DNA of 64,000 nt, taken from positions 29,080,005 to 29,144,004 of the forward strand of contig CAIIXF020000008.1 of the NCBI GenBank assembly GCA_903813345.2, given 5' to 3'. Of this stretch, positions 1-64,000 are shown piece by piece (position 1 is the stretch's first letter; each line of letters opens with the position of its first letter). The stretch is from Owenia fusiformis (taxonomy: Eukaryota > Annelida > Polychaeta > Sabellida > Oweniidae). Both the position numbers and the translations under genes were made by a program. Under the pieces are notes generated by a model that did no database searches, was not told the DNA's origin, and worked only from the letters and a program-made list of their open reading frames with translations.

Positions 1-104
1 AAAATGGACGATCTAAATTTCCAAAAATTCTGCTAAGATCAAGATCGATATGCTGTTGCCTTCAGTGTCGTGTTTGGGTGCGTTCCACAATGTAACCTAG
101 TCCG

Positions 105-3100
105 ATGGATGACATAGAACAAGCTGGTAAGTAGACACGTGGTTACATCACATTCTTTCGTTATTTTAATCATATGAACTGATTCTCAGAATAAAAAATT
201 TGAGTGTATAAATATTGTTACTTTTTCTGGGCGATAATAGAGTGTTATTTCAAACTTAGGTTAATTATCAACATTTCATGAATAACAAGGTGTGACATCT
301 ATGTTAACAAAAACGCCCATGTTCTGATATGTGTGAAAAATAATATTGATGATGTAAAAGAATTGTTGAAGGATGTTTATTGAGATAATCATATTATTAT
401 TTCAAACCTTTGTGGGCGCAGCCATCTTCCCGATTTTTGTGACGTCATCAGAAAATAGCTCATCTTACCCGCCAGAAAATTTGAAAGATTTAATATTTTA
501 ACAATGTCGTTTTAGTGATTTGTAGGTAAGTTACTGCAGAATATGTACCAATTAATATACAAGATACTGTTAAAATCATGACTGTAATATATGTGCTAAT
601 TTATGTGATACACAGAGACATGTAGCACTATGATATGAGATGAGCACTATGATAGGCCCTATAGTATAAGAATCTAGGCCTACAGTTGGGGACATAAATA
701 AATGACAGGTGGATTTGCTGAAGTGGTGATTTCCCATGTTAAAAATAAGAGAATTTACAAGAGGCCATAAATCAGTGGATGAGATTATACAAAATGTAAA
801 ATATACAAATTTTAAGGGATATGTATCTAGACAATATTGGAAATTATGGGCTTTCAGACCACCATAATTAGGAAATGGTGATCGAAAATCGACCTGTCAT
901 TTATTTTTGTCCCCAACTGTAGAGTCCATTTCACTGCTTCATTTCGTCAGTAGAACGGCAAAAATAAGAAATTGGGAGACCATTGTGCAATAATATATGG
1001 AAAAGTATATTCATAATGTACATGAATGACATTTGTACAGTGGGGGACAAAAATAAAACTCAACGTTCACAAGTTGTCACAATGAGCTAATTTCCAAGTT
1101 TTGTGTCTCAAACTCTCCCAAGCGGTAGAAAAATAATTCCCGTTCACTAAAGTAGCACAATAAATGAATCCAAAGCTTCATACCTGCAAATAATGGATAA
1201 ATCCCTACCAAATCGAATGAATGTTTTCATGAATCACCATGTTTGTTATCCAAGGACGGTTGACTCCCAGAATGCAACATCAGTTACCGTATTTACTCAT
1301 GACAGGTTTCAAAATGGCGGAACAGCATTTTGAAAGCTGGCACGTGTCATGTTGCATTCTGGGAGCCAATCCTCCGTTCAGGCGCAATCAGGCGACAAAA
1401 TCACCTCAACATTTGAAGAGTCGGCATAACATGTGAATATCCACTTCAACTTTTGAAGTTCTTATTTGTCATTAGGGACACAAATTCCACTATATTTGGA
1501 CTTACTCAGACGGAGAAAATAGAGCACTGAATACACTGAGGTAAGAATTTATTACATGTGCGACAGCATGTAATTTTCATAGCTTTTGCAATTCTTTATG
1601 ATCCCCACTTTATATCTTGGATTGCTTCTAGTTTGGCTTATAAAGTGTGTGGCCTCTTATATTTGGATGTTTCTCTGCCATGGTATTTTCAATAAGATTA
1701 ACATGGCTGAAATTCTTCAAATTACAAGACGGCACAGGCTTATTGCACAAAAAACTAAAAAATCTGAAATATACAAATGTCATTCATGTACATTATGAAT
1801 ATACTTTTCCATATATTATTGCACAATGGTCTCCCAATTTCTTATTTTTGCCGTTCTACTGACGAAATGAAGCAGTGAAATGGACTCTATATAGCCCCAT
1901 ATCAGTCATCATAAACAATACCATATAAGGTGCTACAAGATCCTGTGATGTGATACAGATCAAGCAAGTGGTTTGTCTTATTCATTCAGTGGCTCAGCAG
2001 GGCAGTCTCAGTCTGGTGTTCTCAGATCAGATTTCAAATTCAGGAACATATTTTATCATAGGCCCCGGGAACATGTATAAAATAGCGAGTCGACAGTAAT
2101 ACAGATGTCGACTGCTATTTTATACATGTTCCCGGGGCCTATGGTGAGCACTATATTCAGATATTAGACCCTGCGCTTATTGTACAAAAAAGCATTATAC
2201 TGACGCGCATTGTACATACATGTAGGGTACGTACCAAAGCGTAAAAGTTGAATGTGCAGGTTTCTGAAACAATGAAAACATCAGGTTTCTCAAATTTTAT
2301 CACCCTCGTGTTGTACCTCACGTTAAACTGTCACACTTAATTTGGTACGTACCCTGTGTTGAATCGCAACGCAATATAGGTCTACCAAATGTGTGTTGTA
2401 CCAAAAATCATAACACCGATGCGCGTTGCACTGAGATTACATTCCCATCAATTCATACCCTGGCCGCTGTTTAACACAGGTTGGTATCAAAAAATTATCT
2501 GCTGTGATGGAGCATGCTATTTTTCATAAAACACTAAGAAAACTTCACAATTCAGGGGTTTCATTAGCAGCAGGTTATTTTCACGGGTTGTTTTCATAAA
2601 ATCGCCTGTAATTTTTAGCAACTTTTCCATCTCAAATTTATTTAGCCTGTTGTGAGAAATTCTAGTGAAAGTGAAACCCCTGCAATTTATTTTTTAACTT
2701 ATATATGTTTCGTTATACCAAATAAAATTGCCTGCACCATGCAATTGATATATCATTTGCAGGTAACCTTCATTTCTGTTACTTATATGATATGCGCTAT
2801 GGTGTCTGTACTCAAATGGAATGAAATACTTTACCTAATAAAAAGTTATAATGGAAATGATTACTGACGTAGATCTTATTTGTTATGTTGCACTTCGATC
2901 ATGTTCATGTTCTTTACGAGTTTGTCATTATTTTCAGAGAGAAAGATGTCTGGCTGTAGTAAAGCAGCAGATAAAGCGGACTTAAGGTACTGCTGTAGAG
3001 CATGTAGCCAGATACTGTGCTCTTTAGGAGGATACAGGAAGCATTTTAAAAACAACCACCCTGAAGGTTAGTATACAGGGAGCAATCTTGAAGCAAAGTC

Positions 3101-6100
3101 CAGTAAGATTTACATTAAGACGCAAAAAGGACAGTCAAAATTTGTTACGATCAAGGAATTATGTCTGTGCAGTGCTCTCTTCACACCGTGGCGTAGCACC
3201 TCAATGTTTTTTTAATTCAATTCAATGGACCTCCTAAAATGTTGCAATAAAAAATAAAGAAATCCTAAAATGTTGCACAAGAAAAATAAGTTCTCCACAC
3301 AAAAATCCTTGGGGAGCAATGCTGTGTATTCAGAATAATCCAAACATGTTATAAATAAAAATATTTTCATATAATAAATCGGAAGAACACTTGGAATATT
3401 TAAAAGATATGTCAAAGAATTCTGTGAGAAAGTAGTCTCATTAATACAACATGTACTAGAGTTGATTGTGACAAAGTCCTTTGTTACCTTTTATATTTTA
3501 TATTAATTTAATTGAATAGTAGCCCGGACAGAATTGTTCAATGGTCACTTTTTCTTTAATAACTTTTTTAATTTTCAGTATTATCAAAATCTGATCGCAT
3601 ATTTGAAAACTAGAGTAAAATTCTGACATACAAAAAAAATATTTAAGGAACATCTCTTAATTTATTGATATTATAGGCGTTCATAGTATGACTGACGCAA
3701 ATACATAATTCATCATTTTGCCTCATATTTGTTCTAAATGGCGGCATATTTTGGGAATTTGAATGTTCAGTTGAAAGTTGATATTTAAAGATTGTCATTG
3801 GACTAAAGAGCCATGCTACCACAGTTACAATCCTGATGTAATGCAGCAACTGACCATTTATCAAAAACAAGAAGTTAACTCCCTCCAAGGGTATTATGAT
3901 ATCAAGTCCAATGAAATGTTAGGGGTTGCGTTCAAGAGGATGTGAAAAGGTGACGCCCCAATGTGCGAGTTGTGTAGAGAGTAGGTCCTCAATCTTTTCA
4001 AGAGCTCCAAACAACCATCTCAGAGGCCATTGAAAAGCTGAAAACAATTCACATGCATGTCAAGGATGGGTTAAAAGGCATGTGATTGGGAAAGACATTA
4101 CAAACTGTGGCAGTATGACCCTATAGTTGCACAGGTTAACAAACTAGGGTTGTTAATCCACTATTAGTAACAATGGAATGGCCAACATAAGTCCTGCGAC
4201 CTAACCAATATACTGTACATACAATGTACAAACCTTTTTAAGTATTGGTATACATGCAAGTCAATTTAAAACAAAGGGTTATAAATGCAGTCATTGACTC
4301 ATACCAAGGCAGCAGCCTACATGATTTTGTAGGCCTATGACATTTGTTAAATATTAACTTTCAACTGAACATTTATATTCAAACCACAAAACATGCCGCC
4401 ATTTTTGAACAAATATGAGACAAAATGGTGAATTATGTATTTGCGTCACTCATACTATGAACGTCTATAATATCAATACATTAAGAGATGTTCCTTAAAT
4501 ATTTTTTTTGTATGTCAGAATTTTACTCTAGTTTTCAAATATGTAATCAGATTTTGATAAGACTGAAAATTAAAAAAGTTATTAAAGAAAAAGTGACCAT
4601 TGAACAATTCTGTCCGGGCTACAGTCTACTATATAATTGTTTTTTTTGTAGTGATTGATGAAGGTAGAGTATGAATATAATGTCAAGTAATATAATTGTG
4701 ATTGACCTAATTTTTGATAACTGCTTTATATTCATTGTTTACTTGTTTATTTGTTTTAATGTCTGCCTGCATAGGGATGTGCCATCAGATCTTGTAGAGG
4801 GAAACTTTCAAAAACCTAGGGCGATCAGCAAAGAGGAAAAGATGTTTTAGTACTTAAGTTCTAATGGCGCACCCTTAGTTAATCCTATATGACCCAATGT
4901 GATTAAAGTCTGTTTATAAATGGCAAGACTATTTGCCCTATACCTCATACTAAAAAAAGTTTAAAACATTTTCAAATTAGTCAGATTGTTATAATGTTTT
5001 GCATGATGATCATGATTTATTCTTACTCAAGTGTTCTCTCCAAGATTCTTTCCTGGCGTAAGTACAAAATCCTAATTTTCAAATGAATCAAAGTTAATGT
5101 AAACATCCCTTTCATTTGAAGGTGGCAAGACAAGAATTTGATTACCCATGAAGCAGATTCTGCCTGCTTTTTTCTATACTCACTTACCAGTTTGATTTTC
5201 AATTTCACACCTTTGTAATCCAAGATGGCTTTTTTCACAACACCCATTTTCTCAAAATCTTTCTTTTAAGAATAGTATAGCATATTTTTTTCAAAGAAAA
5301 CTATGAAATATAATTAAATATTATTATGGACATTTTATGGTTGCACTTCATATTTCATTATTTTGTAGACATAGTGCAATTTACTTTAATAATTGTATTG
5401 TATTTTGATACTTTTCAAAAATCCACCAGATTGAAAAAGCGATCATAGTTCTGAAAATTGCAAATACACCAAAGTAAACACTGCCAATTTGAAATAATTT
5501 ACAGTATTTCATTGGTCATATGATTTTGATCATTGATGATTTAATTCATTGTATTTATTGTTGTATTGCGTTGATTGTTAATTTTGTTTCTCATTTCTAG
5601 CAAATCAGGGTTTTTATCAGTATGATGTCATCAAGCCAGACAGTGGAAGTGAGTATTGGGACAATAAATGATTTATGATTTTCATAGATTCACCATTTAA
5701 TTGTAATTGTAGAATTCGAAAAATATACTATTGATTGAACTTTATTTTATATGTACAGTAAAACCTGTCTAATTCGAATGCCACTGGGCAAGGCCACTAC
5801 CCACTAGCGTTTTACATAGCAGTTGTACACATCTCAAGGTTCCCTTAACAAGGGAGTGAACGGAAGATTACAAAATTTTGTTAAAATATGAACACATTCT
5901 CAATAAATAATTATAGTTCTATTGACCACAGCATTCCAATAATTTGAAAATCTGATTCAAATTAATTTTAGTATGGTTCTTTAACATGAAAGTCAATGGG
6001 AGGAAAAAATGGGACTAAAAATGGTCAGATAGGGAGATGTTTGTATTACAGGTTTTACTGTATTGTCAACATAGAACTACAAATACAAGGATTTTTGTCT

Positions 6101-9100
6101 TGCAGCTGCAAGCTGGTACAAATGCAGATGTTGTCCCAAGATATTTGTTGGCAAAAAGAAGTACACAGCTCATATCACAACAGTACATTTCCGTAAGTGT
6201 TTTATGGCTCACACATAGCCCACATGATTGGTTAGGCATCCATTTTTTTGCTGAAATATGATATATTGTTAATTCTAGAAAATGACATGAGAAAATGGTC
6301 CCTACATTGGAACATCTGTCAACATTGATAGTAAAGATTATTTGTGATAATTATGTGAAGCAGTGTTTAAAATGATCACTGACATATGCATTATTTATGA
6401 TAATTGAAATTTGGTGAAGCTTTATTGATGATAATTAGGTGAAGCATTGTTTATAATGATTAGGCATATTATCATTTATGATAATTTTGTGAAGCATTGT
6501 TTGTGATAATTATGTGAATCATTGTTTATAATTTATGATAATTAGGTGAGCCCTCGGAGAGTGACATCATCAATAAGCCAAATTCAACAAATGAGAAAAA
6601 AACAAGTCCCGAGAAAAACAAGCCTACTTCAGCAACTCCAGAACCTGTTCGAGGTAATTGTTTATGTTACCTTTTGTAAACTTTTTTTTTCAAACAAAAT
6701 CAAGAAGTCAAATTCACTGTTTTATTTAAATAAATATATGTTTATTGAAAGTAAAGCGGCAGTGAAGAGATTGGAAATGATGGAAGTAATATTTTCAAAA
6801 ACATACATTATCTTACTTTTATTATATTACAAATAATTAATATATCTGATCAAATATTGAAGTTATTGATGATTTCTGATGATGGAATTTCCAAAAATTA
6901 AGAAACCAAACTTGGACATCCACTTTTCAAAAGTAATTGAAAGATAACTATTATCATGAAATTAAGTCAGAACATTTAACTATTGATATTGCATGATGTA
7001 GGTAATTGTGAGAGAAAGATATTATAAAGATGTTGACAGATTTATTAAAAAGTACTCTCAGCCGGTCTTTAATATTTGTTGCCCCTTTAACAGTTGAACT
7101 ATTTTGATAATAAGCATGATGTAATCAGATGTATGTAGTTAGCTTGTGAGTCAAGAATTTTGTAAACAAATATTGACACATTTTAAAATAAGTTCTCCCA
7201 CCTTGTCTCTAATATTTGTTGCCCCTTTAATGATATGAAACATCTCTCTGATCCTCTAGGTCCGAATCTTAAAATTTACACATGCAAACACTGCGGTAGA
7301 GAGTACAACAACTACTACAGTTGCTACAGTCATGTTAAGAAAAATCATCCTGAAGGTCAAGGCAACCATGCCATAACCTCGACCAATCAGAAGACAGCAA
7401 GTTCAACCAATCAGAATTCAACATCTTTAGTGCCTGTTCAAGGTAAAGTATCCTTTTTGGTAGTTTGTTTTGCCGATTTAAAAGAGAGCTTCAATGGCAA
7501 TGAGTGCATTTACAGAAAAAAACTGTCCAGATGTGTCTACTTGAGCACAAAACTTTTTAGAATGTTTTAAAATTTACAACTGTCTGATTGCCAATGGCGA
7601 CCAAATTTCACTCTTTGCAATGAATGACTGAATGCCAATATAGTGAACTGTGGCAGTCATGTTTTAGTTAGATGTAATTTGGCGAATTCTTAGTGGGCCT
7701 AGAATGTCAGGAATTTTGAAATTGTCAAACATTGAGAAATTTTGTATCACAGCAAGAAATCAAGCTTAAATTGTATCTATATAAACCACAGGATATTTTA
7801 ATGTGTAAAAGTACTTTTTATCCCACCGAACGAAGTTCGAGGGGGATATAGAAAAGCCGTCCGTCCGTTCGTCCGTCCGTTCGTCCGTCCGTCCATTCGT
7901 GTGTCTGGGCAATAACTCAATACCGGTTAACGGATTTCAATCAAATTTTATAGGCTTATGCCTTATGGGTTGAGGACCTCTGCTCGAGAAGGAATTTTCA
8001 ATATGGCTGCTTAATTCAAAATGGCGGCCATTTTTCGGAAAAAATATAATCTGATTACTCAAATACTAGTGAATGGATTTGGTTCAAATTTTATATGCTG
8101 TTGTCCGGGTACAAAGGAGCCCTGCTGAAGAAGACATTTTCAAGATGGCCACCATATTTCAAAATGGTGGCCATTTTTCGTCAAAAATGTTATCTTTGAT
8201 AACTCAAATACCATTGAATAGAGTTGGATCAAATTTTATATGCTGTTGCCTGGGTACAAAGGAACCTTGCTCAAGAAGACATTTTCAAGATGGCAACCAT
8301 ATTTCAAAATGGGGGCCATTTTTTGTAAAAAATGTTATCTTTGATAACTCAAATACTGTTGAATGGATTTGGTTCAAATTTTACATGCTGATGCCTAGGG
8401 ACATAGGAGCTCTGTTCGAGAAGGGATTTTCAAGATGGCAGCTAAATTTCAAAATGGCCGCCATTTTTCGTTAAAAAAAACATAATCATTGATAACTAAA
8501 ATACCAGTGAATGGATTTGGTTCCAATTTTATATCCTGATGTTTAGGGAAATAGGAGATCTGCTTCAGAAGAAATTTCAAAGGGGTCAGCTGAATTTCAA
8601 AATGGCTGCCATTTTTCATAAAAAAGGTAATCTTTGATAACTCAAATACCATTGGACGGATTTACTTCAAATTTTATATACTGATGCCTATAGATAAAGG
8701 AGCTCTGCTTGAGAAGAAATTTTCAATGTGGCTGTTCGGTTGGATTTGCTACTCCTTGGAGTTGCTGTTTTTCTAGTTTTATTTATGTCACCTCACCTCC
8801 AAAAGTGGTGACATATTGTTATAGTCTCCAACTTTTTTATGGACAATGTTTGGCTGTTGGTATTCAACATTTGGTGCCTATATGAAATGTAACAAATGGC
8901 AGGTGGTGACATTTTACATGTAAATGTCTTGTATTAATAATTAGGAATTTCTGTTATTCTTAGGGAATGAAAATGATGGAAAAATTTACGAGTGCAAACC
9001 CTGCAAGAAGCAATATGGCAACTATAAAAGTTACAGTAGTCACTTTAGAACATTACATCCAGGGGGTGAGTTGATTCATTTTTCTTGTCTGCACATTTTG

Positions 9101-12100
9101 AGACAAACTACCCTGTAGATTGATAGCAATAGGTGATGTCATAATAATGAATTGTGAAAATCTTAATGGAATATGAGTGTTAAGTTTCGTTGTTGGGTTA
9201 AAAGTTAAAATGTTTGGACTAACAAAAATAGACCTCTTCATTTGATTGACTTGAACCACAACTTGAATTCTTGGTTTTATTCTTAACTCATTGCTGGCCA
9301 AAGCTATTTTTGGAGGTTTTCTGCTGGTGACTGCCAATTTTGATGGAAGATTAAGCAAAATTGTATGTTTTCACATTAGCATAAAATAGACTGTATCAAC
9401 TCCATATGCGCTAAGTTAGATGTGAAGCCAATGACAAAATATTTCAATTGCACCCTACCACCCTACCCCTAGTGACCATTAGAATATATGGTAAGATAAC
9501 TAGTACAGATTATGTGACAATTACTGGACAGCATCCTGATATCTCGAGGTTGGTCACATACGATTATGACGTCATAGACGAAATATCTCGGGGTTGGTCA
9601 GCAATGAGTTAAGGATATATTTTAAACAGTCAATTTTTGAATATGTACTGTATACTGTTTTATTGCATATTTTGAAATTTTATTTCCTATTAAATATTAA
9701 TTTGTATCTATTTATTGCATATTTTGAGAATTTATATATGGTATTGTTTATTTATTTATATTTTGCTTATTTTTAAGTTATTGCCCGAAAATCTGACTAT
9801 ACATACATTAAGAAAAATAAAAAAGATGCTTTAAAAGTCAGAGGTAAGATAATATTATATTATTTTACAATTTTTATGTCACTATTAGAAGCACTAGAAG
9901 TGGTGACATCTTTTTAAAGAGTCCAACTTTTTGAGGGATGGTGTGCAGCAGTCAGCATGCGGTGGTTGGTGTTTGGCAATTAGTGTTTGGCTGGTGTTTG
10001 GCAGTTAGTGTTTGGCATTTGTAACAATCAGTAATGTCGCAATTGTTTCATCCTACTGAATGTGGTGCCTGTAAAATTAAGCAATATTTAAATGTTTTGT
10101 GATGATTATCACGAGAACTCTACGCTGCACTTACATTGCAGGAAACCATTTTTGTAGTTGCAAGTTGAGAAAACCTATTTCATTTGTACTTTAAATATTA
10201 TCCAAATATCTACTAAATTTATGTTTTAGAAGCTGGCATTGGCTAAATGCAATTTTAAAATGTTTTAAAATGGTGTATTTTAGCGAAATACTTGTGACAC
10301 AGAAATAAATTATATTAAACTACACTGTACATGTAAATTGTTATCAAAAGCTGTAAAATAGAAAAACAATACACTAAAGATTTATTGGATGATGGCTACT
10401 GTAGATTGGGTTAATTTGGCGCTACTTAATTTGGCGATTTTGCCATTTTTGGCATATTGGCAGCTATTTAATTTGGTCGATATGCATAAAAATGTTAAAC
10501 GTATGCGCTGTTTGCGAATTACCATGTAAATGGGCATGTTTGGCTATGTTCATTTTTTCTTTTGAGGACCACTGGCGATATTCACCACGTTTGTACATTT
10601 TTGTGAGATCATCCTTTACATTTTGCACCTCAATCGATGCTGCTACTATACCGCACTTTTCTTTTCTAGTTTTTCCCTGAGTATCAATAAGTGACTGACC
10701 AGTTCTGAGCCAATTTATGAGAGACACTTTTTCATATTTTTTGAAAAAACTAAACCCGAAGTGACCTAAATACACTGGACGAAATACCCTAGATAATTCC
10801 CGGGGATTCATTCTCTGAAATTTTGGCGAAGATTTATATTGGCGAATTTTTCAATTTCGCCAAATTCGCCAAATTAAAGCGGGCACGAAATTAACCCAAT
10901 CTACAGTATATATTACAAACTTATTCCATGGAGATGACATCTCTCTGTTCCATCTCCCTGCTGACTGAATGGTATAAACGAGACATTGATCAAACGACCA
11001 ACTCAAATTTATGTGGTTTTATGTTTTAGACCCTGGTGTGTGTATTTTCTGCGACGATGGAGTAGATGATGAGATGAAATGTGGGAAATTACTTCAAAGT
11101 CCAGGCCTTACTGTCCATTACTTCTGTATGGTAAGTGAAAAGAGTATATGAAGATATGACTCTTGGTCGTTTTGATCACACCACTGGTGGGATATAGCCA
11201 TCATGATGATTGTGTGATCATGGTTGTGTTTATTGTGGTTGTTTCCTGCTTATCCCCCTTTGAAGTAGTGCTATGTTGTTGTGCTGCTGAGTTCCTTAAA
11301 GTGCAGTATTTATCACTTTGTGTCTTGATTGTCATGATTCCTGGAAAACAACTTGTCTCTCATTGTGTGTAATTGTCCGTTCATATTTAGAAAATTGACA
11401 CACTTCGTTGGCCAATGTTTGAATCTTTAATTACTTGGACTGAAAACTTATAGAATATCAAGAAATAAGATATCCACGAAGTCAAAGGTTACATCGTATA
11501 GACAAGTCAGAAAATCTGAGCTGTCATAATGAATAATGGTATTGGTATCAAACCTAATTATTAATGCTTAACCTGACATTGTCACCTTACTCTTTGTATG
11601 GGAACTTGTACATGTGAAAAGCATTTTTGAATTTTTTAAGCATCTCCATGCTTTATACATGTACTTTGATTGTAGTAGAAGAAGAATTCAGTGTAAAACA
11701 AGAGTCCGTTTTTGATTTGAATTATTTTGTATTTTCAGTTGTTTGCAAGTGGACTGAGCCAGAACGGAAAAACGGACACATCTGGTTTACTTGGGTTCCT
11801 GCCAGTGGACATAAACAAAGAAGTTCGCAGAGGAAAGCGTCTGGTAAGTTCTTGGTCCAGTTGATTATTTTCTATTTACCACCTATTTGTGACGGGGGAT
11901 CTTAATATTGATTTTTTCCTGAACGCTGAAAAACGATGCTTCATTATTGCCAAATTGTGGTTAGAATTACATTTTAGGATGTAACTAACATTGGTATCCA
12001 AAATTTTACTTCCATACCGCAAATTAAGGGCTGGCCCATAGCCTAAGTTGTTATTTGAATTTGAAATCCAGAGATCCTCAAAAATCTAGGAATTCCCAAA

Positions 12101-15100
12101 TTCCTCTTCAAGCTACTCAATAATAAAATTATTTCTATTTCAGCGCTGCATCTACTGCAAGAAGCTTGGAGCCACAATCGGGTGCATTTATAAATCATGT
12201 CGACAAATGTTTCATCTTCCTTGTGGGCGCAAAAATGCAACACTTCACCAGTTTTATGGAAACTTCAGGTAAAGAAATATCTAACATATCAAAATAAGCC
12301 CTCTACTCTAATCAGAATTTAAGGTGTTATGGCTTAAATTATTATATATTATGGAAAAGATTTAGGTTAAGTTAATCATTTGACAATTTTTCTCTGTTAC
12401 TGTGATCAGTGCTTGGGAAGGTGCTTAATTATCAGGTTTACCTATGCATCCATTCATAAAAACATTTTTTTCTTTGTTTGTCACATATTGGATTACCATA
12501 GCAACATGATTTTGTCCAGTTTAGCAAATGACTCCTTAACCTCTTGAATCCCACGCTCTAAAATCAGTTGAAACCAGATAATATTTTCATTTTTGCCACC
12601 TTTTGACATTTTACTACATACTTATACACTTTAGATGCTCAACTTAGTACAATTAGACAGCCGAGATCATTTCTACACATTTTAATACAATTTATGTGTA
12701 AATTGGATGAAAATTGTTCAAATAAGAGCAATTTTAATGAAAACTTTTGTGACAGATTTTCTCGTCACACTGGGTTTCAAGGTCATTTCTGAGGTGACGA
12801 GAAATCTTGTCACTCCAGGTAGTCAAGAGGTTAATATTGAGGTACAATTATTCAGTTAAAGTTAAAAGAACATCTGTTCCAAGTTAAATATAATTGGTTC
12901 AGTGGAATTGAAATGGCAATATCTTTGATACTGTACTTCTGGAGCACTCTGTACATATATTGAATCTAAAAGTCTCTCTTTAACATTAGAATATTCCAGT
13001 TCACTCTATGAGAAGTCAGTGGAGTTAAAATCTTTGAAAATATTCAGAAGTCTCAGTTTATTATGTCTCCTCCATAAGTAGATACATATTGTTATAGTCT
13101 ACAACTTTTTTTGTGGATGATGTTTGGCATTTGTTGCTTATGTTCAGCATTTGGTGGTTGGTGTTTGATGGTCTGTGTTTTGTATCTGCATTAAATGGCA
13201 AGTGGTGACCTTTTGCATGTTAATGCCTTGTAATTGTAATATTTCAGGTCTTTCTGTGAGGACCACAGGCCAGAACAAGAGCTCTCTATTGAGGAGATAT
13301 CAAGTACGCCAGTAAAGCAGAAAATTATGACGTGTCCGATATGTATGCATGAAATGAAGACAGAAATTAGTACCACCACAATGAAGGCCCCTTGTTGTAA
13401 GAACTCTTGGTTTCACAGGGAATGCATCCAGGTAAATATTATTAAAAATATGTATGGCGTCTTTTTTGTTTTTCTATATAGTGTTTCATTTAGTTGAATC
13501 TTTATTTCTAGGGAATTTTGAATTTTGTGGATATTTTTGTAGACAGTGGTCAGCAGTCAGTGTGTTTGTTACAAATGACAGGTGGTCAAATAAATAACCA
13601 TCCATATAAATGCAAAAAATTTCTCAACTGAATGCAAACAGTAACTCTACCTCTTGACGGATAATAAGAAATGACCTACACTAGTCAAAATATCAAAATT
13701 TTCCTTAATTATTTTATCCCAATTTTTCAATACTCTTTGAATCTGCTGCAACTGAAAATGCTTCAGATGTCTGATTTTTATGCAATTTGTTATGTCTCCA
13801 CCACAAGTGGTCACCAACTTTTTTGTAGACAGTGGTGAGCAGTCAGTGTGTTTGTTACAAATGACAGGTGGTGATATATTGCGTGTTAATGCCTTGTCTG
13901 TTATTTCAGCAAACTGCCCTGGCATCAGGTACACACTTCTTCAAGTGTCCCCTATGTAACAACAAGGATGAATTCCAGAGTACAATGCTAGAGTTCGGAA
14001 TCTATATACCTGATAGGTATCTATTGTTTTATACTCCTATGAAACCTGTTAAGTGGAACATCTCTAGAAGGGGAACAACTCTGTTAGTGTATCACTTTTC
14101 AGATTTCCAAGATGAACTTACTTTAGAGGTTCCAAAGGTGTTCTACGAAGACAGGATTTACTGTATTTGTTTTTTCTGTTCATTATTCTTAGGTAAAATT
14201 ATCAATTACTGTTAATCATTGTAGAGAAGTGGAATTTAAAATTAGTTGTCAAAAGTTATCTGTAACTATGAACATAGCTCTCAAAATTATATCCTTACTC
14301 AAAATTGTTTTAAAGCATGACTGGAATTTCAGAAATATTTTAAATATAATTTTGTTTAACAGGGATGCTGCATGGGAATTGGAACCCAATGCTTATCAAG
14401 ATCTACTTGAGCGTCACTGTCGTTGCGACCTTAAAAAGTGTGTCTGCCCAAAAGGAAGATCATATGATAAACCATGCAGGTATTTTACTGTTATAAAATC
14501 GAAATACAAATGTATGAGAGACGTTACATAAGAGCTGTTCTCTCTCTAAAATTTGAAAGAACTGTCCAATTTTTTTTACATTTCTATACAATTTAGAGTG
14601 TTGACTACATGTCTGTTTACTTTATTTCATGCTGATGTTTCTACTATTTACTCTGTTTTGCATTTCAAAATATGACAATGTCCCATTTCTCAGCAAGTGG
14701 TAGACCATATTTGACAACTGTTGATAAAATAAAATTATTTTCCATCAAACAACAGTTAAAGTTGGCCATTTCTCTCTAAAATTTGAATGAACTGTCTGAT
14801 ATTTTTGCATTTCTATACAATTTAGAGTGTTCACTATATCCCAGTCTACTTTATTCCTTGCTGATTTCACTCTTTTCCACTCTATTTTGCATTTCAAAAC
14901 ATGACCAACATGACATTTTTCAGCAAGTGGGAGATCATTCTATGTGACAACTGTGGATCAAGAGGAACACATTTAGAGTGTGCAGGATTCAAACACAACA
15001 AGGTTGACTGGATCTGCAAGAACTGTGAGGCCATACAAAAGAAAGGTAACTTACTGGACTTCAAAAAAATATTTTGCAATTAAATTTTTTGCTTCAACAG

Positions 15101-18100
15101 ACATTTATGTAATTAGAAGGGTAATTGAATTGAAAGTAACAATTAAATTAATGAAACGAAAACATAAATAAAATCCAATATTTAAACATTCGGTCTTTCA
15201 ATTATGTTTAATATAGCACTATTATGTCAGCATATGAAAATCACAACTGAATTCTCATGGTTGTTTTTTGATTTTTCCTCTTGACATTTTCGTGTTCTTG
15301 GATGATTGTTTTATAGTAGTGCCATATTATTTCAAGATAATATTTTTGGATAAAAAAATTCAAGATATTTTAAATTTTGACACATTCTAATTAAACCCCA
15401 TTATAAATTTGGAATCTTCAAACTTAAGCATTTCTCAATTCTAGAATGGCAAATAGGTTGTTGGTTGATACTTTGACATTTAAAATATGATTCATTTTTA
15501 TGAATACTCCACCTGAAGTGGAGCATTCAGCATTTGGTAGTCGGCATCTGTGACAAATGGCATTTAGTGACATTTTGCGTATTAATGCCTTGTTATTGTT
15601 AATGTACCCAAGGTTAAAAGTAGATGTAAATATTGTCAGATTGAGTGGAGAAAAAAATAAATGGCCTTGTATTACAGATGTGCGAAGGGTGAGCCATAAC
15701 AAGTTTGTAAAATTGTCGCAGTTGAAAGTTGAAGGAGTGTCAGAAGATAAACAGAAGGAACTACAGAGAAAATGGACTGAGCATTTGGCCGAGCACAAAG
15801 CTAGCAGTGGATATCCTGGACCAGGTAATTGGTTCAATAAGCATGTACCATACTATTGCTCAAGGCTGAAAACAGGCCCATAATATAGTAGTCCTGAAAT
15901 AGTGAACTTTGTGTTGGAAAATAACATAAAAATGGATCCATAATTCGGTAGACCTGAAAAAGGGAATTTTGGATGGTTTGGAAAATAATATAAAAATGGA
16001 TATACATTTTTTTGTTAACCCTGAAATAGTGAATGACAGTGGTAGCAGCTATAATGAGTTCACAAGTACATGTACAATTGTACATGTATTATATATTATT
16101 CTTGTATAATCAGAGATTAACATTATATACTCACACTTTTGTCAAGTTTGAAGAGCCTTATCTAAAATATTGCACATTCTATTTTCTTTATAGGAGATTT
16201 GATGAGGAAGAGAAAACACGAGGATGATAGTGATTTGCCTACGTCTAAACGTTACAAGGAGGCAACACCTGGTGGCAAGTCACGACTTAGTCTATCAAAG
16301 CACACGAAAAATGCTACCCACACTCAGAAGTCCAAAAAATACACATATCTCAATTCAAAACGTCCCACCAAAATGCTCTCAAAACAAACATTGGGCTATT
16401 CACCGTGGAAAAGTCCCCGAAAAAGGGCCCTTCCGATTGTTGATCTGGGACGCAATAACCTCTTCAAAGAACATGGCATAACTGGTCCAGTGTGTACAGT
16501 GACGTCATTAGAAACTGGAGATTTATTTTGTAGTAATATTGTCAAGAAACCCCCAAGATTGAACTTAAACTGGCGAAATGGATCAGCGGACTCCAAACGG
16601 AACACCGGAACCCATATTTCCCCATCTACTTTGCCAATAATGGCTCGGAACTCATCGGGTAAACAAGGCTCTAAATTCTGGACATACATCACAGAGCCTA
16701 ATCCAACTGAAGAACCAACAGTGAAGGCCACACGGGTCCTTCCAAAGGAATTAAAACAAATTGCTCCAACAGCTGATTTTCTGGATCGAGATTTTTATAA
16801 GACAGTATCGGAGGGATTGCAGACAAAACTGCCTTCAGCTGTCCGGAAACTTTTAGAGCCCCCAAAAGGATGGTCAAAAAATGATAGCTACTATGCTCAG
16901 ATGAACTTCACCGATCTCCAAGCCTTGGCGGTGTCTGAGAGCTCCCCTACAAAGAACAGTAAAGTTCAATCAGAGGCCAAAGCCATGACTGTGCCTGAGA
17001 GCTCATCTTCAGAGTACAGTAAAGTTCAACCTGAGGCCAAAGCCATGACAGTGCCTGAGAGCTCATCTTCAGAGTACAGTAAAGTTCAACCTGAGGCCAA
17101 AGCCATGACAGTGCCTGAGAGCTCCCCCTCAGAGAACAGTAAAAATCAGCCAGATAAGCAAGAATCTAAGCCATCCAAAATACTTGCAGAACTGCTCCCC
17201 CCAAAAGGTTGGAATCAGGAGGATAGTTTTTATTCAAATCTATCCAAATTAAAAAGCCGCCGAATTGAACCCAGTATGGAGGCTGCTGGGGAGGGTGGAG
17301 GAAAAATGGAGAAATTCGATCTGTATAGTTCAAGTTCTGAAGAACTTAATGAAGCAGTGTTGAAAGGACTTGAAGATCTAGATGTTATGATTAATGAAAT
17401 GTCACCAGAAAGTCCCAAAAAGATAACTCAAAATGCAGAAGATACCCCAAGATCAACGCAGTCCTTAGTAAAAGACACTCCGAAATCAACACAACCATTT
17501 ATTGACAGTAACCCGAAATTAAAGCAAGCCTGCATTGATAGCACCCCAAAATCAACTCAACCCCATCTAGATCATCCCCCTAAATCCCCAAAATCTGGAA
17601 AGCCAATCAATAAGGTTATTGAGGATCCTCAACAGACGAAAGCTATGACAACAAAGCTTTATCAAGGCTTTGTCAAATCTTTGTTACCCTCTGATGGTTT
17701 TAAAGATAAAACAGCATTGCAGTGTGATACTGACTCCCCAATGAAATTGCGCACTGGGAAGACCCCTTCAACAAACAGCACACCTATTAAGACCCCTTCA
17801 ACCAACAGCACACCAATAAAGATGAACTCAAACAATGTCATAAAGAAACTCCAATCAAGAATTCATGATACTGTCGATGACGATATCCCTAAAGTCGCAA
17901 AAGAAGGAAATATTACCAATGGTTTGGACCAAATAGATAATGATGCACCATTGAAGGATAATTCTATTGTGATATCCAAACTGAAGAATATGGAGCGACA
18001 GCTTAGCAAACTGACATCTTCAGAAGGTTGGACTTCAAAGTTGGCGGCTGATGTCATGTCTGACTCCATCAGCTCCAATATTGAACAACCAAGCTTGACA

Positions 18101-19903
18101 TCTGCAGATGATGTCATCACTGATGTTCTTGAGGCATCCACAACCCCTATTAAAGATGGCTGTACAATGGCTTTGACTCCAAATTCAGCCAACATGGCAC
18201 ACTCATCCAGTTCATCAGCATCAAAGACATACTTTTTACGGAAACAATCCAGTGATACGTCTGCTACATCAACTTGCTCACTAGAGGGCAGCATCAGTGG
18301 CTTATCATCCACATCCAGTAAAAATTATCCATTCAAGAAACAACTGAGTGCAACTCCAAATGGAGACCCCTTAGATGCTATTGAAGAAGGGCCCCTTAGT
18401 TCAGACTTGAGCAACAACTCATACCACCCTCTCCTTCAGAACTACATCAATGACCACATGGTCGATCAACCTTTAATCTCTCCATCAGACAAAAATAACA
18501 ATTCCCCTTTAAAAGACTGCCCTAGCCCTTCAGACAATATTGAATTTGTACCAAGCAGCGCAGGAAGTATGGATAGTTCAAAAAATATGTTCCCATATTT
18601 GGGACAATTGGACGATGATAGCAACACAAATATCAAGACCCCTTCTAACAGAATTGAAATGGTCCCCAGCAGTACAGGAAGTAATGAAGGTTCTAAACCA
18701 GAAATGTTTGCATATTTGGAACAGCTCAAAACTGATCATAGGATTTCTTCTAGGAAGTCGCTGTTGCACGATTTTACTCAACTTTACCCAACCCCTGGGC
18801 TTGATACTCAAGACAAGCCACCTTCAGCTCAGAAACGTAAATATGTTAAAAGGAAAAAATGTAGATGCCAAAAATGTGGAAAATTTTCGCTTAATAAAGC
18901 TGAATATTTATCAAAACTTAGAAATACATGCAAGAAAGGCAATTTAACCTCCAGACAAGACAATGGTGCCTCCGCACAATACAATGGTGCCTCCATACAA
19001 TACAATGGTGCCTCCACACAATACAATGGTGCCTCCACACAATACAATGGTACCTCCATACAATACAATGGTGTTTCGACACAAGACAATTGTGCTGAAC
19101 ATGATAAAGTAGACTTCCCAAATCCAAGACTTTCTAATGTTTCCCAAACTTACCTTGAATCTGGAGAGTGGCCCTCAATTGCCGATCCTGGTGCTTGCTA
19201 TAATGATGATTTAGAGCTGTCCAATTGTGAACGTAACAAAGACATAGGTTCATCTAAATCATCAAGAGCCAGAAGTCTTTTAAGAGAACCATGGGGCACA
19301 AAGAAAAAATGGTAAGTAATAAAATGTCTAAGGGAAAACAATTACTACAAAGTAATACAAAATACAGATTACCAAAAACAAAAAAGTATAGTGTGAAGCC
19401 ATTTAGTTTTTGATTTTCTGTTTTTTGAAAAATGCTCTCATTCTAATCAGAGTAAGTAAGAAGATTCACATAAAGAAAAAATAAGATAAATAAGTCAAAG
19501 ATAAACTTTTTCACAACGGCCCTTAGCACAGGATTTCATTTCATAGTAAAAACTATGAATGCGACTTAGGCATGTTTTATTCAATGACACTATGGGGTTT
19601 ACATATTTGATTTCAGGGAGCAGGATGAAACTCCACAGTCTTCTACACTGTCTAAAGCAATGTTGTTGCCTGAGACCCCTAAACACTATGTGAAGATACA
19701 CACCACATTAAGGGTATGTTCAAATAGGCTAATTACGTAAATAATAAACAGTAAGATTTCAAGAAACTTTGAATTCCAGTTTTCGCGAATTACTTCTGAA
19801 GTCTGCCAGCTACAGTCATTTAGATTTAGATACTTGTGAGACCATGTTTATCTCAGTTAAAAAATATGTCATTCTTACTTCATTTCAGATCTCCCATACT
19901 TGA
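105..19903 (+). CDS. PHF7-like: PHF7/G2E3-like PHD-finger protein with four N-terminal C2H2 zinc fingers (19 exons, 1,660 aa)
   Basis: Exons join in frame at GT-AG sites: 105-126, 2938-3066, 5601-5648, 6106-6192, 6546-6653, 7260-7442, 8964-9065, 9778-9843, 11030-11130, 11739-11843, 12144-12268, 13248-13431, 13910-14016, 14363-14479, 14924-15045, 15678-15824, 16194-19311, 19617-19713, 19889-19903 (stop TGA). The ATG at 105 follows an in-frame TAA at 93-95. C2H2 fingers lie at residues 27-48, 73-94, 140-161 and 203-224, all C-x2-C-x12-H-x4-H. An extended PHD follows at about 253-365 (CIFC, then C319/C322, C331/C336, H341/C344, C362/H365). A RING-like PHD has C388, C391, C408, H415, C418, C433 and C436. 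A third PHD is at 475-529. This triplet is the PHF7/G2E3 signature. Family members are nuclear chromatin-binding E3 ubiquitin ligases. No HECT domain is present, so it is PHF7-like rather than G2E3-like. A tail of about 1,075 residues is unlike known PHF7. Domain calls are firm; the function is by family. Confidence 0.9.
683..919. mobile_element. Mariner-like MITE (237 bp), TA target duplication
   Basis: The ends are inverted repeats, CAGTTGGGGACATAAATAAA at the left and its complement (TTTATTTTTGTCCCCAACTG) at the right. TA flanks both sides (681-682, 920-921). There is no coding content. It lies in intron 1 of the PHF7-like gene and shares its right TA with the next element. Confidence 0.85.
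1038..1610. mobile_element. Nested MITE inside copy 1 (573 bp), TA target duplication
   Basis: The ends are imperfect inverted repeats (CAGTGGGGGACAAAAATAAA against the complement of ...GATCCCCACTT), flanked by TA at 1036-1037 and 1611-1612. Removing it with one TA restores the uninterrupted sequence seen at 32150-32165. It contains a third inverted-repeat element (1253-1378). Confidence 0.85.
1253..1378. mobile_element. Small foldback element, related to 36554-36776
   Basis: Inverted ends AGGACGGTTGACTCCCAGAATGCAACAT and ATGTTGCATTCTGGGAGCCAATCCTCCGT bracket a short core with CAAAATGGCGG. The same ends recur at 36554-36776. Confidence 0.6.
2057..2143. repeat. Near-perfect 87-bp palindrome
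   Basis: Arms starting CATAGGCCCCGGGAACATGT and continuing into TATAAAATAGC and GTCGAC fold back on their complement with a loop of about 9 nt. It is GC-rich at the base and lies in intron 1 of the PHF7-like gene. Confidence 0.85.
3530..4621. mobile_element. Foldback element of 1.09 kb with inverted arms of about 270 bp (intron 2)
   Basis: The left arm begins TAGCCCGGACAGAATTGTTC and the right arm ends in its complement. Similarity runs inward to about 3790 and from about 4350. The 0.55-kb core has no confident ORF. I saw no clear target duplication. Confidence 0.75.
7816..8745. repeat. Dispersed repeat with (TCCG)n head and about six tandem units of 140-150 bp (intron 6)
   Basis: It opens with TCCCACCGAACGAAGTTCG and a TCCG/TTCG microsatellite at 7857-7896. 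Six diverged units follow, each with a 'gataactcaaatac...gaatggatttggttcaaattttatatgctg' segment and an 'AAAATGGCGGCCATTTTT' palindrome. The 133-residue ORF at 8073-8474 is only a product of this repetition. Confidence 0.8.
8784..8935 (+). repeat. Dispersed repeat 'GTGGTGACATATTGTTATAG' copy, just upstream of exon 7
   Basis: Shared blocks are the CCACAAGTGGTGACATATTG start, CAACTTTTTT(A/G)TGGACA, a TTTGGC-rich middle, and ACAAATGGCAGGTGGTGACATTTTGCATGTTAATGCCTTGT at the end. Other copies lie at 13060-13237, 13795-13900, 15512-15600 and 9873-10070, plus a fragment at 13530-13590. Confidence 0.75.
9873..10070 (+). repeat. Dispersed repeat 'GTGGTGACA' family, copy in intron 8
   Basis: It carries the AGTGGTGACATCTTTTTA...GTCCAACTTTTT start and a repeated TTTGGC/GTGTTTGGC middle. 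The end blocks are weaker than in the other copies. Confidence 0.55.
10399..10906 (-). mobile_element. TA-flanked MITE (508 bp) carrying a helix-turn-helix transposase fragment
   Basis: Inverted ends CTGTAGATTGGGTTAATTTGGCG and complement are flanked by TA (10397-10398, 10907-10908). A minus-strand ORF at 10464-10811 (115 codons) includes RGEYRQWSSKEKMNIAKHAH, which resembles the psq/pogo-type N-terminal HTH that reads 'YTPEERAKIGKYAxENG'. It looks like an internal-deletion derivative of a pogo-like element, in intron 8. The family call is inference. Confidence 0.65.
13060..13237 (+). repeat. Dispersed repeat 'GTGGTGACA' copy immediately upstream of exon 12
   Basis: It ends AATGGCAAGTGGTGACC...GCATGTTAATGCCTTG at 13230. 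Only 17 nt later comes the AG acceptor of exon 12. Confidence 0.75.
13795..13900 (+). repeat. Dispersed repeat 'GTGGTGACA' copy immediately upstream of exon 13
   Basis: Blocks are TATGTCTCCACCACAAGTGG, CAACTTTTTTGTAGACAGTGG, ACAAATGACAGGTGGTGATA and GCGTGTTAATGCCTTGT. The exon 13 acceptor ends at 13909. A partial copy lies at 13530-13590. Confidence 0.72.
15512..15600 (+). repeat. Dispersed repeat 'GTGGTGACA' copy upstream of exon 16
   Basis: It has CCACCTGAAGTGGAGC, TGACAAATGGCATTTAGTGACATTTTG and CGTATTAATGCCTTGTTATTGTTA. The exon 16 acceptor is about 75 nt further on. Confidence 0.6.
16936..17150 (+). repeat. In-frame 60-bp tandem repeat, about 3.5 copies, in exon 17
   Basis: Each unit codes a 20-residue block of the type AMTVPESSSSEYSKVQPEAK. 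The two central copies are almost identical at DNA level and the outer ones diverge. It is a coding minisatellite that keeps the frame. Confidence 0.85.
18962..19087 (+). repeat. In-frame 21-bp tandem repeat, 6 copies, in exon 17
   Basis: Six units of AATGGTGCCTCCACACAATAC type code NGA(S)xQY. All three reading frames stay open on the minus strand too, which produces several spurious minus-strand ORFs here. Confidence 0.88.
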
Positions 19904-20237
19904 GACACAAGGCAGTATATACTAATTAAGCATTGAAGACTAGAAATCACATCTTATGTGACGAGGACATTGATTTGGGCACAGTCATTTGGACTATACT
20001 GTAACTGTTTCGCATTTGTACACCAAATATTGAAATAACTGACAATTTTCAATAGTCTTCGATTATCACATACCTCACTCAAAAACCTGGATTTATGGAA
20101 GCATATGATGTGATCTGAAAAAGGACTTGAATACTTGTAGGAATTTGTGATTTGTGCAACTGAAGATTAAGAACTCTATGGTACTTCTAAATATATGTAT
20201 GGTTACTAGGGAAAGGACTTGACGGTTGAACTTTGTA

Positions 20238-21149
20238 CTGTAAATTGTTTTAATTTGACTGCCGTTTTAATTTTGCTGATTTGGCGGATTGATAAAAACT
20301 GCCAACTTAAGTGTCCGCCAATTTTTGAAAATGATATTCCCAGGGATTTTCGTTCATTGCCTTTTCCATGTGTTACTTTGGATGATAAAACTTGGTGAAA
20401 ATCTGGTTGAACCATTGATAAAATGTCAATTTGAAACTATATCCGAAGGTCTACAGATAAAACAATCTAATACCAGGAGAGTAAAGTGTCCATGATGATA
20501 AAAATATCAATTGAACAATTTGAAAATTTATGAATAGGGTCCCCATGTCCACACTTTTTTCAAAATGTTGAACCTATTTACTCAAAAGAGAATCTTCTTA
20601 TTCTGGTTTTTAAGCATGAAAAGATTATTCAACAAGGGGTCTTCAAAAACGTCTTCAAAAGTTGAATGGTGTCGAAAGTCTAGTTTTGAAGATATCAATT
20701 TTTGATGACCAAAATTATGCTGAAAACAATGGATAGCACTAGTTTTCCCTCTGGAAAAATAACATTGTATATGTGGTTTTTAACTTTAACGGATTTCAAT
20801 ATGCATCCCCTTTTCAGAAATCGTAAATATAGTGTAGAAGAAACTTGATATGTTTAAATTGAGAAAAACCAGATCCTCTTTTTAGAAAATGAGCCTAACA
20901 TTTTTTAAAAAGTGCGAAGGTGGGGTCCTAATCCATAATTTTTCAGAGAGTTAGAATGATATTTTACTATCATGGGGACTCCACTTGTAAGAAAACATAT
21001 TGTTTTTATAAAAACCACTGTATTGATGGTTAGAAAGTACCCATGGTGAAAGATATGACCGTCTAAAATCACTTGCCATACTGCACATTGAAGTTTCAGA
21101 ATTTGCCCAATCTGCCAAATTAAATAACACAAATAAAGGCAATTAACAG
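20238..21149. mobile_element. TA-flanked MITE (912 bp), relative of the intron-8 element
   Basis: The ends CTGTAAATTG...CAATTAACAG are flanked by TA (20236-20237, 21150-21151). The subterminal 'TTTAATTT(T)GGC(G)' blocks match the 10399-10906 element. It starts about 330 bp after the PHF7-like stop codon. I saw no clear poly(A) signal for that gene between its stop and this element. Confidence 0.7.
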
Positions 21150-21522
21150 TAATATGTATTAGTATATGCCACACTCAAAGGTGATTTTGAAAGAATATGA
21201 AGATGCAAGTGAATTAGACAGTTATACATTACCATGTACTTATATTGGTAACTTCTGGTAAATATAATTGTAAGGTTTTTCAACTTGGAAGTACATGTAC
21301 ATGATATATAAAAAAAATTGGAATAGAGAAAGCTTTCAATCTGAAAGGTGTTCAGATACACAGATTTGCAGTACTTAAATTCAGCATCTGCTCTGTTTGC
21401 AAATATGCTTTAAAAACGTTATTTTAGTGCAACTATAATTCTGTACACACAGACATATACTAGGATAGGCATATATAAACTTAACAAATTATAGATGAAG
21501 TTCATTCTAACATAGGAAATTT

Positions 21523-21957
21523 GACCATTCGGGACCATGTCATTTTATTTTAATGTTGAAGTTTAGAATTTATTTTGGGGTGATCATTACATACTTTTGG
21601 TAAATGAGATTTTATCATTATTTTGTGAATAGTTCAGTAATGCCTGAGGTCACATTTGCTCCGATTCATCGCCAGGTGTAAAAGGGTAGGAGGTCCTATC
21701 AAATTATGGTCCTACTCTCCATTGATTTATATGGTGACCTAAATATTACTCTTTCCCTCATTATCTTATATGCAATCAGGGCCAGTAAGGGCCGTTAAGA
21801 AAGGGGACCATAATCCCTGGGAGACCATCATTTCTTTCACACCGGCCGATGAATCAGAGCAAATGTGACCTTGGCATAAACACTGACTCGAAAGCGTTAA
21901 TTGCTTCAAATGCATTAATTGCCTCATGCATTTTGACATGGTCCCGAGAGTCGGGAG
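21523..21957. mobile_element. Foldback element, about 435 bp
   Basis: Outer inverted blocks GACCATTCGGGACCATGTCA/TGACATGGTCCCGAGAGTC and inner blocks AGGTCACATTTGCTCCGATTCATCG/CGATGAATCAGAGCAAATGTGACC pair in order. Confidence 0.65.
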
Positions 21958-22077
21958 TTGATGTAGGAGAATAGAATATTGTTGTTGTAATATTGCTATA
22001 TTTTCTTGTCTTGGAATCATGTAATCTGGGCATTATAACTACTTATAGGTAAAATGTTCTGTTGAAAGTAAAACTCG

Positions 22078-22238
22078 TTTGCATGCAATTTTCATGATTT
22101 ATTTCATCGTGTGTATGCAATTTTCATGATTTATTTCATCGTGTGTATGCAATTTTCATGATTTATTTCATCGTTTGCATGCAATTTTCATGATTTATTT
22201 CATCGTGTGTATGCAATTTTCATGATTTATTTCATCGT
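22078..22238 (+). repeat. 32-bp satellite, 5 copies
   Basis: Near-identical units ATGCAATTTTCATGATTTAT plus TTCATCGTGTGT are repeated head to tail. Confidence 0.92.
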
Positions 22239-24129
22239 TACACAATGCAAAGGCATTGATTTATGAAATGAGTACAAGTGAATTTTAGAAGAATTCACTT
22301 TTTGCAAACTGTCACAACATAAATGGAACATTTCTGCATGTACTACTGAGAAGTATCAATCGGAGCAAAATATTAATTTGACAATTAAAAAAGATAATGT
22401 CAAATGCAACATCCATGACAATTCATCAAGAAAATCAAAAAAAATGTCACATGTGAATGTTAACTGGCATACGGTTATTTAGTTGTGTAACTAAGAGGAA
22501 CAAATGGGTTTTGTCTTTATTTTTATCCTAAGTTAACCCAAAATTAAATACATAGTATATCTTGCGAGTTCAAGATTTCGGTAGGTTTGTGTAAAAGCTC
22601 GGAAAGTACATTTACAGATACAGGCCCTTGAATTTTGGTTTTGAAAATGGATTCTAAATTAAGTTTCATCAAAAGCTTATGCAAACTTTGAATCTTTTCA
22701 TAACATTCAAATAATGTATAATTTCTTATTTTAGCAAGGCCTTTAGCTTTTCAAACATTTGAATTTATAACCATTCATCAGTATTATTGACATTATTTGG
22801 ACTATTTTCTCCTTGCTTTCCTTTATGAACCATTGACAGAGTAAATATCGTTGCATGAAGATGTAATATGCTTTAATATGAGCATTTAACTATGGGTGAT
22901 AAATTGGCCCAATATTGTCACCATATAAAGTATGGGGGCCTTGATGGAACTATGGGACAAAAATAACTTATACATTTGTGTTTGTCAGGAGATGAGAAGA
23001 AATGTATTGCAATATACTGGAGGAATGCAATTTGAAAAATTGTCTAGTTTTGGGCAAATCAACATACACCATAGGGATTTGCAAAAAAGTTGCATGCATT
23101 TTTTTCTCATCACATACATTTTGGTGAAAACTTAAATCCGATTGAGCATGGTGCATACAAAAAACTACGGATTTAATTTTAGTTTAATGAGTTATGAATG
23201 ATTTTATGATATAACTTTTATCATATTTTATGCTACGCCATTGTAATGCCATACATGTTATTTTTAAATAGATTTATAAATATAACAATTTTATGTTTTG
23301 TTCAGTGACACATGGATTGTGATTTCACATTAAAATTGTGATCCTTGTAAGAGTAAATGAACTTTTGAAGGTTTTTCAACATTATGTCAATGGGGATTTA
23401 GCCCGACCATTTTCAGAAAACTTGAAAATCCCTAGAATTTGAATAAAGGTAAATAACAGTGCAAAAACTAAGTTGTTTTGATAGAAAATTATGTACAGAA
23501 TTAAAATAGAAGAAAATGTTAGTCTTTAGTGGTTAAGAAACATGATTATTTCTTGCACACTTTGAAACTGAAGTACAGTTCCTTAATAGGTCGTTCAGTT
23601 TTCTTGTTATTGTTCTACACAACACTTGTGTTTAATAGCCACGCGTAATTATTAATAAGCGTAATCAGATTATTTTAAGCGTCGAAATAGCTTATTTTCC
23701 TCGACGTATCTACACAAACCTATTCTCTTACCGTTATATTGAGGATCTAGATGCGTCAATAATAATTGTTTTCACTCACCGGCTTTAGTGGCCCGCGATA
23801 CCTTTTATTTCATTCATTTGAGACGCAATTGATATATTGGCAACAAATCAAATGTTCTAAATGATTCTTCTTCATTTTGGAATGTTTCTCCTACCCTATA
23901 TTCAAAGATGTGTCTTAAATTTTATACTTTACGTTGATCATGATTCTTGTACTTTCTGTCTTTACGACTCTCGTTCACATTTGCAAGAGTTGTTGATTGC
24001 ATTGCCTTGATCGTTGGTCGAGCTTCGATTCCAACCAAATCCGATTAATCAATTAAGAAATGTAATATCAATGTTTATCCAAGCAAATAATTGTAACAAC
24101 TACATTAATATTTAGCAGTTTTGCCACCT

Positions 24130-24485
24130 AAGCAGGGTAGCCTAGTGGCGTAGACTGAGGTTATACTTTGCGGTTGAACGTCGTGGGATACGGAGGTCCC
24201 GCGTTCGAGCCCCAGGTACGGAGTTGTTGATCATTGTCACTACGGACACCCGGTCCGAAGGTCCAACCGTTTACCGGCCCTTGGCATGGGTTGGTTCTCT
24301 GGCCGCTCTTGCCGGAGACAGATTGTGAGACTGTGGTTGGTTCCTCCACTAACGTGCTTTAGTAAACTCCGGGAGTCATATAGTATGGTAGCGGGCCCCC
24401 ACCAAGGGCAGTAGTGGAACGACGCGAATCGGTCCCAGTATGGTTGCCTTGCAACTGAAGAGACTCGAGGAAATCATGCCATTCG
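24130..24485 (+). mobile_element. tRNA-derived SINE candidate (left arm)
   Basis: TAGCCTAGTGGC at 24138-24149 fits a pol III A box and GTTCGAGCC at 24203-24211 fits a B box, about 55-60 nt apart as in tRNAs. A GC-richer body of about 270 bp follows. Because both duplicated arms carry it, its exact 3' end cannot be set here. Confidence 0.6.
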
Positions 24486-25840
24486 CAGTGACCCAGAAAA
24501 GACTTTTGCTTCTTAATTTGACGTTTTAATTCATTTATTTACATACTTTATTCATATTACTTTCCAGGCAGTTATGATTTTTATTGGTCAAATGAATGAA
24601 CGAGACATCTAGATACTATAAAATACATCTACAGTAGATATATTCAAAACCATAATTCGATAAAATAGCACTTAAAAACACAAAACACCTAGCTGCAATA
24701 CCCGTAGCATTTGGCACAGTCGGTTCCCACACTCTATCATTTTGTGCGGTCATCATAAGATAAGGAGGTACGGTTGATTAGACCATGGGCTTTCAACAGA
24801 GTCAAGATGGATACTTTGATAAATGAGGTAGCAACAAAAGGAAACGCCGGAAATAATCCAGAAATGTCCACATCATTGTTTTCGTTAGTTCTGGCAAGGC
24901 CCCGGAGGAAAAACAGCATTCGTGGGTAGCTTTATGTACCAATTAGAGCCATGACTTAAACTCAACCAAGAACGGTGGGGCAAAGTCCCTATGGGTCCCA
25001 ATTGAGAATCAATTCAAATCAAAATCAAATTGAGAATCAGATGACCTGCTAAGCCTTGTATATATTGATTTAAAACATGTATTCAATGTTTCAAAATAAT
25101 GAAACTGAAATATTGGGCAAAATAATTGATATTTCGTTTGTTGGAATGGGATCATTGAGGCACACATAAAATAAATAAAAATCACACTTGGATTTGGAAA
25201 GATTTAAAGTAAAACAAATGAATGCGTCTCTTACCATCTCCATGACAACATATCTTGCTCTCTGTCCATGACAACAATTTCTGGCCCCATCAGCACAAAA
25301 CCTTTATATTTAATAGCACGATTATCTATTTCTACCAATGAAACAATACAGTATTAATAAATGTTTACTTCATTTCAGAATTTACCTTAGTTAACCTGAA
25401 GAACAGGGTTAACAATAATCAAACATAAATAACAGAATTATGACTTTGTCCTCTTTCGGAATACAGAAATTGATGGTTAACTGGAATTAAGTTTGTTGAG
25501 ACGACCCCTCAATCCGAATCGCCTAGCATCAGTTAAACAATTCTGGCCGCAACTGAGATGTAAAGATGTTCAAAGATTTTAAATTAAGCTTTATCTGAAA
25601 ATATGTCTTTGCGCGACAGACTTTTAATTGAATATGAATAAAACAAAAACAGATTAACATCCAGTCTCATATTAAAAAGTTTAAAGTTAAAATATTTTTG
25701 AAGTAAATAAAAATGAATTTTTAGTTTTCAAGACTTGTCTGTTCAATGAAAAAATCATGTATAATTTGAACCAAGGTGTATGGTAAGGTAATATATAAAC
25801 TATCTGTTTTTCTCTTGGCTTTCCAACATAGTACCATATT

Positions 25841-26113
25841 CAGACCCGGTGATCGTACAAAAATGATGGAGGGGGGGGGATTAGGCGGTTTCTGCAAGAA
25901 AACTCAACAAATTTGGAATATTTATTTTTTCAAGAGAAAATTTACAAAAAAATACTAGATGACCTAACATGTTTTGTCATGCACTGCGCCTATTCATTTG
26001 GCAATTCAGTTGAAAATTTTCTCTTGAAAAAATAAATTTTCCAAATTTGTTGAGTTTTCTTGCAAAAATCGCCTAATCCCCCCTCCATTATTTTTGTGCG
26101 ATCACCGGGCGTG
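25841..26113. mobile_element. Palindromic MITE present only in the left arm
   Basis: Ends CAGACCCGGTGATCGTACAA and complement of ...GCGATCACCGGGCGTG, with long inverted arms over GGATTAGGCG, AGAAAACTCAACAAATTTGG and TCAAGAGAAAATTT. The right duplication arm has an empty site (34860-34885). Confidence 0.75.
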
Positions 26114-26309
26114 ATATATGACTTCAGGCTCCACTATTATTCTATGCCTATATAATGTTACTGTGCACAATCATACATGTACATAATCATGTGTCTACAT
26201 GACGTTTTGAAAGAGTATAGAGCTAGATTCAAAGCACCGTGGAGTTTCAAATGAAAATATTGAAAACGAGCGAGTATGAGGACTGCAACTTTTTATGTCT
26301 ACACTGACA

Positions 26310-27294
26310 ATTGAGGTTTTTTGATTAACTCATACGTATTTTAAAATATCTACATTATATTTATATGATTCGAGGACATTTTTTGGTACATGAGTTTTTA
26401 CCGTTGAAGATATGAGGTAATTAATCAGATGTTGGAATTGGCTCTTATTGTTCCCGAGAAGGCCTAATATTGTAATGATGTCAAGTTAACTATGAAAATT
26501 GTAGGATGCGCTTTGCTGTCATCGGATATTTTCATTCGTCTCGAATTTGGGGATTTATATTTTATACCTAGTCAAGAACGAAATCAAATGTACCATTGTT
26601 GATTAATGAATTAATTAATTAATTATTCAAACTTTACAAAATGATAATGGGTTTGTGAGTGTACGCATATGCGTATATGTAGCTACCTCAATGGTTGTTC
26701 AGGTTAAAGGGTCTCTGTACATGTTTTGAGTTTAAACCAATTAATTATTAAATGATGGACCATAATTGTGATATGTCACTATACATCTATACCTTTGACC
26801 TCAGTGTTTATATTTGACTTTAACTAAACCATATTGACCTTTAACAAACACGTACACTCGATCAGTAAAAGGTTAGTACACCTGTATTATAATAGACATC
26901 TGTGTGTAACATAAAAATACGATATCACAGAGACACCTTGAGAGATGTAATACAAAATGGAATATGAAAGCGCTGTTTATAAGTATCTTTGTGGATGCAG
27001 GTCATTTTGAAGCAACAACGTATTTAATATAATATGAATACAACAATATTGATGCAGCTAAAGGTTAAAAATTCACTGTGAGCTCTGTGAGAATTGAAGG
27101 TAACACTACAATCTGATCCTCTATGATCTCCATACATGTATAGCTGCATCTCAGATCTTCAGTGGAGAGACAGAGATCGAGAGGACATGGCTATTTGGTT
27201 ATTTAGCATCATGGTTGTCTATATACAATTATGAATAATATGGGATAATTTCTAGGAGATAGACTGGACAGATACGAGACACGGGACAAGTTTC
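26310..27294. other. Intergenic, no gene seen
   Basis: AT-rich single-copy-looking DNA between the left duplication arm and a foldback element. No ORF with splice signals or similarity was recognised. Confidence 0.5.
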
Positions 27295-28378
27295 AATAAT
27301 TTATCCCGTTCCCGGACTATAGTCCTGCACTGATCTTACTCGAGTCTCTAGCCAATACTTGGCTAGAGGGGATTCATCTGGAATACTGTGAACTCTATTT
27401 GAAAAAAGCTGCCGGGGTGTCATAAATTTATTGAATATTTTAAAAATAGCCAGATAAATAAATCATTAATCAAACCGGACCCAGCTCAAATCCTTGATGA
27501 GATATGACATGATTTCATCAGATTTCGTCTAAAATTAAAACAAAATGGCTCCAAGAAAAATGGCGATGTTCGAAAACTGGACGAAATGTCGTTACGTCTG
27601 ACATTAGTAACTGGCTGTAAATTCTAAGTTAGCGATCCAGAAGATGTGAACTAATACACTGATCACTTTGTGTGTGTTTTGGAATTTTTGGTGAGGTAAT
27701 AAGACCAAAACTCGCAATTCAAATTGTGATGTGGAAAAATGGCGGACATATGATTTCAAATTTTATGATTACGACATTACCAGTTGTTCATGCAGGAATA
27801 TATCTGTACTGGAAGGCCACGATACAGTGGACAGTGGCCTTAGAAGAAGGTAACACTGATCGCATTCATTTGCCTGTACGATTACAACTTGGGAGAATTA
27901 TCTACGCCCCTTACACTTAAGATACCTACCTCAATGCATTATAGAACTCAAGATGTAACTTCTAATATATTGGAACCGCCGATTGTCTGGGTATATCGGC
28001 AGAACGGGAACATTTTCTCTTTTTCATCGAGAGAGATTCCATCACTTTTCAAAATGGCGGTTGGATTTAAAAGGGGAATCCCCCGTTTGGCAGTCCCGGA
28101 TGTAGCCCGGAAGTACCAATATGGAGGAATTTGACGGTTGAAATAAGTTAAATGTAACACGCAAATATTGCGATCAAAAACGAAAATGTCTTCGTTCTGC
28201 CGATAAACCCAGACAATTGTGGATTCAACTACACGAAAAGAATGCTAAATTACCAAGGAATCTATTGAAGTAGGTATCTGAAGTGTAAGATCAGTAAAAA
28301 ATTCTCCCATGTTGTAATCGCACAGGCAAAAGATTGAGATGTTCACAGGACCATAGTCCGGGAACGGGATAATCAATA
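27295..28378. mobile_element. Foldback element of about 1.08 kb upstream of the methyltransferase gene
   Basis: Outer ends AATTTATCCCGTTCCCGGACTATAGTCCTG pair with CAGGACCATAGTCCGGGAACGGGATAA. Inner blocks at 27877-27945 pair with 28250-28322, and GATTGTCTGGGTATATCGGCAG (27978) pairs with 28197-28219. The 82-codon ORF at 27672 lies inside it and is not called. Confidence 0.7.
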
Positions 28379-28695
28379 ATATAATGTCATCTTGTTTTGA
28401 ACTGGAATTATATACACGTACAATCCAAAGGATTCGTATATCTTTTAAAAGATAAAACGTGCAGATATAAATATCACTGACATGGCAGTTTAGATACTTA
28501 TAGAATACATAATTGATGGAATACATGGACTGATTGGATTCAGAGTTGAATGGATACTTAATCCAATTGATATCATAGAAAATACAGATTTCTAAAGATC
28601 TGCATGCATATGATCCTAGAGAAAGCATGGGGATACAAAACAATAACCAGCATCATATTAATATTATTCATTAAATATGATGACCTGAAAAGAAA

Positions 28696-30254
28696 ATGAA
28701 ATTAAAAGTAAGTTAACTGCAAATTAATATGGAACATTTTACATGTAGCCTACAATTGATTTAGCTTGTATTCGTGAATGCAACTACGTCTGTCGGCTAC
28801 CGGATTAACCTACTATTTTATTGGAAATTCATTTGAATATGAATGGAATAGTGGCAGGAACTATTCATATTTAAATGAGGTACCCATAGAATAGTTGGTT
28901 AAACCGGTAGCCGTCAGGCGTTAGTTGCATTTGCGAATACAAGCTTAGTAATATTGATTATTACCAAGGCTTTCAGACTCATACCCAAGATTTGCCAAGG
29001 GGTGGTCACCTTTTAAAAAATCACTTAAAAGTGCTCAGAATGGTGAAAAAAATGGTGAAAAATTGCATGATATTGAAAGAATTTTTGGCCAGGGGGAGAG
29101 GAAAATCAACACCCTTTTTATTTTGAACTATATTTGTTTTTAACACTTTTAATAACACAATAAAAATATTGCATTAGAAAATATTGTTGATTTTCAAATT
29201 TATTTTTCAGAAATACTTACTCTTTACTGTGTTCTGCCAGACAATCCTTACTGTTTTTATGATCTACAAGGTGACACAAAAATATGACAACATCCAAAAA
29301 CCAAAGTCTTCGGAACACCATGTAGTTGAAAAATATATTATACAGCCGACATCTATGAACGGAAATAACTTTAACAACGGTAATTATTCCAAAACAATTT
29401 TCAATAATTATCATAACTCCAATATTGTATCAAACTGCATAACTGGTGATGCAACACGTCGTCGTAACGAATCAATCATGACCAAGGAGTTTACCGATAG
29501 AGGGAGCTCAGGTCAACCCGAAAATCCAGAAACGCGACAGAGATCTTTTGAAATGATATTCCGGGATAAAATTTGGATGGGGCACCTTAAGGATTCCACA
29601 TATTCCGGATTACAAGCCTCTGGCTTGGGATCAAACTTATTTTTTGCCCAAGAATTTATGGCAACCCTACACATTGTAATGAACTGGATTAAAGCCCAAA
29701 CAAAAAGTGACTTAATTAGTATATTGGATGTTGCCTGCGGTGATATGCAATGGATGAGTCGATTTCTCACCACACGTGATGACGTCATCTACACCGGACT
29801 AGACATTGTACCCGATCTAATAAATCATCATAAGAAAAATTACGAAAAATATAATTGGATATTTGCGACACATGACATCACTCTTGATGTTTTCCCAGGT
29901 CGCTATGACATCATTATCTGTCGCATGATGCTTCAGCATTTAAAACATCACGATGCAGTAAGAGCGTTGTCCCACATGGCAAATGCCAAATATATACTGC
30001 TGACAACATTTCCCAGAGTTCAAGAAAATATCGATCTTGACTTGGAGCAATCGGACAAAGGTCGAGTGAGATTTCTTAATATGGAGCTACCACCATTCAG
30101 TTTAGCGCCACCTATATGTTTACAGAGGGATGGACCTAAGAATGAGATCAATCATTTTGTTGGATTATGGCCCCTTCCTCTGAGGCAAATTGTGAAATGC
30201 AATTACCAGAAGGTCAAAATGTCAAACCCAAATATGAACGTCTACAGCTGCTAA
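28696..30254 (+). CDS. Type II membrane-anchored class I SAM-dependent methyltransferase (2 exons, 351 aa)
   Basis: Exon 1 (28696-28707) codes only M-K-L-K and ends at a GTAAGT donor. Exon 2 (29211-30254) follows a TTTATTTTTCAG acceptor in the same phase. The join gives a short basic N-terminus and then a hydrophobic segment (about residues 6-23, YLLFTVFCQTILTVFMIY), a typical Golgi type II signal anchor. A polar Asn-rich stem follows. SAM motif I is LDVACGDMQWM near 176-186, a post-I TGLDIVPDL follows, motif IV is YDIIICRMMLQHL near 236, then LLTTFP near 268 and NMELPPFSLAPP near 294. This order fits a methyltransferase family shared with bacteria whose members read 'CRD-x-L-x-HL ... LLTTTF ... 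LN-x-x-x-x-PF'. The substrate is unknown; a glycan is inferred from the topology. A MITE (28764-28944) sits in the intron. Confidence 0.85.
28764..28944. mobile_element. MITE (181 bp) with TTA target duplication in the methyltransferase intron
   Basis: Ends GCTTGTATTCGTGAATGCAAC and complement TTGCATTTGCGAATACAAGC are flanked by TTA (28761-28763, 28945-28947). The 3-bp TTA duplication suggests a PIF/Harbinger relative. Confidence 0.7.
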
Positions 30255-30476
30255 AACTGTGTTTTTGTCCTTTTGTTTTGTTTTTATCATTTGATTTTAA
30301 CGTATTGTGCTTTTGTAAATTCTTTTTATCGTCGTGAAATGGCTAACATTTTGAATGGCGTAAGGCTGCCTTTGTCATCTGAATTAGAGCACCGCTGAAC
30401 TGCAGTCTGATCCAAATAGTGTTCGGATTTCGTCGAATATAACTGAAATGAAACACGGTGTCTATGCAGGCTCCTA

Positions 30477-30867
30477 GAGTCCATTTCACTGCTTCAGTTC
30501 GTCAGTAGAACGGCAAAAATAAGAAATTGGGAGACCATTGTGCAATAATATATGGAAAAGTATATTCATAATGTACATGAATGACATTTGTATATTTCAG
30601 ATTTTTTAGTTTTTTGTGCAATAAGCCTGTGCCGTCTTGTAATTTGAAGAATTTCAGCCATGTTAATCTTATTGAAAATAACATGGCAGAGAAACATCCA
30701 AATATAAGAGCTCACACACTTTATAAGCCAAACTAGAAGCAATCCAAGATATACAAATGTCATTCATGTACAATAGGAATATATTTTTCCATACGTTATT
30801 GCAAAATGATATTTTGATTTCTTATTTTTTAGCTTTTACTGACGAAGTTCAACAGTGAAATGGACTC
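30477..30867 (-). mobile_element. TA-flanked MITE, GAGTCCATTTCACTG family, copy 2
   Basis: 391 bp, TA at 30475-30476 and 30868-30869. Its interior is inverted relative to copies 1 and 3. Confidence 0.92.
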
Positions 30868-30877
30868 TAGTGTGATA

Positions 30878-31070
30878 TCGCGAGAAACGAGCTCATGTTA
30901 GAAGAATATTAATTATAAACGTCTGTATGGAACGTTAGTAAGTGAAACTTATTTCAAAGTGAAATAGCTACACGTATTTCAATTGGAGGGCAATGACGTT
31001 ATTCAACTATAACTATATTTTATCATATCTCTCAAGGCCCCGCTTCTAACATGAGCTCATTGCTCGCGAT
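30878..31070. repeat. Inverted-repeat element
   Basis: CGCGAGAAACGAGCTCATGTTAGAAG pairs with CTTCTAACATGAGCTCATTGCTCGCG. It abuts MITE copy 2. The rest of 31071-32042 shows no gene. Confidence 0.6.
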
Positions 31071-32042
31071 CTGTAAGCAGGAACTTGCTCGCGATTTACG
31101 GGTTTGGATAGTCACCGTGTGAAGGATGCAGATGAAAGCACTGTATTTTTTATAGTACAAGATACAATATGCAACCTCAATTGATATACTTAATTATCAC
31201 TGGTACTACACTCTTTAAACTAATGTCAAAACCTCGAAGTAAGACCTACTATTTTCTTTTTCCTCATTTCACGAGTTTTGGGCAAAATCAACATTCGAAA
31301 ATAAAAATCTCAAAAATCGTACCTCTTCCAAAATAATTTGTGAGGGTGTTATTAAGATGATAATACACATTTTAACGTACTTATTTTGAGTACATCTCGA
31401 ATCAATTCCACGACATTTTTATCACGAATTTGTGTCAATATCACATGTTTAAGAAAATCTAAAAGTTTGCGAATAAATAGTTCAAAAACGATAGAAAAAT
31501 AGAAATCGTATCTTCTAGGCTCCGACATTTACTTACCGAAACGGATCGTCGTTTCGGTAACAGTAGTTCGAAAAGTTTAGTACCAGTGACTATGATCTAG
31601 TTACATTTCTGAAAATGAAACAGTGTTTATTCAACGAAAGTACTTTATCTTTTGTCAGAATTTCGCTTCAAACTGCTTCAAACTGGTTTTCAAATACATC
31701 TTACCACACTCCGTCGACAGACGTAGGCATAATATGCAGGTAGCTTTCTAACTACATTTATTTACCTTCGGAATAAGGGTAATAAATTAAGCAAGTCTTT
31801 TGTAATGTTAAACTAAAATATACGTTTGAATGTAACATGTCTAACCCGATCTCGGTTATTGAGGTATATCTAATTTAAATGGGAATCAAACCACTAACCA
31901 AACTATCAAAATCATTCTTTTACCTTTCGTAGACCACTGAAGATCGATTATGGTCAAATGTGAAATTCTGACAACTTGTGGATAATTTGTTCTATAAAAG
32001 TATGGAGTTGTACATATATGGAACATGGAACATATATAACTA

Positions 32043-32423
32043 GAGTCCATTTCACTGCTTCATTTCGTCAGTAGAACGGCAAAAATAAGAAATTGGGAGA
32101 CCACTGTGCAATAACATATGGAAAAGTATATTCATAATGTACATGAATGACATTCGTATATCTTGGATTGCTTCTAGTTTGGCTTATAAAGTGTGTGGCC
32201 TCTTATATTTGGATGTTTCTCTGCCATGTTATTTTCAATAAGATTAACATGGCTGAAATTCTTCAAATTACAAGACCATTGCACAAAAAACTAAAAAATC
32301 TGAAATATAGAAATGTCATTCATGTACATTATGAATATACTTTTCCATATATTATTGCACAATAGTCTCCCAATTTCTTATTTTTGCCGTTCTACTGACG
32401 AAATGAAGCAGTGGAATGGACTC
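32043..32423 (+). mobile_element. TA-flanked MITE, GAGTCCATTTCACTG family, copy 3
   Basis: 381 bp, TA at 32041-32042 and 32424-32425. It is the most useful empty reference for the insertion in copy 1. Confidence 0.92.
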
Positions 32424-33030
32424 TAGTGACTATTTGTAAAGATCCGAGTGCCATGCTTGACCAGGAGAGTTTTAAAGTGGTTGACTGATGTGGCATCGAT
32501 GACACCCTGGGGGAGGGTTTTAAGGAACTTTTGACCATTTTGAACTCATACATCTTGAAAATTCTAAAAGAGGCACTAATATATTACTAACACCAACCGG
32601 TAAAATAGTTGAGCGGCACATGCTGAAATTTAGAGCCAGGTTATAAGAAAGTTGCTTTTCAAAAGTTTTCCTTGTATTTATTTAATCCAGATATTTTTTA
32701 CCTGTTTTGCATATAGCCCTTCCTGTAAAACACTGAAAAGTGCAGTGTCCCGTTTTGCCCCTGTCTTCCCCATATACCAACATCCTAGCTTCTCAAGTTT
32801 AGCAAAAAATTCCAGGTTTATTGGAAAGAATTATTCTTCCAAGATATACCTATATATATGTATGTCGATCCCATGTATTACAAGGCTTACGTGTGGAAGA
32901 AACTGCAAGATGTGCATAATTTATTCGAATCGTGCATCCAGGGGATCATCATCCAGGGTATGATGGCGCTATAAAATGCCATTACACGCATCTTTCACAT
33001 CTTAGACTAGAGAGAAGATAACAAGCATAC

Positions 33031-36000
33031 ATGACTATTTTGAGTTTGACAAGCGCGATTTTACTTTTATTCAGCCTCAAAAATGGAGCAGCTGTCCGTG
33101 ATGTTTTTCGTGAGTATTAAAATACAGCTTGAATCAGAGACAAGTGTTTTATATGTTCTATATATATTTTATATTTTGAAATTCTCTTGATTCTAAGCGC
33201 TAAGGCCTTAATCGATGAATAGATCGTATTTTAAAACAGGGGCATTGTATTGTAGCGATAGATCCCTGTGAACGGGCCCTACTGAATGGTGAAATCAAAG
33301 CTTTGAATTCTACCAAGACAAACCAGAATATTTGTAAATATTACAAGGTGAGTTATCTACATGTTTGAATGATAAATAGAATGGCTCTTGTTTGGTGCTT
33401 CATTAATGTCTGAGGTGAATATAAGAACAATCTGAGAAATATTAGGGAGCTTAAGCTAGCATATATAATCGAAACGCCAACCTACATGTATGACCAATCG
33501 CCCATACAAATGCATCTCTTATATTTTCCGTTCACGTTTAGGTTGTGAAAAACTTTGCAAGCTTAAACTCCTTATTACACACCGGAATAGCCTGACAACG
33601 GTTAAGTCAGATACCGTTGTCACAAATGGCGGATATAACCGTCGCTTCAATTAGATTTTCATGAACTGTATGTTTAATAGAGCAACTAGACTTTTCCTAG
33701 ATCCTTTGGAACAACAATCAATCAAAGTGTCTTTATACTCAGTGTACAGTTAATAATGTTTTACCATTTACTTTAACCGATCAAAATGAGATACGGGACA
33801 ACCGATACTGTATTACCATATGCCGTTGTCTTTGTAAATTATTTCAAATTCAGATTCCGTTGTCATTGACTATATCGAAGACGCTATATTATGGCGATTC
33901 ACGACCCAATTTGGAAAATGGGATTTCATATGCACATATATTACATTACATCACATTATGATGATGATACATCATTGCAATATTTTTTAGGTATAGAGAT
34001 CACCCATTTTGAAATGTATGTGCACGGATAAGGGGGACAGCAAATGCATATGTCCCTCACATAGATCAAATATAAAAAAATCACCAATGAAAAATTTAAA
34101 TAAAGATCTAGCCTAATAGGCATTTCATACTCCGCATTTAAAGTGAAGTGATTATTTGTCATGTTACAGAAGTTGGGTAAGGAATTATATGAAGCGCTAT
34201 TGACCTGTGACAGCTACACAGCAGACCTGATACAGGAATGGGTCTTGTCAACCGTTTTGGATTTGGAATTAGCAGAACCAAACAAAACTCAATGCGATCA
34301 TGGCGTTGAGAAACTATACGGTTTTCTCACATCTGGTAAGAAAAGTAGATGAAAGTAATATATGTGAATATTTGGAAGCACATTACACTTCTTATGAGAA
34401 TTTGGCCTTTAAAATATATAAAAGGATTCTGATAAGCTTCCCGTATAAAAACGGGATCAGCTCATTAAACCGACGCGTATTATACCGAAACCCATTATAC
34501 CGACGCGCATTATACCGAAACCCATTATACCGACGCGCATTGTGCCGAAAAGGCCTACCGATGCGCGTTGTACCGAAATTCGCGCCAGTGGGACGGCACA
34601 TTGCCTTAACCCATCAGTTTTATGACGTGCACTTCCGCGTGGGACTATATCTTTACAGCGGGAATTTCAAGTTTTTGTCAGTGTAGACATAAAAAGTTGC
34701 AGTCTTCATACTCGCGCGTTTTTCAATATTTTCATTTGAAACTCGCAAGAACGGTGCTTTGAATCTAGCTCTATACTCTTTCAAAACGTCATGTAGACAC
34801 ATAATTATGTACATGTATGACAGTATACAGTAACAGTATATAGGCATAGAATAATAAAACTGGAGCCTGAAAAGTCAAATATGGTGCTATGTTGAAAAGC
34901 TAAGAGAAATTATACTGTATCAGCATATAAAATAGATAGTTTATATTACTTTATCATACACCTTGGTTCAAATTATACGTGATTTTTTCTTTGAACAGAC
35001 AAGTCTTGAAAATTAAAAATCCATTTTTATTTACTTCCACAATATTTTAACTTTAAACTTTTTAATATGAAACTGAATGTAAATCTGTTGTTTATATATT
35101 CATATTCAATTAAAAGTTAATCGCGAAAAACATATTTTCAGATAAAGCTTAGTTTAAAATCTTCGAACATCTTTACATCTCAGTTGCGGCCAGAAATTTT
35201 TTAACTGATGCTAGGCGTTTCGGATTGAGGGGTCGTCTCAACAAACTTAATCCCAGTTAACCATCAATTTCTGTATTTGATAGAGGATAAAGTCATAATT
35301 CTGTTATTTATGTTTGATTATGGTAAACCCTGTACTTCATAAAATATATTTAACCGTGGTAAATTCTGTATTCAATGAAGTAAACATTTATTTATATTAT
35401 ACCGTATTGTTTCATTGGTAGAAATAAATAATTGTGCTATTAAATATAAAGTTTCACATTTCTTATTTAACTTGATAATTACTGTATTTCCGATCTTGTG
35501 CTGATGGGGGCCAAAAATTGTTGTCATGGAGAGAGAGCAAGATATGTTGTCATGGACATAGTAAGAAACGCATTCATTTGTTTACTTTAAATCTTTCCAA
35601 ATCCAAATGTGATTTTTATCTATGTGTGCCTCAATGATCCCAATAATTCTGAAGTTATCTCATTTTCTAACCATTTCACAAACATTTCTTTTCATAATAC
35701 TTCTAAATTGGCATCATGTCCATGTTTAAATTGCTCTCTATCATCAGTTTTCATTCCACAAACAAAATATCAATTATTTTGTCAAATATTTCAGTTTCAT
35801 TATTTTGAAACATTGAATACATGTTTTAATTGGCAGTTTAAAATGGTCCACGATTCAGCGCCCCTTTAATATCTGTTTAGGGGCAAATCAATACTAAACT
35901 TAGCAGGTCACACAGTTGCCAACTCCCGATTTAAATCGGGAGATTCCTGTTTAACCCATCTCCTGCGCAATTTTGCCATCTCCCGATTTTCTAATTTTGT

Positions 36001-39000
36001 AATTTTTCATCATCTCCCGATTTTTTCTCCCGATTTCTACAAAAAACTTCGCATGTTTTAGGTAAAAATCCCCCGATTTTGTCTGTGTCCTCCCGTTTTT
36101 TCCTCCTACCTCCCGATTTTTAACTTAAATCCGAGTACTCATCGATCGTCTCCAGTATCTTACATATAAGTCAATTAACTCCAGCGACATCTAATCATGA
36201 AAAACAAAGTTAATCTAATATAAATGTTCAATCAACAACAAGGAAATTAGCGCACGCGTAACAATTTTAATCAGTAAGAGCGAATCCATCCTTTATTACG
36301 ATCCTAGCGCATGCGTATTACGTAGATAATCTCCTGAGTGGAGGCGATAAGAATCTGCGCAAGTATGTCCGTGAAACGGGGTAAGAATAATTTTGTCTAT
36401 TTATGCACGATTGTGTAAGCCTACCAAGATTAAGCATGTATATACATTAAGAGAAATCATGTTAAATAAGTTTGAATGATTTTACCATTGAAGTTTGTCA
36501 AAGATTGAGATTTATCAGTCACATTTACGGTAAGCTTTTTCCATCCTGGACCAAGGAGGATTGGCTCCCAGAATGCAACATCGATACCGATACTCCCTAT
36601 GTCGTGACTACAAAATTCGAATTCAAACTGCATTTTCGTTTGAAAATAAGACCAAAATTAACGATACAAATGTTGAAGTGAATAAAATAGCGGCTGTTTG
36701 AATTCGAATTTTGCAATCATGACATCAAGAATATCGACAGAGTATCGATGTTGCATTCTGGGAGCCAATCCTCCTCCTCTCCTGTTTTGACAGAAGATCT
36801 CCTGTTTTTTACTTGGTATCTTTACCAAGAGAAACTTCCTGTTTTATAAAGAAGTCTCCTGTTTTCTCCTGTTTTTAAAGAAAATATCCTGTTTTCTCTT
36901 GTTTTTAAGGAAAATATCCTGTTTTCTCCTGTTTTAAAAGAAAATAGCCTGTTTTCTCCTGTTTTTAAAGATAATCTGTTTTCTCATGCTTTTAAAATAA
37001 ATTGTTTTCTCCTGTTTTTAAAGAAAATCTCCTGTTTAGACTGAAAATCTCCTGTTTTCTCCTGTTTTTTAGATGGTAACTTGTTTTCTAAAAGAAGTCT
37101 CCTGTTTTCTCCTGTTTTTTAAAGAAAATCTCCTGTTTAGACTGAAAGTCTCTTGTTTTCTCCTGTTTTTTAAAAAAAGTCTCCTGTTTTCTCCTGTTTT
37201 TTTTTCAGTAAAAGTCTCCTGTTTTCCTCCTGTTTTTTGCAAAATATCTCCTGGATTCTCCTGTTTTATTTCTTCGCTGAGAGGTTGGCAGGTATGGTAG
37301 ATGACCTGGTCATCTGATTCTCAATTTGATTTTGATTTGAATTGATTCTCAATTGGGACCCATAGTGACTTTGCTCCACCGTTCTTGGTTGAGTTTAAGT
37401 CATGGCTCTAATTGGTACACAAATTAAGCTACCAACGAATGCTGTTTTTACTCCGGGGCCTTGTCATAACTAACCAAAACAATGGTGTGGACATTTCTGG
37501 ATTATTTCCGGTGTTTCCTTTTGTTGCTACCTAATTTCTCAAAGTATCCATGCCAATTTCTTGACTCTGTTGAAAGCCCATGGTTCAATCAACCGTACCT
37601 GTTTATCTTATGATAACCGCATAAAATGATAGAGTGTGGGAACCGACTGTGCCAAATGCTACGGATATTGCAGCTATGTGTGTTGTGTTTTCAAGTGTTA
37701 TTCTATGTATGTCCGACAAATCGAATTATGGTTTTGATACTATCTAGATGTATTTAATAGTATCTATTTGTCTCGTTCATTCATTTAAAAATCATAACTG
37801 CCTGGAAAGTAATATGAATAAAGTATGTAAATAAATGAATTAAAACGTCAAATTAAGAAGCAAAAGTCTTTTCTGGGTCACTGCGAATGGCATGATTTCC
37901 TCGAGTCTCTTCAGTTGCAAGGCAACCATACTGGGACCGATTCGCGTCGTTCCACTACTGCCCTTGGTGGGGGCCCGCTACCATACTATATGACTCCCGG
38001 AGTTTACTAAAGCACGTTAGTGGAGGAACCAACCACAGTCTCACAATCTGTCTCCGGCAAGAGCGGCCAGAGAACCAACCCATGCCAAGGGCCGGTAAAC
38101 GGTTGGACCTTCGGACCGGGTGTCCGTAGTGACAATGATCAACAACTCCGTACCTGGGGCTCGAACGCGGAACCTCCGTATCCCACGACGTTCAACCGCA
38201 AAGTAGCCTCAGTCTACGCCACTAGGCTACCCTGCTTAGGTGTCAAAACTGCTAAAAAATAATGTAGTTGTTACAATTATTTGCTTGGATAAACATGATA
38301 TTACATTTCTCAATTGATTAATCTGATTTAGTTGGAATGGAAGTCCGACAAATAATCAAGGCAATGCAATCAACAACTCTTGCAAATGTGAATGGGAGTC
38401 GTGAAGACAGAAATGACAAGAATCGTGATCAATGTAAAGTATAATATTCAAGACACGTCTTTGAATATCGGGTAGGAGAAACATTCCAAAATGAAGAATC
38501 ATTTAGAACATTTGATTTGTTGCCAATATATCAATTGCGTCTCAAATTAATGAAAAAGGGTATCACGGGCCACGAAAGCCGATGAGTGAAATCAATTATA
38601 ATTGACGCATCTAGATCGCTCAATATAACGGTAAGTGAATAGGTCAGTGTAGATACGTCGAGGAAAATAAGCTATTTCGACGCTTGAAATAATCTGATTA
38701 CGCTTATTAATAATTACGCGTGGCTATTAAACACAAATGTTGTGTAGAACAAAAACAAGAAAACTGAACGACCTATTAAGGAACTGTACTTCAGTTTCAA
38801 AGTGTTCAAGATATTTCCGCATGTTCAAAAACACAAAATTTATATTTTAGGCTATCCATATTTTGTCAGATATCTCCAATTCATATAACATGGAAAACAT
38901 AATCATGTTTCCAAAAATAATTTACACTCGCTATTTAAAATGAGGCATGGACACAATAACAGAGAATAGCCTAGTGAAGGCATCTACCTAATAGTGGTTT

Positions 39001-42000
39001 TTCCATATAGCTTTGAAATCTCGTTATAGTCTCATTTAATGAGATTTTAGGAGATCTGCATTTTAAACCATTAAAGACTAGCATTTTCTTCTATTTGAAT
39101 TCTGTGTGTAATTTTCTATCAAAACAACCTAGTTTTTGCACTGTTATTTACCTTTATTCAAATTCTAGAGATTTTCTTGTTTTCTAAAAATGGTCGGGCT
39201 AAATCCGCATTGACAAAGTAAGATACATTGGTAATAACCCAGATGCGAGTAGAAATAATCTTGATTTACGTCATTAAAAATTAAAAATTCAGTCAAAGTA
39301 ATATCATATTTGAAATCTACATGTAAAATTACATCTAGAAATGTGGTTTTAAAAAGTGTTTTTCAACTTTGAAAAATTAATTTTCTTTGAAAATGTGACT
39401 TCTAGCTCGGGGAGATTCCCCATAGACCCAATGCTATAAAATCGCAAAAAATGAAATATCTTTTCTTTTAGTGGACAGATAATATTTTGCTTCACTGGAC
39501 ATATTTTCATTCGTATAAGTATCAGGCACATAAGGATTATATGAAAATTGAGCCACTTAAATTGATAATATTCAAGTTTAAGGGGACATTCTTATATACC
39601 TGCCATGTTAATTGACCCGAATCAGCCACCTGGTGGTGAAACTGGTACCTACCTACTCGCATTTGGGTAATTAAACAGGCTTTCGTCATTGTAACAAAAG
39701 CGAGGGGCTTAGTATATAAATTACAGCTTCATTTACAAAACAAATTCCAAGTCGAAGAAACTTATTAAAACTAGGCTATATTTTCTAGCTTTGGGCCAAA
39801 TTATAATCTGCAACTTGACTTATTAGTAGGTTTAAATCCAGAAGGCAAAAAATTCGTAACCAGGAAGTTCATCCATTTTGTTACAATGACGTTCCGTCAA
39901 AGGAGCTAGTTGTTGAACAGTGATTATGGCATTCGGAATAACGCCTTTCGGTACAATGCGCGTCGATACAATGCGCGTCGGTATAAAACACTTCGCCTCG
40001 CCTAGTATTTTTTTCCTCGGATAGGTATTCTGGCATATCCACCTCATGGTCATTCAGTATTTATTTCATTATGCACCTCCCTAGAGAAATACTTTATTTT
40101 AAAGAATGGGTCTACTAAAACAGAAGCCGAGCCTAGTATTTTTTCGAGGATAGGTATTCTGGCATACGGAATGGTTGGATATCTCGTTGCTTTAATACTG
40201 GATAGAACGAGATCTTACTGCCACGTATGGCAATAGACCCTGTAGCTCTTAACCAATCAGATTTGAGTATTTTAATGAGGCGCAAAATAAAATGGGTTTC
40301 GGTATAATGCGCGTCGGTATAATGGGTTTCGGTATAATGCGCGGACCCCATAAAACAATATGGCGGCTCCAGGAGAGTCAACTGGATCAGGCCATTTTTT
40401 AAAAATAAGGGGAGTTTTGTAAAATCCAGTTTATTGAAATTGTCTTGGAGATAAAGAAATCCGTTTATCCGTTTATAATGATTCTGAGAAGATTATTGAG
40501 AGAGTGACAGTTCAAAGAATGCATGTACAACAACCAATATAAATCCTTGTGTTGAAACAGAAACAAGCGTTCGATTTGCTAAACGATATGGGTCGCCCTT
40601 TAAGTGGTCATTTTTATGCGTGTCATTTGCTAACTGGAAAAGTAGTTGAGTGGATTTGTTAAAAGTAAAAGTCTTGCCAAGAGCATGCACAAGAAATTAT
40701 ACATGAAATACTTCATCATATTCCTCAAATAAATCGTTTAAAACCTACATCGCAGTTTTCCCTTCAAATAGTTGATATACGACAACGTAAATCTTAAGTG
40801 TGCAGTACACCCATATATTTTGTCACTGTACGATGTCGACTATTAGGCGTGCCGGAGTAGAGTGAAATATTTGTTTTATTATACCCATGTCCGTCATCGT
40901 CTGTTGATTCCAATTCATATATTCGACATCGAGATAGATCTGCCGTGATCCCTGTCCTGGTTTCTGACTTCGCAGAGATAGTTCTGATTTTGTATCCAGT
41001 TCACATTTTTGCACGTTTTGCACTGAGTATCGTTCTAATTTCCCAGTCACGTAAAGAACATATAGTGTGGGAGCAAAAGTCCAAATAAGAGGTTCCGTGT
41101 CCTTTTTAGAGGCGAGCTAAAAAGAGACCCTAAAAGTGGGCGTGGCATATTTACTTGGTTACCATAGCAACGCCGTCGCGGATTCAGAATTGCCAACATA
41201 ATTTTTCTTGGTAAGTATCACGTATAGTTCCTGAAAATATATGTCGCTTAGCTCGCCTCTAAAAAGGACACGGAATGACCTTTGCTCCCATACTAATAGA
41301 CCAATCAGAGTGTGAGGAATATGACAGTGATATAATGTCTAATATTTTGAAATTACAGCCAATAAAGAGATAGCAGCTAAAAGCCTTGCAGGTAAATGAA
41401 ACTATATTATATTTTTTCCATAATACTACTGTTTTCCCTGGGAAATAAAATCATATTATGGAATAAAAAGGTTATTTCATGCTTGATTTTCAATATGAAT
41501 TTTATTCATATTGAAAATCAAGCATGAATTTTATTCATATTGAAAATCAAGCATGAAATAACCCATATATATTATATTACATTATATTATATCATATTAT
41601 TTTATATTGTATTATATCATATTGTATCATATTATATTTATTATATTATATTATAGTATAATTATGTTAGTTAATAATGATATTTTATTATATCGTACAA
41701 CTTGTATTATATTGGATTGCAACATTACACATTGTATTATATTATATATTAATTGATATAATATATCGGATATAGTCCTGAGTTAGGACATTAGCGGTTA
41801 CCGAAAGTGATTTGGTTTTCTGAATAAAAAGTCATTTTCTCATTCCCTACCTCATTGGAGCGCCATCTGGCGTTTGGGAAGTGAATCGGGACTAAATATT
41901 TATAATTTATCTGAAAACTTGTCAGAGTTCAGTCGGAAATCTCATTTTAAGCTGGCGGTGGAGGAATTTTGACCTTGGTGATTTTAATTGTGTTAAATCA

Positions 42001-45000
42001 TGTATTATTTTTGTACTGAGGCTGATTTTGATTGAATATTTGCTATGATGACACACTTGCCCTCTTATTGTTATGTACATTACATTACCACTCAGAAGTA
42101 CATTATTTTATTGTTTCAGCTTTTACCGACACCATGGTGACATTTACACGCGAAATCTTGAACGAACTGACGAAAGATCAACTTGCAGCGTACACTCAGA
42201 ACGACAGTTTTTGCACTATCACAATTGCCTGGTGGAATGGTGAGATATTCCTTTCAAAGTATTGAATCGTAATATAATAATCATCTACCACGACTTACCG
42301 TCCTCCTAAGCAGGTGTCCAGAATCCATACCTCCTTCTTCCCCCGTGCTATAACTAATTTGGAAGCGCCCGATTAAACTGAATCACATCATCTAATTATG
42401 CGCCGATATATTAGGGTGGCTCAAAATAATTTTATTTTGGAAATGTTATGCTCCCTACGTGAATCGAGTTGCATTTTGGGGTAAATATCACCTGTGATTT
42501 TTTTCAAATTTTTTAGTCAACTTTTAGGGGTCCCCCACGGCCTTTGAAGTTTGCCCATAGGCTTAACATTAGTGGGCGTCGCCCAAAATCGTACTTTGTT
42601 GAAGTTTTCTTCTAGAGTGATTTATATATGTTGTTTGAAGAAAAACAACATTGTATATGATATGATTAGATGTTTAAATCATCATATTACTCTGTTTCAT
42701 CATGTGAACTTATATAAAAGGTTATACTTACAATATCCTATTAACAAAATATTAGGTACATTCGACCAATATAATTTTTTGAACAAGTACAGTTTTAGAG
42801 AATCATGTCTCATATATGATTTGGTATTGTCAATATAATGGTTTAAACTGTAAAAGGTATATTCATTCTTGACATTTAATGTTTTAAACATGGTTCAGAT
42901 CAGACTTCTTATATGTGACACTCTTCCTCTATGATCTGAGCGTACAACACATACATTGTCACGACGCGCCGCGTCAAATGTCATTTGAGATATTCCTGCA
43001 GATGATACCAGAACTTGAGACCGTGAAGAGGTGCTGTGGTTGTCAAGGGGGCACTTAGGAAATACCATCCGTAGAGACAGACCACAAATCCCACAAGTTG
43101 TGTTATCCTCTGCAGTTGCTGTGGAGTAAGTTGGACTGAGCATGAATATCTTCAAGAGGTAGAGACTCTTCCCCATGAACCTGGCATGGTGGTAGGCTCC
43201 GGGTTGGTCGCAGCTCTTCGCAGTGTAAGACAGAGCAAGAGAGGAGAAGCAGGAGCTTGCTACAGCATTGCTCAACATCCCACGGCCTGTACAATTTGTA
43301 ACTGGCAAACAAGGACAGCCTGAATTCAACCCAGTTGCTGCTCGCTTAGGCTGAATGTTAAACCATCACTAGCAATGTTTGTAACTGAGAGATCTTGGCT
43401 CTTATCGTGACAATGTATGTGTTGTACGCTCAGAGCAACTTATGTTCAATCCCAGAATTTCTGTCAAGACCTGCATTCTGTTAATGATCCAGCTGAACGA
43501 GCAGTGAAGCTGGTACAGGAATGCTCTCAAGTGACCCATGATGCGGCGCATTGTGACAATGTATGTGTTGTACGCTCAGATCATAGAGGAAGAGTGTCAC
43601 ATATAAGAAAATCTGATCTGAACAATGTTTAAAACAGTAAATGTCAAGAATGAATACACCTTTTACAGTTTAAACCATTATAATGACAATACCAAATCAT
43701 ATATGAGACATGATTCTCTAAAACTGTACTTGTTCAAATAATTATACTGGTCGAATATACCTGATATTTTGTAAATAAGATATTGTAAGTATAACCTTTT
43801 ATATAAGTTTCCATGATGAAACAGAGTAATATGATGATTTAAACATCTAATCATATCATATACAATGTTGTTTTTCTTCAAACAACATAAATGAATCACT
43901 CTACAAGAAAACTTCTACAAATTACGATTTTGGGCGACGCCCACTAATGTTAAGCCTATGGGCAAACTTCAAAGGCTGTGGGGGACCCCTAAAAGTTGAC
44001 TAAAAAATTTGAAAAAAATCACAGGTGACCCCAAAATGCAACTCGATTCACGTAGGGAGCATAACATTTCCAAAATAAAATTATTTTGAGCCACCCTACG
44101 ATATATATATATCTATGTTGCGACAGCGAATCAAATTGCGAGTTCTTAATCGGGGAAATACTAACTGCTTATCGCAGGGGGTAAAAAGAAAGAAGTATTT
44201 TGGATTTTGAAGCCCTGTGATCGGAGGATGCGACTAACAAAATTGTACTATTTAGGCCCGATCACTTCGTTTGTAGGATGCAACTTCAAGAATTGCTTCG
44301 TATGTGATTATCCCCAATACCAGTATTTTTATTGAATCGCATGCGCATCGTACACAAGTGCAATATTTTCTCATCAAAATGGGTAGTAGTATACAAACGA
44401 GGGTAAAAAGAGTGACGCAATTTGCCACAGGATTTGAATATACCATCAGAAAGGGTAACGTGTCAGATAAAATAACATTATGGAAGTCCGCTAGTTTTAC
44501 AACAGTGTAGTCAAAAATGTGAACCCTTGTAACAAACCTTATCACAGTTTTTATCCCCATTAATGGGCTCATATTGTCACGTGTTTTACAGGAGTCTAAA
44601 GTTTTTTGTGAGTACCATAAAGGTCACTCAGTTTTAAATCTTGCAGAAGTTAAATGGCATCAACAATAGACGAGCATGGTCAATCGCCCCCTGGCTATCG
44701 CACTCAGGCAATATGATATTTTCCTTTGCCATTATTATATTTTCCTAGAAAAAATTTATATTCCCTCCCTCCCATTACATAATCTCTATATATTTTACAT
44801 GGGGGTAGCATGTTCGGTAATCAACGGTGACACTAACCATCGACAAGGTACAGTGACAAAATGTACCGTAACTAGTACACTTTAGATGTACGATGTCACT
44901 ATTTAACCGATTTGAAGCAAAGACAATGATGCAGGTGTGATGTAGATTTTAAAAAATTAATCTTGGGAATACTCGAAAGATTCAATGTTTAATTTCGTGT

Positions 45001-46459
45001 GTATTTGTTTAGGAAGACATTTAACTTTCTAATAACGTTAAAAGATTTTCGAACAGTGCTCGATTTTTTTCGTAGTCAATCTACCAACGAAAATTGAACG
45101 GTTGGAAAATGTTGGGTTTTTCACATTTCCTTTGATCATTTTTTTCCCCTGTTGCTTAGAGTGTCGATTATTTTTATTGGAGTATGTTTCTCTATACTAT
45201 ACAATTTAGGACGGGTGGAGATGAATACATTTTCAAGTATTTATGGTTATTTAAAAAAATCAGAAATGTGCGTTGTCAACTCGAATGTACGTTGTCCCTG
45301 TAATTGAAATTCATGAGATATACGAAATATTAAACAATGTAATGATTTCATTTCAAAATTTATAAGGTTTCATGAGTAACGAGTGATCTTTAACGAACAT
45401 GTTCAAGTATTCCTTTTGCTTTTTCATTTTATGAAAGTAGCTTCCAGTCCAAACTCCCATCCAGTACTCGTGTCGTGGAATAGGATATGTTAAAGACTAG
45501 CACTGCCATGGAGTCTGCTTCCAGCCTGTTTGATTATTTGGCCTTACATTTTGTTAGTTACATTGACATATAGATCTACTGATCTATCTTAATGAATATG
45601 ACTTTTTAAAATCCCGTTTATGATATATCTGGATAATTTCAAATTGAAGTAATTCTGTAATTGTTGTGTTTCAATTTTAAATGCATTTGACCCCCTTGTC
45701 TGTTAGTGTTATGAAAAATACCATGTCTGCATTAGGGTTAATTGTGAATTGATTAAGTTCAATGGGACAACATACATTCGAGTTGACAACGTACACCTGT
45801 GATTTTTTAATTTATGGCCAAAATGTTAATACTTATTAAATCTTCAACAGACCTTAATTGTGCTGTTTAAAGAAACATATTCTCATAGACGACAGGGGAG
45901 GAAATGATCAAAGGAAATATGTAAAAACACAACATTTGCCAACCGACCAGTTATATGATTGGGTAGATTGACTACGAAAAAATGAGCACTGTTCGAAAAG
46001 CGTTAAACGTTATTAGAAAGTTATATGTCTTCCTAAAGGAACACAAAAAATCAAAACTGAAATCCTTAATGCATTCCTCAGATTATTTTTTAAAACCAAC
46101 ATCAAACCTACATCATTGTTTTGCTTCAAATAGGTTGAACAGTGACATCGTACATCTAAAGTGTACTACGGTCTATATTTTCTCACTATTCCGTGTCGAT
46201 GTTTAGGCGTGGTATTGTATTATATAATATGTAATTGCGTTGATGAATAAGATTACTTATCACAAATAATGTTTTTGAATGATCAGATATGGCGACACGA
46301 GTGGTAAAATATGCAAAGGGAGAGGGTGCTACAGTTACGTCTCACCAGGAAATGATTCTGCGTGGACTTGGCTTGATGAATGTTGACGTCAACAGAAAAT
46401 TGAACAAGGACTTCCCAACCCTATGCTCGATGACCCCCCGATGTCAGCTCTTTAAGTAG
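33031..46459 (+). CDS. Secreted 209-aa cysteine-containing protein of unknown family (5 exons)
   Basis: Exons 33031-33109, 33256-33347, 34170-34335, 42120-42239 and 46287-46459 sum to 630 nt and join in frame (phases 1, 0, 1, 1) at GTGAGT, GTGAGT, GTAAGA and GTGAGA donors with pyrimidine-rich AG acceptors. The N-terminus MTILSLTSAILLLFSLKNGAA is a clear signal peptide, with likely cleavage after A21. The mature chain has seven Cys (31, 53, 70, 99, 144, 199, 205), two N-glycosylation sequons (N44, N95), and several stretches that look amphipathic-helical (about 58-92, 113-138, 170-192). The stop is TAG, with AATAAA 65 nt after it. I do not recognise the family. Small size, signal peptide and helical content would allow a helical cytokine-like or other extracellular factor, but that is speculation. 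Intron 3 (7.8 kb) is filled with repeats. Confidence 0.76.
34468..34590. repeat. Short array of 'ATTATACCGACGCGCATTAT' units
   Basis: About five units of CGACGCGCATTATACCGAAACCC type in tandem. Related inverted arrays are at 39935-40005 and 40290-40350, and degenerate units are at 2185-2420. Confidence 0.7.
36554..36776. mobile_element. Foldback element with AGGAGGATTGGCTCCCAG ends
   Basis: AGGAGGATTGGCTCCCAGAATGCAACATCGATAC and its complement close the element. The interior has a second inverted pair (AAATTCGAATTCAAAC/GTTTGAATTCGAATTT). Same ends as 1253-1378. Confidence 0.7.
36772..37275 (+). repeat. Irregular minisatellite 'TCTCCTGTTTTCTCCTGTTTTTAAAGAAAA'
   Basis: About 15-20 units of variable length. 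The 75-codon ORF at 37073 is only this repeat read through. Confidence 0.85.
37885..38240 (-). mobile_element. tRNA-derived SINE candidate (right arm, inverted copy)
   Basis: This is the reverse complement of 24130-24485 with few differences. The small ORFs reading MEEPTTVSQSVSGK in both arms lie in this SINE and are not genes. Confidence 0.6.
39231..39674. mobile_element. MITE candidate with ACCCAGATGCGAGTAG ends
   Basis: Inverted ends at 39231-39252 and 39656-39674. Its inner segment, GAGCCACCTGGTGGTGAAACTGGT with flanks, recurs at 53818-53970. Confidence 0.55.
40290..40350. repeat. 'GGTATAATGCGCGTCGGTAT' short array
   Basis: Three units, inverted relative to 34468-34590. A related pair sits at 39935-40005. 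Confidence 0.65.
41065..41293. mobile_element. TA-flanked MITE (229 bp)
   Basis: GTGTGGGAGCAAAAGTC and GTTCCGTGTCCTTTTTAGAGGCGAGCT pair with their complements at the right end. TA lies on both sides. Confidence 0.7.
41490..41780. repeat. AT-rich simple repeat and short palindromic duplication
   Basis: Two units of TGAATTTTATTCATATTGAAAATCAAGCA precede an irregular (TATTATA)n tract. Confidence 0.8.
42412..44098. mobile_element. 1.69-kb DNA transposon with 8-bp target duplication, in intron 4 of the secreted-protein gene
   Basis: CGATATAT flanks both sides (42404-42411, 44099-44106). Ends are TAGGGTGGCTCAAAATAATT and complement, and inverted arms run about 480 bp. The core has GC-richer DNA. 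One frame at 43417-43632 reads VNDPAERAVKLVQECSQVTH, which resembles a motif I associate with uncharacterised animal transposon-linked proteins (VNDxAERxVxLxQEF). The 8-bp duplication and TAGGG end fit hAT. Confidence 0.72.
44828..46207. mobile_element. Foldback element of about 1.38 kb in intron 4
   Basis: Inverted arms cover TTTAGATGTACGATGTCACT, TTCGAACAGTGCTC, CGTAGTCAATCTACC and TTTCCTTTGATCATTT; an inner pair is GTTGTCAACTCGAATGTACGTTGTCCC. A related end lies at 40795-40860. It ends 80 nt before exon 5. Confidence 0.65.
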
Positions 46460-46974
46460 AAATCACCACACCTGTGTAATACACGATTTTTGAATGTATA
46501 CTGGTACATGAGGTTAATTTGAAAAATAAATCCTCGAATTGATTGCATACTTAAACTGCTTTCTAACATGAATAATTCAAACTCAACATAAAGATATATC
46601 GGGTATTACATTTTGACAAGTATTTTCTCAGCAATTGAGTATCCTTAGCAAGTTTTAAGGATATAAACAGATTAAGTGTTTGAAATGCTAGTTCCAAGAA
46701 ATTCAAAATAGTATGTCAAAAATCCCATGAGCTCTGCGCCGAGACCTTCATAGTGTTTGTGTCAGCTATCACAGGTGATGACATCCGTCAAACAATCACC
46801 CTATATACAAATTGTATGTTGTTTATAGACTGTTGACAAAGAGTTTAAAAGCTGTCAAAAATAATTGTTTTCGTACAGTCTTTGAAATGCACAGTCACTC
46901 CCAGTATATATACACATGTCATGTAGATTCCAGCTCCAGGTCTCTGATTAAGCTTAACGACTGCAGGAGTCAGG
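46460..46974. other. Intergenic, no gene seen beyond the poly(A) signal
   Basis: AT-rich; no ORF with coding character. Confidence 0.5.
46525..46530 (+). terminator. Poly(A) signal AATAAA for the secreted-protein gene
   Basis: A perfect AATAAA starts 66 nt after the TAG stop at 46457-46459. It supports this as the last exon. Confidence 0.65.
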
Positions 46975-47665
46975 GAATCTGTTGTCATAGCAACGTATTC
47001 CGACACTAATGACTGAACCTCACAACATGATTTTATCTCCTTCTTAAATCAACCTTTCAATTTATATTTACAGGATATAGCTATAACATATTGCCCATAA
47101 CCCATATGTAAAATCATACTAATCCTGATATTAATTGTTATGGTAACTAATTCAAGTTACCATAACAACTAGTATTTTCTATAATGATGCATTTTAGAAA
47201 TATCACTCTATGGCAACTAGAACAGGTTATTGATTGATAGTACTGCCTTAAAAACATCCTGGCACCCTTGTTGATTAGATTGGACATAATATTTGGCTTG
47301 GAATTGTACGGCTTTTATTAAATAGTTACTTGAAATTGCCTAGCAACGGTATATAATAATGCCCCACTGCCATTCATTGTGTATGTACATGTGTTTATGT
47401 ATGTTTTCCAGTCACTCCTCCTAGAATAATGGGAGTCATACCGCACAATTAAGCACAGCGTCAAATTATAGGGTGGAGTCTAAACTAGAATGGTTTCATA
47501 ATTTGATCTCATATTCTTGCATAGCAACTACCTAGCAACGGATATAAAATGACCATTTTTGTCTGCGAGTAGCCTTCAAACTGAAATCAGACGTTGCAAT
47601 AATAAGGCTCTATTACAATTTGCCTGCATGTCCTGTCCTGTACTGATGGGCAACGTGTTATAGTT

Positions 47666-47875
47666 CACCCTACTATACCTAACCACTAGAAATGCATAAG
47701 ATACTCTGTTTGTATAATTAAATTGTTTTCTATTTTTGAAAGTACCTTATTAACAGCTAACAGTCGTCCGATAAACCATTAATAAGGAACGGACAAATAA
47801 AAACAAATAACATAATCATTACTAATAAGCCAAATAGGTTGCTCATGAGCATCAAATGCAAGGTATAGTAGAGTG
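47666..47875. mobile_element. MITE with CAC-starting ends and 5-bp target duplication, copy 1
   Basis: 210 bp between direct TAGTT (47661-47665, 47876-47880). Ends CACCCTACTATACCT and complement AGGTATAGTAGAGTG. It shares its whole length with 63622-63832. Confidence 0.82.
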
Positions 47876-50162
47876 TAGTTATATCCTGTAAATATGCACT
47901 AATACACTGTGGCTAGTCGATCTATGTGGATGCAGTCATTTATATGTAATGTATCGTGGGTACTCGCGTACATTATAGGGCATGGGATCATTGCAAAAAT
48001 ATGACAGCAAATCGAGGTAAGTGATCTCAGAGTTTCTACTTAACATTGTGACTTGAAATCTTGCACACATATTCAATATACATAGTATGACAATGTGTGA
48101 AAGTTTCAGCTACCATATTCCTGTTATAGGGAAGATATTTGAAAAACATTTCGTAAACGTCAACATATATGTATAAAATGGATGCACCTATGTATCATTT
48201 GGATTCAGAACGGTAACAAATGGATGCTTTAATAAATTATACTTTTATCATGATGATTTATTTACTGATGGACAACTGGCCGGATTTTCTTTGTATCCAT
48301 TGTTTGGATAAACATTCCTCATTCAGTAAAGTAATTAGCCACCCCATTACAAGTAGTCTAAAGGCACCCTCATGAAAAATTGAAAATACTATATATAAAC
48401 CCATCAACTGGAAAATGCCATTACAGATGAAATAAAGGACCCACGGTCCTGTGCTCACACAGTGTAGAACCTACAGAGGAAGGAATGTATATCCTGATTT
48501 ACAAACAAAAGTATTGGTAAATATGAGATCAATTAAAGATGAGTCCTTTGTTGTTGGTTCAGATATGATTTGTTGTAGTCAAAAGAAAAACTATGAATTT
48601 GACCTAGATTTTGACCTAGGCCTTTTAGTGTTCAAATTTTAAAGGAAAGTAGATTTTGAGAGACGGCTTCTATTGTAGATTCTTATTAAGTTGGCTGCAT
48701 CCAAGCTGTATCTAGTGTTGTGTTGTTACAATTGATAATTTTCTCAAGCCCCATTGACTTAACATGGGATACCAAAATAGCGATTTTTGAGATTTCAAAA
48801 TGCCATAACTTCCGAACCGGAAGTCGGATCAAAATCTGGTTTGCAGATTCGGATTCCTTGGACAATTTTACACATATTTCAAAAATTATACATTGAATTC
48901 CAAGAACTTTTTATTGTGACCTTCTTTTCGGATGCCATATCTCAAAAACGGTAAGAGTGATCAAAAACAACTTGCCTGTAGGGATTAGCTTTTTTCCAAG
49001 GAACATGATTAAAAAACGGAGCAAAAATATTCAAGGACAACTGAGAAAATTGAAAAAAATGACAAAGTACTGGATTTGACCTAGTTCTTGACCTTTGACC
49101 TGGTTTAAACCTGATTACACCCAGATCTGGACTTGGAGCTAAACTGGACCTTGATTTGGACCTGGACCTGGACCTAGAAATAGACTGGACTGGTATTTTT
49201 TCAATCTTTTCTTCACTTCTCTTGACTTTCTATAAGGCTATCATCAGATCGATTTTTCTCGAAATTTAAAAATCAGCAATTTCTCGGAAACCGGGCGAAC
49301 TTGGGAAATGGCGATGATAGGTCAAATAGACATTATGGATATGCATAAAATGAATGTGAAAATGACTCGATCCGAATAGCAGTTTTAATTTGTGCAACCA
49401 ATGTTGACAGACGGACGGACCAACGGACGGACGCCTGGTCGATCCCATAGTCTCACTGTGTGAGCCAAAAACTATGGTTTTATCGCTGATACTGTTAATT
49501 TGAAAAACGGGTCCATAACATGTAATGATGACAATGAAAATGTTGAAATTAGGTACGCTAATGAAGTGAATTCAGAGCAAAAGACCCATCGACCCACTGG
49601 AATACCCACAAATCAAGTTTTTTAGCCTTGCCAAAGTCGGTCTATTTTACTTATCTTGATTTCTATTATGACTGCCTTGTACCCAAGAGAAAGCCATGTG
49701 CTTTACCGACCCAATGTTTTTGTCGGTAAAATTTGACAAATCAACGACGGCTCTACATTGCCTGACTAGGTCTTCGTGCATTCCCATCGCGAATTCAGTT
49801 TTGATTTTGAATCAACATTGAATTGCATGATTTCATTTAGACGAGTATTAATGACTGCTTACATTCCAATGTACATTTAATAACATAATATATTGTAACT
49901 CTCAAGAAACACTCGATCAGATCATTGACGGGTAGTTTGCTTTTTTATGCAGGTCAACCTGATAACGTTTTGATCGGTCAATCAGCCTGAAGTCACACGT
50001 TGTGTCCATGTCCATATTGTCAATCAATATGGTTTTGCGATACCCCTAGGTAGCCTAGGTATTATGGGAATCTCGGAACCGCTGAATAAGTTAGCATAAT
50101 ATCAGCGATGATACATTGGATTGTACAAGGTGGTAATAATTCAAGATCAGATAAGTAAATAA

Positions 50163-50356
50163 ATACCGACTTGGGCAAGGCTACCAGTTTCAGAGCCATT
50201 AACATTCCTTGAAGGTGACAATGAGCAGCCAACAGATGGACCATCCGTAAATCTTGAAGATTTTGTCAGCTCAGCTGAACGAGCCTCCAGATTCCTTGAA
50301 ACAAATGACCATCATTCAAGAATAGTATTATCTATTTACAATTTTTTGAAATCGTG
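50163..50356 (+). other. Coding-like stretch ending at a consensus splice donor
   Basis: The frame is open from 50163 and reads TFLEGDNEQPTDGPSVNLED then FVSSAERASRFLETNDHHSR, reaching GTAAGT at 50357 in phase 2. Possible acceptors end at 50187 and 50193. The composition looks like protein, but no partner exon or family was recognised. It lies in the 46975-51040 inverted repeat, so it may be a transposon remnant. Confidence 0.3.
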
Positions 50357-51269
50357 GTAAGTGGAATTTTTCCAATTACCAATATAGCATTATTATTGTT
50401 TTCGGACACTGTGGATTAAAATATTAAAAATACACACATTCAAAATGATTCAATTGAAACCTAGCCAGTCTGTTCAATGAATCCAATCAGAACGTCTACT
50501 AATCCACATGATACATCATAATTAAATTGCTTTTTTAAAGCTGATATTTCATACCATAACTCCAAAAATATTATAGAACGCATTGTATTTGTATTTTACT
50601 TCACACAGACATATTTGTGTATGTGAAATAATTATATTACTTGAATTTTTTATTCCCCATTACAAGGTAAACCTATGGCAAATTATACATACCTTCTCAC
50701 AGCTATGAGCGAGATGATAAAACTGGTCGAGTGAACTCGTTTGAGTTATCTATTCTCCGTAAAAATATCAGAGAATGTGTGTTTATAGCGTAGCTTTGGT
50801 TTTGTAAATCAATGAAGTATGATAAACACGGATGAGTAAATATAGATTATTTAAACAGAAGTGCAAAATTCTTCCATTGAAAAGTACAGAGGCGGGTACT
50901 CACGAAACATTACATGTGCCTGACTGCATCCACATAGATCGACTAGCCACAGTGTAATAAGGTTGATTAAAGAGGGAGATAGAAACATGTTATGAGGTTC
51001 AGTCGTTTTTGCTTGGATGCGTTGCTATGACTACGGATTTCTTGACTCATATGCATCGTCTTCATCTAGACCGATTTTACACTTTTAATGACACATGGCC
51101 ATGGTGTATTTGGGTTGAGTGTACTCGATGAATTATTTTAGGAGGGGCTAGTTGTATGCATGTTTCCTTGTTACTCTTCGATGTTACAAGTTGACTATAA
51201 AATGTATTTATATATCTCTTTTATTTATTTTATAGTGAAATCAGCAAATGTCATATACCCATTTATTGT

Positions 51270-51406
51270 AAGAATTTAAGCCCTGGACTCAGTGCATTGT
51301 TTGCTGAATCAATGAAGGTGTTGTTTCCAAATCTTTGTATGACCGCGAAGCGGGGTTGATTGAAATGAAGCAGCTACAATGCATTGAGTCTTGGGCTTAA
51401 ATTCTT
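51270..51406. mobile_element. Small MITE candidate
   Basis: AGAATTTAAGCCCTGGACTC at the left pairs with GAGTCTTGGGCTTAAATTCT at the right. Confidence 0.6.
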
Positions 51407-51681
51407 TTCACACATTGCAAAATATTTTCTACAAAATCACCTTATAGATACAAAGTCACTGAAAAAATATTTTCAATGAAACGTTTTGCAAGGGTCAAGT
51501 ATTGGCAAAGCATCGATTTCAATCTCTTCATCTTGGCAACCATACAAAATAAATGCGTTATTGATTATTCCATGCACTGTTGTCATGTTTAATACTGTGT
51601 TCGGATTGGCTGGAATCGGACAAACCTTGCCTAGCTATGTGTGGAATATTCATATCTGATGTGTAGGCTACCCTGGTTTTA

Positions 51682-54600
51682 CTATAATCTGTTAATTTGT
51701 TTTTGGTAACCTAGTTCATCATACAGGCCTGAACACCGTTCATCAATATCCCTCACTAAACTCCTTTTAAGCGTATTCTTCCAAAGATGTACTGAAGAAT
51801 TTTTAGACTTGAGCCCCAACATCTTTTTGTGATATGGATAGAAGGGTAATCCAATAAATTCCATTAGAGCCTCAAATGTCTGTATTGGGTTTTTAGTAAC
51901 ATCTTCGTATTTTAACTGCATAAACATGTCTGGGTACTTATTTTCAAGCTCTCGTCTTATCCTTATATCCTTTAACATACGTCCACACAACGAACTGATA
52001 AACTCTTGTTGAGCAACTAATGAATAACTTGGAAATTTTGTCCATTCTGTTTTAAAACGACTGTTAATTTCTCCCCTTGGATCTCGGAGAAGATGGATAA
52101 CTTTCACATTGTCTGAGCAGTTTAGTCTCTGGACGAAGCGGGTGAATCCTTCCATTGTACCTCGAACTTCTTTAGCAAGTACCACCTTGAAATATATGCG
52201 GATGAACAAACAAGTGCAAATATGATCATGATCAGTAGTAGCAGTAGGGTAACCCATTTTTTCATAGACTTATACAATGGCGTTTTATGTAATACTGCGA
52301 TGTTTTTCGATTGCGATATTTGGGTTGATTTCATTTTCAGTTCAATTTATTTATACAAGGGGCGATCCATATATTCTGATAAAAATGCTCTCATTTTGTG
52401 ATTTTTTCACATATCCCTCTCATTTTTTCAGAAAATGTAGATTATGTAATTACACATACAATGCTAAAATATTATTACTATATCTTAAATTATCAATGAG
52501 ATAAGGTTGTCATGGTAACATGTATTAAGGGTAGGCAGGTCAATTAAATTATAACATATAAATATCATAATAACTTGTTATTTTAATTAATTTAAATCAT
52601 GCGGAAATCATGCATTTTAAAAAAAAAGTTTGGTCACAATAGCATTGTTGGACAGAATGGGCCAATTGACATTACATGTAATGAGACACACCAAAAATCA
52701 AATTGTCAGATGAGGTTAATGTGACTGATGCAGAGTGTGACATTAACGGATACATTAGGGAATACCATTAGATATTATTTAATATAATAAGAGGACACTA
52801 TCCTATAAGTAAGAGGACACTATCAGAGACATACGTGGACTCATTAAGTGCATGGGCAAGGTGTTATATCTGAATAAAGAATCTATAGGTAGTATTGTAA
52901 AAAGGAAGGCATGGTCACTGTTGAAGATAATCCACAGTCTGGTTGCAAGAAGAGCTTGCGGACGGAGAATAACACGACGATAAATCGAGATGTTACTTAT
53001 GAAAAGATAGCTATCCCACTGTATAAATTATCAAACAAGGGCAACAGGGGTATGGAACAGATCAATGAATAGTTGGCAATGGCTGGAAGATGCGTTTGAG
53101 CTGCTTAAAATAGGTACCGAGGAATGATTAAGTTAACATATTTATCTATTTTAGATGTTATAATTTAACTGACCTGCCTACCCTAACTACCGGTTACCAT
53201 GGCAACCTTATTTCAAAATTAATTTAAGATATAGCTAAAATATTTTAGCATCGTATGTGTAATTACATAATCTACATGTTCTGAAAAATTGAAAGGGATA
53301 TGTGAAAAAAATCACAAAATGAGAGCATTTTTATCAGAATATATGGATCGCCCCTTGTATAATCCCCGATATCTCCGATACTACTCATAATCAAAGTAAC
53401 ACCATTATATATGTCATTGTAGGAATTTAGTCTTATTTTCTTTACTTTATTACTATTTCTAATGTAATTCAAAATTGGAATTGTTGGATATACGTTTGGT
53501 CATAGAAGGGCATCAGTACAAATAAAATCCCATATTTTCTGAATAGCAAGGTTTTATTAACGATTCCTTCAATTGTTGACCTCAAATTTCTAGTATTTCA
53601 TTTTAGATCATCAGAAAACCAAGAGGGAATATATCTATCATGCATCAAATCTCCGATGCATGAGACCATAGCTAGTTCCACTACCAATATGCTTATAATG
53701 TTTGAATGATAAGAGAAGCCACAGAGTCTGAGTGCTAAAGGGTACAACCATACCTAAGTCTTATTTTAGATTCAAATTTCTTTTACTGGATTTATTTTAA
53801 TTTGCATAACTATTAGATACATATAAGGGTGACATGAAAATTGAACCACTAAAACATATGAATATTCAAGTTAAAGGGAACTTTTTACTACATCCGCCAT
53901 GCTATCTGACCCGAACGAGCCACCTGGTGGTGAAACTGGTAACTAATCGTACTCGCATCCGAATTATGGATCCTATATCCCAACCTTTATTTTAAGAATC
54001 ATTAATGATGCAACCCGTTAGTTGGTTGAAAACTCCAGAAAACCTATCCAGAATATATCATACATAGAACAACTCAGTGATCTCCCCAGCATTAAAGCAA
54101 GTGGGCGCAGCACCCACCTGAGATTTTGAAAATAGGCTTGCACCCACCTGAAAATCCATTTGCACCCACTTGAAAATTAGAAAAATCATGAAAAAGTGGC
54201 ATATTTTGACCAATTCCAGTCTGAATTGTGAAAATGTGAATTTTGCACCCACCTGAGAAAAAATCCTGGGGAGATCACTGCAACTATTAACTAAACAACT
54301 ATCTTTGTTAATATTCTCATAAACTTTGATTTATAAAGTTCAAGAGCTCACCTGAAAGGAGGACGGAATGTATCGCAACAGATTTCAGAGAGTTATAGGT
54401 TGGATTTCGACTTTTTTCTGTGGATTTAAACAGGTGCATATGTTAGGACAATGCATTACCTCAAGGAAAAAACTCTTTGAGATGATAAAATAATTTCAAC
54501 TTTGAGATAGGGAAGGTGCAACCCACCCGCATGTTTTTTCTGAAATGTTGTCCCGATTTTCAACCCTTTAAAGGAATTGGTAGTTTCCCATGTTATTTTC

Positions 54601-56638
54601 CCATAGGGAAAACTTACGTGATGCATTGCTTTCAATTTAACTTTGGTCACTCATAATGGTTATCTTTAAAACACCTAAAGGAATTACTTATTCCTTTGAA
54701 GGGGTTAACTGTGTGTCAAAACGCAACATATTGATGCAACAAAAAATTGAATTTTTGTCCCGACCCCTAGAGTACTTAAACGTCCGCTGGGGGGGGGGGG
54801 GGGGTAACACATATTTTGCCAGTTCACGTGTTCAAGAGTCAAACGAACACGCTTAGATAATTAATAAACATACCAATCTCGATTTGCATAATCCAAGTAC
54901 ACTTTGTATACAAAAATCTGTTTTATTGATGCCGAATGGATTCATTTCACTGTTGGTCATACATTTTGTAAACCCTTCCATATACACATCAGGATATTCA
55001 GGATGAGGTGTGTGCAGGATTGGATATCTCATAATGTCAATCTCCTCCGGGAGTTGGTCCAACTTGCACAGCTGAACTTGCCTGTAAACGTCAGCCTCCA
55101 ACTCCAGCCATTTGTCGCTGATATTATTCCGTCTTGGGAATTTCATTTCCTTAAATGGAAGAGAGCTCGGATTTGCAGTATTATCAGGGTTTGTATGTCG
55201 GCGTTTCACTTCAGGCCAAAGTGGAGCCTACTTCTCAAAGTAGAGGATAGATAGAGAGATCGAATGGAATGGAGTTAAACAAAATAATGTTATTCCTACC
55301 AGTTATGTATTTCAACGTGAACAAATGGCCGATTTACAAAATGCCTAACGTCTCAATAACTTTCTGTGTTGAATATTGTCCAAAAGTAAGGTGATGTCAT
55401 GTCACCATAGCAACCGTAACTCTACCTGAGTTTCATAATCTTATTAGAAACTTTACAGTTTTAGTTGCAAAAGATGGACAATTTTGAAGACAATATTGAT
55501 GCAGATTTAATAAAATGCCAAAACTTTGGAAACTAGAAGACAATGGATGTCATCGATTGTTAGAAATCTAGTTTCCAAGATGATTATGAGAGTGTCTGCC
55601 CCCATATAAATCAAGGAACACATCTCACATCTATTGTAGTGATGTGTTGTGGACCAACCAGATTCGCTTATGCGAAGTAACAGGATTATTGTGCATATCC
55701 ATCTGTTTCTCTGAGGCAGGTGTCTAGATGTTTGGAATCAATATGTTTCAAATAACTATACAAATTGATTCTCTTGATAGATGAATACCCTTATACGTGG
55801 AAAAGTCTACATGTTTCACAGTTATACACATATGAAATTAAAAAACTGATCTATGTCTGGCCGTAGCCGCTTATTATATCAATGTCTGACCATCAGACTG
55901 CAGATGACATGAAAATGATTGATATTTCGTATATTCGTTAAATGAGCCAGGGCACAGGAAAGGGGGTCTTATCACAGATTGTTTCCATATTTTGATTTTT
56001 CAAATGAGCCATGTATGTAAATAATGAATACCTTTTGGACCTGTGGATTCAGGGGCTCGTATACATAAAATATGGAGGGATGTTGGTCCATGGCTGCCCC
56101 CAAAAAGCTAGATCCAGATCTTTCGTATGAGAATATTAGCACAAACTTTTGATCACTACACCCGTCCATCAGTCTTGATATGTGATCTGTTCCCGATATA
56201 TGATCTGAAAAATGGCAATATGGTGAAAAGTAGAATGGAACACTGTATTCTTTTTGTATTCCACGTGAATCATTTAAGAACGTTTCTTTCATTGAATAAT
56301 CTATGTTTTAAATAGTTGGTGACAGTACATGTACCAATGAGAGCATATAGTTTAACTACTTCATATTTTACCACTCTTTCGATATCCCTTACGCGAAGTA
56401 AGATAATTTATGAAAATATTCCCATTCTTCAAATGCCCATATTTGTTTACCTAGAAATTTGTCTTTTGAAATCAAATCTAAAAACACGTAATTAAATTCG
56501 CATTTCTTTTTATCTATCCAAAAGTAAATGTAATTTACCTTTTGTCAATGTGTGTTCTATTCCAAGTAATATGTAATGGCCTGTTGCTAAAAACAAAGCG
56601 AAAACAGTAACTCGTCCAAAGAGCTTCTCCGATATCAT
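51682..56638 (-). CDS. Carbohydrate sulfotransferase, Golgi type II (4 exons, 408 aa)
   Basis: Minus-strand exons 56539-56638, 56032-56300, 54874-55227 and 51682-52185 sum to 1,227 nt and join in frame (phases 1, 0, 0). Exon 1 (MISEKLFGRVTVFALFLATG...) gives a short cytosolic tail and a signal anchor at about residues 10-27. The 5'-phosphosulfate loop is SYERSGSSFLG (91-101). EPLNP follows, then the conserved 'VLAKEVR' strand (243-249), and the 3'-phosphate site is HLLRDPRGEINSR (272-284). These are the CHST/GST family signatures: sulfate is moved from PAPS to a sugar hydroxyl, in the Golgi lumen. The length fits the family (about 390-480). Acceptor sugar and linkage cannot be read from sequence. 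The last intron holds a Tc1-like element. The exon 4 acceptor is a rare AAG. Confidence 0.92.
52356..53357 (+). mobile_element. Tc1/mariner-like element relic (1.0 kb) in the sulfotransferase intron
   Basis: Long inverted ends of about 200 bp start CAAGGGGCGATCCATATATT and are flanked by TA. The core reads, with breaks, IGSIVKRKAW then VEDNPQSGCKKSLRTENNTT, which matches the DNA-binding region of Tc1 transposases (SIV..R...G.VED.PRSGRPR). No DDE region remains. Confidence 0.7.
53818..53975 (+). repeat. Dispersed repeat shared with 39540-39665
   Basis: The block GAGCCACCTGGTGGTGAAACTGGTA and about 100 bp before it match directly. It lies in the sulfotransferase intron. Confidence 0.65.
54789..54804. 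repeat. Homopolymer of 16 G
   Basis: Sixteen consecutive G in the sulfotransferase intron. The length may be uncertain in the assembly. Confidence 0.9.
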
Positions 56639-57871
56639 GTTGCCCCAACAACTCATAACCTTACAAGACATCATGAATAAATTGCTTTTTTGGTTGATAT
56701 GTTAAGTGAACTGCAGTTTAGATGTTAATTTCTCAGTTCAGAAATCTAACTAATGTATGGTTGCACAGCAATCTCATTAATGATCTTTATGACATGAATA
56801 TGTGGATTGCCAATCATATCTCTACTATCTTTTATTCAGCATGGTAAATGTTTATCGATCATATTTTATTTAATAGCATTTATTGCATGAATAGTATATT
56901 ACAATTAACAAAGTGTAATAATGTCAATCGCCCTGAGGCATTAAAAACATATTCACAAATAGATAAAATACATACAGGCAATAACTTGATTGGAAAATAA
57001 ATGTAAAAAAGAATTTAAAAAAGATGTGATAAAATGAATGAGTATGAAGAATGAAATGATGATGGTGAAGGTGACACTAGGACATGAAAAGCATGTTTAC
57101 AAAGTCTGATCAACCTCTGTTTGATGATTCTATAAAATCTGAAACTGCGTGTGCCAGAGATTCATTTGTTTTGAAATTCATTTTATTAGAATTTCCAAAC
57201 AGAAGTAATTTAACTTTGTTTGTCATATTCATTTGCTTGAAATAATCAAACACATTGAATTTTGCAAGCTCTACGAAAAGTTTGTTCCGTTGGGGGTTGT
57301 ATAGGGTGCAATTGAGAAGGAAATGTTTGCTGTCTTCTATTTTATTTCCACATGAACAAGCTGGGGATAAGACTGAATTAAAATTGTGAGCAAAGAAGTG
57401 AGCATTTAGAAATAAATTTTAGTAGTTGGAATGATACATGTATATATTTTCATCCTGAATGGAATTCTTAAGGCGATATTTAAAATGCAAGAATTCTTTT
57501 ATTTGGAGAGAGATTGATCAACATTATTCCAAGAGCTCATAAGTTGGAATGATGGAGAGTTTAATAACCTGGCTGATATATTTCCAGGTACCTTATAGTA
57601 TCGCACTCTTCTCAACTGAGTGTTGTTATGATCAGCTAAATAGGCATTGAATACATTTGACACATATGAAGGTTTCATCTTATTAAAGACTTTAAACATG
57701 TACAAGAGTTTATGGTAATTTCTTCTAGATTCAAGAGTTTTCCAGTTCAGGATGTCAAAAACTTTAATTTTGCTTGATCCATGGATGACTCCACTTATAA
57801 TACAACCAGCTTTATAATGAGTGCTTTCGAGTTTGGCCAGCTCAAATTTTGATGCCGCTGCATAAAATAAA

Positions 57872-59217
57872 TCACCATGGTCTAAAATCGGCAGATGAAG
57901 GCATTGTAAATTTTTTCAAGATGTCTTGAGGTAACTTTTTAGAGATTGCCTTTAAGCCATTTACCATATTTTGATACTTATTTGACACATGTCTAGCATG
58001 GTCATTAAAAGTTAATTTGTGGTCAAAAATAACATCAAGATGCTTATGAGATCGAACCTTTGGAATTTCATCTTTTCCAAGAAATAAGGGTGCAAGGTCG
58101 GGAGCTTCTTGCCTAGATTTAATAAACGTCAAATCCGCACTTTTTGAGGCTTTGAAAAATAACTTCCATGTATCAGACCACTTGGAAATCAGATTCAGAT
58201 CATTTTGAAGAATAGCCAGTGAGTGATTTGGATTTGCTGGGTCAAATTCGCGAAAAATGGATGTATCATCCGCATAAATACAACACAGTGATTTAACTAA
58301 GTCTGGCAAATCGTTGATATAAATGAGAAAAAGAAGTGGTCCTAATAAAGAACCTTGAGGAACCCCTGCATTTACATAGTGATCTTCAGAGGGTTCGGAT
58401 AAATTGCCATTGACGTTAACAAAAAATTTTCTGTTTGAGAGATAGGATTTGATGAGATTTACAGTGGGTTGATCAAAGTTATACTTTGCAAGTTTATAAA
58501 GAAGTAGGTTGTGGGGAACAGTGTCAAATGCAGCCGCTATATCTAGGAAGATCCCTTTAACATTATTACCTGTTTCGAGCCGCTGATGGATAAATTCTGT
58601 AATTGCAACAATTTGGTCTTGCGTGCTGTGTCCCTTTAAAAATCCAGATTGAAAGTTGTATAGTAAATGGTTATTTGTCATATGAAATATCATATTCTTA
58701 TATATGATTTTCTCGAGAACTTTAGAGAGAGTATTTAGAAGAGTTATCGGCCTGTAATTATCAGATTTTTTAAAGATCGGGCATACCGATCCGTTTTTCC
58801 AAATTGTAGGAAATGTTTGATCAAGTAGTATTTGGTTAAATAGTTTAGACAAAGGTTTTGATAAGGATTTTGTGAGCACATTTGAAGCATCTTGTTTGAG
58901 ATTTTGTCTGGGCCACATGCTTTGGATGTGTCAAGATTTTTTAGAATTTCAAATATTTCATTGTCATTTGTAGATAAAGCTTCACTTGTGATGTTGCAAC
59001 GCATTGGAAAGTTTGGTAGAGTAAAAGATTCTACAAAGGTTTTGATAAGGATTTTGAGCACATTTGAAGCATCTTGTTTGAGATTTTGTCTGGGCCACAT
59101 GCTTTGGATGTGTCCAGATTTTTTAGAATTTAAAATATTTCATTGTCATTTGTAGATAAAGCTTCACTTGTGATGTTGCAACGCATTGGAAAGTTTGGTA
59201 GAGTAAAAGATTCTGGA
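57872..59217 (-). pseudogene. Reverse transcriptase region of the non-LTR element, broken
   Basis: The longest open part (57872-58918) carries palm motif A FLDIAAAFDTVPHNLLLYKL, motif B VPQGSLLGPLLFLIYINDLP and the catalytic YADD (YADDTSIF). The start is frameshifted near 58880, and a 184-bp tandem duplication (58849-59216) disrupts the region. A frame with GPDKISNKMLQ lies in the duplicated part. Confidence 0.88.
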
Positions 59218-59819
59218 TTATCAATATGAAATTGAGAAGCAAATAGTTTTAAAAAACACATCAGCCTTTTCGACTGATTTTGTGGCAGTTTTCCCAGAAA
59301 TTGTACAGGTTAGAGAAGGAATGCTACTTGTAAATTTGTTGCCAATAACCTTTGAGATTGTGATCCAGTATACTGAAGGTTTATTTCCTGATTCATCAAG
59401 AGTTTCAAAAAGGCTGTTATAATACCGTTCTTTTTCATTTATAATGGTTTCTTGCACAACTGTGCACTGATCTTTATAAAGTTGGTCATACATAGTAACA
59501 TTTTTTGACAATTTGAGCTTAGAAAATAATCGTGACTTTTTTCGCAGTTCTTTTCTGACTTAATCATTGAACCATGGCTGGTCATTTTCTCTAGTTTTTA
59601 TTTTTTTATGAGGAATGATTTTTTGAAAAATATCAAAAAGACTATTCGAAAATGTTTCGGTCAAAGTATTAATGTTCCTATTGTTTAAAAAGATATCATC
59701 CCATGGGAATCTGTTTATTTCTTCATTCATTAAGTTGTTATCACAATCATCATACTTCCAGATCACTTTTTCAGTTTTGGATTCACGAGAAAATGTTTGA
59801 ACTATAGTTGTGAGTATTG

Positions 59820-60450
59820 TACAGTGGTCAGAGTTTCCAATAGGTTCAAGAACGAGGTTATTTATAATTTTCCCGGGAGAATATGTTAAAACAAGGTCAA
59901 TGCAGGATCTAGAGTTTTTGGTGATTCTGGTCGGTTGATTTATTAGCTGGCAAAGACTAAGCTCATCAATGATGCACTTCAGATCTTTTCCAGCAGTTGA
60001 TAAGATGTCATCATGCCAGAAGGCTGGATTTCTGCAATTAAAATCACCATTTATAATAAGTAGGTCATTTTGCTTTAGTTTTGATTGAACAGAAATAGCC
60101 TATATAACCTATAGCTATTGCAGATAAATATACTGGATCCATTGTTTTGGAGAATTTCAAGCCATATATTTTGAAGGTTAGATACATTCAGGTCATGTCT
60201 AATTTTGAAAGGGACATCCTTATGAACATAGGCTAGAAGACCTAAACCAGTGTCTAAATGAATTGGGTCAGAAAAGTCTGTTATGGAATATTTTGATAAG
60301 TTAGGTAGCCTTCCAGTTTCACAGAGTAGGACGACATAGCATAATGTTGATTTCACCTTGTCTTTAAGCATGTCAAATCTAAGGCCATTTTCAGCTCCTA
60401 TACTATTGATATTACTGAATAGAATTCTTAAATTATCAGGGCCTGGATTT
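59820..60450 (-). pseudogene. APE-type endonuclease region of the non-LTR element, broken
   Basis: Frames read NLRILFSNINSIGAENG near the start (the N of the active site), VVLLCETGRL (the E) and IGNSDHC near 59835 (SDH). These are the usual positions in APE endonucleases. A segment near 60070-60110 is frameshifted. Confidence 0.8.
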
Positions 60451-60886
60451 GGATGAATATCTCAGCTCCACATGTTAAAATTGTTGAGACATTTGGAAAG
60501 AAAACCAAGGAAGAGATACCTGGTACAAGTGTCAAAGTTGCCAACAAAGAACATATATAGATAAGCAGTTTAATATTGAAATAAAAGTACCTATGCTTTA
60601 AAAAGTACATTTTAAACAAGGGAAAAACAATTGACATTGTCAATGTTAATTGGGTCAGAGCAGTCAATATCAAAATAATATAAGGCACCAAAAGTGAATA
60701 AATAGTAATCATATCCACACGTGTGAATATAGTCATGAGGATACTCAAAATAAAGATATAGTACAATGTACTCTTGCTATCTAATGGTGTTTGGTCCTTT
60801 CTGATTAGACAAGATTTAAAAATGATCTGTGTCAAGGCATTAAAAATCCCAATCTGCACCCTATGGATGTTGTAACATACTGGCAT
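60428..60886 (-). pseudogene. Hydrophobic ORF leading into the 2A-like motif
   Basis: 152 codons with several predicted membrane-spanning stretches (YYIFILSILMTIFT, LLVPYIILILTALTQL, LLIYICSLLATLTLVPG). Near the end it reads ILTCG, and 5 nt later the next frame reads DIHPNPGP. This suggests one ancestral frame ILTCG-DIHPNPGP, now shifted. The last 12 codons of this ORF are out of the original frame. Confidence 0.55.
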
Positions 60887-60889
60887 AAT

Positions 60890-62239
60890 TAACCGATTCC
60901 ATGTCTTTCACAGTAGCCTGCACAATCAAATGTTGGTAAGATGATCTGGATGATATAAGAGTGCATGATGATATGGGGATGATGAGTTCAACGTCGTTAA
61001 ACTCAATAACGGCGTTATTTATTATTAAGAATTTTCTTGGGGCCGTTATTGATTTTAACCTCTTTACTATTCTTTCCATTGATGCAAGTTTTGGATCCAC
61101 CGAAACCATTTTTCCGCGATAACATGCAACTGATACTTGACAACAATATAAAAACACATAACATCAAGCGATTCAACACAATATTATTGTATTAAATGGT
61201 CATTTATACGAGTAAAATGAGGTTAAACTTACCAATCTCTAAAAAGAAATTTCCGCATGTCCGTCGTTGTGTCTGTTCGTCCCGGGTTAAAATTTAAACT
61301 ATTGAAACGAAATTGTTGTCAAATAGATTGATAATTATCACGCGATTACTCGGGATAAAATAACCATTTTTGAGGATAGCAGGTATCTTTGATTGATTTA
61401 TATAGCACTTGTATACACACAAAATAGTTATTAATTGCAAACCTACTGTTCATTGATGCAGTGTCGCAATGACGGTTAATTCCTGATACGATTTGAAATT
61501 TCGATGTTACCGGAGCTGACCGATATTTTCGTAAAATTCCAAACCTGTCTCCAATATTTTCGTAATTATGCATCAATATGGTCTAAGGGGGATACGGGAT
61601 GGTATGTATGTATTTATAAGGTATGTATGCATGCTTGAATCACATTCTTTATGTAATATTACCATGTTTTCGGAGTTTAATTAGTTCCGCTTGTTGGAAC
61701 CTGCGGAACGATTAAATTAACGCATCAAGGGCAAAATGGTCATGGAGGTTAGACATAGCCGGGGCCATAAGACATGTCAGATAAGAAACGAGGCCCACGC
61801 TAGGTTTAATGTTGTTGGACTAGGGGATGATATGAAGCAGTCCCATTTATAGGACAGTGTAAGATTTGCATATTGTTGAATTGTTTTGATTTTGTTAGAG
61901 ACTTATTTGACATATAAAGCCAGGTATAAAAGCTTGGACTTATAAATCATAACACCTGTGATCTCAATCAAATCAAAATTAAATTAAAAATGCGATACTG
62001 GATGAAAGGAGAAACACGAAACAAGTTATGTATCTAAGTACTTGTTTTGTTTAACAAATACAAGAGAGGAAATACAAACAAAAATAAACATATAAAGGTT
62101 AACCTTCCGATAGATATTTGAAACGTACACATTTTACAAAAATATCAAACTGGACAGGATATGTTTTGTTGAAAAACTGATAATGAAGATAATATAAAAT
62201 GTACAACATAAGCATCTCAGTCCACTAGTGTGACTGTTA
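60890..62239. other. Intergenic, no supported gene
   Basis: It contains a 98-codon minus-strand ORF (60861-61157) with protein-like composition but no recognised family or clear splice pair. Otherwise AT-rich DNA. Confidence 0.45.
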
Positions 62240-62720
62240 CACCCCAGTCACATTTCCTGCGGCCGCCGTGCGGTATATCATTTCTGCGGCCAGTAACATT
62301 TCTACGCTCGCCGTGGAATTTCTGCGCTCTCATACTTTTGCAGTCACATTTTCCACGGCAGCCGCACGGTGAATTTTAAATTTCTGTTGATAAATAATAC
62401 TTTTTTCATTTTATTTACATTCATAAATGTTATTCATAGTGCTAGGATGTAATATCAAATGAAAAGTGATCGTGAAACATTGACAAATAATGATTCAATC
62501 TTGTTGAGCCAGTTGATTTCTACGGGGACCTCAGAATTGAACAAATATTATGACTCCGAGTTATAATTTCTACGCCTTCCCTGCGGCCTGTAAAAATCTG
62601 CACACGCCGCACGGAGGCCGCAAGGCGAGCGTAGTTTTTCTACGCTCGCCGCAGAAATTCACCGATTTAATTGATCTGCAGTCGACTTGCGGCCGCCGTG
62701 TGACAAATGTGACTGGGGTG
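62240..62720. mobile_element. GC-rich MITE (481 bp) with TTA target duplication
   Basis: CACCCCAGTCACATTT and complement AAATGTGACTGGGGTG are flanked by TTA (62237-62239, 62721-62723). Subterminal GCGGCCGCCGTG/CACGGCGGCCGC and CTACGCTCGCCG blocks are CpG-rich in an AT-rich setting. Fits PIF/Harbinger. Confidence 0.78.
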
Positions 62721-62723
62721 TTA

Positions 62724-63616
62724 GAAACCTAAAAAGGTAGTTTACACAGCAAAACTTGATAGATTGAACAGTAAGTTAGTTGCAATCAATAAAACCTTCC
62801 AAAACGTTACATTGCAAATATAGCAAGATTGTGTGTATACAGTGAGACTTGACTGATTGAACAGTAGTCACGTTTCAGAACACCACAAATACACCCAAGA
62901 GATCCAAGGGTAGGTATAATCAGTCAGGAGTATTGGATGAATGATAATACAAAGTAATCTAATGTGGAAGGTTCACTGATTTCAAACACTCAGCTTCATC
63001 AAGTTTTGTTCATAATAGTTACTATTTAAATGTATGTACAAAGGCCAGCAAACCCACTTACAGCAAAAACAGGCCTCCTAGACTTCCAACAACGCGAACA
63101 TCAGTTCTGATACCGCGAACTACGTTCCTTGCACTCGAACCACGAATCTCATATCGCGAACGTGAAATCTTATGTCGCGCACCACTAGGGTAGACATATT
63201 ATATTGGCCAAGAGATAATCCTTGATATCCTGCACCGACTTTAGGATGATCTGTTTATCCCATACCATCATTGGTCATTTGGTTCACATAGTTCAATTAG
63301 CCAAATGATCAGAAAATTTCCACCCAACCGTGGAATTATTTTCGATATTCACGTCCAGGTTTGATTTCTTGGCCGTGGCCGATTTTCCAGTTCTTTCAAC
63401 TATCCATCCATATTTATTTTCTCGAATCTCTGATTATGAACAGGGATATACCCTCTGTATCCAAAGTATTTTCCTATTGCGAAAACCCTTAAATAACTTT
63501 TGTATAAGGCAAGTAAACTTAATGAAACTTTCCATGCATAATTTGAGGCATATAATACACCCTCTGTGAGGATTTGGAGACAATTGATTGATTTTTACTC
63601 AAAATATCACATATAG
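62724..63616. other. Intergenic, no gene seen
   Basis: A small cluster of CGCGAAC units at 63095-63185; otherwise unremarkable. Confidence 0.45.
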
Positions 63617-63621
63617 AACAT

Positions 63622-63832
63622 CACACTACTATACCTAACACCTAGAAATGCATAAGATACTTTGTTTGTCCAATTGTATTGTTTAGTATATTTTTGAAAG
63701 TGCCCTCCTAGCATCTAATTTTCAACCGATAAACCATTCATAAGGAACAGACAAATAAAAACAAATACATAATCATTACTAATAAGCCAAATGGGTTGCT
63801 CATGAACACCAAATGCAAGGTATAGTAGAGTG
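63622..63832. mobile_element. MITE with CAC-starting ends and 5-bp target duplication, copy 2
   Basis: 211 bp between direct AACAT (63617-63621, 63833-63837). Ends CACACTACTATACCT and AGGTATAGTAGAGTG. It makes up most of the spurious ORF at 63715-63981. Confidence 0.82.
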
Positions 63833-63893
63833 AACATAGCATATACCAAAAACACCGATGTGACTTTTTCCAAGTTTGTGACGTCAAACTTAC

Positions 63894-63927
63894 CTAAGAT
63901 TGCCAAACTGACCAAAGTCATGCTGCT
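63894..63927 (-). other. Possible 34-nt micro-exon at the window edge
   Basis: On the minus strand a TTAGTTTTGCAG acceptor precedes 34 nt, which end at a GTAAGT donor. The gene, if any, lies beyond 64000 and its next exon was not found. Confidence 0.2.
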
Positions 63928-64000
63928 CTGCAAAACTAAGTGGACAAAGGTAATTATATATAATATGCTAATAATGAGCAATCAGAATATGTTATAGACT

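What the first reader, a model, noticed from the sequence alone, without database searches (positions are those of the whole stretch)
33031..46459. Orphan secreted protein gene, 5 exons, 7 cysteines
Five short exons spread over 13.4 kb join to exactly 630 nt with signal peptide, two sequons, a stop and a nearby AATAAA. No exon passes usual ORF-length filters as a gene. I could not place it in a family. Predicted helices and size would suit an extracellular signalling factor.
Basis: partly seen in the sequence, partly recalled or inferred. Interest (0 to 1): 0.75.

Follow-up and report, generated by a model that had tools for sequence, protein, structure and literature searches.

The report
New secreted disulfide-rich protein gene family
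The five scattered exons look like a real gene for a small secreted protein, one of at least eleven related gene copies in this animal's genome that match no protein family we could search, so it belongs to an undescribed family of unknown job rather than being a lone orphan or a proven signalling factor.

Summary
The five exons lie at the stated coordinates, join to 630 nt and encode 209 aa with 7 cysteines, followed by AATAAA. There are three sequons, not two.

The gene is not alone: I count 10 further loci in its genome: C8 10.63-10.68 Mb (4), C8 19.54-19.56 Mb (3), C12 (1), C1 (2). Exons found there keep the same order, exon 3 is 166 or 172 nt, and cysteines are shared. Six of 7 genes with an exon 1 have a TATA box 61-74 nt before the ATG. 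This strongly supports the gene model.

None of 10 family proteins passes a Pfam cut-off. The window protein and two family profiles match no PDB sequence. Three of four introns split codons, unlike five-exon IL-10-type genes. The fold stays open.

Best reading: a family of secreted, disulfide-bonded proteins expanded by duplication, more likely extracellular effectors or binding proteins than four-helix cytokines. Function is inferred; no transcript was seen. Side result: promoter plus signal-peptide exon look exchanged between very different copies.

The parts
32920..32943 (+). upstream element shared with the C12 gene and one C8 gene
   Evidence: 3 matches of the gapped pattern in the genome, all just upstream of family genes; 0 for the reversed control. 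The pattern was designed from these genes.
32970..32975 (+). TATA box, 61 nt before the ATG
   Evidence: TATA at -61 to -74 in 6 of 7 genes with an exon 1 (not in c8b_1)
33031..33109 (+). exon 1: start codon and signal peptide (by sequence look), 79 nt, donor GTGAGT
   Evidence: aligned with exon 1 of relatives
33256..33347 (+). exon 2: 92 nt, holds C31 and C53
   Evidence: conserved cysteines
34170..34335 (+). exon 3: 166 nt, holds C70 and C99 and the LIQEW-type core
   Evidence: same length in c12_1, c8a_1-4, c1_1 and c1_2, 172 in c8b_1-3
42120..42239 (+). exon 4: 120 nt, holds C144
   Evidence: relatives
46287..46459 (+). exon 5: 173 nt with stop, holds C199 and the extra C-terminal cysteine
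   Evidence: relatives
46525..46530 (+). AATAAA polyadenylation signal
   Evidence: an AATAAA 46-111 nt after the stop in 7 of 7 genes listed
34474..40343 (.). stretch of intron 3 bounded by inverted minisatellite-like arms
   Evidence: pairs I1 and I6 (96%)
42406..44104 (.). intron 4 foldback element with long inverted arms
   Evidence: pairs I1-I3 (92-97%)
44873..46168 (.). second foldback element in intron 4
   Evidence: pairs I4-I7 (73-94%)

Best explanation
The exons form a protein-coding gene, a long single branch of a multi-gene family so far seen only in this genome (no other animal genome could be searched). The protein enters the secretory pathway through the exon-1 signal peptide (inferred) and should fold into a compact, helix-leaning unit (inferred). 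Six of its seven cysteines sit at positions shared with other members and could make three disulfides; the two cysteines present in the nine other aligned members at columns C121 and C161 are both missing here, which suggests that these two pair with each other. The seventh cysteine lies in a short C-terminal tail and could stay free or link two molecules. A TATA promoter with a family-specific upstream element suggests expression in a defined secretory cell type (inferred). Most likely job (inference): an extracellular effector or ligand-binding protein released at an epithelial surface or into body fluid (defence, mucus, tube or similar), in a family expanded by duplication. Shown: exon model, related loci, shared cysteine positions, shared promoter. 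Inferred: transcription, secretion, disulfides, fold, function.
For: Gene model. Related loci: with models. 22 invariant columns over 8 aligned members and 9 over 9 with a C1 member. Purifying selection in the c8b trio (dN/dS 0.22-0.30) and the C1 pair (0.33); window against the c12/c8a/c8b members 0.52-0.71 at dS 0.89-1.07. The c8a/c12 group changes fast (0.78-1.44) with open frames; no pair is significantly above 1 (largest Z 1.27). TATA in 6 of 7, AATAAA in 7 of 7. Upstream element. Promoter plus exon 1 of c8a_4 matches 6 places in the genome, all family genes. Joint absence of cysteines: window lacks C121 and C161, which 9 of 9 other aligned members have; the c8b trio lacks C144 and C199.
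Against: No RNA evidence. My exon finder required the phase pattern 1-0-1-1, so shared phases are partly imposed. c8a_1 has a disrupted exon 5; exon 1 was not found for c8b_2 and c8b_3, nor exons 1-2 for c1_2 in the stretch searched. Both C1 copies keep C144 but have no cysteine at C199 in the alignment, though they have one further on, so the C144-C199 pair is unsure. The tree places the window gene on a long branch whose place the tool calls unsure. No confident fold. No direct evidence for any function; sequons are not conserved.
Confidence: 0.5

Rival explanations
1. One reading: an extracellular signalling factor with a helical-cytokine-like fold, acting through a cell-surface receptor.
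For: Small, probably secreted protein with cysteines and some predicted helix. The window gene has no close duplicate in the search listing, as is usual for a hormone gene.
Against: Three of four introns split codons, unlike the five-exon IL-10 family, IL3, IL21 and IFNL1 genes (PMC2654155, passages). Clustered copies and a quickly changing mature part in one group. No Pfam match over a cut-off.
Confidence: 0.15
2. A carrier protein that binds small hydrophobic ligands (pheromone, lipid or odorant carrier), working like insect odorant-binding proteins without being one.
For: Helix-leaning, cysteine-rich, probably secreted domain; clustered gene copies.
Against: Cysteine positions of the window protein (31, 53, 70, 99, 144, 199) lack the C-x3-C step of insect odorant-binding proteins (motif recalled, no call). 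No profile match.
Confidence: 0.2
3. A reproductive protein (gamete surface or seminal), whose fast change reflects sexual selection.
For: Near-neutral change in the c8a/c12 group with intact frames.
Against: The c8b trio is under clear purifying selection. No expression data.
Confidence: 0.12
4. A chance assembly of open stretches, or a decayed gene, with no product.
For: Exons are short and spread over 13.4 kb; introns 3 and 4 hold repeat elements. One family copy is disrupted.
Against: Similar exons in the same order elsewhere, shared promoter element, intact frame and splice sites.
Confidence: 0.03

Closest known systems
The host's own 10 related loci (C8, C12, C1)
   Same: Signal-peptide exon where found, exon order, exon 3 of 166 or 172 nt, C31 and C53 in 9 of 9 and C70 in 10 of 10 aligned members that have the exon, LIQEW-type core
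   Different: Window protein is 34-38% identical to seven of them and 22% to one C1 member. It lacks C121, C161 and C171 and has an extra C-terminal tail with one more cysteine. It spans 13.4 kb against 3.7-11.1 kb in the six other five-exon models
IL-10 family and interferon-lambda genes (five exons, secreted, helical)
   Same: Number of coding exons; similar protein size (recalled)
   Different: Those genes split no codons (PMC2654155, passages); here three of four introns do. No sequence match.
Stanniocalcin (Pfam PF03298)
   Same: Secreted and cysteine-rich (recalled); a short stretch looked alike from memory
   Different: The Pfam model passes its cut-off at one place, on C9, and none of its 7 listed places is a family locus; no match

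Membership tests
IL-10 / interferon-lambda type helical cytokine | five exons with no codon split by an intron | tested here: not met
   (exons 2, 4 and 5 begin at phase 1) against PMC2654155 passages
IL-10 / interferon-lambda type helical cytokine | four-helix-bundle fold | tested here: inconclusive
   exons 3 and 5 alone, mean pLDDT 55.3 and 50.6; the whole protein was not folded and no fold search was run
Any Pfam family | match above the curated cut-off | tested here: not met
   0 of 10 family proteins. Best hits: window Costars 12.1 bits against 24; c8a_4 CBM-like_2 16.7 against 27; c8b_2 Plus-3 17.1 against 27
Any family with a solved structure | sequence or profile match in the PDB | tested here: not met
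   Searches (window protein; profiles A1, A2): best E 0.71, 0.36, 0.58
Stanniocalcin | match to PF03298 | tested here: not met
   1 of 7 listed places is over the cut-off, on C9; none is a family locus. The search is exon by exon, so weak matches can be missed; window protein also unmatched
Insect odorant-binding proteins | six cysteines with a C-x3-C step (recalled, from no call) | tested here: not met
   cysteine positions
The paralogue family described here | exon order, C31/C53/C70 core, LIQEW-type exon-3 core | tested here: met
The paralogue family described here | transcribed and secreted | not testable with these tools
   no RNA or protein data

The most novel reading that the evidence does not exclude
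A new, animal-lineage-restricted family of secreted disulfide-rich proteins with a fold not yet seen, whose promoter plus signal-peptide exon has been passed between copies as a secretion cassette while the mature exons diverged almost beyond recognition; the window gene would be a single-copy branch that kept the promoter element.
Probability: 0.15. Interest if true: 0.65.

Novelty: new member of a known kind. Interest (0 to 1): 0.4.

Why it matters
Small multi-exon secreted genes of this sort are easily missed by ORF-length filters and by homology annotation. Here a single candidate leads to a whole family that I could not place, with a common promoter element and testable disulfide pairs. 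If the promoter and signal-peptide exon really moved between copies, it is a clear natural case of a secretion cassette exchanged among diverging secreted proteins. Lineage-restricted secreted families are common in animals (general knowledge), so this is useful but not startling.

Tried and rejected
Stanniocalcin: a resemblance in exon 3 that I remembered, rejected. Pfam weak hits (Costars, CBM-like_2 E 0.0077, Plus-3 E 0.0081, SLFN_GTPase-like, others) each occur in one or two members and lie below their cut-offs where these are shown; PDB hits (thermonuclease, keratin, others) have E of 0.36 or more; all taken as chance. Viral and prokaryotic contigs: 47 and 81 pattern stretches, none a relative by tblastn. 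Literature: a search for annelid, orphan genes, secreted, cysteine-rich and lineage-specific together gave 0 papers; Owenia with tube, secreted protein and gland gave 2 listed papers, neither read. COX1, sought to name the organism: no match. A tree test on promoter plus exon 1 could not separate its two trees (AU 0.485 and 0.515), so the order of events in the C1 gene is open. Positive selection in the c8a/c12 group: ratio above 1 in some pairs, not significant. Weak genome matches on C3 (E 0.69), C6 (E 6.1) and C8 17.93 Mb (E 5.3) were not followed.

Rows dropped: c8a_1 (disrupted exon 5) is in no alignment, tree or rate count of proteins (its promoter and exon 1 DNA was compared). c1_2 is and the rate count, but not in alignments A1 and A2; c1_1 is not in A1. 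The search lists hold only scored candidates, so the count of 11 loci is a lower bound.
Full report
What is there. The N terminus looks like a signal peptide; no dedicated predictor was available. There are three N-glycosylation sequons (N44, N95, N140), not two. A TATA box lies 61 nt before the ATG and AATAAA shortly after the stop.

Where it is from. The window lies in a 498-Mb genome of 525 contigs. Of contigs C1-C12 I saw the length of seven (C1, C2, C3, C8, C9, C11, C12: 34.9 to 62.2 Mb); matches beyond 28 Mb show that C5, C6, C7 and C10 are large too; C4 was not seen; C13 is 0.66 Mb. This fits the annelid Owenia fusiformis, reported as 505.8 Mb with 12 chromosome-scale scaffolds (PMC9977687, passages seen). 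It is an inference, not an identification.

It is a family. A search of the same genome with the window protein found, besides its own exons, similar exons in three other regions. Searches with relatives added two loci on C1 and a stray signal-peptide exon. In all I count 11 loci, a lower bound: the window gene; one on C12; four on C8 near 10.63-10.68 Mb (c8a_1 to 4); three on C8 near 19.54-19.56 Mb (c8b_1 to 3); two on C1. Seven have a complete five-exon model (window, c12_1, c8a_2, c8a_3, c8a_4, c8b_1, c1_1), exon 1 of c8b_1 resting on weaker similarity. Two (c8b_2, c8b_3) have exons 2-5, one (c1_2) has exons 3-5, and one (c8a_1) has a disrupted exon 5. My exon finder demanded the window's phase pattern, so shared phases are partly imposed; similar protein sequence up to the splice sites, the exact 166-nt exon 3 in the window, c12_1, c8a_1-4, c1_1 and c1_2 and the stops were not.

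Conservation. The eight-member alignment has 22 invariant columns, including C31, C53, C70, C99 and W81; with the C1 member nine remain. The window protein is 34-38% identical to seven members and 22% to the C1 member. A tree of 10 rows groups it with the c8b trio (98/99), but on a long branch whose place the tool calls unsure. Synonymous change exceeds amino-acid change in the c8b trio (dN/dS 0.22-0.30) and the C1 pair (0.33); the window gene against the c12, c8a and c8b members gives 0.52-0.71 at a dS near 1; within the c8a/c12 group the ratio is 0.78-1.44, none significantly above 1 in the mature part. About 4.5% of single-base changes would make a stop, so open frames in that group despite 81 to 126 differences per pair point to selection; the copies were, however, chosen as intact.

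Cysteines. C31 and C53 are in 9 of 9 aligned members that have exon 2, and C70 in 10 of 10. C121 and C161 are in the nine other aligned members and both missing in the window protein; C144 and C199 are both missing in the c8b trio. Joint absence suggests the pairs C121-C161 and C144-C199. Against the second pair, both C1 copies keep C144 without a cysteine aligned at C199, although they have one further on, in poorly aligned sequence.

Control region. TATA is found at -61 to -74 in 6 of 7 genes with an exon 1, the exception being c8b_1. An upstream element, written as a gapped pattern from the window, c12_1 and c8a_4, matches 3 places in the genome, those three; the reversed control matches none. 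A 206-base probe of promoter plus exon 1 of c8a_4 finds 6 places, all family genes: the four c8a copies, c12_1 and c1_1; the window gene and c8b_1 are not among them.

An unexpected pattern. Promoter plus exon 1 of the C1 gene differs from c12_1 and three c8a genes at 17-23% of sites, yet exons 2-5 differ at 60-63%. The DNA similarity runs from roughly 130-150 bases before the ATG to about the end of exon 1, at most some 26 bases into the intron. In two pairs tested, exon 1 differs at 5 and 2 of about 19 synonymous sites, while the mature part is saturated, though its alignment is poor. Exchange of a promoter-plus-signal-peptide cassette between loci is the simplest account (inference); protein-level constraint alone would not hold synonymous sites. 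A tree constraint test was uninformative.

What it is not, as far as tested. None of 10 family proteins passes a Pfam cut-off, and neither the window protein nor two family profiles match a PDB sequence. Stanniocalcin, a lead from memory, passes its cut-off only at a place on C9. No relative was found in viral or prokaryotic contigs. IL-10 family, IL3, IL21 and IFNL1 genes also have five exons, but no codon is split (PMC2654155, passages), while here three of four introns split codons. No eukaryotic collection was available beyond this genome and the PDB sequences, so relatives in other animals may exist and the gene may already be annotated in its genome project.

Fold. Exon 3 gave three helices at mean pLDDT 55.3 and exon 5 short helices and strands at 50.6. 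These are too poor for a fold search, and none was run. A helix-leaning composition (43% helix, 20% strand by simple propensities over 9 members) is the other support for the helical claim.

Why the exons are so spread. Introns 3 and 4 carry inverted-arm and foldback elements (34474-40343, 42406-44104, 44873-46168). The C12 relative spans 3.7 kb and the window gene 13.4 kb.

Verdict. Very probably a real gene of a secreted-protein family that I could not place; the orphan label is wrong within its own genome and the signalling claim is unproven. My best functional reading is an extracellular effector or binding protein; this is inference from family behaviour.

Noticed in passing
L018 2149-2227 and upstream (C1) against c8a and c12 genes: Promoter and signal-peptide exon similar while exons 2-5 are almost unalignable; looks like cassette exchange.
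   Followed up: partly
window 42406-44104 and 44873-46168: Two foldback elements with inverted arms inside intron 4.
   Followed up: partly
window 34474-40343: About 5.9 kb in intron 3 bounded by inverted minisatellite-like repeats.
   Followed up: no
window 57110-60461, minus strand: LINE-like run of broken frames; reverse transcriptase domain in the frame 57872-58930, E 6.2e-34.
   Followed up: no
window 16166-19315, plus strand: 1049-residue open frame with no Pfam match at E 0.01.
   Followed up: no
window 29178-30254, plus strand: Open frame with a methyltransferase domain (Methyltransf_25, E 1.6e-9).
   Followed up: no
window 51682-52269, minus strand: Sulfotransferase exon (Sulfotransfer_1, E 7.7e-11); minus-strand frames at 54853-55227 and 55972-56307, without a Pfam match of their own, may belong to the same gene.
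   Followed up: no
C8 near 10.631 Mb (c8a_1): Family copy with a disrupted exon 5, either a pseudogene or an assembly error.
   Followed up: no
C8:19589607-19589672, minus strand: A further copy of the c8b-type signal-peptide exon, about 27 kb upstream of c8b_3 on the same strand; it may be the missing exon 1 of that gene.
   Followed up: partly
L018 about 8600-8690 (C1): Open stretch that reads like another signal-peptide exon downstream of the C1 gene.
   Followed up: no
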